Shown in pieces: positions 1 to 64,000 of a stretch of 64,000 nt of DNA (position 1 is its first letter; every line of letters starts with the position of its first letter). This stretch comes from Thermoanaerobaculia bacterium (GTDB lineage Bacteria; Acidobacteriota; Thermoanaerobaculia; Multivoradales; JAIOJS01), in NCBI GenBank assembly GCA_030429235.1, contig JAUIDB010000009.1:1-64000 (forward strand), in the 5' to 3' direction. A program made the translations under genes and the position numbers. A model generated the notes under the pieces. It saw nothing but the letters and a program-made list of their open reading frames with translations, ran no database searches and had not been told where the DNA came from.

Positions 1-2214
1 GGTCAGCCCGTCGGCCTCGAGGACGGTCTCGTCACCGTCGAGAGCGCAGGAACCGACACAGGCGATCCGCCCATCTTCGATCACGATCGAGCCGGTCTCG
101 ATGACCCCGGACGGCCCCAGGGTCACTAGGCTGGCTCCGGTCAAGGCCAGGCGGCCTTCGGGGCGGAGCCGTGGGACCGACAGCTCGATCGGCCACTCGG
201 TGGTCGCCTCTTCGGTGTCGTCGGCCTGTAGGGCGACTTCGACGTGCAGGGGACCGTCACCGAACTCCAATGTCTCCGCGTCGAGGAAGCGGGGGTAGAA
301 ACCACCCTCCGTGCTCACCCGCCGGCTCGGTACGGGGCCACCCTCCAGTTCGAGCTCGAGGACCTCGGCCCGCGATCGAAAGAGTGGCAGCTGGGCGACG
401 TAGACCTCGTTGGCACTCTGAGCCGCCACGTGCCCGCCATCGGGGGAGATCACCAGCTCCTCGGCGTACTGAAGACGCACGTGTTCGCGGCGGTTCTCAC
501 CTTCGAGGTCGACCGAGACCAGAACCCCGACGTCTTCCTGGATCTCGTTGAAGTACAAGCGACCGTGCGGACCCCAGGAGGGCCGGGGCGGCATGATGCG
601 AGTATCCTGCATCGCTGGTGTGCGCGCGAGCACTCGGAGCGTGCCACCGGTCGGCGGGAGGAGCCCGACGTCCCACCATTCGTTGCGGGTCAGTCCGCGG
701 CCCCGGAAGGTGGCGCCGGAACCGCGGACGACGGCGAGGGCGGAGCCGTCCGGCCGCCAGGTGGGGTGTAGGTACTCCCCCGGCTCTTCGGTCAGCTGGC
801 GGTGCTGCTTCGTGGCGACATCCCACACCCACACGTGGCCCTCGTCCGGCTGTCCCCATCGCGTATAGGCCAGCGAGCGGCCGTCCGGCGACCAGGAAGG
901 CGTAGCTTCGAAGGCGCCACCGCCGCGCGTCGTCGGTGCGTCCGAAGTGATGCGCTGCGGCTTGCGGCCCTGGCGGGCGACCCAGACCCGGCCCGCGGCT
1001 TCGAAGGCCAGTCGCTTGCCGTCGGGTGAGCGGGTCTGCCAGCGAGCAAAGCGGATGGCGGCCGGGCCATCACCGATCGTGACCTCGGGCTGGGCCGGTT
1101 CGGAGAGCGTGCGACGCACCTGGGCGCGGAAGGGAATGTCGTGCGCCTCGAGACTGTCGAGATCGAGCCGAACCAGTTTGCCATTGCGCGACAGCACCAG
1201 TCCCGAACCGTCGGGCAGCCAGGCGTAGTTGGGAAGGTCGGTCTGGGCCTTGCCACCCTCGGAGATATCGATCTCGATCGGATCGAGGGCCAGTCGCTCG
1301 GTGCCGCTGGCGAGGTCGCGCAGCCAGAGAGCATTTCGGGGACCGAAGAGGTGACCGCGGTACTCGATCGTGCCATCTGGGATGCGGCGGGCGAAGGCCA
1401 GCGTCTGTCCATCGGGCGAGATGCGGGGGGCCACCGCACTGCCGCTCGACCCGCGATCCTGTGAGGCGTTGGTCCCGGCGGTGATGTCGATCTCTTCACC
1501 GGTTTCCAGGTCGAGCCGGCGCACCTGGACGCCTCCTCCGAGCAGGTCCTGGCGGCGCGACGCCGTGTGCTGGTAATAGAGGTACCGACCGTCCTTGGAG
1601 AAGCCGGGGGCCGTCAGGCCGCTTCCCTCGCTCACCAGGACGATCCCCTTGCCGCCGTCGACGTGGGCCATGCGGAGGTCGGACTTCGGCCAGCTTCCCG
1701 GTCTCCAACTGACGTGCCGAAACCCGATCCAATCGCCCGAGGGATGCCAAGTAGGCTCGGCGGCGCGGGTGGTCTTACCCGAGGTCAAGGCGCGCGGCTC
1801 GCTGCCATTGCTCTCCATGACCCAGAGCGCATCTTGCCCGGCTCGGTCAGAAATGAAGGCGATCTGTCGACCGTCTGGGGAGATGACGGGCAGAGAGTTG
1901 ATCGCCACGCCGCTGTCCTGGGTCAGGCACTCAGCTTCGCCACCCTCGATATCGAGTCGGTAGATCTGCCCGAGCAGGTCGAAAACGAGCCAGGTTCCAT
2001 CCGGAGAGACGTCGACCGACATCCAGGTTCCCTGGTCGACCTCGAAGTCGATTTCGCGGAGGGCCTCGCCGTGGGCGGCGGTGACATCCCACTTCTCCGG
2101 CTCCTGCTTCTCCTCCGCCGGGGGCGTGTCCGTCTCCTTCGCAGGCTCCTCTTGCGCTCCCAGCGGCCAGGAACCGACGAGCAACACCAACCACCAACCC
2201 AGACTCTTTCGCAT
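1..2214 (-). CDS. TolB/PD40 beta-propeller fused to amidohydrolase domain (3' end off window)
   Basis: The first 738 residues are present; the rest lies beyond base 1. A signal peptide (hydrophobic residues 7-19, then LGAQ) is followed by an acidic Pro/Glu linker and at least nine PD40-type strands with SPDG or WxPDG signatures (for example SPDGRQIAFISDRAG and WSPDGRSLAYTR), a TolB-like propeller of roughly residues 50-680. The last ~50 residues (GASLVTLGPSGVIETG, then IVIEDGRIACVG) match the small beta-sandwich that opens metal-dependent amidohydrolases, so the missing part should hold the TIM barrel. Known propeller-amidohydrolases are secreted and about 1,000-1,100 residues long; the substrate is unknown. 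The ATG has a good AAGGAG six bases upstream. A DPP-IV-like peptidase is the main alternative, but the C-terminal strand pattern favours an amidohydrolase. Confidence 0.82.
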   Translation of the reverse strand, partial: MRKSLGWWLVLLVGSWPLGAQEEPAKETDTPPAEEKQEPEKWDVTAAHGEALREIDFEVDQGTWMSVDVSPDGTWLVFDLLGQIYRLDIEGGEAECLTQDSGVAINSLPVISPDGRQIAFISDRAGQDALWVMESNGSEPRALTSGKTTRAAEPTWHPSGDWIGFRHVSWRPGSWPKSDLRMAHVDGGKGIVLVSEGSGLTAPGFSKDGRYLYYQHTASRRQDLLGGGVQVRRLDLETGEEIDITAGTNASQDRGSSGSAVAPRISPDGQTLAFARRIPDGTIEYRGHLFGPRNALWLRDLASGTERLALDPIEIDISEGGKAQTDLPNYAWLPDGSGLVLSRNGKLVRLDLDSLEAHDIPFRAQVRRTLSEPAQPEVTIGDGPAAIRFARWQTRSPDGKRLAFEAAGRVWVARQGRKPQRITSDAPTTRGGGAFEATPSWSPDGRSLAYTRWGQPDEGHVWVWDVATKQHRQLTEEPGEYLHPTWRPDGSALAVVRGSGATFRGRGLTRNEWWDVGLLPPTGGTLRVLARTPAMQDTRIMPPRPSWGPHGRLYFNEIQEDVGVLVSVDLEGENRREHVRLQYAEELVISPDGGHVAAQSANEVYVAQLPLFRSRAEVLELELEGGPVPSRRVSTEGGFYPRFLDAETLEFGDGPLHVEVALQADDTEEATTEWPIELSVPRLRPEGRLALTGASLVTLGPSGVIETGSIVIEDGRIACVGSCALDGDETVLEADGLT

Positions 2215-2391
2215 CACATCTCCTTGCAGACCGTGCCGTACTCTACCGCGGCACCGCTTGGCGCTCGTGGCCTCCCTCAGGGCGCATCGAGAACGAGGCG
2301 CACGCTGGCCTCGTAGGATCGCCCACACCCAGTACGGAAAAAGTGGCTCCCGGGTTGTCAGGAGGGCGGCTCGGCGCCGCCGGTGGTGGTT

Positions 2392-3768
2392 TCAGGGTGC
2401 AGGCAGAAGGACCACGGTGACGGTCGATTCGGTGGTCTCGATCCGGGCGGGTTCGAACTCGGCCTGGAGGCCGGAACCGACCAACTCGATCCGGTCCCCA
2501 GCCTGCTTTGGTTCGAACTCGGCCACTCCGAGGATCTCGACCCGCTGCACTCCGTTGAACAGGGGGTGCTCCCCGGCGGCCACCGTCAGCAGCGTGAGGT
2601 CGATCCCCTCGCCGTCGACGGCCGTCACACTGCCGTGGTCGTTGCCCAGCTTCAGCATCCTCGAATGCAGCAGGCCACCGTCGACCACTTCGACGTTGAG
2701 GGGATCGAACCCCTGGGGCCAGAGTGGTGTTTCGGGAGCCGCGACCAGCACCAGACGCAAGCCGGGATCCGCATCGAATTTGGCACGTCGGGTTTCCCGG
2801 TCCTGGCTGACCTTCCGGGCGTCGCGCCGCGCCCGGTGCTCCAGAACCTCGACTTCCGTGGCGGAGAGTGCACACGGATCGGCCTCGGCCACGGCTTCGG
2901 TAAGGAGTTCATGGAGCGGTCGGGTGTCGTCGGCTTCGAGTACTTCCTTCCACCCGGGCCGGAGCTGATCGAGTAGCAGCCCCAGCGCCGGGCCCACGGT
3001 GTAGAACCGCGTGCGCAAGGCGGTGGCGTCGAAGCCGGCCTCCGGGAAGTCGAGGTGGCTGTCACCGAGAGCTCGAAGCTGCACGTACTGGGCGAGTCCC
3101 TCGTTCCACTCGTTGCCGATCTCGTAGGCCTGAAACCGTGGGTCGAGTTCCGCGAAACGTCGGGCCCGGGCCTCCAGGCCGGCTCGGCTCCAGCAAGCTC
3201 GGTCGACGTCGTTCTCGGCGCTCACGGCTCGACGCAGCAATTCGGTCTCCTGGCGGCGCCAGGAGAGTTGATCGGGATCGGAGTACGGGTAGAGGAAGAG
3301 CTCCCCCTCGTTTGCGACCCACCCCGGGTGCCGAGCGCGCTGGAAGACGTGGAAGCCTTCGTGCAGCGCCACCGCGGCCAACGTCGGTACCGAACCACGA
3401 CTGCTCTCGGCGAGGAGGGTCGCGGTCGCCTGGCCGTCGATGTCGGCGCTGGAGTTCGAGGTGACCGCCGGGTGGCGCCCGGGGTACCGATAGACCGGTG
3501 CCATGGACGGGGCGACCGGTTCGAAGTCGCTCCCGGGTGCGGGGTGACGGAAGAGGTAGGTCGCTTCTCCGGTGTAGATCGCGAGGGGAATCGCGACCGG
3601 GTCGTAGTGGGGCCAGAACTTGTGGTGGGCAGCCAGGCGCCGAACCTCCTGTTCGATGGCCTGGGCTCTCTCGAACTCGGCGTTAGACGGTTCGGCCGCG
3701 AGGTTACCGGCGCCGGCCGCCAGGGCGAGGAGCAGGATCTTGGCGATCCGATCGAGTCGGTGGTTCAT
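2392..3768 (-). CDS. Putative exported gluzincin-like zinc peptidase
   Basis: 458 residues with an N-terminal signal peptide (about residues 7-25, ending NLAAE). I do not recognise the family by name. The sequence VALHEGFHVFQ places an HExxH-type zinc motif at residues 136-140, and a second helix with NEWNEGLAQY puts Glu223 about 85 residues further on, the spacing expected of a gluzincin HExxH...E site. The C-terminal ~130 residues lack catalytic motifs and look like beta-rich repeats. It probably acts in the periplasm or outside the cell (inference). No Shine-Dalgarno is visible; a TAGTCT box lies six bases before the ATG, so the message may be leaderless. It sits 178 bases downstream of the amidohydrolase-propeller start, same strand, so the two are probably separately transcribed. 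Confidence 0.7.
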   Translation of the reverse strand: MNHRLDRIAKILLLALAAGAGNLAAEPSNAEFERAQAIEQEVRRLAAHHKFWPHYDPVAIPLAIYTGEATYLFRHPAPGSDFEPVAPSMAPVYRYPGRHPAVTSNSSADIDGQATATLLAESSRGSVPTLAAVALHEGFHVFQRARHPGWVANEGELFLYPYSDPDQLSWRRQETELLRRAVSAENDVDRACWSRAGLEARARRFAELDPRFQAYEIGNEWNEGLAQYVQLRALGDSHLDFPEAGFDATALRTRFYTVGPALGLLLDQLRPGWKEVLEADDTRPLHELLTEAVAEADPCALSATEVEVLEHRARRDARKVSQDRETRRAKFDADPGLRLVLVAAPETPLWPQGFDPLNVEVVDGGLLHSRMLKLGNDHGSVTAVDGEGIDLTLLTVAAGEHPLFNGVQRVEILGVAEFEPKQAGDRIELVGSGLQAEFEPARIETTESTVTVVLLPAP

Positions 3769-3774
3769 GCCACG

Positions 3775-3780
3775 AGACTA
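3775..3780 (-). promoter_or_regulatory. TAGTCT -10-like box, leaderless-start candidate
   Basis: TAGTCT ends six bases upstream of the 3768 ATG, so transcription would begin at or next to the start codon. No Shine-Dalgarno is present. No convincing -35 is seen. One of a series in this window. Confidence 0.4.
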
Positions 3781-3952
3781 GCAAACGAAGCGGTCGGGGT
3801 TGAGCCTCCGTGGTCTCCCCCTGGATCCTTCTCCGGACAGAGGGTCCACTTCTCGCCCAGGAAGCGGCCTCCTCGTTTGTCGAGAGGTGGAGGATGCCGG
3901 CCGAGCCAACTGGGATCGGACCAGACGACTCGGCAACCCCGCGGCCCGAGAG

Positions 3953-5920
3953 CTAACGGGTGGGCTCGGACTCGGGGTCGGGGACGACGCGACGAGCGAG
4001 TTCCAGCAGGTCGAGGGCGGGACGGATGGAGGCCGAGTGTGAGTCCTGGTCGAGGTCGGCCCAGAGGGACTCGACGAGATCCCAGCTCGCGATTCCGCGC
4101 TCCGGCGAGTCGCGCAGGATCATCGCCGTGGTCGCGAGACCAGCGGCCAGACGAAAACCGGGGCTCATCGTGAGACTCTCCTCGTTCGCGGCAGGGACGA
4201 TCCGTTCGATCAGCCGGCTGGGACCACCGAGCGGGGGTTGATAACGAAGCCGAACGACCATCAGTTCGTCGCGGTAGGAGGCCCGTCGGGGCTTGGCGGG
4301 CCGCTGGTAGCGGAGGGAACGCCGAGTTGCCGCTTCCGACGGGGGAGCCAGTCCGCTGGGCACGACTTCGTAGAGGGCGGTGACGGTGTGACCGGCGCCG
4401 ATCTCGCCTCCATCCCGGTCGTCGTCGTCGAAGTCCTCGTCCGGCATGAGTCGGTTCTCGTAGCCGAGCAGACGGTAGCTCGCCACCCGGGCCGGGTTGA
4501 ATTCGGCTTGAATCTTCACCTGCTTTGCAATCGTCACCAACGTGCCGTCGACCTGCTCGACCAATATCTTCCGGGCCTCGGCGAGCGAATCGATGTAGGC
4601 GTAGTTGCCGTCGCCGCTCTGGGAGAGGTCCTCGAGCAGGTCGTCCTTGTAGTTGCCCATGCCGAAGCCGAGTACCGTCAGGGAGACCCCGGCTTTCGCC
4701 TCGTCGGCCACCCGTTGCTTCAGGGCCGAGCGATCGGTGATCCCGACGTTCCAGTCGCCGTCGGTGGCCAGGATAACGCGGTTGATACCGCCCGAGACGA
4801 GCTGTTCGCGGGCGAGTCGGTAGGCGAGTTCGATCCCTTCGCCGCCGTTGGTCGAGCCGCCGGCTGCGAGCCGGGTGAGGGCGTCGAGGATCGCTCCCCG
4901 GTCACTGGCGTCGGTCGGAGGAAGCACCACTCCCGCCGCGCCGGCGTACACCACGATCGCTACGCGATCGCCCTCCTCCAATTGCTCGACCAGCAGCCGC
5001 AAGGACCGGATGACCCACGGTAGCTTGTTCTCCTGACTCATCGAGCCCGAGACGTCGAGTAGAAAGACCAGATTGGCCTGCGGGCGCTCGCTGGGAGCGA
5101 GGCTCTGACCTCGTAGCCCGATGCGGACCAGTCGGTGCTCGGGTTGCCAGGGTGCCGACGCCACGTCGACGGTTGCCGAGAAGGGCTCCTCGCCCTCTGG
5201 TTCGGGATAGCCGTAGGCCTGGTTGAAGTAGTTGAGCAGTTCTTCGAGACGCACCGCATCCCGGGGCGGACGTTGGCCTTCGCTGAGGAAACGTCGGACG
5301 TTGGCGAACGATGCCGTGTCGACGTCGGTGGCGAAGGTCGAGAGCGGGTAGTCGTGGGGATCGCGGAAGCGGTTCTCGTCGATGGGGTCGTACGACTCGG
5401 TGTCGAAGTCCATCCGGTACCAGCCGGTTGGTGGCTGGCGAGCGGTGGGTGCGTTGGCCCGGACGCGGAAGTTCCGGGGTCTGACACGAGGGTGCTCGGC
5501 GGTGACCACGATCGCCTCGGTGAACTGGGTCGACAACGTGCCGTGGAGGGTCTCGGTGCGACCGACCTCGATGGTGACCTGGTAGACATAGGTGGAGAAT
5601 CCGTCCAACTCGAAGCGGACTTCGTACCGACCCGGGGGCAAGAGGAATCGGTAGGAGCCTCCCGCATCGGTGGTTGCGGAGCGCTCGAACGACCGCTCGC
5701 TGGAGTTGTCCAACGAGGTGACCGTGACGGTGACTCCGGGGAGAGCCTGGCCCATCTCGTCGCTGGCCGAGCCGCGCAGGACTCCGGACCCACTGGCGAG
5801 AGCAGCGGCGGCGAGCACGACCAGGATCAGGAAGGCCAGCCCGGCCCTCCCTAGCCGTTGGATTCCGCCAGGCCTGGGACGCAGGGTCGCCTCTTCGACG
5901 GTGCAGGGGAGTAGGAACAT
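3953..5920 (-). CDS. Carboxypeptidase-regulatory-like plus VWA (YfbK-type) exported protein
   Basis: 655 residues. A signal/anchor helix (about 27-44) is followed by a carboxypeptidase-D regulatory-like beta sandwich (about 46-135: GxVxD-type strand, TTDAGGSYRFLLPPGRYEV, ending TEAIVVTAEHP as in TonB-plug-like extensions), the YfbK N-terminal region (about 165-280), a von Willebrand A domain with MIDAS motif DVSGSMS at 289-295 and ATDGDWNVG further on, and the C-terminal YfbK region to the end. YfbK-like proteins are periplasmic or lipid-anchored with metal-dependent protein binding; their partners are unknown. The ATG is chosen because it follows a nearly perfect AAAGGAGGT at optimal distance, one of the strongest ribosome sites in the window. 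It is more complete than typical E. coli YfbK because of the added N-terminal sandwich. Confidence 0.85.
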   Translation of the reverse strand: MFLLPCTVEEATLRPRPGGIQRLGRAGLAFLILVVLAAAALASGSGVLRGSASDEMGQALPGVTVTVTSLDNSSERSFERSATTDAGGSYRFLLPPGRYEVRFELDGFSTYVYQVTIEVGRTETLHGTLSTQFTEAIVVTAEHPRVRPRNFRVRANAPTARQPPTGWYRMDFDTESYDPIDENRFRDPHDYPLSTFATDVDTASFANVRRFLSEGQRPPRDAVRLEELLNYFNQAYGYPEPEGEEPFSATVDVASAPWQPEHRLVRIGLRGQSLAPSERPQANLVFLLDVSGSMSQENKLPWVIRSLRLLVEQLEEGDRVAIVVYAGAAGVVLPPTDASDRGAILDALTRLAAGGSTNGGEGIELAYRLAREQLVSGGINRVILATDGDWNVGITDRSALKQRVADEAKAGVSLTVLGFGMGNYKDDLLEDLSQSGDGNYAYIDSLAEARKILVEQVDGTLVTIAKQVKIQAEFNPARVASYRLLGYENRLMPDEDFDDDDRDGGEIGAGHTVTALYEVVPSGLAPPSEAATRRSLRYQRPAKPRRASYRDELMVVRLRYQPPLGGPSRLIERIVPAANEESLTMSPGFRLAAGLATTAMILRDSPERGIASWDLVESLWADLDQDSHSASIRPALDLLELARRVVPDPESEPTR

Positions 5921-6218
5921 GGTGACCTCCTTTGGTTGCCTCGTCCTGGTTCAAGGATCAGGCCAATGCGGGAGCATCGTGCCGTCAAAGTCGAGGGTCA
6001 CCGCAGGCAAGTTCAGCGAATCCAGAGATTTGGCGGTCGGGTGGCGATGCGCGGCTGGCTCACCTCGCGAGGCACCCTGTAGGCGGATTTCAATTTTCTG
6101 GAACGACGAAAACCAGAAAGTCGAAGATCGCGGGGTTGGAGTCGTCGATCGGCCAGGGGGCGGGTCGTACTCCCTCCGAGCCCAGCGCCCTTGTCGTTGA
6201 GCTCGATCGTGGCCTCGC
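5921..6218. other. Intergenic region without recognisable gene
   Basis: About 300 bases between two minus-strand genes. It contains the strong Shine-Dalgarno of the 5920 gene and a slightly AT-richer patch near 6085-6115; short reading frames here have no homology signature or ribosome site. I see no RNA gene or clear terminator. Confidence 0.5.
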
Positions 6219-7022
6219 CTACTGCCCGGTGAGTTCTTCCAGAATCCCTTCCGCCATCTCGGCCTCGAAGGAACCGGGCTGGAGCCGGAGCACGCGTCGG
6301 AGGTCCGGAACGATCGAGTGATCGAGCTGCGGCACCATGAGGGTCAGGGTGTAGACGGCCAGCGTACTCACCCGCTCGGTAGGGGCGTCCATCACTTCGG
6401 CGTCGTTGAAGAGGGCGTCGTAGAAGAGATAGCGGCGGATGACGGGAATCATCTCAGGGTCCCAGGGGGCGGCGAGTGCGCCCAGTGCGACCCGTCTCGG
6501 GGCTTCTGGTCGCTTCTCGCGCTCCAGGTCGGCGGCCTCCTGGACCTCGGCCTCGTCCCACCCGTGCCGTTCGCCAAAACCGAACCCGATCTGCGCCGAG
6601 GCGAACGGTTGGTGCTCTCGTTGGGCCAGTTCCAAGACGAACTCGATGCGGGCGGCGGGAGGCAGCTCGTGGAATCGCCCAAGCGCGGCCAGCGTGGCCG
6701 CGGCCGCGAACCGTCGTTCCAGCTGGTCTTGTGCGGCGACCCAATCGGAATCGGCGATGGCCGAGAGATCGGATTCGTGCCGCCCCGCCGGCAACTCCGG
6801 TAGCAGGCAACTGATCTCGAACAGGAGCCAGGCATCTCCGCCCGGGGCGGTGCCCCAGGTCTTCAGGGTCTGGCACGTCGGGTTGGCGTCGGTCAGCCAG
6901 GCGTCCAAGACAACCCGAGGATCGGCTTCGTTCTCTGCCGGTAGGGCCGAGGCCCACCACAGGATGCAGAGCAAGCAAAGCGACCACAGTCTCGACGGCG
7001 GGGACGGGTCACAACAGTCCAT
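6219..7022 (-). CDS. Exported protein of unknown function
   Basis: 267 residues, not recognised. A short Cys-rich signal peptide (residues 11-29, SLCLLCILWWASALPA) precedes a predominantly alpha-helical mature region rich in Ala, Glu and Arg. A few Cys residues (TCQTLKTW, FEISCLLPEL) could pair in the periplasm. The C-terminal half (ALGALAAPWDPEMIPVIRR, then LDHSIVPDLRRVL) resembles HEAT-like helical pairs, but this is weak. A TAGGCT box ends six bases before the ATG and no Shine-Dalgarno is seen, which supports this start as a leaderless one. It is the only minus-strand gene between two ~200-300 base gaps and is probably monocistronic. Confidence 0.7.
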   Translation of the reverse strand: MDCCDPSPPSRLWSLCLLCILWWASALPAENEADPRVVLDAWLTDANPTCQTLKTWGTAPGGDAWLLFEISCLLPELPAGRHESDLSAIADSDWVAAQDQLERRFAAAATLAALGRFHELPPAARIEFVLELAQREHQPFASAQIGFGFGERHGWDEAEVQEAADLEREKRPEAPRRVALGALAAPWDPEMIPVIRRYLFYDALFNDAEVMDAPTERVSTLAVYTLTLMVPQLDHSIVPDLRRVLRLQPGSFEAEMAEGILEELTGQ

Positions 7023-7028
7023 AGACCG

Positions 7029-7034
7029 AGCCTA
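7029..7034 (-). promoter_or_regulatory. TAGGCT -10-like box, leaderless-start candidate
   Basis: TAGGCT, then six bases, then the 7022 ATG. The same hexamer and spacing occur before 41054, and with seven bases before 21923. Confidence 0.45.
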
Positions 7035-7217
7035 GCGCACCATGGGCCAGGGGTTGGTGGAGAGACACTCGAGGCCACCAGACCAGTTGGCTCACGGCCT
7101 CTTTCGAGTCGGGCAGTTCCGGGTTTCCGATCCCAGCGAGCCGGCCGCGGTTCGGTGGCGGGGGACTGACAGGGACTCAGAAGAAGTGGCCCCTGCGGTC
7201 GACACGCGGGACGTCTG

Positions 7218-8663
7218 TCAGCTGGTGGACACATTCGCAGACGACGGTGCAGGAGTGCTTCGACCCATTGCCGGCACCGTTCGCGTCTCGGGTTCGGCGG
7301 ACCTGGTGTCAGGCCGATCGAGTATCCCCTCGAGCAGCGGCAGCATGAGGGCCAACCGTTGTGAGCGAATGACCAGATCCCAAAGGGGCTCGAACTTCTT
7401 CCAGCCGGCGGCGTAGAGGAATCTCCGAACTCGGTGGGCCGTTGCCCCGCCGACCCGGGCGGCGCGGGCGAGGTTCGACCAACGGTAGAACTCCCGGTAG
7501 GCCTTCCAGTAGCCCAGCTCCAGGGTCTCGGGACTCATGTGGCGCGGTTCGAACACGGCGTGGCGCGTGTCGTAGCGTCGCCAGTCGCGATGCCGCAGAC
7601 GCCCTTCGGCGGCGATCCGGGCGAAGTACTGGGTGCCGGGGTACGGCGTCGCGATATGGAAGGTGGCGGTGGTGAGCCCTACCGAAACCGCCCAGTCGAC
7701 GGTCCTCTCGAAGACGTCGGTGCGGTCGTCGTCGAGGCCGAACACGAAGCTGCCGTTGATGGCGATCCCGAGGTCGTGCAACCGGGAGATGGCCGCTCGG
7801 TAGTTCGACTTGAGGTTCTGACGCTTGTTGCTCCGTTCCAGATTGGCGGCCGAGAGGCTCTCGAAGCCGATGAAGACGCTGCGCAGACCCGCTGCGGCGG
7901 CGAGCTCGATCGTATCGTCGCGCAGGATCGCGTCGAGCGTGGAGGCTCCCTGGAACAGGCGCTTCATACCTCGAAGGCCAACAAACAGTTCGCGGGCGAA
8001 GCGTCGGTGGCCGAGCAGGTGGTCGTCCAGGAAGTACAGGTGGCGTCCCGGCAGGCGCTCGATCTCCGCCAGGGCCTCGTCCACTGCCTGGGTGTAGAAG
8101 CCACGGCCACCCTGGAAGAATGCGTCCTTGTAGCAGAAGTCGCAGTGGTGGGGGCACCCCCGGCTGACGACGAGGGAGTTGGGGACCAGATAGCGCCGCC
8201 GGCGAATCAGGTCTCGCCGCACCGGAGGAACGCCGATCAGGCTTCGGGTGCGACCGGTGTACCGGGGCTGCAGCTGGCCGCGGCGAGCGTGAGCCAGCAG
8301 CTGCGGGAAGACCTCCTCCCCAGGTCCGAGACAGATCGCGTCGGCGTGTCGGCTGGCCTCCTCGGGCAGCGAAGTGACGTGCAGCCCACCGAGCGCCACC
8401 AGGCTGCCGCGGGCCCGGTAGAGATCGGCGATCTCGTAGGCTCGGTGAGCGTTGGTGATGTAGACCTGAATGACCACCAACTCGGGATCGTCGTCGAAGC
8501 GCAGCGTCTCGACATGTTCGTCCACCAACGTCAGATCGTCGGTGGGCTCGCAGTAGCCAGCGAGGGTCGCGAGACCGAGGGGAGGAAAGAGGGAATACTT
8601 GATCGGGCGGAAGAAGGGACTGGTCGCCTCGGTCAGGGCCGGCAGGATGAACTTGATGCGCAT
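7218..8663 (-). CDS. B12-binding-domain radical SAM protein
   Basis: 481 residues from the chosen ATG. The N-terminal ~140 residues have the fold pattern of a cobalamin-binding Rossmann domain (PPLGLATLAGYCEP, VVIQVYIT, VALGGLHVT, CLGPGEEVFPQLL). The radical SAM core follows, with the [4Fe-4S] ligands C170-x3-C174-x2-C177 in SRGCPHHCDFCYKD. Later strands (GLRSVFIGFESL, INGSFVFGLDDD, IATPYPGTQYF) are typical of the BchE/HpnP-like class. The C-terminal ~100 residues are basic and helical. Such enzymes catalyse methylations or rearrangements on hopanoids, tetrapyrroles or lipids; the substrate here cannot be told. The longer frame upstream has only low-complexity Arg/Ser, and the family begins with a strand like MRIKFILPA, so 8663 is preferred; TACCTT lies six bases before it. 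Confidence 0.88.
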   Translation of the reverse strand: MRIKFILPALTEATSPFFRPIKYSLFPPLGLATLAGYCEPTDDLTLVDEHVETLRFDDDPELVVIQVYITNAHRAYEIADLYRARGSLVALGGLHVTSLPEEASRHADAICLGPGEEVFPQLLAHARRGQLQPRYTGRTRSLIGVPPVRRDLIRRRRYLVPNSLVVSRGCPHHCDFCYKDAFFQGGRGFYTQAVDEALAEIERLPGRHLYFLDDHLLGHRRFARELFVGLRGMKRLFQGASTLDAILRDDTIELAAAAGLRSVFIGFESLSAANLERSNKRQNLKSNYRAAISRLHDLGIAINGSFVFGLDDDRTDVFERTVDWAVSVGLTTATFHIATPYPGTQYFARIAAEGRLRHRDWRRYDTRHAVFEPRHMSPETLELGYWKAYREFYRWSNLARAARVGGATAHRVRRFLYAAGWKKFEPLWDLVIRSQRLALMLPLLEGILDRPDTRSAEPETRTVPAMGRSTPAPSSANVSTS

Positions 8664-8669
8664 GCGATC

Positions 8670-8675
8670 AAGGTA
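8670..8675 (-). promoter_or_regulatory. TACCTT -10-like box, leaderless-start candidate
   Basis: TANNNT hexamer six bases upstream of the radical SAM ATG at 8663, which lacks a Shine-Dalgarno. Confidence 0.35.
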
Positions 8676-8783
8676 CTGCCCAGTTGTGGCTCGAAACGGG
8701 CGACTTCGAGGCAGACTCGGCCTCCCCCGAGACCTCGCCACGAACCAACCAGTACCCTGGGCTCTTACCGATGCGGACTCACC

Positions 8784-9434
8784 TCACCAGCGATAGGTCA
8801 CACCGATGCTGGCTTCCCTCTGCCACAGCACTCCATCGAGGCGTGCCGGCAGATCATGCCACCAGGCGCGAGCCTCGAGGCGCAGGTCGAGGTGGTTGCT
8901 GAGCGCGACCTTGAGGCCGCCGGCCAGGCTCCCCGAGAGGACCTCTTCGTCTACCGGCCTGGGTACGGCGTGCACGACCAGAGGCAGGTGGTAGGCACCG
9001 ACCGAAGAGTCGAAGCTCGTCACTCCCGCGGTCAGGGCGCCGAAGGGACGCAGTCGGTCGTGGCCCCAGGTACGAAGGACCCCGATCTGCGCCGTCGACC
9101 AGTCGTAGGTGCCCTGATCGACGATGTCCGGAAACTCGGAGCGAAACTCGAAATCCCCGTCCTGTTCGGTGTAGAGGAGTTCGATGGCCCATAGGGGGGA
9201 GATCGGAAGATCGAGAATCAGGGTGAACCGCGCCTGGTCGTCTTCGGTGAAGACCTCGGCGGTGACGCAAGGCGTGGTGACACAGTCGACCATGGGTGAG
9301 TGGGCTTCCGTGGTGAAGGTCGGACCGCCACTTCGGTGACCGACGGAGAGGGTGAGCTCGGGACCGTCGGCAGCGGCGACTGGGGCCCAGGACACGAGGC
9401 CCAGTAGAAGAATCGTGGTGCGTGGTCGAATCAT
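8784..9434 (-). CDS. Small outer-membrane beta-barrel protein
   Basis: 216 residues. A clear signal peptide (MIRPRTTILLLGLVSW... AAADG) is followed by alternating hydrophobic/polar strands, Trp/Tyr girdles and a terminal strand ending in VTYRW, the aromatic C-terminus recognised by the BAM machinery. Size and strand content fit an eight-stranded OmpW/OprF-N-like barrel. One disulfide-like pair (VDCVTTPCVTAE) sits in an early extracellular-type loop. The ATG is chosen over longer frames because of the signal peptide and a GAGGAG ribosome site. It lies 254 bases downstream of the cytochrome operon on the same strand; a functional link is possible but not shown. Confidence 0.8.
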   Translation of the reverse strand: MIRPRTTILLLGLVSWAPVAAADGPELTLSVGHRSGGPTFTTEAHSPMVDCVTTPCVTAEVFTEDDQARFTLILDLPISPLWAIELLYTEQDGDFEFRSEFPDIVDQGTYDWSTAQIGVLRTWGHDRLRPFGALTAGVTSFDSSVGAYHLPLVVHAVPRPVDEEVLSGSLAGGLKVALSNHLDLRLEARAWWHDLPARLDGVLWQREASIGVTYRW

Positions 9435-9688
9435 GGTGGCTCTCCTCGAAGCCGAGGCCGCGGAATGTGGCCCCGCACCTTGCGAGTAGGGCAAGAGGCG
9501 TGCCACCAGGGTTCTGGGGCTGCTGGTCCAGAACGGCTGGCGACCCGACCGGGGGCTGTGGGTGGAGCCTGTCGGACTCTCCGGACAGGTGTCTTGGAGA
9601 ACCGACGCTCCTGGAGAGTGGGCAGCCGGACCCTCGGGCACCACGGTCAGTGGGCGCCAACTGTGGTGCCCATGCCGTGACGACTTGC

Positions 9689-11053
9689 CTACGGTCTAGC
9701 CAGAAATGCGTTGGGGTCCCCCTCGACTTCGTCCCAGAACTTGACATTGGCTTGACGCAGCAGGGGGAACGGAAGCACCCCGCCGACCATGACGAACACG
9801 AAGTCGTTGGGGATCTCCAGGGTGTCTCCCTCTTGCTCCAGGAGGACCGACTCGGGTCGGATCTCCACCACCTGGGAGGAAAGGTACAGGGTGATCCGTC
9901 CCCGCTTGGTGAGTCGTTCGAGAGCTTCCCGGTTCTTGGACTTGATCCGGAAGATCTTGTCTCGGCGGTAGGAAATGGCGACTTCGTTCCCTGGTTGTCG
10001 GGCGAGTCCCATGGCAGCTTCTACCGCGCTGTCGCCACCACCCACACAGAGGATCCGCAGCCGGCGATACTGCTCCGCGTCGCGAACCTGGTAGAGGACC
10101 TTCTCGAGCTGTTCGCCGGGAACTCCGAGTTTCCGCGGTGTTCCGCGGCGACCCAGGGCCAGGAGAACTCGACGCGAGACGAACTTCTGGTCGGTGGTCG
10201 ACAGTTGCAATCGCTCGGGGGCCTCGCGGTCGGCGCCCAGTACTTCGATCGAGATCACTCGTTGGCCGTAGCGAATGGGGAGGCGGTAGCTCTCTACTAC
10301 CTCCTCGAAGATCTCCAGAAGCTCTTCCTTGCTGTACTCGCCCTTCTCCAGCGGGCCGTATTGCGGAAGTACCACGGGTTGCGTGTGGGTGAGTTTGCGC
10401 CGAGGGTACTGATAGACGGTTCCTCCGAGGTCCTCTTGCTGTTCCAACACAAGAAAGTTGAGCCCCTGGGCTTGGGCGGCCAGCGCCGCACTCAGGCCGG
10501 CTGGGCCGGCGCCGACGATGAGGAGATCGGGCATCGATTCTTCGGGAGGAGATCCATCGTCAGCGATCTCCTGGGCGATGGCCTCCACGGCTCGAGCTCC
10601 CTGATCGATGGCATTGCGGACCAACGCCAGGCCACCGAGTTCCCCGGCGATGTAGAGGCCTGGGACGGTGGTTTCGAGGTTGCGCGACATGACCGGGACG
10701 TCGGATCTGCCTCGCAAGTCGCCGACGGCCAACTCGATGGCGCCTACGGGGCAGGCCTTCTCGCACTGCCCGATCCCGATGCAACGGGCTCCGTTGACCA
10801 CCACCGCCAGACCGCCGACCAGTCCGAGCACGTCCTTTTCCGGGCAGGCCTTGACGCAACCGCCGCAGCCGATGCAGATGCTCGGGTCGACGTAGGGATA
10901 GAGCATCGAAGGCCGGTGGATGCCGAGCTCTCGTGCCTCCTCCACTCGGCGCCGCTCCTTTCGATCGCGCCGGCGGAAAGCGACGAAGTACCCTCCGACG
11001 ATGGTCAGGAAGAGGAGCAGCGACGCGGTCCAGATCAGCGTGTCGATGTTCAC
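9689..11053 (-). CDS. Membrane-anchored Fe-S/FAD/NAD(P) oxidoreductase, last gene of cytochrome operon
   Basis: 454 residues from a GTG that overlaps the upstream TGA (GTGA). Residues 5-25 form one membrane helix followed by RRRDRKERRR, which by the positive-inside rule puts the rest in the cytoplasm. Then come a full [4Fe-4S] motif (C60, C63, C66, C70), a second ferredoxin-like motif with only three Cys (C91, C97, C101; the usual fourth is I94), a segment VPGLYIAGELGG (about 130-141), a FAD Rossmann motif (IVGAGPAGLSAA, from 179) and an NAD(P) motif (GGGDSA at 338-343). The family resembles thioredoxin-reductase-like flavoproteins but has no redox-active CxxC. Inferred role: NAD(P)H oxidation feeding electrons to the membrane b-type protein and multihaem cytochromes encoded upstream. 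Confidence 0.85.
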   Translation of the reverse strand: MNIDTLIWTASLLLFLTIVGGYFVAFRRRDRKERRRVEEARELGIHRPSMLYPYVDPSICIGCGGCVKACPEKDVLGLVGGLAVVVNGARCIGIGQCEKACPVGAIELAVGDLRGRSDVPVMSRNLETTVPGLYIAGELGGLALVRNAIDQGARAVEAIAQEIADDGSPPEESMPDLLIVGAGPAGLSAALAAQAQGLNFLVLEQQEDLGGTVYQYPRRKLTHTQPVVLPQYGPLEKGEYSKEELLEIFEEVVESYRLPIRYGQRVISIEVLGADREAPERLQLSTTDQKFVSRRVLLALGRRGTPRKLGVPGEQLEKVLYQVRDAEQYRRLRILCVGGGDSAVEAAMGLARQPGNEVAISYRRDKIFRIKSKNREALERLTKRGRITLYLSSQVVEIRPESVLLEQEGDTLEIPNDFVFVMVGGVLPFPLLRQANVKFWDEVEGDPNAFLARP

Positions 11054-12729
11054 TCGGACCCTCCGTTGCCATGACAGTCGAGGCATTCTCGACCGGTGGG
11101 CCGGTAGCGGACGAAGGTCGAGTCGCCGGCGACTTCGGTGGGATGGCAGGTACGGCAGGGGACTGCGCGGTGCGCGCCGACGAGCAGGTAGACGTCCCGA
11201 TGGTCGAATCTGGACGGCTCCCAGGAATCGGAGTCGTGGCAGCGAGCGCAAGGGTTCGGTTCCTCGGCGGTGCCGAATTGCCCCTGGTGCGGACTGTCGT
11301 GGCACGCTCGGCAGTCGGCGCGGGCGGTGGAGAATCCGACTCTTTTCAGGTCCGCTCCCGCGGTGCTCTCGCGGTGACATTGGAGACACGAGACGTCGGC
11401 GTGCCGACCCTCCAGGAAGAACCCTGTGCTCGCGTGATCGAACGCCACCTCGGACCACCGAACCGGAGAGTGGCAGGTCTCGCAGCCGTTCGGCAAGGCT
11501 CGCACCGATTTGTCGTGGGGGTTGCGATGGCAGGATTCACACGACGACGAAGCAAAGCGGAACTGCAACAGCTGACGCGTTCGGGGTGCTCTCGCCAGAC
11601 CGGCTCGCACCAGGCTGTCCGCCGGAACTCGTCGATGGCATTCGACGCAGGGGACGTTTCGGTGCGCACCCTCGAGCGAGAAGCCCGTCGTCTCGTGATC
11701 GTCCTGGTCGAAGAGAGACGGTTCGAAACCCGCGACGTCGTGGCAGCTGTCACAGCCGCGACCCTCCTGTGAGAGTTGGCCCGCATGGGGATCCCGGTGG
11801 CAGGTCTCACAGCGGTCGAAGCGCTCCGAAGAGAACGAACGCGTCAGGGATTCGCCGTGGCAGGCCACGCAGGCCACCGATCGGTGGCGCCCCCGCAGAG
11901 GATACCGAGTGCGGTCGTGATCGAAGCCGGTCGTCTCGGTCCGGTCCCATCCGTCGGTCGAGTGGCAGTTGGCGCAGGTGCCTTCGAGGCGCCCCTGGTG
12001 CGGGTCCTGGTGGCAATCGGCGCAGGTTTCAGCGGCCAGGCCACGGTACTGCACGTCGCCCCCGGCCCGGGGCTGGTGGCAGTCGCTGCAGCTGACGTCG
12101 CGGTGGAGCCCGGTGAGCGGAAACCCGGTCTGCTGATGATCGAATCGTTCAGCCCCTCTCCACTCTTGCAGACCATGACAGGACGAGCAGGTTGTCGACT
12201 CGAACTGGCCGGCGTGCGGATCGGCGTGGCAGGAGGAGCACTCACTGCCTAGCCCCAGGAAGGTTCGCTTCAGGTCGATTCCCTCGGCGAGCAGCGGGGC
12301 GGGTCGGGGAATGTGTTCGGGCTGGTGGCACGAGCGGCAGGCCACTCCACGATGGCTCGCTTCGAGCGGGTAGCCGGTCTGGGAATGGTCGAACGTCTCC
12401 ATGCCTTCCTCGCCCCACCAGACGAGAGCGAAGTCGCGCCCGTGGTGCTCGATGTGGCAGCGCTCGCAGGCGGTGTCCACGGTGCGGGCGTGGAGACCCT
12501 GGCCGGCCGAGATGCGACTCGAGAGCACCTGGTGACAGGAGAGACAGAGGTCCCGATCGACCCCTCGTCCAGAGCTGTGACAGCTGAGACACTGGTCGCT
12601 ACCGTCGAGTTCCCGGTGCGCCGCCGACAGTTCACCCGGAGAGATTTGCCCCTGGGTCGGCTGGGCAAGCCCGGCGACCAATCCGCAGAGGATCGCGGTT
12701 CCGAGGAAGCGCCCGGTGAGTCGCTTCAA
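11050..12729 (-). CDS. 20-haem c-type cytochrome
   Basis: 559 residues with a signal peptide (MKRLTGRFLGTAILCG... TQGQ). I count 20 CxxCH haem-binding motifs. Much of the chain is built on a repeated pattern FDHxxTGFxLxGxHRxVxCxxCH, followed by CxxCHxDPHxGQ; the extra His in FDH and HR are probable distal axial ligands. This is the class-III/cytochrome c3-like multihaem style, periplasmic or surface exposed, acting as an electron wire. The start is a TTG that overlaps the previous stop (TTGA), the only choice that gives an intact signal peptide; frames reaching further upstream encode Arg/Pro-rich nonsense inside the neighbour. Its position between the b-type membrane protein and the flavoprotein suggests it takes electrons from the inner membrane. 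Confidence 0.9.
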   Translation of the reverse strand: MKRLTGRFLGTAILCGLVAGLAQPTQGQISPGELSAAHRELDGSDQCLSCHSSGRGVDRDLCLSCHQVLSSRISAGQGLHARTVDTACERCHIEHHGRDFALVWWGEEGMETFDHSQTGYPLEASHRGVACRSCHQPEHIPRPAPLLAEGIDLKRTFLGLGSECSSCHADPHAGQFESTTCSSCHGLQEWRGAERFDHQQTGFPLTGLHRDVSCSDCHQPRAGGDVQYRGLAAETCADCHQDPHQGRLEGTCANCHSTDGWDRTETTGFDHDRTRYPLRGRHRSVACVACHGESLTRSFSSERFDRCETCHRDPHAGQLSQEGRGCDSCHDVAGFEPSLFDQDDHETTGFSLEGAHRNVPCVECHRRVPADSLVRAGLARAPRTRQLLQFRFASSSCESCHRNPHDKSVRALPNGCETCHSPVRWSEVAFDHASTGFFLEGRHADVSCLQCHRESTAGADLKRVGFSTARADCRACHDSPHQGQFGTAEEPNPCARCHDSDSWEPSRFDHRDVYLLVGAHRAVPCRTCHPTEVAGDSTFVRYRPTGRECLDCHGNGGSE

Positions 12730-13589
12730 CGACCCACCCAGCCGTAGCCGGTCATCAGCGCCACGCCGATGTGGACGGCCATGAACAGGTACATCAGCAG
12801 GGCGAAGGGTTTGTGGAAGACGTGCCAGTAGTGGAAGAGCTGTCGAACTCGATCCCAGAGAGCCAGGCGCAGGTGCAGTTTCACTTTGCGTTCCACGAGT
12901 TTCCGAACGTCTCGGCGTAGGCGGCTCTCTCCCGTGAGTTCCTTCCATCGACGGGTCAGTCTACGCCGGAGAAGAAGGGGGCCGATCAGCAGAGAGCCGA
13001 GCAGCACCACTGCGTTTCTGCGGCGCATGCGGTCCAGCGCCAGTGCTTCGAGTTCCCCGATCTGCTGCTCGGAGAGCCCGAGTTCGAGGGACAGTCGCTT
13101 GGCGAGTCTCGCGTCCTCGGCCTCGACCTCGGCCTGGGTGAGTTCATCCCCGGCGGAGGTCCGCGGAATCTGGCGATAGAGAAAGCGCCCGAGTACGCCA
13201 CTCGAAGCCACCAGGACCATCGACCAGAAGCTGAGGGCCACCAGCCCGCCGACTTTGAACGAGCTATGCAGCAGGACGAAGAGCGGACCGAAGACGCCCA
13301 GCAGAATGTGGTAGTCGAGCCAGACGCCCACCGGCCCGAGTCGTCGCAGGAGTCGAACCCGCTTGCGAAGCGAGTAGGCGAGCATCACCACCATCATCGA
13401 CGCCCCGGCGATCCCGAAGAGCAGGCCGAGATCACCGCCCGGCTTCAGGCTCCAGTACATCTCGTGCCGTGGCCTCTGCGCCAACGGCAAGGTGTAGTAG
13501 TCCCATCCCCTGAAAAGGAAGAAGAGGAAGGTGCCGGTACCGGTGAGGTACAGCGATGTCAGAACGATTCGGTGGCCGACTCGCTCCAC
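12726..13589 (-). CDS. Di-haem b-type integral membrane protein
   Basis: 287 residues, with about five or six hydrophobic segments (roughly 10-27, 55-75, 92-110, 115-135, 193-208, 262-280). Two helices carry His pairs with cytochrome-b spacing: H94 and H108 (LDYHILLGVF... LLHSSFK), and H259 and H273 (VFHKPFALLMYLFMAVHIG), both 14 apart. That is the bis-His pattern that holds two haems b across a membrane. A highly basic cytoplasmic loop (205-245) lies between. Not a close match to any named cytochrome b I know. Start GTG at 13589, one base after the TAG of the upstream gene. Probable role: carry electrons between the cytoplasmic flavoprotein or quinone pool and the periplasmic haem proteins. 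Confidence 0.78.
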   Translation of the reverse strand: MERVGHRIVLTSLYLTGTGTFLFFLFRGWDYYTLPLAQRPRHEMYWSLKPGGDLGLLFGIAGASMMVVMLAYSLRKRVRLLRRLGPVGVWLDYHILLGVFGPLFVLLHSSFKVGGLVALSFWSMVLVASSGVLGRFLYRQIPRTSAGDELTQAEVEAEDARLAKRLSLELGLSEQQIGELEALALDRMRRRNAVVLLGSLLIGPLLLRRRLTRRWKELTGESRLRRDVRKLVERKVKLHLRLALWDRVRQLFHYWHVFHKPFALLMYLFMAVHIGVALMTGYGWVGR

Positions 13590-13590
13590 T

Positions 13591-14745
13591 CTAGTTCTCG
13601 AGTTGCAGGGTGACGATCCCTCCGAGTCTGCCGTCCTGGCGCGCGGAGAGGTCTCCCGGCGTGACCGAGAAGGCGTTGCCATCCTGGTCGAGCTTGGCCT
13701 GGATCTGAGCCGTCGCGGTCAACGGCTGTCCCGTCATCGAGTGCTGCGGTCCGAGCAGCAGTTGCATCGGGAACACGGGGTCGTCGACCCGCCGTGCGGC
13801 CAGGGGCGGCCCGCCGTCGGGGCCACGGGCCGAGAGGAAGAGGGTCGCCCCAACGGGCGGAGTTGCCCCGGGAGCCAACGAGACGCGGACCAGATAGCCG
13901 TCGGGCTGGGCTGCTTCGTCGCGGTGGGTGCCCCGCAGCAGAGCAAAAGTGTTCGACGCGGCCGCTTCGGGAAGCGCGGCCCCCGCCTCCGTCAGGAGTG
14001 CTTCGAGTTCGAGGTGACGTCCGCCCGCCGCTTCGAGTCCCCGCTGCCAGGTCTCGGTGGCCGCTTCTGGTAGACCGGCTCGCCGCTGAGCCCGCCCCAG
14101 GGTGACGAGAGCCCCGACGTGGTTCGGGTAGTCGACGAGCAAGCGTTGGAGGAGGTCGATGGAGCGACCCGCTTGCCCCATCTGGAGTCGGACCACACCC
14201 TGAACGTACAGGCCGTCGGGGTCATTCGGCGAGGCCTGCAGCAGGGTCTGGGCTTGCTCGAAGGCCTCGACGAAGCGACCTTCCGACAACAAGAACAGAG
14301 CGAGTTCCTTGCGTCCGTTGACGTTCGAAGGATTCTCCTCCAAAGAAGCACGCAGTCCGCTGATTCGAGGCGGTTCGTCGGAGAGCGGTCCGGGCGGTTG
14401 ATGAGGAGGAAGGTTCGAGGTGGACTCGGGGATCGTGGCTGTCGCCGGAGACGGAGGGAGGGCGGCCGAGGGGGCGGTCCGGGGGGGCGCCACGGGGGAG
14501 GACTCTGGAGCGGCCCAGTTGACGACCGTCGCGATGATGACACCGGTCGCCACTCCTGCGAAGAAGCCGATGGCTCCGGGCTTGGGAGTCAGTCTCAGGG
14601 GCCCGCTGCTGTCCGTGCCCCCCGCCGACTCTGAGTCGATCTCTTCGTTGTCGTCGGTTGGTCGTGGCCGCTGCAACCAGAGGAGGGCGATGACGACTGC
14701 GAGGCAGGTGCCGGCGGCCAGGAATGGCCAGTTGTTCCAGATCAT
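13591..14745 (-). CDS. CcmI/CycH-like TPR cytochrome c maturation protein
   Basis: 384 residues. An N-terminal anchor helix (about 5-24), a Pro-rich linker with a second hydrophobic stretch (about 58-77), TPR repeats (about 130-240: GRKELALFLLSEGRFVEAF, DGLYVQGVVRLQMGQAGRS, GALVTLGRAQRRAGLPEAA) and a C-terminal domain GATLFLSARGPDGGPPLA, then FPMQLLLGPQHSMTG and VTPGDLSA. This last part closely follows the CcmI/CycH C-terminal consensus (xFVxARxxxGPPxPLAxxR ... PGDLxG). CcmI holds apocytochrome c for haem ligation. Placing it between the barrel and the b-type gene suggests a maturation factor dedicated to the two large multihaem cytochromes. Frame begins with MIWNNWPFLAAGT; no better start is evident. 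Confidence 0.8.
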   Translation of the reverse strand: MIWNNWPFLAAGTCLAVVIALLWLQRPRPTDDNEEIDSESAGGTDSSGPLRLTPKPGAIGFFAGVATGVIIATVVNWAAPESSPVAPPRTAPSAALPPSPATATIPESTSNLPPHQPPGPLSDEPPRISGLRASLEENPSNVNGRKELALFLLSEGRFVEAFEQAQTLLQASPNDPDGLYVQGVVRLQMGQAGRSIDLLQRLLVDYPNHVGALVTLGRAQRRAGLPEAATETWQRGLEAAGGRHLELEALLTEAGAALPEAAASNTFALLRGTHRDEAAQPDGYLVRVSLAPGATPPVGATLFLSARGPDGGPPLAARRVDDPVFPMQLLLGPQHSMTGQPLTATAQIQAKLDQDGNAFSVTPGDLSARQDGRLGGIVTLQLEN

Positions 14746-14832
14746 AGTCTTCTCTCGAGGCCGTCGCGGATCGTCGCACGCGCCGGCGGTAGGTACGGGT
14801 TCGTCGAAGGGCCGGACGCCATCGCGTCCAGC

Positions 14833-16515
14833 CTAGAAACGATACCCGAGCTGAACGAAGTAGCGTGAGCCCTCGAAGGTGTCGCCACGGTTCAGTTCGT
14901 ACTCCATCAAGGCGAAGGTGCGCTTGGGCAAGCGCAGAGTTCCCGAGACCCGGACCCAATCGTCCTTGGCTTCGACTTGGTTGAACGATACGTCGGTCGT
15001 CGAAGTACCCACCGTGAGCCCAACGTCATGCCCCTTCTCGAAGTACTTCCGCATTCGGAGTCCGATGCGGGATCCACTCGATGAGTCGCCGTCGAAGGAA
15101 GAGTAGTCCGCGCCGAGGAGGAGCCCCCAACCCATGACGTTGCTGTGGTATAGGCTCCCGTTCAGCGTCGTATTGTCCTCGCTGCTGCCCTCACGACGTC
15201 GGAGTCCGATCGAACCGGTGAAACGAATCCCGGTGGGTGGCCCCAGGTACAGCGTGAGTCGACTCCCTTCCCGCAGCATGTCGTCGAAACGCTCCTCCGG
15301 GGTATCGCGGTTCTCGAGGTCCCGAAACCGGCGCCGCTGGTCGTAGGTCAACGCCACGCGGACGGAGTCGGTGAATTTGTAGGATCCCGACAGCAACAGG
15401 TTGGACACCTGGTAGGTTTCGTCGGAGGTATCGCTACGCCAGCCGCTGTGGAAGTCGACGTCGGCCCGCTGGTAGAGAGACCACCGACTGCCGCGGCCCT
15501 GTCGACCATAGATCGAGAGGTACTCCCGATTGACGTCGCCATCGTCGTACTCTCCAATCGCTCCGACGAGGAACTCGGCGTAGAACGGTCGGCCTCGTTC
15601 ACGATTCTCGTAGTGGAAGAAGGCGCCATAGGTGGTCAGGGTACCGTCGAGGCCAAAACTCTCGATGTCCGAGCGAGTGCCATAGAAACCGCCGATGCCG
15701 AATCTCGAGCTGATGTGGTACTCGGCCTGCAGGCCGTCGAGATAGTCGAATCCGATCAGCGGTCCGGAAGGGATGCGCCCGAGCCGATAGCTGTAGCGCG
15801 AGTCGTCGGGGTCGTAGATCAGTTCCATCTCGTAGAGCCGGTCGGAGCGATCGGTTTCGGTCTGGCGTCCGAGCCGAGTGTCGGAGTCCTGCCGACCCCG
15901 GGCGCGTACCCGGAGTTCGTAGTCGCTGCCGGCGATGTTGCGCAGGGTCAGATTGACCCGAAGTGTCGTCTGATCGAGCACCCGAGGGGCGTCTCCGTCG
16001 TCTTCGAAGCGTTGAAAGCGGGCGGAGATGCTGCCGCGCAGATCGGTCGTAGGCAGCGCGTCAGAGCTGGCTACGTAGCGGCGTGGGCTCTTGGGGCGAG
16101 GGGAAGCAGTCGGCGGCGGGTCGTTGGTTCGGGACTCTGCCTCCAGGGGCAAGGGCACCGCTCGGTCGCCCTCCCGAACAGACTCGAGCGATTCGAGGAT
16201 GATGCAGGAAGAGGACGAGGACGAGATGAAGGCGATTTCAAGCCGGGCGATCGGTCGTTCCCCTCGCCAGACTCGGAGCTGTTGACCGACGGCGAGATCG
16301 GCCTTGCGGCCGGCGTCGAGAAAGACCTTGTCTCCGGCAACCTGAGACACGCGGATGGTCGGGCTGGTGGTCCCCGTGCCCGGGGCCTCGGTGGTCTTCG
16401 CGGTGGCACTCTCCTCCTGCCCTACCGCTGGCTGGCCTAGCAACACTGCGAGGATCAAGAGAGTTGCGCCGAGCCGTGGCCTTGCCTGCTTTCGAGAGAC
16501 GGTCCCGAGAGTCAT
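14833..16515 (-). CDS. Outer-membrane beta-barrel of the cytochrome operon
   Basis: 560 residues with a signal peptide (hydrophobic residues 16-32, ending AVGQE). Residues ~45-130 form a soluble N-terminal region (TIRVSQVAGDKVFLDAG...) like a small beta domain; an odd FISSSSSSCII Ser run is present. From about 150 to the end the sequence is alternating amphipathic strands (LRVNLTLRNIAGSDYELRVR, YRLGRIPSGPLIGFDYLDG) ending LGYRF, an aromatic BAM signal. Strand count (about 20-26) fits a large porin like MtrB/PioB in size, though I cannot claim that family. It has no CxxC of MtrB. The ATG overlaps the stop of the 22-haem gene (ATGA), so the two are translationally coupled; this pairing is the basis for suggesting a porin-cytochrome conduit. 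Confidence 0.82.
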   Translation of the reverse strand: MTLGTVSRKQARPRLGATLLILAVLLGQPAVGQEESATAKTTEAPGTGTTSPTIRVSQVAGDKVFLDAGRKADLAVGQQLRVWRGERPIARLEIAFISSSSSSCIILESLESVREGDRAVPLPLEAESRTNDPPPTASPRPKSPRRYVASSDALPTTDLRGSISARFQRFEDDGDAPRVLDQTTLRVNLTLRNIAGSDYELRVRARGRQDSDTRLGRQTETDRSDRLYEMELIYDPDDSRYSYRLGRIPSGPLIGFDYLDGLQAEYHISSRFGIGGFYGTRSDIESFGLDGTLTTYGAFFHYENRERGRPFYAEFLVGAIGEYDDGDVNREYLSIYGRQGRGSRWSLYQRADVDFHSGWRSDTSDETYQVSNLLLSGSYKFTDSVRVALTYDQRRRFRDLENRDTPEERFDDMLREGSRLTLYLGPPTGIRFTGSIGLRRREGSSEDNTTLNGSLYHSNVMGWGLLLGADYSSFDGDSSSGSRIGLRMRKYFEKGHDVGLTVGTSTTDVSFNQVEAKDDWVRVSGTLRLPKRTFALMEYELNRGDTFEGSRYFVQLGYRF

Positions 16516-18212
16516 TCTTCTCCATCCGGGTGACAGGAGTAGCAACTCGCGGTCTGGTAGACGTACCCCGACACATCGTCGTGCTCGTCGTCCATGTCCG
16601 GCCGGTTGTGCTCGTGGCAATCGATACAGGAGAAGACCTGGAAGTTCCCGGGGGCGATATGGCAGTCCGAACAGTCGTTCCAGGCGCGCCGGTGGGATCC
16701 CGAGTTGATCGGAAAGTCGTGATTGAAGTCGGCGTCGTTCCAGTCCGTCGTGTTGTGGCAGCTCTCGCAGGTGGTGGGGAACCCGGCCGCGGCGTGGTTC
16801 GGATCGTTGGTGTTGTTGTAGTCCGCCAGGTGGCAGGAGAAGCAGTCGGACGGGGTGCCGGCATAGCCATCATCGTGACAAGCGATGCAATCGAGTTGAC
16901 GGTGCGCGCCGTCGAGCACGAAACCCGTCTGGTTGTGACTGAAGCTCGAGGGCTCCCAGCCCACCTGGCTGTGGCAGGTCTCACAGTTGATCGGTAGGCC
17001 GGCGTGGACCGGATCCTGGGCCGCGTTGTAGTTGGATTCGTGGCACGAGAAGCAGTCGCTCGGAGTGCCGGCGTAGCCGTCGGCGTGGCACGACTCGCAG
17101 GCGACCGCCCGGTGAGATCCCTGCAACGGGAAGCCGGTCTGGTTGTGGTCGAAGTTCGCCGGTTGCCAGCCGTTCTCTCCGTGGCAGTTTTCGCAAGTGG
17201 TGGGGAACCCGGAGTGGTCGGGTTCGCTGGCGCCGGCGTAGTCGGACTCGTGGCAGGAGAAGCAGTCGGTGGGGGTGCCGGCGTAGCCGTCGGCGTGGCA
17301 GGAGGCGCAGTCGGCGGTGCGGTGGGCACCCTGCAGCAGGAATCCGGTCTGGTTGTGGTCGAAGTTTGCGGGCTGCCATCCGTTCTCGCTGTGGCAACTC
17401 TCGCAGGTGGTGGCGAAGCCAGAGTGGTCGGGTTCGCTGGCGCCGGCGTAGTCGGACTCGTGGCAGGAGAAGCAGTCGGTGGGCGTACCGGCGTAGCCGT
17501 CGGCGTGGCAGGAGGCACAGTCTGCGGTACGGTGGGCGCCTTGCAGCAGGAATCCGGTCTGGTTGTGGTCGAAGTTTGCGGGCTGCCATCCGTTCTCGCT
17601 GTGGCAGCTCTCGCAGGTGGTAGAGAATCCGGAATGGTCCGGGTCGCTGGCGCCGACGTAGTCGGACTCGTGGCAGGAGAAGCAGTCGGTCGGAGTGCCG
17701 GCGTAGCCGTCGGTATGACAGGAGGCACAGTCGATGGTGCGGTGGGTCGCCACGAGTGGGAACGCTGTCAGGTTGTGATCGAAGCTCGAGGGCCTCCAGC
17801 CGTCTTCGGTATGACAGCTGGCACAGCTCTGCTCGAACCCGGTGTGATCGGGTTCGGCCGCATTCTCGAAGTCCGACTGATGGCACGATGCGCACTGGCT
17901 ATCGGCTTCCGAGAACACCAGCGAAGGGTGACAACTCCGGCAGGCGGTTTCCTGATGGGAGCCCCTCAGTTCGAACCGAGTCGAGGCATGGTCGAACGGC
18001 AGGGGGTCGAGAAGGGGGGTCCAGCCCGCTTCGGAGTGACAGTAGGTGCACCCGATGTCCTGCCGTCCGTGTGGCGACTCTGGAATGTCGGTCGCCCGGG
18101 TCGCATTCGGCCCGACGAGGCAGAGGAGCAGCGCGTAGAAACAGGCAAGCGAGAGGGTTCGGTTCGATCTCTCGCTCGCCAGCTTGTTCGGAGCAGCGCT
18201 GCGTCTGAGCAT
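16512..18212 (-). CDS. 22-haem repetitive c-type cytochrome, first gene of operon
   Basis: 566 residues, signal peptide about 1-40 (SLACFYALLLCLVGPNATRA). I count 22 CxxCH motifs. The centre is a 70-residue unit carrying three haem sites, in the order CASCHADGYAGTPTD, CFSCHESDYAGASEPD, CESCHSENGWQPANFDHN, then QTGFxLQGAHRTAD, repeated about five times; the DNA repeats at exactly 210 bases (16861-17700). FDHN and GAHR supply likely distal His ligands. The tail (FNHDFPINSGSHR... CIDCHEHNRPDMDDEH) differs and may form a docking end. Haem density is about one per 25 residues. The start ATG lacks a Shine-Dalgarno but has TAGGAT seven bases upstream. Probably exported and paired with the following barrel gene. 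Confidence 0.92.
   Translation of the reverse strand: MLRRSAAPNKLASERSNRTLSLACFYALLLCLVGPNATRATDIPESPHGRQDIGCTYCHSEAGWTPLLDPLPFDHASTRFELRGSHQETACRSCHPSLVFSEADSQCASCHQSDFENAAEPDHTGFEQSCASCHTEDGWRPSSFDHNLTAFPLVATHRTIDCASCHTDGYAGTPTDCFSCHESDYVGASDPDHSGFSTTCESCHSENGWQPANFDHNQTGFLLQGAHRTADCASCHADGYAGTPTDCFSCHESDYAGASEPDHSGFATTCESCHSENGWQPANFDHNQTGFLLQGAHRTADCASCHADGYAGTPTDCFSCHESDYAGASEPDHSGFPTTCENCHGENGWQPANFDHNQTGFPLQGSHRAVACESCHADGYAGTPSDCFSCHESNYNAAQDPVHAGLPINCETCHSQVGWEPSSFSHNQTGFVLDGAHRQLDCIACHDDGYAGTPSDCFSCHLADYNNTNDPNHAAAGFPTTCESCHNTTDWNDADFNHDFPINSGSHRRAWNDCSDCHIAPGNFQVFSCIDCHEHNRPDMDDEHDDVSGYVYQTASCYSCHPDGEE
16861..17700. repeat. Four full 210-bp tandem coding repeats in the 22-haem gene
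   Basis: Units begin at 16861, 17071, 17281 and 17491 (degenerate further copies flank at 17701 and below 16861), each opening with gcgtagccgtcggcgtggca or a variant. Units 17281-17490 and 17491-17700 are nearly identical, implying recent in-frame duplication. Each unit adds 70 residues and three haems. Confidence 0.95.
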
Positions 18213-18219
18213 TGGGCGG

Positions 18220-18225
18220 ATCCTA
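18220..18225 (-). promoter_or_regulatory. TAGGAT -10-like box of the cytochrome operon
   Basis: TAGGAT is followed by seven bases and the 18212 ATG. An ACGACA hexamer (18243-18248 on plus numbering, read on minus) lies 17 bases further upstream, four of six matches to TTGACA. This is the only promoter candidate I see ahead of the six-gene operon. Confidence 0.45.
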
Positions 18226-18401
18226 CCATCGAGAGTCGGTCCTGTCGTGTGAACCACTACACGGCTCCTGGTGTGTGCTCTGGTACTTCGGTCGATGTCT
18301 GGGCCCGGCCTGGCTCGGCGCCTCGGGCCGAGAGGCTTCGCGATGCGCCTTCTGTGCCTGCGGTCAGAGGGCAGGCTGCGACCTGTGCCAGGATCAGTCC
18401 C

Positions 18402-19460
18402 GTGGATCCTCTGACCCAGGGCGTCGTCGGCGCCATCGCCACTCAAGCTGTCGCGCGGCCCGAGGAGCAGCGGGCTGCCGCGGGGCTCGGCTTCATCGCG
18501 GCTACCTTGGCGGACCTGGATGTCCTGATCCGGTCGACCGAGGATCCCCTGCTCTTCCTGGAGTACCACCGCCAGTTCACGCACTCCCTCTTCTTCATCC
18601 CGATCGCAGCCGCTTGCCTGGTCGCACTCCTTCATCCGCTTCGCTCGACTCGCGTCGGGACGCTCTTCCGACACATTCCACCCTGGCGCCTCGGGATTCT
18701 CCTGGCGGTCGCGTACGGCACGCACGGGCTGCTGGATGCCTGCACCACCTACGGCACCAGCCTGCTCTGGCCGCTGTCCGAGGTCCGCGTGGCCTGGAAC
18801 CTCGTCGGCGTGGTCGACCCTGGGATCACCCTGCCGGCCGGTTTCCTCATTACCGTCGCCTGGCGCCGTCGCTCCTCCCGATGGGGCAGGGCGGCGTTGG
18901 CCTGGGTCCTTCTCTATCTCAGTTTGGGGGTCGTACAACACGAACGGGCGGAGCGTCTGGTGCATCGCCTGGCCGAGTCGCGGGGAGAAGTCGCCACCCG
19001 GGTGGTGGCCAAGCCGACTCTGCTCAATCTGGTTCTCTGGCGGGGCGTCTGGCGCACCGACGGTCCTTCGGGAACGCTCTACCACGTCGCGGCCTTGCGC
19101 CCGGGGTCCCTGGCTTCGGATCGGGTCAGTGACGTGCAGAGCTTGCAACCACTCGCCCTCGACCGCGAGCTTCCCGAACTGGCCAACGACAGCGTGGCGG
19201 CGGGAGATGTCGAGCGGTTCCGCCACTTCTCCGACGATTGGCTCGTCGCGGTCGAACGGGACGACACTGGGCGACTCGTCGTCGGGGACCTCCGCTACGC
19301 TCTCCTGCCCGACCAGGTCAGACCGCTGTGGGGGATCCGCGTCGACCCTCGGCATCCCGAACGGCACGTCGAGTTCGCGACGTTGCGTGAGGTGCATCCC
19401 GAGATCGGACCACGGTTCTGGGCGATGATTCGGGGTCGCGGACTCTCCGAGCTACCCTGA
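18402..19460 (+). CDS. YdjM/DUF457-type membrane-bound putative metal-dependent hydrolase
   Basis: 352 residues from GTG (MDPLTQGVVGAIATQAVA). The pattern DPLTQGVVG at the start, ATLADLDVLI, YHRQFTHSLFFIP and YGTHGLLDACTTYGT matches the YdjM (LexA-regulated)/DUF457 family, integral membrane proteins with conserved His/Asp residues suggesting metal binding. About four or five helices fill residues 60-185; the C-terminal ~150 residues are soluble and typical of the longer members (PTLLNLVLWRGVWRTDG). The biochemical role of the family is unknown, possibly phospholipid-related. The upstream extension reads antisense through the cytochrome gene and is not coding; GTG at 18402 gives the family's normal N-terminus. 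It is divergent from the cytochrome operon. Confidence 0.85.
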   Translation: MDPLTQGVVGAIATQAVARPEEQRAAAGLGFIAATLADLDVLIRSTEDPLLFLEYHRQFTHSLFFIPIAAACLVALLHPLRSTRVGTLFRHIPPWRLGILLAVAYGTHGLLDACTTYGTSLLWPLSEVRVAWNLVGVVDPGITLPAGFLITVAWRRRSSRWGRAALAWVLLYLSLGVVQHERAERLVHRLAESRGEVATRVVAKPTLLNLVLWRGVWRTDGPSGTLYHVAALRPGSLASDRVSDVQSLQPLALDRELPELANDSVAAGDVERFRHFSDDWLVAVERDDTGRLVVGDLRYALLPDQVRPLWGIRVDPRHPERHVEFATLREVHPEIGPRFWAMIRGRGLSELP

Positions 19461-19596
19461 TCGGTCCTTCGACGGGTTCGCCTCGCGGGGGCGGCCTTTG
19501 GTGCTCGATCGCACGTTGCGGTAGGCTGAAGGGACGACAACCAAGGAATGGCGAGGACCCCAGGCTGTCCTGGCCGCGGAGCGAGAGGAGGCCACG

Positions 19597-21204
19597 ATGC
19601 GTCGACGGCTCGGATTTCTCTTTTGGGTCGGTTGCGTGACCGCACCGGCTGTCGCGCAACCGCCGTGTACGGTTTCACCGTTCGCTGACTCCGGAGGCAC
19701 GGCCGAGAACGTATTGGGCATCAACAACGGTTTCGAGGGGACGTACTGTCAGCACCTGGATCTGACCGGAGTTCTCGGGGACGCGACCTGCCACCAGGAT
19801 GGCCTCTACTTCGTGCTGGGAACGACCCACGGACTAACCCGTACGGCAGCGCAGGGGCCTCAGTGGCGAGCGGGCTGGGGCTTTCGACCCGATCTCGGAC
19901 CCTTCCCGGGCGACCCGCTCGCCGGCCAGATGGACGTCGATGTCGGCAGCGTGCCGGGCTTCCCAGCCTACCAGGAGTACGATCCGGAACTGGCGCACGA
20001 GCTGCTGCAGGAGGCGGGGTGGGTTCAGGACGACACTGGTGTGTTCGTCTGCACGGGTTGGCAGGGCAACGACTCGCAGGCGATTCCGGCCGACGTGGGC
20101 CCAGGGCCGGTACACGACATCTTTGCGACCTTTGACGGCGGTGGTTTGTTCGAGCGGGTGCAGGACTTTCCGGGTTTCGAGAACTACCGATCGATGATGG
20201 CCGGAATCACCATCGCGCCGATAGGTACCTCGCTCCAGGGCGAGAACGTGGTACCGCCGCAAGCCAATCCCTTCATCGGGACGGCGGCGACCTGGCGCAA
20301 CGGGAACTCGTGGCAGATCGCGCACCGCAACAACGTGTCGTCCCCGACCGGGGTAGCGGTACGCCAGGGTTCCCTGGGGGAGACGGGGCCGCTCTTGCTC
20401 AACCTACCGCCTGGCAGCTCGGGTCAGGCGACGTACTTCCCTTCCGATCCCGGCGAGTTCTCTACCCTTCTCGATCGGGGTGAGATCTACGTCGAGGTCT
20501 CGGACGTCTCGGGCCCTCAGATCAGGGGTCAACTCCTGCCGGCCGGTCAGTTCCACCTGCGGGGTTTCGACTACTCGGTGGGGGTCGGTCTGAGTCACCC
20601 CGGGACCACCAACTGCTACTTCGAGCACCACACTGGACCCGGCGATCGGATCGTCACCTTCGACGGGGTGGCCGAGGATCTCCGCACCTTTTCGAACGGC
20701 ACCGTTCCGAGGGCGGATGAGTTCGAAGGCCAGCCGGGGCGGAGTCGCTGGAAGCACGAGACCCTGGTGACGGCGGCCTTCGGGCCGGCGGAACTCTTCC
20801 CGGCTGGCCAACTCGAGCCTGGAACGGGGACTCCGTTGACCGACGGTTGTATCGTGATCGGAGGCGAGAACCGGTTGGATGCGCCGTTCTACAGCGAGGT
20901 GTTCGAGAGCGAGGTCCAGGCCTTCTCGGGGGACACGCCGGTGTTGGGCAACTATACGCTTCGCGATTGGGATTCCGGCTGGGTCTCGTTGGAACGGTGG
21001 GGAACCTTCTACGACTGGGAGTTCGAGAACGCGGCCGGATCGGGGATCGACCGAATCGAACTGAAACTCGACACCTTTGGCAGTATCTTTGCGGATGGGT
21101 TTGAGTCCGGAGACACCGCCGCCTGGACGTCGTCGGTGCCTCGGACCCAGTCGTCGCCCCCAGCGTCGTTCAGGCTCGGAGCTCTAGAGTCAGTCCTCGA
21201 CTAG
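19597..21204 (+). CDS. Secreted CHRD-domain protein with DGFESGDTAAW tag
   Basis: 535 residues. Signal peptide (RRRLGFLFWVGCVTAPAVAQ), then an N-terminal ~180-residue domain with Spondin-like character (GFRPDLGPFPGDPLAGQMD, GTGVFVCTGW-like strands), then a CHRD-type stretch (SLQGENVVPPQANPFIGTA, GEIYVEVSDVSGPQIRGQLL). CHRD domains are found in chordin and in many bacterial secreted proteins; ligand unknown. Near the end is SIFADGFESGDTAAW, a tag shared with two other proteins of this window, here followed by a 25-residue Ser/Pro-rich tail rather than the stop. A GAGAGGAGG site precedes the ATG. It is monocistronic; function beyond secretion and probable adhesion is unknown. Confidence 0.8.
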   Translation: MRRRLGFLFWVGCVTAPAVAQPPCTVSPFADSGGTAENVLGINNGFEGTYCQHLDLTGVLGDATCHQDGLYFVLGTTHGLTRTAAQGPQWRAGWGFRPDLGPFPGDPLAGQMDVDVGSVPGFPAYQEYDPELAHELLQEAGWVQDDTGVFVCTGWQGNDSQAIPADVGPGPVHDIFATFDGGGLFERVQDFPGFENYRSMMAGITIAPIGTSLQGENVVPPQANPFIGTAATWRNGNSWQIAHRNNVSSPTGVAVRQGSLGETGPLLLNLPPGSSGQATYFPSDPGEFSTLLDRGEIYVEVSDVSGPQIRGQLLPAGQFHLRGFDYSVGVGLSHPGTTNCYFEHHTGPGDRIVTFDGVAEDLRTFSNGTVPRADEFEGQPGRSRWKHETLVTAAFGPAELFPAGQLEPGTGTPLTDGCIVIGGENRLDAPFYSEVFESEVQAFSGDTPVLGNYTLRDWDSGWVSLERWGTFYDWEFENAAGSGIDRIELKLDTFGSIFADGFESGDTAAWTSSVPRTQSSPPASFRLGALESVLD

Positions 21205-21235
21205 GCCGATTGGTCTTCGTGATGGGTCGGGACCG

Positions 21236-21730
21236 CTAGCTCCGCTCTCGAACCTCCTCCTCGGTCAGTCCGAAGAGGGGTGGTGTCGCCACGCCGAGGG
21301 TCGTCAGGTGGAGGTAGATCTGGCCGCGGTGGTGGGCTTCGTGTTCGACCATGGCTCGCAACCACTTCCAGGCCGTGATCTCGCTTCCCGCCGGGGTGTG
21401 CACCCTTCGCGTCAGATCGTCTGGCGTCATCGGTCGGAGCAACTCGTTCGACTGCTCGTGCATCTGGCCCAGATAGGCCAAGACCGCCTCGTGCCCCTCG
21501 GCGAGGGCTGGGCCGTGTCCGGGATAGCGGCTGGGGCGGCCGAGCACGTTCTCGGTGAACATCCAGCGTTCGGCGGCGGCGAGATGTCGCAGGAGATCGC
21601 CGAAGCTCCATCGGTTCGGTGCGGGTCGCCATTCGATCTGGTGAGGCGGTATGAGACGAGCCACTCGGAGAGTTCGGTGGCGAATGCCATCGAAGTACGA
21701 GAGGAAACTCACGATGTCGTCGATCTTCAC
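21236..21730 (-). CDS. DinB-fold protein
   Basis: 164 residues from a GTG with GAGGTG upstream. The four-helix DinB pattern is seen: WRPAPNRWSFGDLLRHLAAAERWMF with the first metal His, and AMVEHEAHHRGQIYLHL near the C-terminus with the second and third. DinB/YfiT-like proteins are small metal-binding enzymes or thiol transferases; the specific reaction cannot be assigned. The long upstream extension of this frame runs antisense through the neighbouring gene and is rejected. It is divergently placed from a second DinB-like gene starting at 21923, with about 190 bases between. Confidence 0.88.
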   Translation of the reverse strand: MKIDDIVSFLSYFDGIRHRTLRVARLIPPHQIEWRPAPNRWSFGDLLRHLAAAERWMFTENVLGRPSRYPGHGPALAEGHEAVLAYLGQMHEQSNELLRPMTPDDLTRRVHTPAGSEITAWKWLRAMVEHEAHHRGQIYLHLTTLGVATPPLFGLTEEEVRERS

Positions 21731-21909
21731 TAGGCACCTCGCAGCAGGGTCGAACGGGGATGGGTTGTCTTCGCAGCAGCGGCGACTCGTCAGGATAGCG
21801 CCAAGCTGGGCCGTTGTCGTCGTCGCGATCGAGGAGGACCGAGAATTGGTCGATGGAGTTCCTGTCGAGAGCAGCCGGACTCTCCCACCAAGAACCGGCC
21901 CTCTCGATG

Positions 21910-21915
21910 TAGGCT
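21910..21915 (+). promoter_or_regulatory. TAGGCT -10-like box, leaderless-start candidate
   Basis: TAGGCT, seven bases, then the 21923 ATG; no Shine-Dalgarno. Confidence 0.4.
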
Positions 21916-21922
21916 CTGGTCC

Positions 21923-22498
21923 ATGCTGGAGACGGTCGAAGAGCGGACCCTGGTCGAGTTGGAGGAAGGACATCGATGCCTGCACCGGGACCTGGCGCAG
22001 GAGATGGAGCAGCTCGATCTCGAGGTCTTCTTCGCACCGCAGGGTGAGTTTTGGTCGCCGGCCGGTCATATCGACCATCTGGTTCGCAGCGTCCGGCCGT
22101 TGGCCGGTGCCCTCCGACTGCCTCGGATCGCCTTGTGGTGGCGCTTCGGGCGAAGTTCCGCCTCCCGGCCGACGGAGCAGGTGGTGGAACGTTATCTCGA
22201 CCTGCTGTCGCAGGGGAAGGGCGCTCGCGGTCAGTACTTGCCCGAACCGGTTGCCGCCGGTGCCGACCCGACCGAGGAAGCGCGCCAGCAGCTGCTGGGT
22301 CGCTATCGAGCGGTGGGCGAAGCGCTGATCGGAGCCCTCGGCCGCTGGAACGAGCGGTCGGTCGACCGCTATCGGCTGCCGCATCCTCTGCTCGGGCTGC
22401 TGACGGTGCGCGAGCTGCTGGCCTGGTCCCTGTACCACGGGCGCCACCACCGTCGCCGAATCCACGATCGGGCGGCGGCCGAATCGGAGACGAAGTAG
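21923..22498 (+). CDS. Second DinB-like protein
   Basis: 191 residues. WSPAGHIDHLVRSVRPLAG and ELLAWSLYHGRHHRRRIHD follow the same His-helix arrangement as the divergent DinB gene, with His at the places of the metal ligands, so it is placed in the DinB/YfiT superfamily. It has a longer central segment (RGQYLPEPVAAGADPTEEA, about 105-125). Distant from the 21236-21730 protein in sequence, so they are not a recent duplication. Substrate unknown. The ATG follows TAGGCT by seven bases without a ribosome site. The His-rich gene begins 34 bases after its stop, with its own box, so co-transcription is possible but not required. Confidence 0.75.
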   Translation: MLETVEERTLVELEEGHRCLHRDLAQEMEQLDLEVFFAPQGEFWSPAGHIDHLVRSVRPLAGALRLPRIALWWRFGRSSASRPTEQVVERYLDLLSQGKGARGQYLPEPVAAGADPTEEARQQLLGRYRAVGEALIGALGRWNERSVDRYRLPHPLLGLLTVRELLAWSLYHGRHHRRRIHDRAAAESETK

Positions 22499-22517
22499 CG
22501 CTCGTCCCGCAACCCGC

Positions 22518-22523
22518 TAGAAT
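22518..22523 (+). promoter_or_regulatory. TAGAAT -10-like box
   Basis: TAGAAT ends nine bases before the 22533 ATG. The same GCTAGAAT sequence occurs at 51563-51570 ahead of the L,D-transpeptidase. Confidence 0.4.
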
Positions 22524-22532
22524 GACCAGACG

Positions 22533-22991
22533 ATGACCGAAACCGTCGCATTGCGCCTGCCGGTTCGCCCGCAAGTACCCAGCTACTTGGGTTGGGTGGG
22601 CGCGCTGACGCTGGCCGCGTTCACGATCTCTCTGCTGGGAGCTCGAGCGGGTGAGCACCACCACTTCGAGCACGGTCACGATCACGTTCACGCGCACTTC
22701 TTCGTCGGTGCCCACCAGCACGAGCTGCTGCACGGGCACGCACACGGGCAGCGCTCGGTACCCGTCGGGGAGGAGACTCCGGCCCCGGAAGAGGGGGAGC
22801 AACGCTCCAGCGGGTTCGCCGAATCCCCGCTCCTGGTCTCGGAAGTGCCGACGAGTGCGCTGCCCACCGTGGCACTCGAACGACTCTCTGACGGGCTGAG
22901 TCAGTACCCTCCAATCCTCTGGGTGGTGAGCCTGGCGCGGCCTTTCGATCCTCGCGGACCGCCAGCTCTCCCACTGCCTCCGCTCGCTTGA
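22533..22991 (+). CDS. His-rich membrane-anchored protein upstream of a TonB receptor
   Basis: 152 residues, not recognised as a named family. One hydrophobic segment (about 18-37) is followed by an extreme His cluster (GEHHHFEHGHDHVHAHFFVG, then AHQHELLHGHAHGQ), some 15 His in about 35 residues, then an acidic linker and a Pro-rich end. Such clusters bind Zn, Ni, Co or Cu. The next gene is a TonB-dependent receptor 138 bases downstream, so a metal-uptake pair is plausible (inference). The DUF2946-type proteins beside copper receptors are an analogous arrangement, but the diagnostic Cys are absent here. The frame is in the middle of coding bias shift with strong His codons CAC, so it is probably real. 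Confidence 0.72.
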   Translation: MTETVALRLPVRPQVPSYLGWVGALTLAAFTISLLGARAGEHHHFEHGHDHVHAHFFVGAHQHELLHGHAHGQRSVPVGEETPAPEEGEQRSSGFAESPLLVSEVPTSALPTVALERLSDGLSQYPPILWVVSLARPFDPRGPPALPLPPLA

Positions 22992-23004
22992 GTGCGACCA
23001 GTGG

Positions 23005-23025
23005 CCGAGCCGACGTACGGCTCGG
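23005..23025 (+). promoter_or_regulatory. Hairpin 1 of TonB-receptor leader
   Basis: Perfect 8-bp stem ccgagccg/cggctcgg with a five-base loop, 14 bases after the His-rich gene stop. No T-run follows. Confidence 0.55.
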
Positions 23026-23029
23026 AGTG

Positions 23030-23050
23030 CTCCCCCGAGGACCGGGGGAG
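23030..23050 (+). promoter_or_regulatory. Hairpin 2 of TonB-receptor leader
   Basis: Perfect 7-bp stem ctccccc/gggggag with a seven-base loop. Confidence 0.55.
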
Positions 23051-23077
23051 TCCGATGAGGTGAACGCGCTTCCGTGA

Positions 23078-23094
23078 TCTCTCGTTTCGAGAGA
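23078..23094 (+). promoter_or_regulatory. Hairpin 3 of TonB-receptor leader
   Basis: Perfect 7-bp stem tctctcg/cgagaga with a three-base loop, ending 35 bases before the GTG start. With hairpins 1 and 2 it fills the whole leader; it could be a terminator, attenuator or metal-responsive element. Confidence 0.55.
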
Positions 23095-23128
23095 ACCACC
23101 GGAGGTGCCGAGGATTGGAGAGACAAGC

Positions 23129-25264
23129 GTGAAGAGAGAGTCGAGAACCAGGATCCTGGGCTGGATGATGGTGGGAATGGTGCCGCTCGGCGTCGGACCG
23201 GCCCTCGCCGACGGGCCCGAAACAGAGACGGTACAGAACGAATCGAGCCAAACCGAGGAAGAGAGCGAACTCCGGGAAGATGGAGAGCGCCTCAGCGTGT
23301 ACGAGGACATCGAAGTCCGGGAACGGGTCGACGACCTGATCGGAACCGCCCGCAGTGCCTCCGAGGGGAGCACCGGGCGGCAGGCCCTCCAGGCGCGCCC
23401 CATCCAGCGTTCGGGAGAGATCGTCGAAACCGTGCCGGGTCTGATCGCGACGCAGCACAGCGGCGATGGCAAGGCGAACCAGTATTTTCTGCGCGGATTC
23501 AACCTCGACCACGGGACCGATTTCTCGATCCACGTCGATGGCATGCCGGTCAACCTACCGAGCCACGGTCACGGGCAGGGGTATGCCGATCTCAACTTTC
23601 TGATCCCCGAACTCGTCGACCGCGTCCGGTTCCACAAGGGGATCGCCTCTGCCTCGGGTGGCGATTTCTCGGCCGCCGGATCGGCTCGCATCGGGCTGGT
23701 CGATGAACTCGACCGCGGCCTGGCCGAGCTGACCCTCGGCAGCCACGGCTACGGCCGAGTGGTGGTGGCGGGGTCCTCGACCTTCGGCTCCGGCACCTTT
23801 ACCGGCGCTCTGGAAGTACTGGGGAACGACGGACCCTGGGAGCGTCCGAACGACGCCGAGCGGGTCAACGGTCTGCTGCGCTACGTGGCCGGTGATGCGA
23901 GCCGCGGCTGGGCGGTGACCGCCATGGGGTACGACGGCTCCTGGCTGTCGACCGATCAGATTCCGCAGCGTGCTGTCGAGCAGGGCCTGGTGGGCCGCTT
24001 CGGTCTCGTCGACCCTGGACCCCGGGGCGACACCCAGCGGTACTCCCTTTCGGGATCGATGCATCGAGGCGACGAGAGATCGTACTCCAAGGCGTCGGCC
24101 TACACCTACGCCTACGACTTCGGCCTGATCTCGAACTTCACCTACTTCCTCGACGAATCGGAACGCGGCGACCAATTCGAGCAGGCGGACGAACGCTGGG
24201 TCTCCGGTTTCGATGTCTCGCACCATCGATTCTCCCGCCTGGGAGAGACCTCGGTGGAGTGGGGCGTCGGGCTCCAGGGGCGCTACGACGACATCGAGAA
24301 CGGCCTGTATCGGACCGAGTCGCTCCAGCGATTCGCCACCGTGCGGGAGGACTCCATCGAGCAGTGGGGTCTCGGACCCTACAGCGAAGTCACGGTGCGG
24401 TGGCCGATGAAGATCCGGTCGACGTTCGGTTTGCGTTTCGACCACTACGATGCCTCGGTGACCAGCGACCTCGGCGGCAACTCGGGGAGTGCCGACGACT
24501 CGTTGCTGTCGCCGAAGGTCGCCCTCGCCTTCGGTCCCTGGCGGGGTACTGAGTTCTATACCAGCTGGGGGTACGGCTTCCACAGCAACGACGCCCGAGG
24601 GGCGACGATTCGAGTCGACCCGACGACGGGGGAGCCGGCGACTCGCGTGGAACCGCTGGTGCGCGCCGAGGGATTCGAGGTCGGGCTGAGATCGGCGGCG
24701 ATTCGTGGCCTGCAGACGACCCTGACCCTGCATCGGCTCGACCTCGACTCGGAGCTCGTTTTTGTCGGTGACGGCGGAGCGACCGAGGCCAGTCGGCCCA
24801 GCCGGAGAATCGGAATCGAGTGGACCAACGCCTGGCAGCTGACGCCGTCGTTCCTCGTCGACCTCGATGTCGCTTGGGTCGATGCCGAGTTCACCGACGA
24901 GGATCCCGCCGGCTCGGAGATCCCGGGCGCTCTCGAAACCGTGGTCACCGGAGGGTTCATCGTCGAGAAGGGCCCGTGGTCCGGAGCGTTGCGCTTGCGG
25001 GCGTTCGGTGACTATCCCCTGATCGAAGACGGGTCGGTGCGCGCCGGGTCCTCCTTCGTGCTCAACGCCCGTCTCGCCTACGCTCTGTCCGATCGCTGGC
25101 TCGTCGCGGTCGAAGGGTTCAACCTGCTCGATCGCGACGACAGTGATGTCGAGTACTTCTACGCTTCCCGGCTCCCCGGCGAGCCGGAGGAGGGGATCGA
25201 GGACGTGCACTTCCACCCGGTCGAAGGCCCGGCGGTACGTCTGCGCGCGACCTATCGATTCTGA
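23129..25264 (+). CDS. TonB-dependent outer-membrane receptor
   Basis: 711 residues from GTG, chosen because GGAGAG lies six bases upstream and the result is a standard signal peptide (GWMMVGMVPLGVGPALAD). The plug domain follows (TVPGLIATQHSGDGKANQYF, LRGFNLDHGTDFSIHVDG, MPVNLPSHGHGQGYADLNFL), a segment strongly conserved in a TonB-receptor group found widely in proteobacteria. The remaining ~550 residues form the barrel and end RLRATYRF. An earlier GTG at 23105 is too close to its possible ribosome site. Substrate is unknown; the preceding His-rich gene suggests a metal or metal chelate. No TonB/ExbBD genes are in the window. Expression may be controlled by the three-hairpin leader just upstream. 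Confidence 0.92.
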   Translation: MKRESRTRILGWMMVGMVPLGVGPALADGPETETVQNESSQTEEESELREDGERLSVYEDIEVRERVDDLIGTARSASEGSTGRQALQARPIQRSGEIVETVPGLIATQHSGDGKANQYFLRGFNLDHGTDFSIHVDGMPVNLPSHGHGQGYADLNFLIPELVDRVRFHKGIASASGGDFSAAGSARIGLVDELDRGLAELTLGSHGYGRVVVAGSSTFGSGTFTGALEVLGNDGPWERPNDAERVNGLLRYVAGDASRGWAVTAMGYDGSWLSTDQIPQRAVEQGLVGRFGLVDPGPRGDTQRYSLSGSMHRGDERSYSKASAYTYAYDFGLISNFTYFLDESERGDQFEQADERWVSGFDVSHHRFSRLGETSVEWGVGLQGRYDDIENGLYRTESLQRFATVREDSIEQWGLGPYSEVTVRWPMKIRSTFGLRFDHYDASVTSDLGGNSGSADDSLLSPKVALAFGPWRGTEFYTSWGYGFHSNDARGATIRVDPTTGEPATRVEPLVRAEGFEVGLRSAAIRGLQTTLTLHRLDLDSELVFVGDGGATEASRPSRRIGIEWTNAWQLTPSFLVDLDVAWVDAEFTDEDPAGSEIPGALETVVTGGFIVEKGPWSGALRLRAFGDYPLIEDGSVRAGSSFVLNARLAYALSDRWLVAVEGFNLLDRDDSDVEYFYASRLPGEPEEGIEDVHFHPVEGPAVRLRATYRF

Positions 25265-25297
25265 GACGTCGCGGCCGCCCTGGCGGACTAGAGCGAG

Positions 25298-25870
25298 CTA
25301 GGGAGCCTGGTCGGCCGGAGAAGTCGCCAGGGGGTAACCGGGCCGAGCGAAAGCGAAAGCCTGGTTGCCTCCGACCCGGACCATGATGGCCTCGATCAGA
25401 GGTACCGAGATTGCGTTCTCGGCTTCCCAGTCGACGAGGAAGTTGGCGCCCGTACCGCCGGACGCATCGCGGTGCTCGACCAGAAAATCGGTCGACGCCA
25501 GGGGGCCGAGGACCACGGGGTGCTCGAGGTATTCCTCGAGGAAGTGCCCCTCGGTGTCGTAGTAGCGGATCGAACTGATCACCAGGGAGTGTTCGAGGTC
25601 AGTGTTGCGGATACTCAGGGTGGCTTCGAGTAGGTACTCCTGGCCTCCGTTGGCGTAGATGTGGGAGTAGACGGGAACGTAGACCCGTTGGCCCGAGGTG
25701 ACCGTACGGGAAACCTCGCGAAACGCCCGCAGAGGAGGTGCGGTCGGTGCACGCTGCAGGGTCTCGATCGCCTTGAGTCGTTGGTCCGCCCGGAGCCCAA
25801 CGAAGACGAGGAGCGCTACCAGAAGGCCGACGCCTACCATCGAAAAGGCGAAGCGAGTCGTCGAGTTCAT
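25298..25870 (-). CDS. DUF3124-family membrane-anchored protein
   Basis: 190 residues with an N-terminal helix (about 7-27) acting as a signal anchor. The region VTSGQRVYVPVYSHIYANGG, then LEATLSIRNTDLEHSLVISS and RYYDTEGHFLEEYL, matches the DUF3124 consensus, a beta-sandwich domain of unknown function in exported bacterial proteins. The family also keeps the DFLVEHRDASGGTGANFLVDW segment seen here at about 125-150. Its role is unknown. It is convergent with the TonB receptor (33-base gap, no obvious terminator). TAGAAT lies seven bases upstream of the ATG, with no Shine-Dalgarno. Confidence 0.85.
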   Translation of the reverse strand: MNSTTRFAFSMVGVGLLVALLVFVGLRADQRLKAIETLQRAPTAPPLRAFREVSRTVTSGQRVYVPVYSHIYANGGQEYLLEATLSIRNTDLEHSLVISSIRYYDTEGHFLEEYLEHPVVLGPLASTDFLVEHRDASGGTGANFLVDWEAENAISVPLIEAIMVRVGGNQAFAFARPGYPLATSPADQAP

Positions 25871-25877
25871 GCCGGGG

Positions 25878-25883
25878 ATTCTA
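25878..25883 (-). promoter_or_regulatory. TAGAAT -10-like box, leaderless-start candidate
   Basis: TAGAAT, seven bases, then the 25870 ATG. Confidence 0.45.
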
Positions 25884-26147
25884 CGTCGAGTCGCCGGGGA
25901 CGGTCTGTGAGCGGGAGGCGGTTCGCTCTGGGGTCAGCGGCACCGCCTCGTCGATCTTCCGAGTGCGAGCCCGAGAAGCTGCGCTTTTCCCGGCCCGGTT
26001 CGGTGCAACGGTCGGACGGTTCGGTCAGGGCAAGACGGTGGTGGTAGCCCGTCGAGCTCCCAAGAGCCGTTGGATCCGTCTGTCGATCGAGGATGCGGGG
26101 GTGGCGTCGGCCCAGGCTGGGCCGCGCTGAGTTCGCGCCACGAGGCG

Positions 26148-27914
26148 TCAGGGGGAGCTGGCTTCTCGCTGACCCGGCTCCTGTACGACGAGGAGCTGCT
26201 CCGTCGGCGGGTTCTCCAGGCTCTCGACCGTACCGGAGGGCCAGGCGATTTCAAGGCGGTCGGCCTCGCTCTCTTCGGGAACTCCCAAGGTGACTACCGG
26301 TTCGTTGGCGGAGAGGTAGGAGGAGCCAGAGCGCAGGGTACGGACTCGAGACGAGCCATCGGTGAAATGGGCCGTGACTCGCGTGCCGTAGGGCAGCCGC
26401 GGACTCACGGATCCCACCAGGCGGAGCTTGATCCAGCTGCGTCGGCCGCGCGGCGAGTCGTTGCGCAAGAGCCGCAATGAACCACCGTTCTGGCTGAGGG
26501 CCAGATCGGGGTCGCCGTCTCCGTCGAAGTCGGCCGTGGCCAAGCCGCGACCCACCCAACGTTCGGCGAGGGGTCCCTGACTGGAGGTAACGGGCTGGAA
26601 CTCCAGGTCGAGCTCCGGTCCCGAGAGCCGGTTGCCGTAGACCTCGAGTGGCTGTCGATAGCGCAAGCCACTTTGGAGGCTCTCGATGTCGGGCTCGATA
26701 TGGCCGTTTGCGAGCACGAGGTCGAGTCGTCCGTCGAGGTCCAGATCGACGAGTAGGGTCCCGAACGCGACCTGCAGGAGGCCGGGCAAACCGACCCCGA
26801 GTCGGGCCGCCTCGTCGCGAACCAGGCCGGAGTCCAGGGTTCGATACACCGCCGTCATCTCCTGCGCGAAGTTGCCGACCACGAGGTCGATGAGGCCGTC
26901 ACCGTCGAGATCTCCAGCGTCGATCCCCATCGCTCCCCGGGGTGCTCCGGAGACGCTGAAGGCGAAACCCCGCACCGTTCCCTGTTCGTCGAAAGTGCCG
27001 TCGCCCTGGTTGAGAAAGAGGTGGTTGCGATCGGTGTCGTTGGCCACGGCGACGTCGGGCCAGCCATCCTGGTCGAAGTCGAGGATCGCGAGGCCCAGAG
27101 TCTTGCCCGCCGGCGAGGCCAGGCCGGCTTCCTGCGAGCGCTCGCGAAACAGACCCTCTCCCTGGTTCTCGTAGTACCGGTTGGCGGCACTCTCGTAGAC
27201 CTCGGGAGTGCAATAGGTCCGCTGGATTCCGTCCGGTCGGCAGGCGACGTCGGTCTCGGGAGACCAGGGCACGTAACGACCGACGAGCAGGTCGAGGTCA
27301 CCATCCCGGTCGGCGTCGAAGAATGCGGCGCTGGAACCGAAGCTGAGCTGGGCCTCGGCGACTCCTAGCCGGAGGCCGGAAGATTCGGTCTGCTCTTCGA
27401 ACCGGCCGCCGAGGTTGCGATAGAGCCTCTGCTCTCCGACTCCGGTGATGAATAGGTCCGAGTCTCCGTCGTTGTCGATGTCTCCCACGGCGACTCCCAT
27501 GGCCAAGAAAGCTCCGCCGAGACCGGAGGTTGCAGTCACGTCCTCGAAGCGCCCGTCTCCCCGATTGCGATAGAGGCGGCCGAGCGGCTTGTCGACGGGA
27601 CCCGCGAGGACCTGCGCCACCGACGCGGAGTCGAGCACGAGCAGGTCGGGAAGGTCGTCACCGTCGAAGTCGGCGAAGGCCAGCCCCGAGCCCATGGTCT
27701 CCGGCAGATAGCGATGCTCGGAGTGGCCGTTGTCGTGGTGGAAGTCGATTCCGGCCGCTTCGGTAACATCGGTCAGGCGAATGGTGGCTGGAGAGGGCGG
27801 GCTCGCGGACGGTGGCTCCTCGGCGGCAGGAGTCCGACAGCCCCCACTGAGCAACGTTCCGACCGCCAGCAGGGCGAGAGTCACCTCATGGGCGTAGCGT
27901 GTCGAAGACCTCAA
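26148..27914 (-). CDS. ASPIC/UnbV FG-GAP lipoprotein
   Basis: 588 residues. The start is a TTG overlapping the stop of the upstream regulator gene (TTGA), giving a lipoprotein signal with lipobox LLSGGC. Seven or so FG-GAP/VCBS calcium-binding repeats follow (AFADFDGDDLPDLLVLD, VGDIDNDGDSDLFITG, FFDADRDGDLDLLVGR, ILDFDQDGWPDVAVAN, AGDLDGDGLIDLVVGN, LVDLDLDGRLDLVLAN, TADFDGDGDPDLALSQ), forming a seven-bladed propeller like integrin alpha. The C-terminal ASPIC/UnbV domain is present (RSWIKLRLVGS, GTRVTAHFTDG, LEIAWPSGTVESLENPP). Proteins of this CRTAC1-like type are surface or periplasmic, function unknown. It is the third gene of the kinase-regulator operon. Confidence 0.88.
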   Translation of the reverse strand: MRSSTRYAHEVTLALLAVGTLLSGGCRTPAAEEPPSASPPSPATIRLTDVTEAAGIDFHHDNGHSEHRYLPETMGSGLAFADFDGDDLPDLLVLDSASVAQVLAGPVDKPLGRLYRNRGDGRFEDVTATSGLGGAFLAMGVAVGDIDNDGDSDLFITGVGEQRLYRNLGGRFEEQTESSGLRLGVAEAQLSFGSSAAFFDADRDGDLDLLVGRYVPWSPETDVACRPDGIQRTYCTPEVYESAANRYYENQGEGLFRERSQEAGLASPAGKTLGLAILDFDQDGWPDVAVANDTDRNHLFLNQGDGTFDEQGTVRGFAFSVSGAPRGAMGIDAGDLDGDGLIDLVVGNFAQEMTAVYRTLDSGLVRDEAARLGVGLPGLLQVAFGTLLVDLDLDGRLDLVLANGHIEPDIESLQSGLRYRQPLEVYGNRLSGPELDLEFQPVTSSQGPLAERWVGRGLATADFDGDGDPDLALSQNGGSLRLLRNDSPRGRRSWIKLRLVGSVSPRLPYGTRVTAHFTDGSSRVRTLRSGSSYLSANEPVVTLGVPEESEADRLEIAWPSGTVESLENPPTEQLLVVQEPGQREASSP

Positions 27915-29326
27915 GGGTCACCCTCGAGTAGGCCGTGTTTGCGCAGGTAGTAGGCCAGGTTGCGGGGGTCGATCCCGAGCAGGGTCGCGGCGTCGCGTCG
28001 GACGCCCTCAGACCGCTCGAGGGCGGAGAGCAACAGCCGGCGTTCGGTGTTGGCGAGTTGGCGTCGCAGATTGAGATCGTCGAACCGTGACGAGCCGCGC
28101 CCCGAAGTCGGCTCGAGATCACGTTCCACGTTCGACCCTTCCTCGACCAGGGAAGCGATCTCCCAGGGAAGGCTCTCGAGGGTGAGGGCCCTCGTCCTCT
28201 CGAGGAGGGTGCCACGTTCGATGACGTTGCGCAGCTCGCGAACGTTGCCGGGCCACGAGTAGGCATCGAACGCTCGAACGACCTCCGCCGACAGGCGCTC
28301 GATCGGTCGGCCGAGCCGCCCGGCGAACTCCTCGAGGAAGGCCCGGGCTAGGAGTTCGACGTCGCCGGGCCGTTGCCGCAGGGGGGGCAAGGGGATCCGC
28401 AACACGTTGATCCGGTAGAACAGGTCGGCTCGGAACCGGCCGGCCTCGACCTCCGCTGCGAGGTCGCGATTGCTCGCGGACAGGATCCGAACGTCGACGC
28501 GCGTCGGCTTGCTGTCGCCGAGGCGCTCGAAGGTGCCGTCTTGCAGCACCCGCAGCACCTTGGCCTGAGCCAGCGCTGGCAACGCGTCGATCTCGTCGAG
28601 TAGCAGGGTGCCACCATCGGCAACCCGAAACCTACCATCGCGGTCGCTCGTCGCGCCGGTGAAGGCGCCGCGTCGGTGGCCGAAGAACTCGCTCTCGAAC
28701 AGGCTCTCGGGGACCGCCGCACAGTTGACGCAGACGAAAGGTCCTTGGGATCGTTTGCTGCGTCGATGGATCTCTTTGGCTACCTCCTCCTTGCCGGTTC
28801 CCGACTCGCCGACCAGGAGTACCGAAGTATCGCTGGGGGCGGCGACGTGGGCGAGGCGCAGCGCCTCCATCCAGGGCCGACTGTCGCCGAGCGGGGCTCG
28901 CGCGCCATCGTGGCGGAGGTAACTCAGTTCGCGCCGGTGCCCCGAAGACCGGATGACCCGGTCCAGCGTGAGCAGGAGTTCCTCCGGATCGGCGGGTTTG
29001 AGTAGGTAGTCCGACGCTCCTTGCTGCATGCAGGCAACGGCGGAGGTCACCGATCCGTGTCCGGTGAGAACGAGTACCGGGAGCGAAGGCTCTCGCTCCT
29101 GGATCCGGGCCAGCAGGTCCTCGCCGCTGATCTCGGGCATCTTCAGGTCGAGAATCGCCGCATCCAGACCGTCGAGCCGGGCCAGGGCCTGAGCGGCGTT
29201 CGCGGCCGAGTGCACGGTGAATCCCTCGCGTTCCAGGATCGTCACGATCGATTCGCGAACGTAATCCTCGTCGTCGACGACGAGCACCGTGCCACGATGG
29301 CGGCGGGGGGTGGGCTTCTCGGTCAT
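27911..29326 (-). CDS. NtrC-family sigma54-dependent response regulator
   Basis: 471 residues. Receiver domain (1-125) with acid pocket D18/D19, phosphoacceptor D60 (AAILDLKMPE), T88 (LVLTGHGS) and K110 (YLLKPAD). AAA+ domain (about 140-380) with Walker A GESGTGKE at 173-180, the sigma54-contact loop GAFTGA at 220-225, Walker B GTLLLDEID and the WPGNVRELRN sensor II region. C-terminal Fis-type helix-turn-helix (about 435-465: SEGVRRDAATLLGIDPRNLA). It activates sigma54 RNA polymerase from distant sites. Its ATG overlaps the kinase stop (ATGA), so the two form a two-component pair. A matching -24/-12 promoter lies in the adjacent divergent region at 31153-31167. Confidence 0.96.
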   Translation of the reverse strand: MTEKPTPRRHRGTVLVVDDEDYVRESIVTILEREGFTVHSAANAAQALARLDGLDAAILDLKMPEISGEDLLARIQEREPSLPVLVLTGHGSVTSAVACMQQGASDYLLKPADPEELLLTLDRVIRSSGHRRELSYLRHDGARAPLGDSRPWMEALRLAHVAAPSDTSVLLVGESGTGKEEVAKEIHRRSKRSQGPFVCVNCAAVPESLFESEFFGHRRGAFTGATSDRDGRFRVADGGTLLLDEIDALPALAQAKVLRVLQDGTFERLGDSKPTRVDVRILSASNRDLAAEVEAGRFRADLFYRINVLRIPLPPLRQRPGDVELLARAFLEEFAGRLGRPIERLSAEVVRAFDAYSWPGNVRELRNVIERGTLLERTRALTLESLPWEIASLVEEGSNVERDLEPTSGRGSSRFDDLNLRRQLANTERRLLLSALERSEGVRRDAATLLGIDPRNLAYYLRKHGLLEGDP

Positions 29327-30963
29327 GAGGTACCTGACGGGTCGGCAGCAGTGCTGGATTCGGACGGGGCCCGGGGAAGCTCGACCACCACCAGGGCGCC
29401 GCCTCCCGTTCGCTGGCTGGCGGTGATCTCCCCGCCGAGATCCCGGACGATACCGTAGCAGACGGCGAGGCCGAGCCCCGACGACCCCCGGCCCGAGTAG
29501 AAGGGCTCGAACAAGTGCTCCAGCGCGGCGTCGTCGAAACCGGGCCCGCGGTCAGCGACTCCGATCCGAATTCGCTCGCCGTCGTGGCGTAGGGTGACCT
29601 CGATCGGCTCGCGGCTGCCTCCCGACTCGACGACGGCTTCGCAGGCATTGAGCAGCAGGTTCAGGAAGAGTTGGCCCAGGGTGGTGGGATTCGCCAAGCA
29701 GCCGAAGGTCTTGGCGGGACGGTCGCAACGGATCTCGACCGAATCGAATTCGGGGTTCGAGGCGACGAAATCGATGGCTTCGGCCACCACCTTGGCGACA
29801 TCGACCCACTCTCGCGGCGTCCGAGCGGGGTCGGAGAAGGTGAGGACGCGGCGGAGCACCGAGGCCGACCGGTCCAAGCCCTGCCGGAGCTTCGGTGGCC
29901 ATCGACTCGCTGACTGGAGATCGCCCTGGGCGAGGTCGTCCTCGAGGACTCGCAGGAAGTTCGCCATCCCCTCCAAGGGGTTGTTGATCTCGTGGGCCAT
30001 GCCGGCCGCGAGTCGGCCGACGCTCGCCAACCGTTCGCTGTGCATCAGACGGCGTTCGAGCTCGCGTACTTGGGCTTGCTGTTCGTTGAGAGCCTCGAGT
30101 CTCGTGGCGCGCCGTACCTGTCGGTAGGCCAGCAGAGCGAGACCCAGGCTGAGCGGGATCAGCGCGAGGTTGGTGAGCAGGGTACTGCGGTAGCGACGGG
30201 AGAGGGTGGAGACGGGTTCGATCCAGCCTCCTTCGGGTTCTTCTCGGACGAGCCACCAGTCGACGGGTGGATCCCAGTGAGAGTCCTGCACGCGGGCCGT
30301 GGCCCGCAGCAGTGGGTTTGTCGGGTCGTAGGATTCCGCGGGAGACGCTCGGCTCAGCCTGGCCCTCGCTCCCGGCCGCATGGCCCCGAGGAGGGCGTCG
30401 GGGTCGATCACCGCTTCTAGGGAGATTTCCTCGCTTGTCCTCCCTCGGACTGGCCAGGCGCCGCGGAGGGGTGCCGTGTTGCCCGGCTCCACGGCGATGA
30501 GGCTCGGTCCGGCCAGGATTTGGGGGTCGCCCTGGGGGGACCCTGCGATCAGTAGCGGGTCCTGGCCCGCAGTTCCGAGGTGCAAGCGCACTACCGAAGG
30601 GTTGGCCGAGAGGAAGAGCAGTACCGCTCCTTCGGCGTTCAGCCGCGACCAACGGCGGACCATGGGATCCGAGGCTTCACGGTCGGCAGCGTACTGCTCG
30701 AGGGCTCTCGATCGCGAAAGCAACAGCAGGTCGGCCCGTAGACTGACGAGATCGGATTCGATGGTTCTCGCCTGCACCAGCGTTTGGAGCTCCAGATCCG
30801 CTCGAGCGGACGCCACCAGGCTGCGACGCGCGCTCACCAGTCCCGCGACGGCCAGGGCGTTGACCGCCAAGAGCACGGCAACCAGGAGCAGGGTGAGAGC
30901 TACGACGGACCGCTGGGTTCGCACGGGATCCGGGGTGCTCTCCTGCTCCAGGCTAGCTGACAT
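29323..30963 (-). CDS. Membrane sensor histidine kinase
   Basis: 546 residues. TM1 about 19-42, a ~215-residue periplasmic sensor region with no recognised domain, TM2 about 261-280, then a coiled-coil-like linker, the HisKA H-box LAAGMAHEINNPLEGM (H324), N-box NLLLNACEAV and ATP-binding G boxes GVADRGPGFDDAA and GRGSSGLGLAVCYG. The layout is that of an NtrB/HydH-like transmembrane kinase. It is the first gene of a three-gene operon with the sigma54 activator and the ASPIC/UnbV protein. The signal sensed is unknown; the periplasmic region and the barrel/thioredoxin target operon hint at an envelope or redox condition (inference). No strong Shine-Dalgarno precedes the ATG. Confidence 0.94.
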   Translation of the reverse strand: MSASLEQESTPDPVRTQRSVVALTLLLVAVLLAVNALAVAGLVSARRSLVASARADLELQTLVQARTIESDLVSLRADLLLLSRSRALEQYAADREASDPMVRRWSRLNAEGAVLLFLSANPSVVRLHLGTAGQDPLLIAGSPQGDPQILAGPSLIAVEPGNTAPLRGAWPVRGRTSEEISLEAVIDPDALLGAMRPGARARLSRASPAESYDPTNPLLRATARVQDSHWDPPVDWWLVREEPEGGWIEPVSTLSRRYRSTLLTNLALIPLSLGLALLAYRQVRRATRLEALNEQQAQVRELERRLMHSERLASVGRLAAGMAHEINNPLEGMANFLRVLEDDLAQGDLQSASRWPPKLRQGLDRSASVLRRVLTFSDPARTPREWVDVAKVVAEAIDFVASNPEFDSVEIRCDRPAKTFGCLANPTTLGQLFLNLLLNACEAVVESGGSREPIEVTLRHDGERIRIGVADRGPGFDDAALEHLFEPFYSGRGSSGLGLAVCYGIVRDLGGEITASQRTGGGALVVVELPRAPSESSTAADPSGTS

Positions 30964-30982
30964 GGGAGAAGTCAGTGTAGCG

Positions 30983-30995
30983 CATAAAGCTTATG
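30983..30995. promoter_or_regulatory. Inverted repeat CATAA-N3-TTATG (upstream activator site candidate)
   Basis: Perfect 5-bp arms. It is 158-170 bases upstream of the -24 element, in the right range for an NtrC-type enhancer, and 20 bases from the kinase start. Confidence 0.5.
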
Positions 30996-31014
30996 GGCGA
31001 CGGGCGTTGCGGCG

Positions 31015-31029
31015 TCATAGGAGTTATGA
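31015..31029. promoter_or_regulatory. Inverted repeat TCATA-N5-TATGA (upstream activator site candidate)
   Basis: Perfect 5-bp arms with the same CATA core as the first repeat. Centre-to-centre distance is 33 bases, about three helical turns, as expected for two dimers on one face of DNA. Confidence 0.5.
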
Positions 31030-31152
31030 ACGCTGGTGGACGCTTCGATGGTGAGGGCCAGCTTGGTCATGTCTTGTAAGTTATTGTGAGGAATGGGAAT
31101 GAGTCTCCTAATGGCATGGTTTCCAGGCGATCGAAGTAGGCGGCCGAGCGGC

Positions 31153-31167
31153 TGGCACCGGCCTTGC
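31153..31167 (+). promoter_or_regulatory. Sigma54 promoter (-24/-12)
   Basis: TGGCACCGGCCTTGC fits the consensus TGGCAC-N5-TTGC exactly, with GG and GC ten bases apart. The start would be near 31178, 22 bases before the 31200 ATG and just before its GAGGAG site. Confidence 0.85.
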
Positions 31168-31199
31168 GCTGGTACTCCCGAAACAGAGGAGAGAAATCC

Positions 31200-32342
31200 A
31201 TGCCAGACGCTTTCCCCATACGGAATCACTGCCCCATACAGAATCACTGCCGAAACCGCACTCGTACCCTAAGCCAACGTGGCCTGCTCGGGCTTTTGCT
31301 ACTCGTTCTCGTCAGCACGTCGGCGAGTGGGCAGAGCTGCATTTTGACCCGCATCGACAGCCCGGTCCTCAGTGCGTTCGACTCCAGTCTCGATCACGAG
31401 AACAAGTGGCAGTTCACCTTCGGATGGCGTTACGGTTACTCCTTCCGGCACTTTCGAGGCAGCCACGAAGAGCCTCACCGGGTGGAGGAAGGGAGTCAGG
31501 TCGTGAACAACGTCAACCTGGCAGATCTCACCCTCCGCTATTCGTTCAGCTCGCAAACGAGCATCTCGATCGGGGTGCCGTATCTCATGGCCACTCGTTC
31601 GGCGGGATTGCGTGGCGAGAACGGCGAGGTCGTCCGTCGCTACACACGGAGTAACAACCGGGGGCTCGGTGACATCTCCGTGGTCGGCAAGCACCTGCTG
31701 TGGGATCCTGCCGAACATCCCCGTTCCAATCTGTCTCTCGGTCTGGGTGTCAAGCTTCCTACCGGGGACAACATGCAACAGCAGAACCGGATCTCGATCG
31801 AGGACGGGGAGGAGGTGGTCACCACGAGCACCGCCGACAACTCCGTGCAGCCCGGCGACGGTGGTTTCGGTGTGATCCTGGAGATCGGCGGCTATCGAGT
31901 CCTCAATCACAGCGGTTCGTTGGCCCTCTATGGGACCGGTACCTACATCATCTCGCCCGAGGAGACGAGCGGCGTGTACTTCCGGGACCGTCCCGGTGAG
32001 GAAGAGGTCTCGATCGCCGATCAGTATGTGGCCCGACTGGGCCTGCAGCTCGGTCCTCAGGGCTGGAACGGTTGGAGCGTGGGTTTGGGAGGAAGGATCG
32101 AGGGAATTCCGGTGCACGACCTGATCGGCGGCAGCAGCGGGCGGCGTCGCCCCGGCTACATGGTTTCGGTCGAGCCATCGGTGACCTGGAGTCGAGGCAA
32201 CCACTCGGTAAGCCTCGCTCTTCCGTGGGCCGTCGAGCGCAATCGGGAGCGTAGCTACTCCGACATTATCCGCGACGTCGAAGGGGGAGACGCCGCCTTC
32301 CCGGACTACCTGGTCATCGCCGGTTGGTCGGTCCGCTTCTGA
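31200..32342 (+). CDS. Outer-membrane beta-barrel under sigma54 control
   Basis: 380 residues from ATG with GAGGAG upstream. A long n-region and hydrophobic core (LLGLLLLVLVSTSASGQ) form the signal peptide. The mature protein is alternating amphipathic strands (WQFTFGWRYGYSFRHF, LADLTLRYSFSSQTSISIG, LSLGLGVKLPTGDNM) ending IAGWSVRF. The pattern LGVKLPTGDN resembles barrels of the MetA-pathway/transporter type, but the cargo is unknown. Residues 6-17 (PIRNHCPIQNHC) come from an 18-bp tandem duplication in the DNA, so the extreme N-terminus may be recently expanded. Expected partner: the TlpA-type thioredoxin five bases downstream. A downstream start within the same peptide is possible. Confidence 0.82.
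   Translation: MPDAFPIRNHCPIQNHCRNRTRTLSQRGLLGLLLLVLVSTSASGQSCILTRIDSPVLSAFDSSLDHENKWQFTFGWRYGYSFRHFRGSHEEPHRVEEGSQVVNNVNLADLTLRYSFSSQTSISIGVPYLMATRSAGLRGENGEVVRRYTRSNNRGLGDISVVGKHLLWDPAEHPRSNLSLGLGVKLPTGDNMQQQNRISIEDGEEVVTTSTADNSVQPGDGGFGVILEIGGYRVLNHSGSLALYGTGTYIISPEETSGVYFRDRPGEEEVSIADQYVARLGLQLGPQGWNGWSVGLGGRIEGIPVHDLIGGSSGRRRPGYMVSVEPSVTWSRGNHSVSLALPWAVERNRERSYSDIIRDVEGGDAAFPDYLVIAGWSVRF
31216..31251 (+). repeat. Two 18-bp tandem repeats near the barrel start codon
   Basis: ccatacggaatcactgcc and ccatacagaatcactgcc, 17 of 18 identical and adjacent; they encode PIRNHC and PIQNHC in the signal peptide n-region. Confidence 0.95.
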
Positions 32343-32346
32343 GGCC

Positions 32347-32871
32347 ATGACTAGAGCGTCGAGCCGGGGGCTCGTGGTCTGCTGGCTGATCCTGGCCGGC
32401 AGTGGGTTCGTTCAGGGGCTGAACGATCCGCCAACGGAGGCCCGGTGGCTGCGCGGCAAGCTGGAGCGTCTCGAGGGCGGCAAGGTCGCCCTAGCGGAGG
32501 TGGGTCCCAGACCAGCGCTCTTGGAGTTGTGGGCTTCGTGGTGCCTCCCCTGTCGGGAACAAGCGGCCATCGTCGCCGACCTCGGGGACGATCTCGAGGA
32601 GATCGGCGTGGACGTGTTTGCCGTCAACCAGGGTGAGAAGCGGAAACTGGTGGAAGCCTTCCTCGCCGAGCATCCGAGCCATGCCCCGGTTCTACTGGAT
32701 CCCTACCAGCGCCTAGCCTCCCAACTCGGGGTCGACGAGTTGCCGACCCTGGTGCTGGTCGGAGCGGAGGGGCGGGTCCTCGCTACAGCCGTCGGTCTGA
32801 CGTCGCGGAGCCAGCTGAAAGCGATGCTACGAAGCCTGGAAGAAGTGGGCGAGGAGCCCGCGGCCTTCTAG
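32347..32871 (+). CDS. TlpA-like thioredoxin-fold periplasmic protein
   Basis: 174 residues. A signal peptide or anchor (about 8-24) is followed by the thioredoxin fold with redox-active WCLPC (C66 and C69), EVGPRPALLELWASWC strand, and DELPTLVLVG with the cis-Pro. The CLPC dipeptide differs from the CPPC/CEPC of typical ResA/CcmG. It likely reduces or oxidises exported proteins, perhaps apocytochromes or the barrel (inference). It starts five bases after the barrel stop and shares its sigma54 promoter. The gene ends in CTAG, the palindrome shared with the convergent Crp/Fnr gene's own stop. Confidence 0.88.
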   Translation: MTRASSRGLVVCWLILAGSGFVQGLNDPPTEARWLRGKLERLEGGKVALAEVGPRPALLELWASWCLPCREQAAIVADLGDDLEEIGVDVFAVNQGEKRKLVEAFLAEHPSHAPVLLDPYQRLASQLGVDELPTLVLVGAEGRVLATAVGLTSRSQLKAMLRSLEEVGEEPAAF

Positions 32872-33698
32872 GGGGTCGCGATCCCGGGTTGGCTCTGGGA
32901 CCTCAGGGCAAGCCCGGCGAGCGCGGGGGAACTCTTGGCCACGGCTCCAGGACAGCCCCAGAAACGTCGACAGCACGTTTCGCAGGAGAGCCCTTCACGC
33001 AGGGCCGCGGGCTGGACCAGGGTGATCTCGTTGCCTTCGATGTCCAGGAGATCGCACTTCTGGAGCTTCGAGAAGATGCGCGAGAGTGTCTCGGGTTTGA
33101 TTGAAAGCCTCGCGGCCAACACGCGCTTGGGGTAGGTCAACGAGACGCGGGGAGATCGGGTGTCTGTGGCCTCTCGTACCAGGAAGGCCATGAGCCGCTC
33201 GGTGGCGCTCTGCAGCGTCTTCTGCTCGATCTCGTCGAGCAACATCTGGTTGCGTCGATGCAGCAGCAGCAGCAGTTGCCGGGCCAGGCGAGGCGACTCG
33301 TCGACCAGTCCAGAGAAGAGTTCCCGGTCGAAGCAGAGCAGTCGACTGGCTGTGAGGGCGCGGCAACTGACCGCTCGGCGGGGATCGTCGAGCAGGACGG
33401 TCTCGTCCTCGAAGGTCTCACCGGGGCCGACGATCGTGACGATCACCTCGTCGCCGCTGGAAGAGTGTCGCAAGAGAGCGATCTGGCCTTCTTCTACGAA
33501 GAAGAAGCAGTCGGCGGGATCGCCCTGAAAGTACAGCCAGCCGTCGGCCGACACTTCGTGGACGACCACGCTCTCCACCAGGGTCTCGAGTTGGGGGTCC
33601 TCGAGGGCAGAAAACAGGGGCAGACTGCGAAGGTGTTCCGTTCGCCGGACACCACACTCGCTAGCTAACTGGGGATCTGAGAAGCACTCCCGACACAT
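32868..33698 (-). CDS. Crp/Fnr-family regulator with two cysteine clusters
   Basis: 276 residues. Cys-rich N-terminus (C2-x2-C5-x9-C15), a cNMP-binding-type beta roll (about 28-140: YFQGDPADCFFFVEEGQIAL, GETFEDETVLLDDPRRAVSC), the dimer helix (about 140-170) and a Crp-type helix-turn-helix (RVLAARLSIKPETLSRIFSK, about 192-211). The C-terminal tail is unusual: C239-x2-C242-C243-x5-C249 in CETCCRRFWGCPG. FNR uses N-terminal Cys for [4Fe-4S]; here both ends could ligate metal or respond to oxidation (inference). The start is ATG at 33698 with a TATAGT box six bases upstream. It converges on the TlpA gene with overlapping stop codons. Confidence 0.88.
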   Translation of the reverse strand: MCRECFSDPQLASECGVRRTEHLRSLPLFSALEDPQLETLVESVVVHEVSADGWLYFQGDPADCFFFVEEGQIALLRHSSSGDEVIVTIVGPGETFEDETVLLDDPRRAVSCRALTASRLLCFDRELFSGLVDESPRLARQLLLLLHRRNQMLLDEIEQKTLQSATERLMAFLVREATDTRSPRVSLTYPKRVLAARLSIKPETLSRIFSKLQKCDLLDIEGNEITLVQPAALREGLSCETCCRRFWGCPGAVAKSSPALAGLALRSQSQPGIATP

Positions 33699-33704
33699 CG
33701 GCGC

Positions 33705-33733
33705 ACTATACCGTACTAATTCAGTCCAGTTAA
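33705..33733 (-). promoter_or_regulatory. Sigma70-type promoter, possibly leaderless
   Basis: TTAACT (33728-33733) and TATAGT (33705-33710) are separated by exactly 17 bases; the -10 ends six bases before the 33698 ATG. Best sigma70-like promoter in the window. Confidence 0.65.
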
Positions 33734-33746
33734 TAGTGGGTAGCGT

Positions 33747-33890
33747 TCAGGAGGCCTTGCGCAGCTTCTTTCGGACCTTCAACAGGCGCTTCTCGCGCTT
33801 GGCTTTGGTGAGAACTGCCATCACCGGGCACTGCTTGCACGCCTTGGCTTTGCGCTGGAACTTCTTGCAACATTTGGACTTCAGCTTCAA
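33747..33890 (-). CDS. Small basic Cys-motif peptide
   Basis: 47 residues if started at the TTG preceded by AGGAG at good distance; a longer frame to 33959 adds only an Arg/Pro-rich stretch and has no ribosome site. The sequence is strongly basic with CCKKFQRKAKACKQCP, that is C7-C8-x9-C18-x2-C21, suggesting a Zn or Fe binding knuckle, followed by a Lys/Arg helix (KAKREKRLLKVRKKLRKA). I know similar tiny CC...CxxCP proteins by appearance but no named family. Role is unknown; nucleic-acid or metal binding are possible. It is 49 bases upstream of the Crp/Fnr gene on the same strand. Confidence 0.6.
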   Translation of the reverse strand: MKLKSKCCKKFQRKAKACKQCPVMAVLTKAKREKRLLKVRKKLRKAS

Positions 33891-34082
33891 GGCTTCTCCT
33901 GGTGTAGTGCGCGGATCAGGCGGCCGGGAAGGCCGGTTACCGTGGTGGGACGTACCCACCGTCCGCGACTCTAGAGAAGCTCCAGGGCCGGTGCCTTGAC
34001 CTAGATCAATGCCGCTCCTACCCGGATACCGTGGCTCGGCGGGCCACGGTCGGCTTGCCGGGGGCTGGAAGATCTCAGTGCC

Positions 34083-34555
34083 TCAGGTGAACTGCTGCTT
34101 CAGATAGGCGCGCTCCGGTTTCGAGCGGTCGAACAGGACCGTGACGGTCTGACCTTCTGAGAAGAACATCGACTGCCGGTGCCAGAGCTCGTATTTGCCG
34201 TGGTACTCGCGGCCGCGAAAGACGTACTCATAGTGGATCGCAGCTCGCTTGCCGTCGGAGAAGACCTCTTCGACGGTGCCGTCGGTCTCTTGCGCCCGAT
34301 CGAAGAAGGACCTCACCTCCCGCACCTTCGGTAGAGCAGCGCGAAGGCCAGGAGTGACGCAACGATCGCAAACTCGCTGGAAACCCCCACCGTACCCGCT
34401 CCTTCGACCGAGCCTCCGATCGGTCCCGTCCAGAGCCAGAACCCCCAGATGACCACCACGAAAGCCAGCAGACCCTTGCACCACGGGTCCCCGAGAATCA
34501 GACTGGTGGTACTCGGACTCAGATCGGTCGGTTGCACCGTGGCTTCACTCGTCAC
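34083..34555 (-). pseudogene. DUF3592-like membrane protein interrupted by a frameshift
   Basis: Two overlapping frames together make one DUF3592 protein. The upstream frame (GTG at 34555, AGGGAGAA ribosome site) gives two hydrophobic segments (LLAFVVVIWGFWLWTG and FAIVASLLAFALLYRR) and stops at 34313. The frame that continues gives SFFDRAQETDGTVEEVFSDG, HYEYVFRGREYHGKYEL and GQTVTVLFDRSKPERAYL, the DUF3592 C-terminal pattern, ending at 34083. The switch must lie near 34325-34345, around a GGTGCGGGAGG run on the coding strand, and needs one extra base. Whether the change is a real lesion or a sequencing error cannot be told. DUF3592 proteins are small membrane proteins of unknown function. 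Confidence 0.7.
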
Positions 34556-34696
34556 GTTTTCTCCCTGGCCCGAAGGCCGGATAGAGGAGTAGGCCTCGCG
34601 GCCTCCTCCGATTTCAAGAGTGTTGAGGGTGTAGCGCGAAGGTCTCATCCGTGCCAAGGGCAGGGCGGTCGGGACACCGGGTGTCGGAGTGGGTTC

Positions 34697-34819
34697 GGTC
34701 TGGTTCACCAGGCCGATGTGTCACCACTCTCCTTCTAGAGCGTCGGTTGCTAACCGACGGGACGACTGAGAGGTGTGACTCCTGGGTCTGGTTTACCAGG
34801 CCGATGTGTCACCACTCTC
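34697..34819. repeat. Duplicated 35-bp 3' end of the beta-helix gene, flanking a hairpin
   Basis: 34697-34731 and 34785-34819 share 34 of 35 bases, 88 bases apart. On the minus strand both read GDTSAW plus stop, and the 34785 copy is the true 3' end of the beta-helix gene. Between them is an 8-bp hairpin (34741-34759, arms cgtcggtt/aaccgacg) that may be its terminator. Confidence 0.9.
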
Positions 34820-36553
34820 AAACCCATCCACAAAAACCAGCCCCAACTCGAACGCCCCCAGATCCTGAACTGCAAAGGGGCCGCCGACGCCGGGGGAGCC
34901 GTTCGGGTCGTGTGGGTCGTCGATGCCGCGCGGGATACCGTCGAGACCTGCCACCGTCGGTGCGAACAGGCCGTCGTCGCAGTAGTCGATGGCCGGCGAG
35001 CCTCGTCGTAGGTGATAGTTCTCGGCATCCGGATCCTGGAACAGGGGGTCGGCGAGGGTTACGAAGGTCGCGTTGCCGGGCAGACCGGAAGAGGTCGAGG
35101 TCAATAGGCAGTCGACCGCATCGAAGGTGCCACCGCCGCTCGCGACGTAGCTTTCAACGGGATGGAAGATGCTGGTGTAGATCGAGGCGTTGCTGCCGGC
35201 GCCCTCGACTCTGACGCCTTCGGAGAGATTGCCCCCGGCCAGGTTCTCGAAGTTGCCGGTCACGGTGGTCATGGCGATCCGTAGATCACCGCCGTCTCGG
35301 CCGTGGAAGACCGAGCGAAATCCCACGTGCTCCGAGATCTGCACGCTCTCCGTACGAATGATGGCATCGCCGGCTTCGGCGTAAAGGACGCTGCCTTCGG
35401 TCGAGGTGGGCTCGATCTCGTTGAAAGTGATCAGCGTGCGGCTCAAGCGCACCTCCGCACCGTTGATGGCAACCGCCGCCGCACCGTTTTCGGCGCTGCC
35501 GGTGAGTACGTTGTCGAACAGGATGCCGGGGCAGCCGGAGTAGCCCTGACAGGTCTGACAGATGAAGTAGTTGGGACACCGCGCATCGTGCGCACTTAGG
35601 GCGAGAAAGGCGGAGCCGTTGGCATAGATCCCGGCTCCCCAGAACCCGGCCCGGTTGCCTTTGATCTCGACCCCGGCGAGGAAGACCTGGGTTCCAGAAC
35701 CGTTGACGGAGATTCCGCCGCCACTGGAAGTGGCCTCGTTCCTCGAGATCGAGACCCCACCCTCCAAGGCGCTTACGAGAGCCCCCGTGTTGGCATCGAG
35801 CCCGCCCCCGACCACCGCATCGTTCTCGAGTATCGAGGCCGAGGGTTCGAGGAGCAGCTCGCACCCGGCTTCGACGGCGACGCCTCCTCCCACCGTGGCC
35901 TCGTTCTCGAAGACGACACCGGCGAGTTCGACCAGGCTGCCGGCATCGGTGCAGCGGATGCCGCCGCCGAGACTGTTCGGTCCGTTGTTGTGGACGGGCG
36001 TGGACTCATCGATGGTCACCCGGGCGCCGCTAGAGACGGCGATGCCTCCGCCGGGATTCAGGCTGACCTCCGCGTCTTCGAGATGCACCGTACTGTTGCC
36101 TTCCGCCACCAGACCGCGCACCCCGGAGAGGGCGAGTTGGACGTTGCGGAGGGTCACCGTCGACGTATTGGCCCCCGTGGTGTCGACCTCGACCACGGGG
36201 CCCGATCCGAGATTGACGATCGTGGGGCCGGGGCCGTCGCCGGTGGTATCGGTGCAACTCTGGAACCCTCCCGCGATCGTCAGGGTCCCCTTCGAAGAAG
36301 GGTTCCAATCGGTAAGGTGGATCGTGCTGGCAACTTCGTACTGGGTTCCCACCAACAGCCGGATCTCGTCGTGAGCCGGCGTGTCGTCGGCTAGACCGAT
36401 GGCCTCCTCGAGAGTCGCTGCTTCGCAGCCGGTACCGACGCCGACGTTGATGATTGCTCCGTGGCTGGTCCCTGCCAGCAGCAGGCCAGCCAGAGTCAGG
36501 ACCCCCACTCGAAGGCTGGGGTTGCGGTACCAGGGGCGCGGCGATGGAGACAT
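34793..36553 (-). CDS. Secreted right-handed beta-helix protein with DGFESGDTSAW tag
   Basis: 586 residues. Signal peptide (about 14-32, LTLAGLLLAGTSHG) and then a parallel beta-helix made of short degenerate repeats with GGGI/GGGV steps (LGGGIRCTDAGSLVELAG, VGGGVAVEAGC, VGGGLDANTGA, SGGGISVNGSGTQVFLAG), similar to polymorphic outer-membrane and choice-of-anchor proteins. A C-rich loop (CPNYFICQTCQGYSGCPG) lies near 330-350. It ends with LGVFVDGFESGDTSAW-like residues right before the stop, the tag shared with two other proteins here. GAGAGGAG precedes the ATG. Surface adhesin or glycan-binding function is plausible but not shown. Confidence 0.82.
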   Translation of the reverse strand: MSPSPRPWYRNPSLRVGVLTLAGLLLAGTSHGAIINVGVGTGCEAATLEEAIGLADDTPAHDEIRLLVGTQYEVASTIHLTDWNPSSKGTLTIAGGFQSCTDTTGDGPGPTIVNLGSGPVVEVDTTGANTSTVTLRNVQLALSGVRGLVAEGNSTVHLEDAEVSLNPGGGIAVSSGARVTIDESTPVHNNGPNSLGGGIRCTDAGSLVELAGVVFENEATVGGGVAVEAGCELLLEPSASILENDAVVGGGLDANTGALVSALEGGVSISRNEATSSGGGISVNGSGTQVFLAGVEIKGNRAGFWGAGIYANGSAFLALSAHDARCPNYFICQTCQGYSGCPGILFDNVLTGSAENGAAAVAINGAEVRLSRTLITFNEIEPTSTEGSVLYAEAGDAIIRTESVQISEHVGFRSVFHGRDGGDLRIAMTTVTGNFENLAGGNLSEGVRVEGAGSNASIYTSIFHPVESYVASGGGTFDAVDCLLTSTSSGLPGNATFVTLADPLFQDPDAENYHLRRGSPAIDYCDDGLFAPTVAGLDGIPRGIDDPHDPNGSPGVGGPFAVQDLGAFELGLVFVDGFESGDTSAW

Positions 36554-36814
36554 CTTTGCTCCTCTCTCGAGTCGACTAGCGAGGGGCGGACGCGGCCTGG
36601 AGTCTCGGAGGCAGAACCACGGGCAGGAGCCTGCCTTGGATTCCCGGGCATCGAACGGATTCTACACGGCACTCCTCGAGCAACGCGTCGAGGCCGCGGT
36701 GATGCCGAGTCCTCGAGAGGGAGAGGTGGCCTTGCGCGCTTGGTGGGCTGCGGTCGAGAGAGGAGCTATGGGTTGCTCTGCGGCGGGTGAACTGAGGAAG
36801 GTGTATCGGGGCTC

Positions 36815-37573
36815 CTAGTCGCTAGGCAGGATCTCGAAACTCGCGCGAGCGCGCTGTTCGAAACCCGTCAGGGCCAGCCGGACCCGTGCTGCAAGCGGTG
36901 GCTCGTCGGCTGGGATGGTTTCACTGGGTAGGGAACCGGTAGGCAGCGCGTGTCGAATCGGGGGCTCTTCCGAAGCGCCTTCGGGTACGAGTTCGTCGAA
37001 GGTGAGACGGAGGCCGGCGAGCCCTTCCCAGTACAGGATGACGAGTTCTTGGCGACGGTCCGGCAGAACGTGGAGCCAGCTCCGGAGGGCGAGTTCGTCG
37101 GCGTGCTGGTAGCCCAATTCGGCGAGGAACGGTCGTGTGACCTCGTACTCGGTGCCGCTCCCCCGCCACTTCTCCAGGTAGTTGGCGACGTGGACGAAGC
37201 TCCCGCCGTTGCGAAACGGCAGGCCACCCAGCTCGGACCAGGATCCCTGGCTGCGGTCGAAGTCGTAGGTGTACTCGTTGTCGTCGAGGTAGCGTTCGAA
37301 CTGGAAGATCAGCAATCGTTCGATTCCTCCGGCGGAGTCGGCGGTGACGAAGTGGTGGCGTTCGACCTGGGCGGCACCGTAGAGCTCGAAGTCGTGGCGG
37401 CCGAGGTACCGAAACTCCGGAGCGATCTGAATGGCGAGGGCCGGAGCCGCACTGGAGGTCAGCCGCAGGTCCTGTACGGTTCGGCTCGGCTCGAGTGGAC
37501 CGCTAAGGCAGGGAGGGGTAACCAACGACAGGAGGAGGGTGAGCACGGCCGGCTGGCAACGGAGTTGGGTCAT
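36815..37573 (-). CDS. Exported protein of unknown function
   Basis: 252 residues, unrecognised. Signal peptide about 8-24 (VLTLLLSLVTPPCLSG). The middle contains FRYLGRHDFELYGAAQVERH, LLIFQFERYLDDNEYTYDF and NYLEKWRGSGTEYEVTRPFL, a pattern of beta strands with conserved-looking Trp and Tyr; it has an alpha/beta look like SRPBCC-type or lipocalin-like proteins, but no diagnostic motif. The C-terminus carries LALTGFEQRARASFEI. AGGAGATCGAG precedes the ATG as a ribosome site. A pair of 19-bp tandem repeats lies 35 bases upstream, possibly an operator. Confidence 0.72.
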   Translation of the reverse strand: MTQLRCQPAVLTLLLSLVTPPCLSGPLEPSRTVQDLRLTSSAAPALAIQIAPEFRYLGRHDFELYGAAQVERHHFVTADSAGGIERLLIFQFERYLDDNEYTYDFDRSQGSWSELGGLPFRNGGSFVHVANYLEKWRGSGTEYEVTRPFLAELGYQHADELALRSWLHVLPDRRQELVILYWEGLAGLRLTFDELVPEGASEEPPIRHALPTGSLPSETIPADEPPLAARVRLALTGFEQRARASFEILPSD

Positions 37574-37897
37574 TCTCGATCTCCTAGTGAGCCTTCGTCT
37601 AGTGGGCAGGTCTGGTCACTACTTCTAGGTCTGGTCACAACTTCTACTGACGGGCGGGTGGGTGGTTACTCAACCGCCGGTGTGGCTCGTGTCAACGGGA
37701 CCGCACTTTCGGTAGAGAGCCGGATCATCGCGTGATCCCGTGCCAGGTGATCGACGCCTACGCATAGCGCGGGGTCGTCAGGTCGGGATCGGTTGTCCGG
37801 ATCCTCCGGCATTCCGTGTACCCATGAGTAGTAGCCAGTATCTCGCGCGGTCCTACGGACGCCGAGTTCCGACCAAGAGACAGTCCCTGGAGGCCCG
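37574..37897. other. Gap with two 19-bp tandem repeats, otherwise empty
   Basis: Repeats aggtctggtcactacttct (37608-37626) and aggtctggtcacaacttct (37627-37645) sit just upstream of the 37573 gene on minus and 250 bases upstream of the 37898 gene on plus. Candidate operator or slippage product. The rest of this ~320-base divergent region shows no gene, RNA or clear promoter; short antisense frames there have no ribosome site. Confidence 0.6.
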
Positions 37898-38704
37898 ATG
37901 TCCCAGTCCAACCTGCGCCTAGCTCCCTCTGTCCTCGCTTTCGTCGTGGTTTCGACCTTCACTGCAGTCCAGGTCGGGGCCCAGGACGGTGGGGTGATCT
38001 TCCAGGACCCGCCGGAGAACTTCAGCACCTGGGGAGACGTACCGGGTCTCTGCCATCTCGAGTTTCGCTTTCGGGATGGTGACCACCATCTGAAGACGAT
38101 CAGGGCGATTCCCGACCTGTGGGGCCGCTACCTGCGGTTCGATCTCGCCGACAACGACCACGGACAGGATGCGTACGGCCGGTTTCGATGGTGGGACCTG
38201 CGCTGGAACGGTAGCCTGCGTTTTGCCAACGGATCGGGATGTCGCGATGGCTGTTGGTTGAGGATTCCCCCGGTTTCGGGTTCTCAGGAACTGGTCCTGG
38301 CGGGGATCGACTTCAGCTTCAGCGGAGACGACCGGCACATTCGGGATCTCGAGGTCTGGCCGTATCCGGAGAGCGGATGGATCTGGACGCGGTTCCGCGA
38401 CAACGGCACGACCAATTCCTATCGAGTCTCCGTCGCCTACGTACTCATTCCCAAGGCGGACCACTACCGCTTCACCAGTTCGAGTACCCGCGACGAGTGG
38501 TTTGACATCGATCGACCCAAGGCCGCCGGCAAGTCGTATATTCAGGGGTTCAAGGCTCGCTTCCGCAACGGCGATCACCACTTCCAGCAGCTTCGGGTCA
38601 ACGTCTGCGGTAATCGGGTCGAAGGAACCTTCCACGATGGGGGAGGGGTCAACGATCCCTATCGGCTCGACGTACGGTACGTGACCTACCAGCCGATTCG
38701 CTAG
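37898..38704 (+). CDS. Secreted three-repeat beta protein of unknown function
   Basis: 268 residues with signal peptide (APSVLAFVVVSTFTAVQVGA) and GGAGG ribosome site. The mature chain is three homologous ~75-residue modules: LEFRFRDGDHHLKTIRAI, GIDFSFSGDDRHIRDLEVW and KARFRNGDHHFQQLRVNVCG, each followed by a Trp/Arg-rich strand pair (TRFRDNGTTNSYRV, EGTFHDGGGVNDPYRLDV). The shared core is a strand F-x-x-GD-D/H-H-x-I/F-x-x-L-x-V. Cys pairs (SGCRDGC, VCG) may form disulfides. I know no family for it. It ends 22 bases from a convergent gene. The repeats and the His-Asp motif suggest carbohydrate or metal binding, but that is speculation. Confidence 0.72.
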   Translation: MSQSNLRLAPSVLAFVVVSTFTAVQVGAQDGGVIFQDPPENFSTWGDVPGLCHLEFRFRDGDHHLKTIRAIPDLWGRYLRFDLADNDHGQDAYGRFRWWDLRWNGSLRFANGSGCRDGCWLRIPPVSGSQELVLAGIDFSFSGDDRHIRDLEVWPYPESGWIWTRFRDNGTTNSYRVSVAYVLIPKADHYRFTSSSTRDEWFDIDRPKAAGKSYIQGFKARFRNGDHHFQQLRVNVCGNRVEGTFHDGGGVNDPYRLDVRYVTYQPIR

Positions 38705-38726
38705 GGTGTGAGTCGGTTCTTGCGGA

Positions 38727-41054
38727 TCAGTCGATAGCTCCTATCGCGTGGACTGCACCCGCCGAGGGCCTGGAAGCTTCTACCGAACCTCCACACCAGG
38801 ACTCAGCTTCCGCGTTGGTCGAGTCGAGCCGCAAGCGTCCCAGCTCGGAATCGATCGACTCGACGCAGATCATGGGAGTGTGGGCCCTGGGAAGTCGCAA
38901 CGTCAGCTCCACCCGCGAGTAGAGGAGTCGCTGCCACTGCCAGTTCTCGCGACCGCGGCGGGGATCCAACCAGGTCTCGTGGAGCTTGGCGCCACCTTCG
39001 ACATAGACGACGAGCCGACTGGCGGGATCGAGGCCGTCGAAGTCTGCGGAGAGCAGGATCGAGAGTTTGTGGCCGCGCCGTTCGACCTTCTTGACCTTGC
39101 CGCCGGTAGACGGGGAGCCGGTCGGCGGAGTCGAGGAGACCTCGACCTGGAGTTCGGGTAGGAAGGCTCGGTAGGGCACGAGGGTGGCTCCGTTGTTCGG
39201 AGACAGCGGTCGGCGGAGCCGGTGGGTCCACCTGGGCGGGCGGAAGCGAACGAGCTGCACCGCTCCGTACCGTTCGAAGGCTTGATGGAACTCAGCCGCC
39301 GAGAGCTCGGGGTAGAGCTGCCGGAAGAGCGCGGGCTGAGGGTGGATGAAGGTGTGATTGACCGACCGGAACCCGTAGCCGTTGAGGGCCGAGCCGTAGT
39401 ACTCGCCGCCGCCGAGCACCAGCCAGCCCTGGGGGTGCGATTCCTGGATGGATCGGAGGGCCGCCAGCTGTCGACTCTCGGGGCGATCGAAGATCGGTCC
39501 GGCGAGTTGCACCGGATTGAAAGCCGAGAAGCCAGCCAGATTGGCGAGGGCGGCGGAAGCCAAGAGCCATCCGCCGCCGGCGAGACTCGCTGCCAGGCGA
39601 CGAGGGCCGAATCGGAGGCCCACCTGGATCAGCAGCACGATCGGCAGGATGTAGAGGTCGGCGTGGTTTCGCTCGAGGAGTTCGGCGGTCCAGAAGGAGG
39701 TCGACTCGCTCTCGACCGGGGCCGCGGTGGCGCTTCCGAGCGACGACGAGGGCCACCAGGTTGCGACCACGATCGCGGTCAGGAGTGCGAACCGGCGCCA
39801 GGACCAGAGGAACTGCAGACGTGGCATCCAGGACAGAGCGATTCCGAGCCAGAGGAGTCCGGAGGCGAAGAGCACGCGGATCGGGTGGATCTTGTGGAGA
39901 AGAAGGGGCTTGCCGAAGATCGCAGGGACCGGCAGGAGCATCCAGGCCGTGAGCAGCCCGAGCACGATCAGAGTGGCGCGACTGACCGCCGCCGGTTCTG
40001 CTTTCGTCCGCAATCTGCTGGTCAGCCCACGCCAGTCGACGAAGCAGAGCAGCAGGACCCAGAGCAGACTCCCGGCGGTAGACAGCCCACAAGCGTTGTC
40101 GGTCACCAGCGGCTCGTAGCCGTGGTAGAGGGCCATCGGCTGGAACTGGCTGATCCACTGCAGGGGACTCACCAAGCCGCCGCGGATCGCTCGCGCCCCG
40201 TGGTCGGCGCTGTGGACGGCGATCGAGAGCGGCTCCCAGAGGTAGGCGGCGGCGATGGCGGCGCCCGCGCCGACTCCGAGGGCGCTGCTGACCCAGCGCC
40301 CGAGGTCGGATCGCAGATCGGGACGTCGGTCCCAGACCAGTGCGCCGGCGGCGACACACGCTACCGCCAGGAAGGGAGGGTAGAACTGCCCGGTGAGCAG
40401 CCAGCACGCCGTGAGGTAGGCGACGGCGAGTGTGCGGAGGAGTGGCCTGAGGTCGGAAAGGCAGATCAGTACCATCCAGGGCAGGAGGGCGGTCAGCGGT
40501 CCGAGACTGGTCCACCACAATTGGACCCAGGGGGTGAAGTACAGGAGCAGCGCCGCCGACAGACTCCAGCTCCGTGACCAACGGAGGCGTAGGAACATCA
40601 GGTAGTACCCGACCACGAAGAGCCAGGTGTGGACGGCGAAGTAGAAGGAGTAGGCGACGGCTGGCGCCAGGAAAAAGAAGGGCCAGAACTGGGGCTTGAA
40701 GAGGGCGCCCCAGTCGCGCAACGGCATCGCGTAGAAGGTCCGGAGCGACTCGCCGTACAACGAGGTTTGGTTGACCTGGCCGAAGTCGCTGTCGACGGTG
40801 GCTTGCACCATCGGCGTCCAGATCCTCGACTCGTCGCTTCGGATGGGCCGCGGTGTTCCGCTGACCAGGCCGACACCCTCGAGTCCGAAGGCTTCGAGCA
40901 CGGTGCCGTACGACGAGGGAGTGGTGGTGGACAGGGTCACGAGAACCAGGTAGAGCGTCGCCGCCACGACGACGGGATCCCATCGTTTCCACCGGGCGAG
41001 GATGCGAGAGACCGAACTGGCCAGCGGCGGCGGTGGATCTGGCGGCGACGGCAT
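38727..41054 (-). CDS. Large polytopic membrane protein with soluble C-terminus
   Basis: 775 residues. About 11-13 transmembrane segments fill residues 25-540; the pattern RSDESRIWTPMVQATVDSDF, LYGESLRTFYAMPLRDWGAL and FFFLAPAVAYSFYF resembles glycosyltransferase-like membrane proteins of the DUF7654/7657 and YfhO groups, and the C-terminal ~230 residues are an exported-type beta domain (GFRSVNHTFIHPQPALFRQL, SRLVVYVEGGAKLHETWLDP). A lumenal GT-C fold is likely; donor and acceptor are unknown. Encoded alone, with TAGGCT six bases before the ATG and no Shine-Dalgarno. Short of catalytic evidence I do not assign a gene symbol. Confidence 0.75.
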   Translation of the reverse strand: MPSPPDPPPPLASSVSRILARWKRWDPVVVAATLYLVLVTLSTTTPSSYGTVLEAFGLEGVGLVSGTPRPIRSDESRIWTPMVQATVDSDFGQVNQTSLYGESLRTFYAMPLRDWGALFKPQFWPFFFLAPAVAYSFYFAVHTWLFVVGYYLMFLRLRWSRSWSLSAALLLYFTPWVQLWWTSLGPLTALLPWMVLICLSDLRPLLRTLAVAYLTACWLLTGQFYPPFLAVACVAAGALVWDRRPDLRSDLGRWVSSALGVGAGAAIAAAYLWEPLSIAVHSADHGARAIRGGLVSPLQWISQFQPMALYHGYEPLVTDNACGLSTAGSLLWVLLLCFVDWRGLTSRLRTKAEPAAVSRATLIVLGLLTAWMLLPVPAIFGKPLLLHKIHPIRVLFASGLLWLGIALSWMPRLQFLWSWRRFALLTAIVVATWWPSSSLGSATAAPVESESTSFWTAELLERNHADLYILPIVLLIQVGLRFGPRRLAASLAGGGWLLASAALANLAGFSAFNPVQLAGPIFDRPESRQLAALRSIQESHPQGWLVLGGGEYYGSALNGYGFRSVNHTFIHPQPALFRQLYPELSAAEFHQAFERYGAVQLVRFRPPRWTHRLRRPLSPNNGATLVPYRAFLPELQVEVSSTPPTGSPSTGGKVKKVERRGHKLSILLSADFDGLDPASRLVVYVEGGAKLHETWLDPRRGRENWQWQRLLYSRVELTLRLPRAHTPMICVESIDSELGRLRLDSTNAEAESWCGGSVEASRPSAGAVHAIGAID

Positions 41055-41060
41055 CGCCAG

Positions 41061-41066
41061 AGCCTA
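41061..41066 (-). promoter_or_regulatory. TAGGCT -10-like box, leaderless-start candidate
   Basis: TAGGCT, six bases, then the 41054 ATG. Confidence 0.45.
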
Positions 41067-41148
41067 CCCTGCCTGGAGCCGTCCGAGCGTCAGCTGGAGT
41101 GGCGGACGAGTCGTCGACTCGGTCGCGGGCGGGGCGCTACTCGTCGTC

Positions 41149-42066
41149 CTAGGTGGCCGGGTCGGCGGGGGTCAGGACCACGAAGGCGAGTTGCTCTCCG
41201 CTCGGCGAGAAGGCCAGGCGGGTGATGGTCTCGATGCCTTGGGAGGCGAAGTCGGCCACCTGCTGCCAGCCGCCGCCACAGGCGGGGCAGTAGCGGTAGA
41301 GCCGCGCGCCGTCCGCCATCCAGGCCCGGCCATGGCGGTCCCAGGTGAAGTCCTCGCGCCCGGGTAGGGGGGGCACCATCAGCTCGACCGTCGAGGTCTT
41401 CGGGTCGAAGGTCGCCAGCCGCCCCTCGGGGGAGCTCTTGATCACGTACGAGATCTTAGACGTACCGGGAACTCGCTGGATGGTCCGGCCGCCGTTCTGG
41501 GCCAGGACGCGAGGTTTCTCGCCCGGTGCCCGATACTCGATCGTGTTGGGCTCGCCGAGCAGGAAGAGGAGCACGCCGCCGTCGTCACCCCAGGCGTGGT
41601 AGCCGACCGGGGCTGGTCTCGGGGAGCAGCACGCTCGGGGCGGCCTCTCCCTGCAACGGGAAGCGCCACACCTCTGTTCGCCTCCTTCCTCCACCCGCAC
41701 CACCGAGATGGCTCGACCCTCCTCGATCGGGGTGGGAGAGAACTCGCTCTCCGGGGTCGAGGTGACCGCCGAGGAAGTGCCCGTGTCGAGATCGTAGAGG
41801 TAGATGTCGGCCTGGCCGTCGCGGATCGAGGTGTACAGAAGACCGCGACCATCCGGGAGAAAGTGCGGCTGGTTGTCGTAGCCGGCTCTGGCGGTGAGGT
41901 TGCGGGGCTCGCCTAAAGCCGGTTGTTCGCCGCCGCTTTCGTCGACCGAGACCAGGTAGACCTCGGTCTCCGGCGGGTCCTGGGCACTGGCGGCCAGCGA
42001 GAGCCCAGCCCAGAGGGACACGGCGATGAGGAGCTTGAAGGTTGCTGCAGATCCAGGTCGGCTCAT
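41149..42066 (-). CDS. PD40/TolB-like exported protein with a locally frameshifted segment
   Basis: About 305 residues; start placed at ATG 42066 (MSRPGSAATFKLLIAVSLW) for a clean signal peptide, though GTG 42093 is possible. PD40 blades: TARAGYDNQPHFLPDGRGLL, DIYLYDLDTG, then GEPNTIEYRAPGEKPRVL and TWDRHGRAWMADGARLYRY. Between ~residues 130 and 155 the reading frame gives RCGASRCRERPPRACC, unlike any PD40 protein, whereas the +1 frame of the same bases gives VWRFPLQGEAAPSVLLPETS, which fits this family's usual RLWRFPL...L-PVGYHAW stretch. So two compensating single-base indels (about 41671-41675 and 41609-41613) are likely. Exported propeller of unknown partner; close to the FG-GAP gene upstream and perhaps co-transcribed. 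Confidence 0.72.
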   Translation of the reverse strand: MSRPGSAATFKLLIAVSLWAGLSLAASAQDPPETEVYLVSVDESGGEQPALGEPRNLTARAGYDNQPHFLPDGRGLLYTSIRDGQADIYLYDLDTGTSSAVTSTPESEFSPTPIEEGRAISVVRVEEGGEQRCGASRCRERPPRACCSPRPAPVGYHAWGDDGGVLLFLLGEPNTIEYRAPGEKPRVLAQNGGRTIQRVPGTSKISYVIKSSPEGRLATFDPKTSTVELMVPPLPGREDFTWDRHGRAWMADGARLYRYCPACGGGWQQVADFASQGIETITRLAFSPSGEQLAFVVLTPADPAT

Positions 42067-42105
42067 CCGGACTTTGGCGGTGGCGACTGGCACTCTTGGC
42101 GCGTC

Positions 42106-43470
42106 CTAATGGACCTCGAACGAAAACAACTCGACCGGGACCTCGCTGCCCGAGGCGTCCGCCTCGACGACGATCAGATCGCCACTCTGGGTGATGAGAA
42201 CGATGTCTCCCATCATGTCGGCGCCGTCGATGCTTCCCTGTCCGTAGGCCAATCCCCGTGGGTCGTTGGCGCCCCCGGCTCCATCGGAGCCGATATCGGT
42301 GACGAACTCAACCGAAGCGGCGAAGTCACTGCCAGAGAAGGCACCGGCGGCTCCGGTGTGCTCTACATAGATCGCAGACTCGTTGCCCCCGGGATCGACC
42401 GGAAGGTAGATCTCGAGGTCACCGTCCGCATCGAAGTCACCGACATCGGGATTGAAGCAGTTTCCTACGGTGTTCAGGATCGCACCGCCGGCATCGGCGG
42501 CATAGGTGTTCGCGGCGGTACTCTCGTACACATAGACCCCGAGCGTCGCGTTCTCGGTGAGGATGATCTCTGGGTTGCCGGCGGCGTCGAGGTCGTAGAC
42601 CAGGACGTTGTTGATCCCGGGAGTTCCGCTCACGAGCGCTGCCACGGGCAGCCGAGCCTCCTCGGTAATCGTTCCGCTGCCATCCCAGCGGTAGACGAAG
42701 AACGCATTGAGGGTGCGCGCTTCCTCGTCCGGAGCGACGACCACCTCTCGAGTGCCGTCGCCATCGAGATCGGCAATGCCGCTCATCGAGGCGCAACCCC
42801 CGTCGGTATCGTTGTCCAGGCCGTCGTCGTTCCCGACGTCAGCGGTCACGGCGGAGGCGTAGGTGTTGTTTCCGCTGTTCTCGCGAATCTCGAGCGCGTC
42901 CACCTCGGCGGCCGAGCAAACCAGGATCTCCCGAGTGCCGTCGCTGTCGAGGTCGCCAACGGTCAGCCCCATGACGCCGATGAGCGCCGTGGAGAAGACC
43001 GGGGTGTCACTCGGGTTGCTGCCATCGGTCATCTGGCCGGCTCCCGAGTACTCGAAAACTCGGAGTGTCGATCCGTCACTGTAGATGAGTTCGAGCCTTC
43101 CGTCGTGGTCACTATCGGCAACCGCCGCGGCTTGCACCGGTACCGAACCGGTTCCGGCATTGGGGTCGAATCCCCAGCGGAAGGCGTAGGTGTTGTCCGC
43201 CGTCGACTCGTAGACGAAGATGTTGTCGGTGGTGTTCTTGGCCATGACGACGAACTCGTAGTTGCCGTCGGCGTCGATGTCGATCCGCTCGCCGTTGTCG
43301 GCACGGTTCGTCAGTACGTGGACTCCGGCCGAAGAGTCCACGTTGTTGAAGCCACTGCCCCCGAGATTGGTGTCCAGTCGAACGGTGAATCCTGCCGCCG
43401 TGGTCTGGCCGAGAGCCAGCGCCGGGAGGCAGAGCAACAGAACGCAAGCGAGTACCACGTGTCGTCGCAT
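42106..43470 (-). CDS. Secreted FG-GAP/VCBS-repeat protein
   Basis: 454 residues. Signal peptide (about 5-21), then seven or more FG-GAP-type repeats: IDADGNYEFVVMAKNTTD, VADSDHDGRLELIYSDG, VGDLDSDGTREILVCS, IADLDGDGTREVVVAPD, VYDLDAAGNPEIILTEN, VGDFDADGDLEIYLPVD. The D-x-D-x-D-G loops bind Ca2+ and make a seven-bladed propeller. Two copies of a YESTADNTYA-type segment also occur. Extracellular or outer-membrane location is expected. The AAAGGA site precedes the ATG. Its function is unknown; the 41149-42066 propeller gene is 40 bases downstream. Confidence 0.85.
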   Translation of the reverse strand: MRRHVVLACVLLLCLPALALGQTTAAGFTVRLDTNLGGSGFNNVDSSAGVHVLTNRADNGERIDIDADGNYEFVVMAKNTTDNIFVYESTADNTYAFRWGFDPNAGTGSVPVQAAAVADSDHDGRLELIYSDGSTLRVFEYSGAGQMTDGSNPSDTPVFSTALIGVMGLTVGDLDSDGTREILVCSAAEVDALEIRENSGNNTYASAVTADVGNDDGLDNDTDGGCASMSGIADLDGDGTREVVVAPDEEARTLNAFFVYRWDGSGTITEEARLPVAALVSGTPGINNVLVYDLDAAGNPEIILTENATLGVYVYESTAANTYAADAGGAILNTVGNCFNPDVGDFDADGDLEIYLPVDPGGNESAIYVEHTGAAGAFSGSDFAASVEFVTDIGSDGAGGANDPRGLAYGQGSIDGADMMGDIVLITQSGDLIVVEADASGSEVPVELFSFEVH

Positions 43471-43715
43471 TTCGGTCCTTTCACGAGTCGGTGTGTTTGG
43501 GGAGCTTGAACGATGCTAGCACGGGCCGTTCGGAGAGTCTGAACCGGAGATGGGGCTGTCCGGGTCGCTAGAGGACCGGGAGGGGACTCGGGTCTCTCTG
43601 CGAGGCGTCGAGCCGATTGGCCGGTCGACCGCTGGGCCGTGCCCGGTGACCTACCCTGGCTCACGGCGGTGCCGTATGGCGACGCGCCCGCTCCCGCCTT
43701 GCAGCCGATAGTGAG

Positions 43716-45869
43716 TCAGACGCCAGCTTCTGCCGGTTGGCTACGAGCCTCGAGGAGCCAGCGAGAAAGGCCCGCGGCCAGGTCGCTTCGATACTTGGAC
43801 CGCTCGGCCAGAGACTGAAGACTGGACCGAGACGGACCCGATTCCTGGGCATCGGCGAAGAGTGCGACCAGATCGATCGACGACGCGTACTCGGGAGCCA
43901 CTGCGCCTCTGGCTTCGTCGACGGCGACGATCCCCTGGGCGGCGTAGATCCCCATCGCAGTGGCGCCGTCCGATTCCTCGCTCGGTTGTGGCCAACGGGC
44001 CAGCCATCCGTCCACATCGGAGCCGAAGCTCGTCGGGGCGCCTCGGCTCGTCTGCTCCGCCCACCGAAAGAGGAGCGCCACTGCCTGAGAACTCCCACTG
44101 GCGTCCGATTCCGGAGCCAGGATCTCATCGCGGCGCTTCTGGCCCTCGGTGGTAGCACCGGCCAACCACGAGATCTCCATCGCCAGAATGTCCACCGATG
44201 AACCGAGATAGGTTCGAGCCGCATCGACGTCGGCGCTGGCCAGCGTGACGATGGCCTTCTCTGGCTGGTCGGAGTCGAGGTAGACCGCGGAGCGAAGCAG
44301 GTCAGCGGCCGCCTCCCACGCGGGATCCTCGGCCTTGGCACTGCCTGGCGTACCGAGGATCTCCAGAGCCTTCTCCCCGTCGATCGCGCTCCAGGTCCGG
44401 GCCAGGCGAAGTTGCGAGGCGCGGTCGTCGGGATGAGACTCGCACCAGGAGGCGATGGCTTCGGCACGCGCCTCGGGCTCGGCTGCTTTCAAGCCGACTC
44501 CGACGTAGATCTGTTGGGCAACCTCGGCCAGCGGGTGGTCGAGTTCCCGCAGCTGCCGAGCCAGGCCCCGCACGGCCGCGTGGTCACCCTCTTCCGTCCA
44601 CGTGGCGAGGCGGGCCAGACCGGGACCCATCGCTAGACCGGCCTCGAGGCGAGCATCGAGGGCCTCGGGCCACTCCTCCTCGTTCCACCAGGCTCGAGCC
44701 GTGAACCAGAGATCGCCGGAGGTACCTGAATCGAGAAGGTAGCGATGAACCTCTCTTCGGATTTCGGCCTCGGTAGGAGTCCGTGCGATGACGTCGACGA
44801 TCTCCGCCATGTTCTCGTCATTCCAGCGGCCCTGTTCCCAGCGGGCTCGCATCTCCGGAAGGGCGGCCTGTGGATCCTGTCGGAGCCGGAGGAGGAGGAG
44901 TGGATAGGCCAGAGGCTCATCGACCTCGGCGGGGAGGCTTGCCGCCAGCGCCTCCGCTTCCGTCAGCTGGTCGAGGTTGACCAGTGAGTTGAGGAGCCTG
45001 GCTTGGAGGTAGGTATCACCGGGAGCGATCTCCAGTCCCTCCTTCGTCACTCGAACCACGTCCTGGTCTTCGTCGACGAGATCGAAAAAATCTGCCGCAT
45101 AGCCGGCTTCGAAGAGACTCTCGATCGGAAGCCTGCGTAGCTGTTCGAGCTGGTCGGTGGGCGCGTCCAGGCCGTGGACGACGGCTTCGAGCCATCCGTT
45201 CTGAGCGAGGTGCGCCACGTCGAGCGGAGCGATCTCCAGAGCGCGGTTCGAGTAGCCCAGTGCTTCCTCATACTCGCCCAAGGTGAGGTAGGCCTCGGCC
45301 ACCGAGAAATTGGTCGTGCTTGAGTTGGGGGCCCGTCGGTGGGCCTCGAGATAGCTCTCGAGGGCTCGAGCCGGCTCTCCGGCGTCCATCTTCCGGTGTC
45401 CCTCCTCGGTCAGTTGCACCACGGTCTCGTCCACCCAGTCGCCGGTCTTCTCCGCCTCGCGTCGCTCGCTGGCCGAGATCCAGACGATGGCCCCCACGGC
45501 GATGGGGACACTGAAACTGGCGACAGCGGCTAGAACTGTCGTTGCGCGGGGCAGGTTGGACCAGCGGAATAGGGCCTTGAGATTGATCGACAGAGCATTG
45601 AGGGTCATGAGTCCCCAGGGGATTCCCCACCACCCCAGCAGTGCGGACTGCGCGAGCGCCTGCCCGGCGGCCTTTTGGCAGCAAGTGCGGCACAGACCCT
45701 CGTGCCATCGCCGGTGCTGGGTGAAGACGACGAAGGACGTGACCTTCATGAGTTCGACGATGCGACTCGGCTCCGCCCCGCACCGGTCACAGGGAAGGGC
45801 CAGGTTCTCTTCGGACCGCGGTTGGCCGAGCGCCTCGATGGTCGGTTGGTAACCCTCAAAATCAGACAT
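43716..45869 (-). CDS. Zinc-ribbon-like, membrane-anchored TPR protein
   Basis: 717 residues. N-terminus has two Cys pairs CDRCG (about 27-31) and CRTCC (about 60-64) that look like a zinc ribbon; two hydrophobic segments (about 78-98 and 108-128) follow, then a long TPR/Sel1-like helical array from about 150 to the end (SVAEAYLTLGEYEEALGYSN, GDTYLQARLLNSLVNLDQLT). TPRs hold protein partners; nothing enzymatic is visible. The topology puts the zinc ribbon in the cytoplasm and the TPRs likely outside, or the reverse (not determinable). GGAG at good distance precedes the ATG. Upstream lies an inverted repeat at 45911-45932. Confidence 0.78.
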   Translation of the reverse strand: MSDFEGYQPTIEALGQPRSEENLALPCDRCGAEPSRIVELMKVTSFVVFTQHRRWHEGLCRTCCQKAAGQALAQSALLGWWGIPWGLMTLNALSINLKALFRWSNLPRATTVLAAVASFSVPIAVGAIVWISASERREAEKTGDWVDETVVQLTEEGHRKMDAGEPARALESYLEAHRRAPNSSTTNFSVAEAYLTLGEYEEALGYSNRALEIAPLDVAHLAQNGWLEAVVHGLDAPTDQLEQLRRLPIESLFEAGYAADFFDLVDEDQDVVRVTKEGLEIAPGDTYLQARLLNSLVNLDQLTEAEALAASLPAEVDEPLAYPLLLLRLRQDPQAALPEMRARWEQGRWNDENMAEIVDVIARTPTEAEIRREVHRYLLDSGTSGDLWFTARAWWNEEEWPEALDARLEAGLAMGPGLARLATWTEEGDHAAVRGLARQLRELDHPLAEVAQQIYVGVGLKAAEPEARAEAIASWCESHPDDRASQLRLARTWSAIDGEKALEILGTPGSAKAEDPAWEAAADLLRSAVYLDSDQPEKAIVTLASADVDAARTYLGSSVDILAMEISWLAGATTEGQKRRDEILAPESDASGSSQAVALLFRWAEQTSRGAPTSFGSDVDGWLARWPQPSEESDGATAMGIYAAQGIVAVDEARGAVAPEYASSIDLVALFADAQESGPSRSSLQSLAERSKYRSDLAAGLSRWLLEARSQPAEAGV

Positions 45870-45910
45870 AGAAGAATCTCCAATGAACGCAACACAACGT
45901 GATGTTGGTG

Positions 45911-45932
45911 GATGGTAGCTAAGAATACCATC
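45911..45932. promoter_or_regulatory. Inverted repeat GATGGTA-N8-TACCATC
   Basis: Perfect 7-bp arms, 42 bases upstream of the TPR-protein start and about 180 bases upstream of the MoxR start. Operator or RNA hairpin candidate. Confidence 0.45.
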
Positions 45933-46052
45933 TCTAGGGCTGCGCCTTGTCTGCTCCCGACATCACACGGTCCCTCCGAACCTCTCGCGGGCACGTCCGG
46001 ACCGACTCGGCGACGGTCGGGATCGGGGATGCTGAAGGAACCCGCTCCGATG

Positions 46053-46073
46053 GGCAAGGTGGCGCGCCTTGCC
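46053..46073. promoter_or_regulatory. Inverted repeat ggcaagg-N7-ccttgcc near moxR
   Basis: Perfect 7-bp arms just upstream of a TACAAT hexamer at 46080-46085, 30 bases before the MoxR ATG; possible operator on the Bat operon promoter. Confidence 0.45.
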
Positions 46074-46114
46074 GGGGGCTACAATCGCGCCATTCCACTC
46101 CGAAGAGGTACTGC

Positions 46115-47083
46115 ATGAGTTCACTGTCGATCCCCGAAGCCCATCAACTTCTGGCGCGCGCCGAGAGTTCGCTGCGTCGCGGCCTGATAGGACAGGACGA
46201 CCTCATCCGACACCTGCTGGTCGGGGTGGTGGCCGACGGGCACCTGCTGATCGAGGGCGTGCCAGGCCTTGGCAAGACCCGGGGGGTCAACCTGCTGGCC
46301 AGACTCTGCCAGCTGAGTTTCAAGCGCCTACAGTTCACGCCGGACCTGCTGCCGGCTGACGTCCTGGGGACCCGGGTCTACAACCAACACACCGCCGACT
46401 TCGAGACGGTGCGTGGTCCGATCTTCGCCAACTTCGTGCTGGCCGACGAGATCAATCGCGCCCCCGCCAAGGTGCAGTCGGCTCTGCTCGAGACGATGCA
46501 GGAACGGCAAGTCACGATCGGCCACGAGACCATCGCACTGCAGCGGCCCTTCCTGGTGTTTGCGACCCAGAATCCGATCGAGCAGGAGGGCACCTACCGT
46601 CTGCCCGAGGCTCAACTCGACCGCTTTCTGCTCAAACTCCTGGTCACCTATCCCGAAACCTCGCGGGAAGAGGATCTGGTGAACATGGTCCTCGACGAGG
46701 TCACATTGCCGGAACCCGACGAGCCGTTGGAGATGTCTCAGGTCCTCGCCCTGCAGGAGTCGGCACGCCAGGTGTTCGTCGAATCCCGTGTCCTCAGCTA
46801 CGCCGTGCGACTGGTGCAGACCACGCGCAGCGCGAGCCCCGATTCGCGTCTCGGGGCCTACCTCGAGCTGGGAGCCTCACCCCGGGCCTCGATCGCACTG
46901 GTGCAGGCGGCGCGGGCCACGGCCTTGATCGAGGGCGAGGATGCTGTGACTCCCGATCACGTCAAGGGGGTAGCCCCAGCGGCCCTTCGGCATCGGTTGA
47001 TCCTGACCTACCACGCCGAAGCCGAGGGGGTCACGGCGGACGATCTAATCGAGGATCTGTTGGGCACGGTCCCCGTGCCCTGA
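46115..47083 (+). CDS. MoxR-type AAA+ ATPase
   Basis: 322 residues. Walker A GVPGLGKTRGV (about 46-56), FTPDLLPADVLGTRVYN (MoxR signature), Walker B FVLADEINRAPAKVQSALLE, sensor ATQNPIEQEGTYRLPEAQLD, and the C-terminal lid with PRASIALVQAARATALI. MoxR ATPases act as chaperones that mature VWA-domain partners; here those follow immediately (DUF58, BatA and the BatB/C fusion). The ATG at 46115 is chosen over the long upstream frame because its N-terminus aligns with the family and AGAGG lies upstream. Its stop overlaps the next start (TGATG). Confidence 0.95.
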   Translation: MSSLSIPEAHQLLARAESSLRRGLIGQDDLIRHLLVGVVADGHLLIEGVPGLGKTRGVNLLARLCQLSFKRLQFTPDLLPADVLGTRVYNQHTADFETVRGPIFANFVLADEINRAPAKVQSALLETMQERQVTIGHETIALQRPFLVFATQNPIEQEGTYRLPEAQLDRFLLKLLVTYPETSREEDLVNMVLDEVTLPEPDEPLEMSQVLALQESARQVFVESRVLSYAVRLVQTTRSASPDSRLGAYLELGASPRASIALVQAARATALIEGEDAVTPDHVKGVAPAALRHRLILTYHAEAEGVTADDLIEDLLGTVPVP

Positions 47084-47979
47084 TGGTGACCGTGCTGCCC
47101 GACGCGGCCGCCACGTCGTTGTTGCTCGCCCAGGTCCGGCGCCTGGAACTCGTGGCGCGGCGCAACGTGGCCACCCTACGCCACGGCGACTACCAGACGG
47201 CGGTACGGGGGCGCGGGCTGCTGTTCCACGAGAGCCGAAAGTACGTCCCCGGCGAGTCGGCTCGCACCATCGATTGGAACATCACTGCGCGGGTCGGTGA
47301 GCCCCACGTCCGAGTCCACGAGGAGGAGCGCCAGAGGGACGTGGTCCTCGCGGTCGACGTCAGCCCATCGATGCACGTCGGCTACGGACGTCGCAGCAAG
47401 CTCGAACTGGCGGTCGAGGTCGCGGCTACGCTGGCGGTGGCGGCTCTGGAGACCGGGGATCGTATCGGCTGCACCTTCTTCGCCGACCAGGTCCTGGAGG
47501 AGAACCGGCCCCGGGCCGGCCGTGCCCAGCTCTTTCGGGTGCTGCGAGCCCTGCTGCGGCATACCGAACCCTGGACGCGAGCGGTCGCGGTTTCGGACCC
47601 ACGAACGGCGATCCACGCCGTCGAACAACGGGCCCGGGGACCGCTGGTTCTCTTCCTCGTCTCCGACTTCATCGACCACGACTTGCCTGCCGACCTGCGC
47701 TACCTACGGCCGCGCCACGACGTGACGTTGCTGCACCTCTACGACCCTTTCGAGGCCGCGGTGGCACCGGAGCTGGTCCTTTCGGGTCTGGCGCCCGAGG
47801 GGCCGCAGGTGGTCGTTCCCTTCTCCCCGGGCGAAACGGGTCAGTGGGATCAGCTACGACGGACCTTGGCCCAGGCGTGTGGAGAGAACCGGCTGTCCTT
47901 CGCTTCGCTCTCGACCGACGACGCCGTGGGTCGGTCGCTGGGACGACACTTCCACCGGCGGCGTCGCGAGCGATGGTGA
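47083..47979 (+). CDS. DUF58 VWA-like protein
   Basis: 298 residues. The DUF58 motif RNVATLRHGDYQTAVRGRGL, ESRKYVPGESARTIDWNITA is followed by a VWA-like region with DVSPSMHVG (MIDAS DxSxS) and VLFLVSDFIDHDLP. DUF58 proteins work with MoxR on the same operon and are probably cytoplasmic or membrane-peripheral. Start ATG overlaps the MoxR TGA (TGATG). Its own stop overlaps the next gene's start. No membrane helix is obvious. The last 12 residues are Arg/His-rich. Confidence 0.9.
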   Translation: MVTVLPDAAATSLLLAQVRRLELVARRNVATLRHGDYQTAVRGRGLLFHESRKYVPGESARTIDWNITARVGEPHVRVHEEERQRDVVLAVDVSPSMHVGYGRRSKLELAVEVAATLAVAALETGDRIGCTFFADQVLEENRPRAGRAQLFRVLRALLRHTEPWTRAVAVSDPRTAIHAVEQRARGPLVLFLVSDFIDHDLPADLRYLRPRHDVTLLHLYDPFEAAVAPELVLSGLAPEGPQVVVPFSPGETGQWDQLRRTLAQACGENRLSFASLSTDDAVGRSLGRHFHRRRRERW

Positions 47980-48449
47980 ACGAGCTGCCGGCCGGGCTGG
48001 CACCACCACTCCACCTGATCGAGGAGGAACCCAGCCGGCTCTGGCTCTGGCTGCTGCTCCTGCTCGTTGGGGTCGCTGGGCTCTGGTGGCGGCAACGTCG
48101 TCGGCAAAGCGATTCTGGGACCGAGAAGGTTCTCGCCACGGTTCCGGGGCCGGGGCCGACTGCCCTGGAGCGTGCCATCGACGCACTGCGAGAGCGGGTG
48201 GTCATCGAGGGAGACTTCCGTCGGGGGTGCCACGAGTTGGCGGCGCTGTTGCGGCCGAGATTCCGGGGAGCCTTGACCCGCACCGCCCGCGAGTTGCGGG
48301 ATTTCGTCGAGGAGCGGAGCGTGGTCGACCTCCTGGCACGGCTCGAAACGATGCAGTTCCAGCGGCGTCCACCCGACCGCTCTCTCTTCGAGAGCGTCTG
48401 CCGGCGCGCCAAGGCAGTGGCTCTGCTGATCGAGGGTAGGGAGGAATGA
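47973..48449 (+). CDS. Small membrane protein, DUF4381-like
   Basis: 158 residues from ATG 47973 (MVNELPAGLAPPLHLIEEEP); a possible GTG three bases later would be equivalent. One helix (about 25-43, LWLWLLLLLVGVAGLWW) and a cytoplasmic helical domain (ERAIDALRERVVIEGDFRRG, ELAALLRPRFRGAL). Position between DUF58 and BatA and this architecture match DUF4381, a component of MoxR-Bat operons. Overlaps the DUF58 stop by seven bases and the next gene by four. No catalytic residues. Confidence 0.78.
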   Translation: MVNELPAGLAPPLHLIEEEPSRLWLWLLLLLVGVAGLWWRQRRRQSDSGTEKVLATVPGPGPTALERAIDALRERVVIEGDFRRGCHELAALLRPRFRGALTRTARELRDFVEERSVVDLLARLETMQFQRRPPDRSLFESVCRRAKAVALLIEGREE

Positions 48450-49447
48450 TCCACTTCGCCTATCCGGTCGTCCTGGGCGGTCTCCTGCTTCTTCCGTTCC
48501 CCTGGTGGTGGCGTCGACGGGGGCAACGACAGCGGGCGGTCCCCTTTCCTTCCCTGCAGTTCGGTCGGGTCGCGCGCTGGCGACGTTCGGTCCGATGGTG
48601 GTCCGGGCTACTGGAGATGGTGCTGGGGGTAGTTCTGGTCGTCGCCCTGGCGGGTCCCTATCGCGCCGAACGAGTCGAGCTCTTCGACGACCCCGGCATC
48701 GACGTGATGCTGGTGCTCGACGTTTCACTGAGCATGCTGGCGGACGACTTCTCACCCGATCGGCTGACCGCGCTGCGAGACACCGCCCGCGCCTTCCTCG
48801 AACGCAGCGCGAGCCACCGGGTGGGCATCGTCCTGTTCGCGGGGGAGGCGTTCGTTCAGTGCCCGCTGACGACCGATGGAGCGATCCTCCACGATCTGCT
48901 CGAGGGCGTCACGGTCTACGCCATCGATCAGAAGCGGTCGGGGGGGACCGCCATCGGCAATGCGCTGTTGGTGGCGGTCGATCAATTGGCCGCCCACCGA
49001 CTGGAAGGTGAGCAGGCTCGGGACCAGGCGGTGGTATTGATCACCGACGGCGAGTCCAATCTCGGTCTCGAACCGGTCCTCGCGGCGGCCTACTCCAAGC
49101 AGGAGGGGATGCGTCTCTATCTGGTGGGCATTGGCGGCGACGAGCCGGTCGAGGTCTTCTTCGAGGGCGAGCGAGTGGGGGGAGACAACCCCTACCTGGC
49201 GGTGCTCGATGATGCCGAGCTGCAAGCCGTGGCCGAGGTGGGCGAAGGGCGGTACTACCGGGCCCGAGACGGCGACGCCCTCGACTCGATCTTCGCCGAG
49301 CTGGCGCGGCTCGAGAGTTCGCCCCTCGAGGCTCGTGAGGTCGAGGTGCGACACTACTGGACCAGCTCGCTCACCCTGCTGCTGTTCTTGCTCTTCGCGA
49401 TGCGAGTCGTGGTGACTGGCCTGGTGCTCGAGAGGCCGTTGTCGTGA
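48446..49447 (+). CDS. batA: BatA-like VWA membrane protein
   Basis: 333 residues. Helices at about 5-20 and 52-70, VWA domain (about 85-280) with MIDAS DVSLSML (90-96), VLITDGES and GGTAIGNAL, and a C-terminal helix (about 305-325). Typical BatA/aerotolerance layout: domain exposed in the periplasm. MoxR and the downstream BatB/C fusion are expected partners, with the family implicated in stress tolerance and envelope maintenance. Start ATG overlaps the preceding TGA (ATGA) and the stop overlaps the next GTG. Symbol is by family and context. Confidence 0.88.
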   Translation: MIHFAYPVVLGGLLLLPFPWWWRRRGQRQRAVPFPSLQFGRVARWRRSVRWWSGLLEMVLGVVLVVALAGPYRAERVELFDDPGIDVMLVLDVSLSMLADDFSPDRLTALRDTARAFLERSASHRVGIVLFAGEAFVQCPLTTDGAILHDLLEGVTVYAIDQKRSGGTAIGNALLVAVDQLAAHRLEGEQARDQAVVLITDGESNLGLEPVLAAAYSKQEGMRLYLVGIGGDEPVEVFFEGERVGGDNPYLAVLDDAELQAVAEVGEGRYYRARDGDALDSIFAELARLESSPLEAREVEVRHYWTSSLTLLLFLLFAMRVVVTGLVLERPLS

Positions 49448-51471
49448 GTCTCTGGGGCCTCGCGTTCACGCGGCCACTCGTGCTCTGGCTGAGCGTTCCC
49501 TGGCTTGCACTCGGCCTGTTTGTGGGCCGCGAACAGCTCGTCGCCTGGCGACGGCTTCGCAGCCTGGTGAGTGCCCGATTCCTACCCCGTCTGACCCGCC
49601 ATGATGAGAAGAGCCTCCGCCGCTACCTGGCCTGGTGGCAGGTTCTGGGCCTCCTACTCCTGCTCGCCGCCGCCGGGCCAACGGTGCCGGGAGACGTCGA
49701 GGTCACCGCCGAAGGGGGACGTCTCCTGCTGTTGCTCGACGGTTCGGCGAGCATGAAGGCCTCGGATGTCGAACCGGTGTTGGCGGGCGAGGCGCCGCAA
49801 CATCGCTTCCAGTTGGCGCAGCAGCTGGGGGGCTCGTTGGTCGATCGCCTTCCCGAGTTCCAGTTCGCGCTCGCGAGCTTCAGCGGAATCGCCGCGGTGG
49901 AGCTGCCGATGACTTCGGACCGGAAGGTGCTGCACGAGGCCCTCCGCGCGGTCGAGGTCCATACCTACTATCAGAACACCGGCTCGAGCTTCGCATCGGC
50001 GCTCGACCTGGCCTTGCGCTTCGCCAGCGATCCGTCGCAAGGACTCCAGGTGGTACTGCTCAGCGACGGGGAACTTCTTCCCTTGGAAGAAGGTCTCGAC
50101 GAACCGCTGGCGGCACTGCGCGCGGCCGGGGTCCCGGTTCACTCTCTCTCCCTGGGGAGCCTGGTGGGACAGGCACGCGAGATCTACGACTTCTCGGACG
50201 TGCGAGCCGGCAAGAAGAACCCGGCCGTACTCACCCAGCGGACGACCCGACGCGTCGACGCCCACCTCCGTCGGATCTCCGAGGCGACCGGTGGTCGGTT
50301 CTCGGTGGCGTCTGCGGTCGCGGTCGACGAACTGGTGGCGGCGGTCGAGTCGTTCCCGACCGGAGCCGGACGACTGATCGACGAAACGCTGCGCCGTGAC
50401 GTGAGTCCCTGGTTCCTCTACCTCTTCCTGGCGGGTGCCCTCTGGCAGTGGCTGAGCGCCGTGCGGAGTCCGGCCTCGCGCCAGGTCCCGGTCTTCGACC
50501 TCCAGTATCTCGGCGACGACCCCGCCACCCGACCGGATCGGACTCGGCGGGATTCCACTCCAACGTCGGGATCTCGGCCGGGCAAGACTCTCTCGATCCT
50601 GCTGCTGCTGTTGCTTCTCTCCGGCTGCGACTCCGATCTGGATCGCGCGCATCGGGCCAACGAGCAGGGCATCGCCCTCGATCGACTCGGGCAGCACGAC
50701 GCGGCGATGCGGTTCTACGAGCGCAGCCGCGCCTTCGGTCAGCGGCTGCACGTCCCCACCTACAACCTGGCGCGCTCTCATGCCCTCGCCGAGCGGCACG
50801 CTCGGGCGCACGCGGTCTACCAGGAAGTGTTGGAGCTGGCTCCCGAACTGGTCGAGGCGCACTACAACGATGGCATCGCGCTCTTCGCCTGGGGCGAAGC
50901 GGAGCGCGATCCAAAGAACTGCCAGCTCGAGCGTACGCTCGACCTCTGGGGTCGCGCGGAAGAGCGTTTCGTCCGCGCGGCGGAGATGGCTCGAGGAACC
51001 TCACTCGAAGGCGATGCCCGGGCCAATCGGGCCGCGGTCGCGCGGCTGCTCGCCACCTATCGAGCTCTGGCTGCCGATCCTCCAGCCGAGTGTTTGCAGG
51101 CTTCTTCGTCCGCTGCCAGCTCGGGTGGTGGAGGTGGAGGTGGAGGTGGAGGTTCAGGTGCAGGGGGAGGGGGAGGTGGAGGTGGAGCTGGTAGCGCTGG
51201 AGGGGGTGGAAGTGGTGGGGGGCCAACGCTGGAGGATCCGTCACCTGCAGCTGCGGGAACATCACCCACCGGAGGAGGCAGCGCGGACGGACCCCTCGAT
51301 CCTTCGAGTCTGGCGGGAGGGCTTTCGCCGCAGCAGCTCGAGGAGATTCGAGCGGCACTCGAACGGATCGCTGAATCCCGTCGTGGCGCCGGAAAGTACC
51401 ACCGGAAGACTCCGGCCGAGCAGTTCCCTCCGGAGTCCTGGCAGCAGCCGGATCCGGTGCTCCTCTGGTAG
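49444..51471 (+). CDS. BatB-BatC fusion with internal lipobox and poly-Gly tract
   Basis: 675 residues. N-terminal BatB part: helices about 10-26 and 64-78, VWA domain with MIDAS DGSAS at 99-103 and VLLSDGELL, helix near 325-345. A second hydrophobic run with LLLLLLLSGCDSD (C395) looks like an intact lipoprotein signal inside the chain, followed by TPRs (about 400-550: EQGIALDRLGQHDAAMRFYE, AYQEVLELAPELVEAHYNDG) as in BatC. Next comes a Gly-rich tract of about 30 residues (DNA 51124-51228) and a Pro/Ser linker ending KYHRKTPAEQFPPE. Elsewhere BatB and BatC are separate genes. Start GTG overlaps the BatA TGA. No BatD gene follows. Confidence 0.85.
   Translation: MSLWGLAFTRPLVLWLSVPWLALGLFVGREQLVAWRRLRSLVSARFLPRLTRHDEKSLRRYLAWWQVLGLLLLLAAAGPTVPGDVEVTAEGGRLLLLLDGSASMKASDVEPVLAGEAPQHRFQLAQQLGGSLVDRLPEFQFALASFSGIAAVELPMTSDRKVLHEALRAVEVHTYYQNTGSSFASALDLALRFASDPSQGLQVVLLSDGELLPLEEGLDEPLAALRAAGVPVHSLSLGSLVGQAREIYDFSDVRAGKKNPAVLTQRTTRRVDAHLRRISEATGGRFSVASAVAVDELVAAVESFPTGAGRLIDETLRRDVSPWFLYLFLAGALWQWLSAVRSPASRQVPVFDLQYLGDDPATRPDRTRRDSTPTSGSRPGKTLSILLLLLLLSGCDSDLDRAHRANEQGIALDRLGQHDAAMRFYERSRAFGQRLHVPTYNLARSHALAERHARAHAVYQEVLELAPELVEAHYNDGIALFAWGEAERDPKNCQLERTLDLWGRAEERFVRAAEMARGTSLEGDARANRAAVARLLATYRALAADPPAECLQASSSAASSGGGGGGGGGGSGAGGGGGGGGAGSAGGGGSGGGPTLEDPSPAAAGTSPTGGGSADGPLDPSSLAGGLSPQQLEEIRAALERIAESRRGAGKYHRKTPAEQFPPESWQQPDPVLLW
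51124..51228 (+). repeat. GGTGGA-type repeat encoding poly-Gly
   Basis: Runs of ggtgga and ggaggt codons in the BatB/C gene, slippage-prone; its length likely varies between strains. Confidence 0.85.
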
Positions 51472-51480
51472 GTCCTAGCG

Positions 51481-51520
51481 TGGGGCTCGCACGCTCCCTG
51501 TGGGGCTCGCACGCTCCCTG
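51481..51520. repeat. Two perfect 20-bp tandem repeats after the Bat operon
   Basis: tggggctcgcacgctccctg twice; a third degenerate copy starts at 51521. Each unit has gcgtg/cacgc arms when read with the preceding bases, so it may form a small hairpin. Located between the operon stop and the L,D-transpeptidase. Confidence 0.9.
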
Positions 51521-51562
51521 TGGGGGAGCCCGCCTAGGATCTAGGTACCGAAGGTGCCTTAA

Positions 51563-51570
51563 GCTAGAAT
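51563..51570 (+). promoter_or_regulatory. GCTAGAAT -10-like box
   Basis: GCTAGAAT lies about 77 bases before the TTG start of the L,D-transpeptidase; same octamer as before the His-rich gene (22516-22523). Supports a distinct promoter, not read-through. Confidence 0.35.
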
Positions 51571-51646
51571 CCCGCGCCGGCCGAAGAGAGAGGATCGATC
51601 CCCAACGCGTCGAACCAAGTCTCGAGGCAACTCCAGGGGGTGTGAG

Positions 51647-53308
51647 TTGAGGTACAAAGCAGGAATCCTTTGCGTGGTTCTCCTCGGTCTCGGTCCGCTC
51701 CTCGCCGAGGCCAGTGGGTCGGCGGACGACTCGGTGCAGGCGAGCCTACGGGCTCGGCTCGAGCACGTGAGCCAGGATCAGCCTCTCCTGGTGGCTGGCG
51801 AGTCGATCCACTCCCCGAGCGCGCTGCCGGCCTTCTACGAACGGCGACTGTTCGCGCCGGCCTGGACGACGAACTCTGGTCTCAACGGACCCGGCGTCGA
51901 GCTCCTCTCGCTAGTGGGGAGGGTAGCGATCGATGGGCTCGACCCTCTCGACTACCACCTGGTGGGTCTCGACCGCCTGCTGGCGCGGGAGGCTAGCGAG
52001 AGCTCCGTCGATCTTTGGGCGGATGTGGACATCCTCCTCACCGACGCCTTCCTGACGTTGGCCGGGCATCTGGTCTCGGGGCGGGTCGATCCGGAGACCT
52101 TCGACTCCGAGTGGTCGGCTCAGCGACGGGAAGTGGACATCGGCCAGGTACTAGAGAAGGCGGTGAGTGCGGCGGCACCGGAAGCCGCACTCCGAGGTTT
52201 GCACCCCTCGCACTCGGGCTACTTCCTCCTGCGCGCCGCTCTGGAGACCTATCGGGGACTCGTCGCCGCCGGCGGCTGGGAGCCGATCGCCGAGGGACCG
52301 ATCCTCCGGCCCGGCGACAACGACCCCAGGATTCCGGCACTGCGAGCGCGTCTGCGGGTCACGGACCGGTCGGTTTCCCTCGGCGCGACGCCCGAGCTTT
52401 ACGACGATGACTTGATCGCCGCCGTGGTGCGGTTCCAGTTGCGCCACGGTCTGGGGAGTGACGGTGTGGTGGGCGAGAAGACCCTGGCTGCTCTCAACGT
52501 TGCGGCCGAAGAGAGGGTGCGCCAGATCGAGCTCAACCTCGAACGCTGGCGATGGTTGCCACAAGACCTCGGCTCTCGCTACGTGCTCGTCAATATCCCG
52601 GACTTTCGTCTCGTTGTGGTGGAGGAGGAGAAGACCGTTCTCGAGATGAGGGTCGCGGTGGGCCGGCGCTATCGGCGTACCCCGGTCTTCAGTGACACCA
52701 TGCGGTATCTCGTGGTCAACCCGTCGTGGGATGTTCCTCGCAAGTTGGCCGTCCAGGACAAGCTACCCGAGATCCAGAAGGACGCCTCGTACCTGGAGCG
52801 TATGGGGTTTCTCGTCGTTCAGGGCTGGGGTGCGGACCAGGTTCTGGTCGACCCCGCTAGCGTCGACTGGTCCCAGATCACCCCTAGCCAGTTTCCCTAC
52901 CACCTGCGTCAACTGCCAGGACCGCTCAATGCCCTGGGTCGCATCAAGTTCATGTTTCCCAACCGATTCAACGTATACCTCCACGATACGCCCGACCGCC
53001 GGGTCTTTCTGGCTTCGGAACGTGATGTGAGTTCTGGCTGCATCCGACTCGAACAGCCTCGGGCCCTCGCCGACCTGCTGCTGTCGGGTTCTCCCCGCTG
53101 GACGACCGAGGTGATCGACGCCACCCTCGCGGGCGGCAAGGAGACGACGATGACTCTGGAACGCCCCGTTCCAGTCCACCTGCTCTATTGGACAGCCTGG
53201 GCCGATGCCGAGGGAACGGTGCACTTCCGCCGCGATCTCTACGGCCGTGACCAGGCCTTGGCAGAGGCGCTACGCCAGGGAGCCGAGGCCGCGAGGTCCC
53301 GACCGTGA
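51647..53308 (+). CDS. YcbB-like L,D-transpeptidase
   Basis: 553 residues from TTG with AGGGGG seven bases upstream. Signal peptide (about 6-22). A ~200-residue N-terminal region, a peptidoglycan-binding domain (about 220-285: DNDPRIPALRARLRV, LIAAVVRFQLRHGLGSDGVV) and a YkuD catalytic domain (about 300-480) with HDTPDRRVF and the active-site S-x-G-C-I-R with C465. Domain order and size match E. coli YcbB/LdtD, which makes 3-3 cross-links in peptidoglycan. Its stop overlaps the next gene's GTG (GTGA), and the partner is an M15-type peptidase, so the two probably remodel cell wall together. Confidence 0.93.
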   Translation: MRYKAGILCVVLLGLGPLLAEASGSADDSVQASLRARLEHVSQDQPLLVAGESIHSPSALPAFYERRLFAPAWTTNSGLNGPGVELLSLVGRVAIDGLDPLDYHLVGLDRLLAREASESSVDLWADVDILLTDAFLTLAGHLVSGRVDPETFDSEWSAQRREVDIGQVLEKAVSAAAPEAALRGLHPSHSGYFLLRAALETYRGLVAAGGWEPIAEGPILRPGDNDPRIPALRARLRVTDRSVSLGATPELYDDDLIAAVVRFQLRHGLGSDGVVGEKTLAALNVAAEERVRQIELNLERWRWLPQDLGSRYVLVNIPDFRLVVVEEEKTVLEMRVAVGRRYRRTPVFSDTMRYLVVNPSWDVPRKLAVQDKLPEIQKDASYLERMGFLVVQGWGADQVLVDPASVDWSQITPSQFPYHLRQLPGPLNALGRIKFMFPNRFNVYLHDTPDRRVFLASERDVSSGCIRLEQPRALADLLLSGSPRWTTEVIDATLAGGKETTMTLERPVPVHLLYWTAWADAEGTVHFRRDLYGRDQALAEALRQGAEAARSRP

Positions 53309-54291
53309 CCTCCGCGGTGCGATCTCGGGCGCTCGCGCGCGGACTTGTGCTCGTCCTGTTTCTCCTGTTGACCTCCTCCGCGGCGACGCCTCTGCTCGGA
53401 GCAGAGTTCGACTCCGGACGGGCTGATTTTTTCGTGCAGGCCAACGGCGAGACGATTCCCTACGAAGTGTTCGCCCTCTTCCTCATGCCGGGCGAGAACC
53501 TCAGCCTCGAAGCACCTGGGCCGAAGGGGACCAACCTGGTGCTGTCCACCGAGGGAGAGGTGGTCCCCTCGTCGCGTCCGGGGCGCTGGAACTGGCGAGC
53601 GCCCACTACCCCAGGCCTTCGGGTTCTCGAGATCGCTCAGTCCCAAGGCTCCGGCCGAATGACCCTGAACGTTTTCGTGTTGGTCCCGGCTGCCAACGTA
53701 GTCGATCAGAAACTGAACGGGTATCGCATCGGTCGGTACCCCGGGACCCCCTTCCGCGGCCTCTCGGTCTATCGGCCACCGTCAGGTTTCGTCGAGGTCA
53801 CACCGGAGAACTCGGCCACGGCCGTTTCTCCTCACTTCACCCTGGGCCAGTTCCTCTGCAAGCAAGCCGATGGGTTTCCCAAGTACGTGGTACTGCGGGA
53901 GCGGCTCCTGTTGAAGCTGGAGTTCCTGCTCGCTCTGGTCAACGAACGCGGCCACCGAGCCGACACCTTTGCGGTTCTCTCGGGCTTTCGCACGCCCTTC
54001 TACAACGCGAGCATCGGCAACGTCCCCAACAGCCGCCACCAATGGGGTGGCGCCGCCGACATCTTCATCGACGAGTCTCCGAAGGACGGAGTCATGGACG
54101 ATCTGGACGGCAACGGGAAGGTGGATCTCGCCGACTCGCAGTACCTCTATCGGCTATTCGAGGGCGTGACGGGTTCGCCGGAACACCGGGAGTTCGTGGG
54201 TGGCTTGGGAGTCTACGGCTCGACGTCAGCCCACGGTCCCTTCGTGCACGTCGACGCCCGCGGATATCGAGCCCGTTGGGGCAAGCTGTAG
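53305..54291 (+). CDS. M15-like D-Ala-D-Ala carboxypeptidase-type exported protein
   Basis: 328 residues from GTG. Signal peptide about 10-30 (GLVLVLFLLLTSSAATPLLGA), a beta-rich N-terminal domain, then an M15/VanY-like zinc core: SGFRTPFYNASIGNVPNSRH, QWGGAADIFIDE and GPFVHVDARG supply the His and Asp expected for the metal. Inserted between is a ~20-residue Asp/Gly loop MDDLDGNGKVDLADSQ, similar to a calcium-binding dockerin/EF loop. Expected to cut D-Ala-D-Ala or a related cell-wall bond. Translationally coupled to the L,D-transpeptidase; exact substrate is untested. Confidence 0.85.
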   Translation: MTSAVRSRALARGLVLVLFLLLTSSAATPLLGAEFDSGRADFFVQANGETIPYEVFALFLMPGENLSLEAPGPKGTNLVLSTEGEVVPSSRPGRWNWRAPTTPGLRVLEIAQSQGSGRMTLNVFVLVPAANVVDQKLNGYRIGRYPGTPFRGLSVYRPPSGFVEVTPENSATAVSPHFTLGQFLCKQADGFPKYVVLRERLLLKLEFLLALVNERGHRADTFAVLSGFRTPFYNASIGNVPNSRHQWGGAADIFIDESPKDGVMDDLDGNGKVDLADSQYLYRLFEGVTGSPEHREFVGGLGVYGSTSAHGPFVHVDARGYRARWGKL

Positions 54292-54358
54292 CGGGAAGCC
54301 GAGACTTGGTACGGTTCGCGTCCGGCGAGACCGACTCAATGGTGGTAGCGACGATGCT

Positions 54359-55795
54359 CTACCAGGCCGTGGTGTCTCCCGACTCGAAGCCGTCCGAGAA
54401 TACGGCCCCGCCGACCCAGGTGCAGCCGTCGCCGTTGTGGATGCAGTCGATCCGGTGCTGGGCTCCCAGTACCACGTAGAGTTCTCCCTGCGAGTCCTCG
54501 GCGAATCCGTAGGTACCGTGATAGCCGCTGGCCCAGCAGGATGCGGCGATGGCGGCGGGATTCGCAGGATCTAGAACGTCTGTCTTCCAGATCTGACCGC
54601 AGGCCGCGTCTCCGTAGAGGTAGTCACCGGCTAGCGACGGGACCTGGACTCCGCGGTAGCGGTATCCCCCCATGATCGAGTCCCAGCCTCCGTTGTAGTG
54701 GCACAGAACTGGATCCCAGAAGCCGCTCGCCCGGGGGAACTCACAACTGGTGCCGGTATCGACCGGGCAACCCGTGGTCGGACAGAAGGACTCGTCGTTG
54801 TTGGATGTCTCACAGCCTTCGCGACAGACCCAGCCAAAGTTCACCGGGGCGGGAGTGGCCGCTCGCTTGAGGTTGATCTCCTCCCACTTGTTCTGTCCCA
54901 CGTCGCCGATGTAGAGGTCGCCGTTGTCGCGGTCGAAACTGAACCGGAAGGGATTGCGAAGACCCAGCGCCCAGACTTCGTCGCAGCTCAACATGCCCAT
55001 TCCAGTGAACGGGTTGTCCGAGGGCACGGTATAGCCGGTGGCGGAGACACCACAGTCGTCGGGAGCCGTGGCGCTGCCGTCGATGCCTCGAACGTCGATC
55101 CTCAGCATCTTGCCTGCCAGGCTGTTGATGCGCTGGCCGTCGCCGTTGATGCCCTGGTTCGAGTCACACCCACCGCCGCCGTCTCCCGTGGAGATGTAGA
55201 GAAACCCATCCGGGCCGAACGCCAGCCAGCCGCCGTTGTGGTTCCCGGCCGGGTGATCGATGACCAAGAGCCGAGTCTCTGATCCCGGGTCCCCGAGGTC
55301 GGGATCGACGGCCGACCGCTCGTAGCTGGCGATCACGATGTCTCCGGTCGTTCCGGGCCCCACGTCGGCGCTGGTGTAGAAGACGTAGAGCAGCCCGTTC
55401 GACGCATAGTCGGGGTCGACGACCAGAGCGAGCAGGCCGCGCTCGCCGCCCGCGAGGACGGGACCTCCGACATCGTCCCGCAGGTCGAGAAAGGCGTCGG
55501 GGAGCATCGAGCCGGAGGGGCCGTCCCACACCAGAATCGCTCCTTCCTGGGTGGCGATCAGGTACTTGCCACGGCCATCATTCAGATCGACGAAGGCGAC
55601 CGGGTCGTTGGTGGCAGCGGGAAAGTCCGACGATTCCACCAGGGGCGAGATCGCTACCGGCGGCGTGGGGTCGCAGCTCGTTGCACAGGAAGCGGAGTAG
55701 CAGGAGGTTTCAGCGACCACCACGGCGGTCGTGGCGGCGAAGCCGGCGAGGCAGAGCAGAAATACGGCGTGGAGCGTCAGGCGTCGAAGCGGCAT
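54359..55795 (-). CDS. PQQ-type soluble glucose/sugar dehydrogenase homologue with DGFESGDTTAW tag
   Basis: 478 residues. Signal peptide (about 6-27), then a six-bladed propeller with GSDH marks: GGERGLLALVVDPDYASNG, IDHPAGNHNGGWLAFGPDG, STGDGGGGCDSNQG, LRNPFRFSFDRDNGDLYIGD, GYRYRGVQVPSLAGDYLYGD. Residues near NHNGGW and GLRNPFR are those that contact PQQ and Ca2+ in known enzymes. It would oxidise a sugar outside the cytoplasm if PQQ is present (no pqq genes in view). The end FSDGFESGDTTAW is the shared C-terminal tag right at the stop. GGAAGGA precedes the ATG. Cys richness suggests disulfides. Confidence 0.87.
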   Translation of the reverse strand: MPLRRLTLHAVFLLCLAGFAATTAVVVAETSCYSASCATSCDPTPPVAISPLVESSDFPAATNDPVAFVDLNDGRGKYLIATQEGAILVWDGPSGSMLPDAFLDLRDDVGGPVLAGGERGLLALVVDPDYASNGLLYVFYTSADVGPGTTGDIVIASYERSAVDPDLGDPGSETRLLVIDHPAGNHNGGWLAFGPDGFLYISTGDGGGGCDSNQGINGDGQRINSLAGKMLRIDVRGIDGSATAPDDCGVSATGYTVPSDNPFTGMGMLSCDEVWALGLRNPFRFSFDRDNGDLYIGDVGQNKWEEINLKRAATPAPVNFGWVCREGCETSNNDESFCPTTGCPVDTGTSCEFPRASGFWDPVLCHYNGGWDSIMGGYRYRGVQVPSLAGDYLYGDAACGQIWKTDVLDPANPAAIAASCWASGYHGTYGFAEDSQGELYVVLGAQHRIDCIHNGDGCTWVGGAVFSDGFESGDTTAW

Positions 55796-55893
55796 CGTTG
55801 GGGTCCTTCCCTGGAGGGGCAGTGTCGCGGCAGCTTAGCACTCCGAATTCTCGATGCTCAGTGGCGTTCGAAGACAACGGAATCGTGCTGGAA

Positions 55894-57075
55894 CTACTCG
55901 CAGCCTCCGTCGAGAGAGACCGACTCGAGCGCCACACTGTAGAGACCCGAAGCCCGGTAGACCGGTAGTACCAGACTCTGCACCGGTACCGTCGTGTAAC
56001 TCGGCGGGTTCCACCAGAACGACCGCTCCGCGGCGTGCACTTCGACCGTTCCGAAGGGGATCCCCGGGGTCCAGGCCGGTTGGTCGCCGACGTGGACCCG
56101 CCAGGCGGTCGCGTCGGTCTGTACCACGGTGGTGTCCACGGTCTGTCCCGCCTCGTTGCGCCAGATCATCTCGGCTACGGTGAGCGGATCGTTCGCGTCG
56201 AGGGTGCAGTCCCTCCCTTCGAGAGCTCGTTCGGATAGCTCGGTCCACACCAGAAGGTCGGTTCCACCGTCGAACGCGCCGCCGTTCAAGAAGCGGCTAC
56301 GCGATCTGCAGGCCACAGCTTCGCGGCCGTCTTCCGGGCCGACCTGGGACGATTGGATCGAGAAGTTGCGGTAGAAGGTCCTGGCGGTCGGACCCGAGTT
56401 CTCCGGTGTGGCCCGGATCGCTACTGCTCCCACCCCCTGGGCCGAGGCCTCGGCCGCGTCGAGGAGAAAGAGATCTCCCCAGAGCGCGTTCTGGTTGCTG
56501 GCGAGACCTGTCCCCCCCTCCAGGAAATAGCCCGGTTGATAGGGGTACTGGAGACTCGAGGAGCAGTCGTTGACGACGTCCACGGTCGCGAAGCCCACCA
56601 CCAGGGAGCTGTCTCCTCGCTGCGAGCCGTAGCACCGCTCGTCGACAGGGTGGGGTTGGCCAGTGTGCTGGGCCGCCAGCGTCGCCAAAGCCTGGGGGTC
56701 GAGGACGGGGAGTGCCAGAGGTGAGGCACACGCCGGGAAGGAGCTCACGGAGTCAGGGTCGTGCCCAGAGGACGGTAGGAATCCGTCGGCGAAGAGTTGC
56801 CGCAAGTTGACCGACCGGAGTTCTTCCGGACGGAGCAACAGATCGAAGGCCAGGGTCGGGGCCGACCAGTCGGTCCACAACACGACGTGGGCCAGGATCG
56901 GGTCCTGGGTTGCGTTGCCGATCGAGAACAGGGAGTTTCTCCCCTCGGGGTCCTCGAGGTCGACCTCGAAGTAGGGGATGAGGAGAGTCGCAGCCGGTGT
57001 GCTTCGAGCCGCTGCGCTGCCGGAGAGCATAGTCAAACCCAACAGAGCTAGGGGGATACACCTTTGGGTCGTCAT
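55894..57075 (-). CDS. Exported protein of unknown function
   Basis: 393 residues from ATG 57075, preceded by AAGGAGG; an extended frame to 57135 lacks a site. Signal peptide (PLALLGLTMLSGSAAARS). The mature protein begins TPAATLLIPYFEVDLEDPEG, NSLFSIGNATQDPILAHVVL, a pattern seen in many secreted acidobacterial and gamma-proteobacterial proteins of unknown function; beta-sandwich-like with aromatic strands and several Cys. It ends LESVSLDGGCE. No tag of the FESGDT type. Role is unknown; proximity to the sugar dehydrogenase homologue may be coincidental. Confidence 0.75.
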   Translation of the reverse strand: MTTQRCIPLALLGLTMLSGSAAARSTPAATLLIPYFEVDLEDPEGRNSLFSIGNATQDPILAHVVLWTDWSAPTLAFDLLLRPEELRSVNLRQLFADGFLPSSGHDPDSVSSFPACASPLALPVLDPQALATLAAQHTGQPHPVDERCYGSQRGDSSLVVGFATVDVVNDCSSSLQYPYQPGYFLEGGTGLASNQNALWGDLFLLDAAEASAQGVGAVAIRATPENSGPTARTFYRNFSIQSSQVGPEDGREAVACRSRSRFLNGGAFDGGTDLLVWTELSERALEGRDCTLDANDPLTVAEMIWRNEAGQTVDTTVVQTDATAWRVHVGDQPAWTPGIPFGTVEVHAAERSFWWNPPSYTTVPVQSLVLPVYRASGLYSVALESVSLDGGCE

Positions 57076-57263
57076 CCCTGGCCTCCTTGTGCGAGCCGGG
57101 ATGTGAGCGTCTCGCGACCGCGGACGATAGCACATCCCCGCGCCGGCTAGAAGGCCTGGGAAGCCATCGTCGAACGCTGGCGACGCTCCAGCTCGATACC
57201 TCCGAGACTGAGTTGGGCCCGAGCGACGGGTGCTACCATGGGCGCCGCTCGCACCCGATTCCT

Positions 57264-57914
57264 ATGAGAACCAAGACCTCGAGAAGAACCAAGACCTCGA
57301 GAAGAACCAAGACCTCGAGACCCAAGACGTCCAGGCCTGGCGGCGGGGTCGGCTGGCGGCGACTCTTCGCCTTCAGCCTCGACTATCTGGTGATCGTTGG
57401 CTACGGCCTGGCCTTGGGAGGGCTTTCCTACCTGCTGCGCGATACCGCCCTGGCTTCTGCCGTCGGAGCGTGGACCACGTCGGTCGGTGCCCGGCACCTG
57501 CTGGGTTTCGTCACCCTGACGCTGCCCGTGGTGTGCTACTTCGCGCTGTCGGAGGCTTCATCGCAGCAGGCGACCTGGGGGAAGCGTCTGGCGGGGCTGA
57601 GGGTGGAAGACCTGCAGCAGGGCCGTCTGACCGCGAGTCGTGCCCTGGTGCGAGCCCTGGTGAAGTTCCTCCCCTGGGAACTGGCCCACGGCTCCTTGTG
57701 GCGCATCGAAGGGTGGCCCGCGGCTCCGGAAGCGCCATCCAATCTGGTCCTCGGCGGCCTGATTCTGACCTGGATACTGGTGTTTGCCTGGGTGGTTCCC
57801 ATCTTCCGGGCCGAGGGGCGGACCCCCTACGACCGACTGTCGCGAAGCCGAGTTGCCCTTCGCTCCGAGTCGGCCGGTACCTCTCGGGACTCGGGGTCGT
57901 CGAGTTCTCGCTAG
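57264..57914 (+). CDS. RDD-family membrane protein with repetitive N-terminus
   Basis: 216 residues. After RTKTSR three times (from three perfect 18-bp repeats) comes the RDD domain: GGGVGWRRLFAFSLDYLVIV, LRDTALASAVGAWTTSVG, then WGKRLAGLRVEDLQQGRLTA and a third helix ILTWILVFAWVVPIFRAEGR, TPYDRLSRSRV. RDD proteins are small transport-like membrane proteins of unknown cargo. The basic N-terminus would be cytoplasmic. Start 57264 lacks a Shine-Dalgarno; a TACCAT hexamer at 57234 may be its promoter. Confidence 0.8.
   Translation: MRTKTSRRTKTSRRTKTSRPKTSRPGGGVGWRRLFAFSLDYLVIVGYGLALGGLSYLLRDTALASAVGAWTTSVGARHLLGFVTLTLPVVCYFALSEASSQQATWGKRLAGLRVEDLQQGRLTASRALVRALVKFLPWELAHGSLWRIEGWPAAPEAPSNLVLGGLILTWILVFAWVVPIFRAEGRTPYDRLSRSRVALRSESAGTSRDSGSSSSR
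57267..57320 (+). repeat. Three perfect 18-bp coding repeats
   Basis: agaaccaagacctcgaga three times in a row, encoding RTKTSR. Confidence 0.97.
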
Positions 57915-57975
57915 GCACCTCGACTTGGATCTCCGGCCTCGGGCTACCGCCCCGGAGTCCGGGGAGCGAGAACGC

Positions 57976-59772
57976 TCATCCCGTCGCTGCCGGCTCTTGC
58001 AGGATGCGGCCTGTCTGCACGTTCCAGAGCGTCGCGTAGATGCCGTTCTGCTCCAGCAGCTCCTCGTGGGTGCCCTCCTCGGCTAGGCGACCGTGCTCGA
58101 GCACGTGGATCCGGTCCGCCGCCCGGATGGTCGATAGGCGGTGGGCGATCACCAGGGTGGTGCGGTCGCGGGCGATGCGGGCAATCGACCGCTGGATGGC
58201 GGCTTCCGTTTCATTGTCGACGGCCGAGGTCGCTTCGTCGAGGATCAGGATCGGCGCGTTCTTGAGCACTGCCCGAGCGATCGAGAGCCTCTGTCGTTGC
58301 CCCCCGGACAGCTTCTGACCGCGCTCTCCGACCACGGTGTCGTAACCCTGCGGGAGAGCCTCGATGAATTCGTGGGCCTCGGCCACCCTCGCGGCGGCCT
58401 CGATGGCGGCCGGTTCGGCTTCGGGGCGGCCGTAGGCGAGGTTGTCGCGCACCGTGCCGTGGAAGAGGAAGACGTCCTGGCTGACGAAGGCGATCGCGGT
58501 GCGTAGGTCCTCGAGCCGCAGTGTCCTCAGGTCCTGCCCCTGCAGGCGCAGCGCACCGGAGTCGGGATCGTAGAAGCGCATCAGGAGTTTGAGCACAGTC
58601 GTCTTGCCTGACCCGGTGGCGCCGACTAGGGCGGTCGTGCGTCCGGCCTCGATGGCGAGACTCAGGTCACGGAGGGCGGGATACCCTTCTTGGTACGAGA
58701 AGCTCACCTGGTCGAGGGTCAAGCTCGGCTGGCAACCGGCGAGGTCGAGCGTCTCGTGCCCACCGACGATCCTGGGCTCGGTATCGAGGAGATCGAGGAT
58801 TCGCACCGTCGAAGCCATCGCGCGCTGGTAGAGGTCGAAGGTCTGACCCAGTCGGGTCAGGGGCCAGAGGAGCCGTTGGGTGAGGAAGACGAGGACACTG
58901 TAGGCGCCGACCTCGAGCCGGCCCTCGAGGGCGAGGAAACCGCCGTAGAGCAGTGTAGCGGTGAAGCCGATCAGAATGGCGATCCGGATCAGGGGTGAGA
59001 ACGCCGAACTCAGGCGGATCGCCTGCTGGTTGGCTTGCCGATAGGCGTCGCTCTCGGCGCTGATCCGAAGTACCTCGCGCTCCTCGGCGACGAAACTCTG
59101 GATGGTGGCGATGCCGCCCAGGTTGTTGGCGAGCTGAGCCGAGAGTGAGGCAACGCGTTCGCGCACCTCGGCGTAGCGCGGCTGGATGTGGCGCTGAAAG
59201 CGAAACGAGCCCCAGAGGATGATCGGCACCGGGACGAACGACATCCAGGCCACCGAGGGGGCGAGGTAGAAGAAGGTGGCTCCGACCAACAGGACGGTGG
59301 TCAGAACCTGCAGGACCTCGTTGGCTCCGACGTCGAGGAAACGCTCCAGTTGGTTGACGTCGTCGTTCAGGATCGCCATCAAACCGCCGGTCGAACGGTC
59401 CTCGAGGTAGGCGAGCTCCAGGCTCTGCAGCCGAGCGTAGGCCTCCACCCTCAGGTCGTGCTGGATCGACTGGGCCAGGTTCCGCCAGAGGACTCCGTAG
59501 GCGTACTCGAAGGCTGATTCCAGCGACCAGATGACGAAGGTCAGGACGGCGAGGACCACCAGCTGCTGGCGGGGCTCCGGGAAACCCCAGGAGCCGAGGA
59601 GCGAGCCCTCCTGGCGCACGACGATGTCGACGGCGGCACCGATCAGTACCGGCGGGGCCAGGTCGACTGCCTTGTTCAGGACCGAGCAGAGAGCCGCTAA
59701 CCGCATACGGCCTCGGTACTGGACGGCGTAACGCCAGAGGCGGATCAGGGCCGAGGGCGAGCTCTCATTCAT
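57976..59772 (-). CDS. ABC exporter, membrane plus ATPase in one chain
   Basis: 598 residues. Six helices in about 20-330 (ABC1 exporter fold), then the ATPase domain: Walker [15 protein letters not shown]-loop FVSQDVFLF, signature [16 protein letters not shown], Walker [14 protein letters not shown]-loop IAHRLSTI. This is the lipid A/MsbA-like heterodimer-or-homodimer type; substrate unknown. ATG 59772 overlaps the stop of the upstream methyltransferase (ATGA), so the two are coupled. Extensions to 59979 are antisense-like Arg/Pro and rejected. Confidence 0.93.
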
Positions 59773-60545
59773 CGCTGACTCGCCTCGCGGGCTGTGATCA
59801 AACGGTAGCCGACGTCCAGCGTCTCTCGCGCGAAGAGGAAACCGTGACGGCTCCGCCATCGACCGCAGGATAGATCCCGTTTCAGGTCGGCGAGGCGCTC
59901 GGTGACACCGTGGATCCGGGTGAAGGTCGAGATGGCGGCCCGCACCTGTGGGTCGAGGTAGGCTTCGGGACGCTGCCAATAGGCGCCGAGGAAGCCGTCA
60001 CGGCAATCGGCGGGAACTGGCATCGGCTGGACCTCGAGCGGGCCGAGATGTCGCCGCAGGGTCTCGAGGCGCGGGAAGATCCGTCGGTCGATCTTGAGGA
60101 TGTCAGGAAAGTACTCGTCGGTGAGCCAGAACCCGGGTGCCTCGGGGTCCCAGGTGAGCAGCACGACGCGGTCGCGGGCGACGCGACGGCACTCGGCCAG
60201 GCCACGTCCCAGATCGCGCCAATGGTGGAGGGTCAGGATCGCTAGAGCGGCGTCGACAGAGTTGGTTTCCAACGGGAGCGCCTCGGCGACCCCCTGGGTG
60301 ACACCCCCGGGGGTGGGCCGCTGTCGGATCATCCGCCAGGAGGGTTCGACCGCGAGAGCCCGGACGTCGGAGGGCTCGTACGAGCCGCTCCCGGCGCCGA
60401 CGTTGGCGATCGATCGGGCAGGGCCGAGGGCGTCGAGCAACTGCCGTTCGATCCGAGGGTCGGCCTGGCGCCGGTGGGCGTAGCGGTTCCCGATCTGGTC
60501 GTAGTGCACACCTGGCTCGTGGGTGCTGTCGGTTTCCAACTGCAT
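59769..60545 (-). CDS. SAM-dependent methyltransferase
   Basis: 258 residues. Class I Rossmann marks: [12 protein letters not shown] (motif I, GxGxG), [16 protein letters not shown] (motif II acidic), [20 protein letters not shown] (motif III/IV). The following [20 protein letters not shown] fits UbiE-type enzymes. The acceptor is unknown. Overlaps the ABC exporter start, so it may modify the exported compound or be co-regulated. The ATG lies 16 bases after a GGAGAGGG stretch, too far to be ideal. Confidence 0.85.
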
Positions 60546-60656
60546 CGTGGTATCGGTCCCTCTCCGCCGAGCGCAGCTCGGACTCGGCTCGCGGCGACCG
60601 GAGCGTTACTCTAACGGGACGCCGACGCAGACCCAACGACCCACCGGAGGAAACTG

Positions 60657-61172
60657 ATGGAACGCACTTACGAATACGACGACCCCACCCCGATCGGTGC
60701 CCGTGCCCGCGAGTTGTCGGGTCGCGAGTTCGTGCAGGAACTGATCGATCGCGACGTGCAGGTGCCGGTGGCGGCGACCAACAACTTCCGGCTGGTCGAA
60801 GTCGGGGAGGGCCACTGCGTCTTCGAAACCGAGGCGGCGCCGTATCTCTACAATCCGATCGGTACCGTCCACGGCGGCTGGTACGCAGCGGTCCTCGACG
60901 CTCCCCTCGGGGTGGCCCTCGATTCGACCCTGCCGGCCGGGGTGGGGTACACGACCCTCGAACTGAAGGTGAACTTCGTGCGCGCGGTGCGGCCGGAAGA
61001 CGGCACGCTGCGCTGCGAGGGTCGCCTCATCCACCGCGGTCGCACCACTGCCGTGACCGAGGCGACGATGAAAGACGCCCGCGGGCGCCTCTTCGCCCAT
61101 GCGACCTGCACCTGTCTGATCATCGACCGGCGGCCGAAAGCGGTTTCGGGCAGCCCGGGACAGGAGGAGTAG
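60657..61172 (+). CDS. PaaI-family hot-dog thioesterase
   Basis: 171 residues. The PaaI pattern AAPYLYNPIGTVHGGWYAAV and LDAPLGVALDSTLPAG (HGG helix), then YTTLELKVNFVRAV and ARGRLFAHATCTCLI make a hot-dog fold acyl-CoA thioesterase. GGAGGAAAC precedes the ATG. Substrate acyl group unknown. Its stop is one base from the convergent VapC stop. Confidence 0.92.
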   Translation: MERTYEYDDPTPIGARARELSGREFVQELIDRDVQVPVAATNNFRLVEVGEGHCVFETEAAPYLYNPIGTVHGGWYAAVLDAPLGVALDSTLPAGVGYTTLELKVNFVRAVRPEDGTLRCEGRLIHRGRTTAVTEATMKDARGRLFAHATCTCLIIDRRPKAVSGSPGQEE

Positions 61173-61173
61173 G

Positions 61174-61617
61174 TCAGCTCGGGTGCTGGCCGAGGACGAT
61201 CAGGTGATCCTCGGTGGCTCGCGGCACCGCGGCCAGAGGAATCGCGCGATCGAAGGTGACGAAACGGCCTTGGTGGAGCATGGCGAGAGCGAGGAGGTAG
61301 GCATCCGTGACCTGCCGTGGCCCATGGAGGCGCTCCCGATCGATCAGTTCAGAATCGAGAAGGCTGGCTCGGCAACTCCAGAACTCGTGGTGTTCCGTCC
61401 GGGTGGCTCGGCCCAGCCGGCGGATGGCCTCGGCAACCGAGATCGGATTGGGGTAGCGCGACTGGCTGATGATTCTCACGAATCCGTTCTGTGTCACCGC
61501 ACACGACGACCAGCCGTCCGCGATCTCACGGGAGAGCCAGTCTCGAGCCGTCACGTGATCGACGTGGTCACGGTCGAGCAGGGCCAGGAGCACGTTGACG
61601 TCGAGCAGTGCCCGCAC
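61174..61617 (-). CDS. vapC: VapC-type PIN-domain toxin
   Basis: 147 residues from a GTG overlapping the antitoxin stop (TAGTG). PIN fold with acidic active site: ALLDVNVLLALLDRDHVDH (first Asp), CAVTQNGFVRIIS, QVTDAYLLALAMLHQGRFV (third Asp) and TFDRAIPL. VapC toxins are Mg2+-dependent RNases acting on tRNA or rRNA. Neighbouring VapB controls it. A longer frame into the antitoxin gene is not coding. Converges with the PaaI gene. Confidence 0.93.
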   Translation of the reverse strand: MRALLDVNVLLALLDRDHVDHVTARDWLSREIADGWSSCAVTQNGFVRIISQSRYPNPISVAEAIRRLGRATRTEHHEFWSCRASLLDSELIDRERLHGPRQVTDAYLLALAMLHQGRFVTFDRAIPLAAVPRATEDHLIVLGQHPS

Positions 61618-61859
61618 TACTCGGGTTCTTCCTCGCGCAGACGATCGATCAGCTCGTTGGATACAGCGACTCCTCGGGAGGGCAGCGGCTCGAAGCCGTA
61701 GAAGCCGCCTCCCTCTGCGATCTCCTCGCCTCTCGGTGATGCTAGGAGGGCCTGTCTCGCCAGGTCGGAGAGCACCTCTCCGGCTGATCGGCCCTGGCGG
61801 CTCGCTCGTTCTTTGACCGCGATCAGTACATCGTCGGCGATGTTCAGGGTGGTGCGCAT
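61617..61859 (-). CDS. vapB: VapB-type ribbon-helix-helix antitoxin
   Basis: 80 residues. MRTTLNIADDVLIAVKERAS, then GRSAGEVLSDLARQAL is a ribbon-helix-helix DNA-binding domain, followed by an unstructured tail with EPLPSRGVAVSNELIDRLRE that should wrap the toxin. The stop overlaps the VapC start. TAGCAT lies seven bases before the ATG, inside the inverted repeat 61866-61879. Confidence 0.9.
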   Translation of the reverse strand: MRTTLNIADDVLIAVKERASRQGRSAGEVLSDLARQALLASPRGEEIAEGGGFYGFEPLPSRGVAVSNELIDRLREEEPE

Positions 61860-61865
61860 GCATCA

Positions 61866-61879
61866 GATGCTACAGCATC
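61866..61879. promoter_or_regulatory. VapBC operator, inverted repeat over the -10 box
   Basis: gatgct-ac-agcatc, perfect 6-bp arms with two-base centre. It covers the TAGCAT -10-like box (61867-61872) seven bases before the vapB ATG, as expected for autorepression by VapB. Confidence 0.6.
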
Positions 61880-61926
61880 AGGCAAACGCTGGGGTGGGGG
61901 CAGTCCAGTGGACGTCCCGAACTCTC

Positions 61927-62667
61927 TCAGTCTCTCTGAGCAGGACCTTCGAGGATTACCTCATCGCGCACTCGAACCCGCCCCGGTGCGACGGTCGAGC
62001 CGTAGACTCCCAGACAACCCTGGCGCTCGCGAGCCACCGCCCGCAGGATCTCCGGCCGGCGCTCGTTCGATTCGGGATCGAGTGTGATCACCAGGCAGCG
62101 TCCGTCCCGTTTATCGACCCGCAGCCGGAGGTCGCCGAGGCGCAAGACTCTGCCGACCCAGTCGTCCTCGAGGAACGGCTCGTCGCGGTCGGACTCCACC
62201 AGGAGGTTCGGTCGAAACCTCCGGACGTCGAGGCTGCAACCGACGCTCTTCTCCAACTGTTCGATGGTCTGCGTCGTGATCAGGGATACGGGGAAGGCAT
62301 CGAAGATGCCTCGGTCCTGCTTGATGACTCGGACCCCCTCGGGCACGAGTTCCTTCCCGAGCTCCGGGTCCGTGATCGCGAGGGTGCGCCCGGAGGGCGT
62401 CTCTACCTCGACCCGGGAAGCGTCGGGGCGCCCGGGGTCGACGAAGGTAGGAACGTAGCGACTGAGTTTCGCCTGCTGCCGCAGAGTCAGCCACGGGAAC
62501 CCACTCTCTGGCGCATCGTTGCGAATCAAGGCCCACCGACGATCGCCCAGGAAACCGTGCCAGGAAACCTCGACTTCGCGCAGTTCCTCGCCCGCCATCG
62601 ACTTGACGGGGTAGCGCCACAGTCCCACGACGTGCCCTACCCGTCGGCGATCGGTCCTGGTGTTCAT
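61927..62667 (-). CDS. MOSC-domain protein
   Basis: 246 residues. MOSC N-terminal barrel (VVGLWRYPVKSMAGEELREV, GDRRWALIRNDAPESGFP) and MOSC core (IFDAFPVSLITTQTIEQLEK, RRFRPNLLVESDRDEPFLED, VDKRDGRCLVITLDPESNE). The conserved Cys of RC-x-V-x-T is present; MOSC proteins bind molybdenum cofactor sulfide and include amidoxime-reducing component-like enzymes. Substrate unknown. TAGACA, six bases before the ATG, is a weaker leaderless-box candidate. Confidence 0.9.
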   Translation of the reverse strand: MNTRTDRRRVGHVVGLWRYPVKSMAGEELREVEVSWHGFLGDRRWALIRNDAPESGFPWLTLRQQAKLSRYVPTFVDPGRPDASRVEVETPSGRTLAITDPELGKELVPEGVRVIKQDRGIFDAFPVSLITTQTIEQLEKSVGCSLDVRRFRPNLLVESDRDEPFLEDDWVGRVLRLGDLRLRVDKRDGRCLVITLDPESNERRPEILRAVARERQGCLGVYGSTVAPGRVRVRDEVILEGPAQRD

Positions 62668-62673
62668 ACCGGC

Positions 62674-62679
62674 TGTCTA
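62674..62679 (-). promoter_or_regulatory. TAGACA -10-like box (weak)
   Basis: Six bases before the 62667 ATG; last position is A rather than T. It overlaps the 3' end of the 62677 gene. Confidence 0.25.
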
Positions 62680-64000
62680 CTCCCGTCTTAGCTCGGGATC
62701 CACTCTGGCGGGATCGAACTCTAGCCTCGTCGACAACACCTCGCCGGACAGCCGGTCGTGCAGTGACACCACCACCTCGTGCTTCCGCGTGCGGAGGGTG
62801 ATCGTCGTCTCGAAGAACTTGTTCTGTCCCGGGCGGGGAGCCGCTCTTCCCTGTACGTTGATCGGCAGGACCGGAACCTCCACCGTGTCGCCCTTCTCGT
62901 CGCGGACGGCGATGTGGAGTTCCATCTCGGCGTAGAAGCCACCTTGCACCGGTAGAAAGGTCACCTCGGAGAGCGGAATCGTGATCCACAGCGGTACGCT
63001 GACCTTGCCGAATCCAGCCTTGGTAGGCGGTCCGAACTCGACCGCCAGAGGGGCGGCGGTTGGCGGGCTGCCAAACAGGAGCGCGCTCTCCGCCATCATC
63101 GACACCTCGGTCTGGCGGGAGAGGTCCGAGTAGCTCTGCCGGCTGCGCACCGCGAAGTCCCGGCGCCGGGGTTCGACCACGATCTGATGCTCGGCGTCGT
63201 CGCCCTGCCAGTCCGGCGTGAAGCCGAGCCAGTAGTAGCTGCGGGTGTCTTCGACCACCCGGGCCAGTGCGTCCAGACTGTCCGCGTTCAAGAACGAGCG
63301 GCCGCCGGTCTCGCGGGCGATGAGATCGAGGGCGGCGTCCTCCTCTTCGTTGCGGTCGAGGCGCTGCCGCTGCTGGCGGCGAGCCAACTCGTCGACGGCT
63401 CGGTCGCTGAGTAGGCCGCGGGGCAGGTCGATCCCTGCGGTGCCCGCTCCGCTGGTGCCGCGTACGCTCGACAACCCGGGGACGTCGACCGAGTAGATCG
63501 TGTAGCTGAGGCGGTTGGCGGTTTCGATCAGCGGTCCGTAGAGCGTGTCGCCGCTCGGGAACTCCTCTTCGATTCCCGTCGACGCTCGGGTATCCGTGAC
63601 CCAGCGGGCCGGGCGGTTGGGCCAACCGCCGGCGGCGAGCAGGAGGACCTTGCGCCCGGGCGGCGCGGCAAAGCTACGGAGGGCGCTGCTGGCAGCCCGC
63701 ACGGCTCCCTGCACCTGGTCCGTGAGCCGCGCGATCTCCTGTCGTTCGTCGATCTGAGGAGGTTCGAACGATCCATCTCCGGCGGAGGGACGACCGTCGG
63801 CCAAGAGCAGGTCGTCCCGAGCCCGAATGGTGCGCGCCAGGTCGAAGGTTCGGATCTCGTCTCGCCGCTGGTGGCCGTAGGCCAAGCGCTCCTTGGCCCG
63901 CTGCAAGACCCGCTCGAGGTCCGTCGTGGACTGACTCCAGGTGCTCAGCATCTCGACCCGATCACCGTCGTAGGCAACGATCGCCATACGGTCCTCGGGC
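62677..64000 (-). CDS. VWFA-related acidobacterial-type protein (5' end off window)
   Basis: At least 441 residues; the start lies right of base 64000. Its end of a VWA-like fold is recognisable (MAIVAYDGDRVEMLSTWSQS, APPGRKVLLLAAGGWPN, ETGGRSFLNADSLDALARVV, SYYWLGFTPDWQGD) and matches the VWFA-related domain often seen many times per genome in Acidobacteriota. The C-terminal ~130 residues are a beta-sandwich (VSVPLWITIPLSEVTFLPVQ). Exported location is likely. MIDAS region is not in the window. Confidence 0.82.
   Translation of the reverse strand, partial: PEDRMAIVAYDGDRVEMLSTWSQSTTDLERVLQRAKERLAYGHQRRDEIRTFDLARTIRARDDLLLADGRPSAGDGSFEPPQIDERQEIARLTDQVQGAVRAASSALRSFAAPPGRKVLLLAAGGWPNRPARWVTDTRASTGIEEEFPSGDTLYGPLIETANRLSYTIYSVDVPGLSSVRGTSGAGTAGIDLPRGLLSDRAVDELARRQQRQRLDRNEEEDAALDLIARETGGRSFLNADSLDALARVVEDTRSYYWLGFTPDWQGDDAEHQIVVEPRRRDFAVRSRQSYSDLSRQTEVSMMAESALLFGSPPTAAPLAVEFGPPTKAGFGKVSVPLWITIPLSEVTFLPVQGGFYAEMELHIAVRDEKGDTVEVPVLPINVQGRAAPRPGQNKFFETTITLRTRKHEVVVSLHDRLSGEVLSTRLEFDPARVDPELRRE

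Follow-up and report, generated by a model that had tools for sequence, protein, structure and literature searches.

A PCC3-like porin–cytochrome gene set with a putative NAD(P)H reductase recurs in Acidobacteriota, Neomarinimicrobiota and a Bacteroidota plasmid

Introduction

The PCC3 gene clusters, defined in 2017, encode a porin, an extracellular cytochrome, a periplasmic cytochrome and an inner-membrane protein (He et al., PMC5566968). The described hosts are Alpha-, Beta- and Gammaproteobacteria, and the clusters consist of four genes with no NAD(P)H module; examples are Slit_0867-0870 and Slit_1446-1449 of Sideroxydans ES-1 (PMC5566968). The PCC3 inner-membrane protein is about 300 aa long and has five transmembrane (TM) helices, with the motif WX3HX13H on TM3 and TM5 and SGXXG on TM4. 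The same motifs are carried by the inner-membrane proteins of PCC4, and HX13H pairs are also a feature of ferric reductases and NOX (PMC5566968). Quinone activity has been proposed for the PCC3 protein, and the model of the conduit is quinone-linked (He et al., PMC5566968). PCC3 clusters are found in iron oxidisers (PMC5566968) and are usually discussed in relation to Fe(II) oxidation, and a survey of PCC3 in Gallionellaceae suggested a cytochrome whose length would suffice to bridge the periplasm (PMC10734462). The function of PCC3 is experimentally untested to date (PMC12442390).

Other conduits, including MtrCAB, MtoAB, Omb-Oma-Omc of Geobacter, Ext and OetABI, rely in their outer-membrane part on the working principle that is also predicted for the locus described here, a cytochrome held in a barrel. 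In a 2026 study of karst MAGs a ferredoxin-NADP+ reductase gene, identified by Prokka annotation only, was found close to 7 of the 11 group-1 porin–cytochrome clusters, in which a large multihaem cytochrome stands beside a porin of ~20 strands (PMC13264449).

Results and Discussion

Organization of the locus

The locus is located in a Thermoanaerobaculia-like acidobacterial genome of 4.85 Mb, on contig C23, whose initial 64 kb were analysed as a whole and are referred to as the window. The closest named relative is a Thermoanaerobaculia MAG, the A protein of which is 80% identical. Six coupled genes occupy positions 9689-18212, all on the minus strand (Table 1). An ORF check recovered every gene at the position given in an earlier sequence-only reading of this DNA, along with the junctions reported there: ATGA, TTGA and GTGA overlaps, a TAG-A-GTG junction and an 87-base gap between E and D. 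Judging from this spacing, the six genes are likely to be co-transcribed. A sigma-70 scan of the locus found no promoter, and a terminator scan yielded two overlapping terminator-like sites inside C, with 4.6 expected by chance; both scans were uninformative.

Counting confirmed the 42 c-haem motifs of the earlier reading, 22 in F and 20 in B. Outside these two genes, no stop-to-stop frame of the 64 kb window that exceeds 60 codons contained more than one CXXCH, and chance therefore does not account for 42 motifs in a pair of clustered genes.

Table 1. Genes of the locus, with positions given in the window.
Gene	Positions	Strand	Product
F	16512-18212	-	566 aa, 22 CXXCH, signal sequence
E	14833-16515	-	560 aa, predicted outer-membrane barrel
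D	13591-14745	-	384 aa, CcmI/CycH-like
C	12726-13589	-	287 aa, predicted five-TM di-haem b inner-membrane protein
B	11050-12729	-	559 aa, 20 CXXCH, signal sequence
A	9689-11053	-	454 aa, predicted membrane-anchored flavo/Fe-S protein

Predicted inner-membrane protein and periplasmic cytochrome

The five TM helices of C are predicted at residues 8-26, 54-72, 89-107, 115-133 and 262-280. Three motifs, W90..H94-X13-H108 (TM3), S130GVLG134 (TM4) and W255..H259-X13-H273 (TM5), are fully or almost fully conserved among 53 homologues, and the histidines themselves (H94, H108, H259 and H273), which form two HX13H pairs, are invariant in all 53, in support of the proposal that C is a di-haem b protein. 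Length (287 aa), number of helices and motifs are those of the PCC3 inner-membrane protein, although C cannot alone separate PCC3 from PCC4. Similarity to DUF4405 and Ferric_reduct is weak, with 10.8 bits for the latter, whose cut-off is 28.

With NOX and ferric reductases (FRE) the system would share a di-haem b domain with HX13H pairs, a cytoplasmic FAD/NAD(P)H module and outward electron transfer across the membrane. It differs in that the flavin module is separate, being either TrxR-like with Fe-S motifs or FNR-type with 2Fe-2S, and in that the acceptor side appears to be a multihaem wire. An identity as ferric reductase or NOX was rejected because C falls below the Ferric_reduct cut-off and the flavin module resides on a separate gene.

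B, with its 20 haems, resembles the periplasmic cytochrome of PCC3, for which the median is about 21. Complete homologues of B (n=53) mostly contain 20 (20 proteins) or 23 (23 proteins) haems, the remainder having 24 (five), 17 (four) or 19 (one). The protein is predicted, by its signal sequence alone, to be a wire in the periplasm.

Flavoprotein A

Fer4 and Pyr_redox_3 domains (Pfam) were recognized in A, together with an N-terminal TM helix and two Fe-S motifs. The second of these motifs has three cysteines only (C91, C97 and C101), which are invariant in 34 homologues; it might accommodate a [3Fe-4S] cluster or involve a non-cysteine ligand. The FAD/NAD(P)H domain is closest to YpdA/Bdr and TrxR-like proteins. 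In A, however, the segment VPGLYIAGELGG precedes the GxGxxG segment, whereas it normally follows the NAD(P)H domain and completes the FAD domain. The unrotated protein scored 158 bits against 339.9 with the YpdA family model (TIGR04018), that is, below the full-length family score. After rotation to the usual order the match extended over positions 1-314 of 316 (167.6 bits), and in a control with the rotated tail shuffled it covered 1-265 (150 bits); the TrxR model behaved in the same way. Since rotated A is matched end to end and the match to the shuffled control stops at 265, A apparently contains a circularly permuted YpdA/TrxR-like domain.

A therefore shares its FAD and NAD(P)H domains with YpdA/Bdr and the TrxR-like ferredoxin-NADP reductases, but differs from them in the permuted FAD domain, the Fe-S motifs and the membrane anchor. 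No CXXC pair is present in its sequence either, which makes a role as thiol reductase unlikely. Identity with YpdA or thioredoxin reductase was accordingly dismissed on the low score, the permuted FAD segments and the lack of CXXC. R363 (in SYR) is invariant and R369 nearly invariant; both resemble the NADPH-binding arginines of TrxR, and NADPH, in preference to NADH, may be the substrate.

Contigs were also searched with peptide patterns of A, which were specific to the window protein and retrieved four loci. A plasmid match in Pseudoalteromonas proved to be another kind of Fe-S flavoprotein, with glycosyltransferase genes as its neighbours, and was not considered part of a conduit.

Distribution of the gene set

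A search of 396 Acidobacteriota genomes with C (E <= 1e-10) gave matches in 65 genomes, roughly 40 of them strong. Weaker matches (E 1e-35 to 1e-10) were not counted as members, and at least one other family of inner-membrane proteins was found among them (L089). In the phylum of a Neomarinimicrobiota MAG, C was identified in 31 of 120 genomes, and E was present in 16 of the 59 genomes searched as relatives. A search of plasmids with C gave a sole match, to pEMTOL02 of Emticicia oligotrophica DSM 17448, a cultured member of Bacteroidota.

The order of the six genes, which the sequence-only reading had treated as a unit, is not conserved, but their content is. In Acidobacteriota loci A, B, C, E and F occur together in varying order; the usual order in Neomarinimicrobiota is C-A-B-F-short F-E, and the Emticicia plasmid carries ccsA-C-A-B(23 haems)-F(40 haems)-E. 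With ccsA, the cluster again includes a gene for cytochrome c maturation; the plasmid copies of C and A are EMTOL_RS21090 and EMTOL_RS21095. The homologues thus do not always occur without the barrel or the flavoprotein, as A, B, C, E and F recur together in three phyla. This recurrence across Acidobacteriota, Neomarinimicrobiota and the Emticicia plasmid is new, and the Emticicia strain, being cultured, offers a tractable organism for study.

A putative reductase partner of C

After removal of two loci that had been fetched twice, 72 distinct C-bearing loci were available. A is encoded in the same stretch in 52 of them. At 11 others C is adjoined by an unrelated reductase with a hydrophobic N-terminus followed by FAD_binding_6, NAD_binding_1 and 2Fe-2S domains (four of these proteins were scanned against Pfam, the other seven were recognized by a profile of those four). 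Both reductases were never found at one locus (0/72), and neither was present at nine. The genome-wide status of A was settled for seven of these nine, G284 and G374 being left out: A is encoded elsewhere in six genomes (G009, G041, G063, G234, G277 and G360), and G018, which has no A, belongs to a lineage with neither reductase. In the tree of C, the proteins accompanied by the alternative reductase are parted from the A type with a branch support of 98/100, and the swap of reductases takes one or two changes.

Three genomes, all of one genus, encode an in-frame fusion of A and F, joined by a signal-peptide-like stretch. The fusion ties A to the pathway and is compatible with an A that stays in the cytoplasm and an F that is exported. 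The linkage of A, the mutually exclusive occurrence of an unrelated reductase and the A-F fusion, all of which are seen directly in the sequences, as are the parts and their conservation, argue that C would exchange electrons with NAD(P)H and not solely with quinones. New here are the regular partnership of A with the conduit genes, the use of an unrelated reductase in its stead and the A-F fusion.

In an alternative, quinone-linked PCC3, C would exchange electrons with menaquinol and A would be an accessory protein, for example a reductase for cytochrome assembly or maintenance. Such a role would agree with the quinone activity proposed by He et al. (PMC5566968), with the four-gene proteobacterial clusters that have no NAD(P)H module and with the loci that carry neither reductase. 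We nevertheless consider it unlikely, given that two unrelated NAD(P)H/Fe-S reductases fill the same role to mutual exclusion, that the reductase gene often directly adjoins C and not the maturation genes, and that A, having no CXXC, is a poor candidate for a thiol reductase.

Predicted outer-membrane components and relation to PCC3

F matches Cytochrome_C7 (Pfam) and has a C-terminal cap, FPI.SG.H..CHEH..GY.Y.S.ACY.CHP.G, common to nearly all its homologues. It is predicted to be the outer or extracellular wire. The number of haems in F-like proteins ranges from 8 to 53; the PCC3 extracellular cytochromes have a variable number with a median of 34, so that F (22 haems, homologues up to 53) fits by number alone. 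A periplasmic wire of fixed length (B) combined with an outer wire of variable length (F) would explain the haem-number patterns of the two families.

For E, AlphaFold2 (AF2) predicts 22 strands within residues 158-559 (mean pLDDT 84.4), which bears out the large barrel proposed earlier. An N-terminal domain (about 54-121) is related to TsaP (profile match to 3jc8, E=7.5e-7). No family in Pfam or NCBIfam includes E, and no close MtrB-like fold was found among the best 50 PDB matches; an attempt to name its porin family by PDB fold search returned generic large barrels with low TM-scores. An MtrAB-type conduit was rejected since E matches no MtrB/PioB family in Pfam or NCBIfam. The MtrCAB, MtoAB, Omb-Oma-Omc, Ext and OetABI systems further differ in receiving electrons from quinol-linked inner-membrane cytochromes, and B and F have 20 and 22 haems. 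OetABI (PMC10553843) and the porin–multihaem cytochrome clusters of Verrucomicrobia, with their eight-haem cytochromes (PMC5615132), were dismissed because their haem numbers and gene content differ.

The absence of a sequence family or close MtrB-like fold for E could also mean that there is no outer-membrane conduit at all, F being periplasmic or attached to the inner membrane and E an unrelated barrel; the fusion of F to A in three genomes would be in line with this. It is, however, very improbable: with few exceptions, the complete A-type loci of the three phyla encode E together with F, the signal-peptide-like stretch retained in the fusions could set F free, and F keeps its C-terminal cap while its length varies, as expected of an outer wire that docks onto an unchanging pore.

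A conduit through the outer membrane is thus the preferred reading, and by comparison of features its core looks like PCC3. Common to both are a porin, a very haem-rich cytochrome, which is extracellular in PCC3 and putatively so here, a predicted periplasmic cytochrome with 20 or more haems and the motifs of the five-TM inner-membrane protein. The many-strand character of the porin is shared as well, although published PCC3 porins are often larger, with up to 42 predicted strands compared to 22 in E. The set described here differs in occurring in other phyla, in having an NAD(P)H module and, in the window's order, in including a CcmI-like gene. The sequence-only reading had regarded the combination as new among known conduits. 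Its core turns out to match PCC3, a class absent from the conduits listed there, and a reductase near porin–cytochrome clusters had already been noted (PMC13264449); what holds is the NAD(P)H module as a recurrent member of the set. The text of the karst study describes neither a five-TM protein nor a permutation, a fusion or an alternative reductase (PMC13264449), and a search of the open-access literature gave no paper in which an NAD(P)H module is connected with the inner-membrane protein of PCC3.

Proposed route and probable direction of electron transfer

From these parts we infer the cofactors, the contacts and the order of transfer. NAD(P)H would reduce the FAD of membrane-anchored A at the cytoplasmic face, and the Fe-S clusters of A would pass the electrons to C, whose two b haems would take them across the inner membrane. 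C would deliver them to the 20-haem wire B in the periplasm, and B to F, which, held in the barrel E, would carry them across the outer membrane to an extracellular acceptor such as a metal oxide, a humic substance, an electrode or another cell. The whole would represent a module like a ferric reductase or NADPH oxidase wired to the cell surface, with an NAD(P)H route bypassing the quinone pool.

A path from the cytoplasm to the outer membrane, as suggested by the sequence-only reading, remains the best interpretation of the parts, with the qualification that its core, judged by its features, belongs with an already published class. We regard a PCC3-like porin–cytochrome conduit fed directly by NAD(P)H as probable (roughly 0.6). 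The more specific proposal of a quinone-independent, wired NADPH oxidase that spans both membranes, its di-haem b protein being paired with two unrelated reductases in at least three phyla, is tentative and has somewhat less than an even chance of being correct.

Multihaem wires conduct both ways, and the conduit might instead run inward, with electrons from reduced metals, minerals, a partner cell or a cathode entering via F and B and reaching NAD(P)+ through C and A; as mentioned above, PCC3 is found in iron oxidisers. Electrons from Fe(II)-type donors would, however, have to move uphill to reduce NAD(P)+ (about -320 mV), and a flow into the cell would also run against the membrane potential. 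In addition, both PCC3 clusters of Sideroxydans ES-1 are down-regulated on Fe(II) (PMC8788666). An inward conduit thus appears quite improbable. Outward flow, favoured on general bioenergetic grounds by redox potential and membrane potential, is the most likely direction. As such a flow follows the membrane potential, its role would be to balance the redox state or to reduce the acceptor, not to conserve energy directly.

The published proposal for the entry of electrons into PCC3-type conduits is the quinone pool, and the recurrent, swappable and F-fused module points to NAD(P)H. If this is correct, many Acidobacteriota and Neomarinimicrobiota of soils and sediments could transfer electrons directly from NAD(P)H to minerals, humic matter or partner cells.

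CcmI-like protein D

D contains two N-terminal hydrophobic (TM) helices and tetratricopeptide repeats (TPR_16), consistent with the CcmI-like factor for cytochrome c maturation proposed earlier, and its match to Ig_CycH is borderline (26.6 bits with the protein and 29.4 bits in the genome search, cut-off 27). At C-bearing loci it is found mainly in the window's own gene order. The description of D as a dedicated CcmI could not be upheld, as the genome search recovered no other CycH-type protein. CcmH (PF03918) gave no match in the genome, and the CcmA/B/C/E/F-like genes are located on another contig (C40). D, as the only protein of its type, may therefore be used for every c-type cytochrome that the cell makes.

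A second, PCC4-like locus in the same genome

The genome carrying the six-gene operon also harbours a second, PCC4-like locus (L089; G000:C26:120000-138000, 1723-14176), the components of which are listed in the table. The published hallmark of PCC4 subgroup II is Fer4_11 (PF13247) encoded upstream of the inner-membrane protein, and L089 resembles this subgroup in that its Fer4_11 protein likewise precedes the C-like membrane protein.

Components of the second locus (L089) and in-frame A-F fusions in other loci
Feature	Location	Strand
L089 cytochromes (5-, 8- and 10-haem)	L089, within 1723-14176	
L089 cNMP-binding/Fer4_11 protein	directly ahead of C-like membrane protein	
L089 C-like membrane protein	directly after cNMP-binding/Fer4_11 protein	
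L089 FHA protein	within 1723-14176	
L089 TrxR-like/FHA/2Fe-2S protein	within 1723-14176	
A-F fusion	L029:5034-7847	+
A-F fusion	L030:4543-8649	+
A-F fusion	L039:345-3140	-

Variation in the operon genes and their neighbours

In three genomes, all belonging to one genus, the flavo/Fe-S protein A is fused in frame to the multihaem cytochrome F, with a signal-peptide-like stretch at the joint in each case, a layout that recalls FbcH, the fused bc1 precursor. Residues 91–101 of A (window 9689-11053, minus strand) form a second Fe-S motif, the second cysteine position of which is occupied by Ile or His in all aligned homologues.

Neomarinimicrobiota clusters display additional genes. A small single-CXXCH protein is encoded between C and A in a metagenome-assembled genome of this group (L024 8614-11311, identical to L137), as well as in L123 and L126. 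Furthermore, a short F-like cytochrome (8–12 haem), ending in the same C-terminal cap as F, is encoded immediately ahead of the barrel gene in L123, L124, L127, L128, L130, L131, L133–L136 and L139. The C gene of another genome (G063; L073 9257-10198) is split into two open reading frames, reflecting either an assembly error or a decayed copy.

Downstream of the operon, the window encodes an HpnR/HpnJ/BchE-type, B12-binding radical SAM protein (7218-8741, minus strand), which scores under every equivalog cut-off. Elsewhere in the window, the stretch 26148-30963 (minus strand) holds the gene of an FG-GAP repeat/UnbV_ASPIC protein next to those of a sigma-54 response regulator and of a histidine kinase. 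There are also a further FG-GAP protein (42106-43470, minus strand), and a cluster of genes for MoxR ATPase, DUF58 and BatA/VWA proteins (45947-51471, plus strand).
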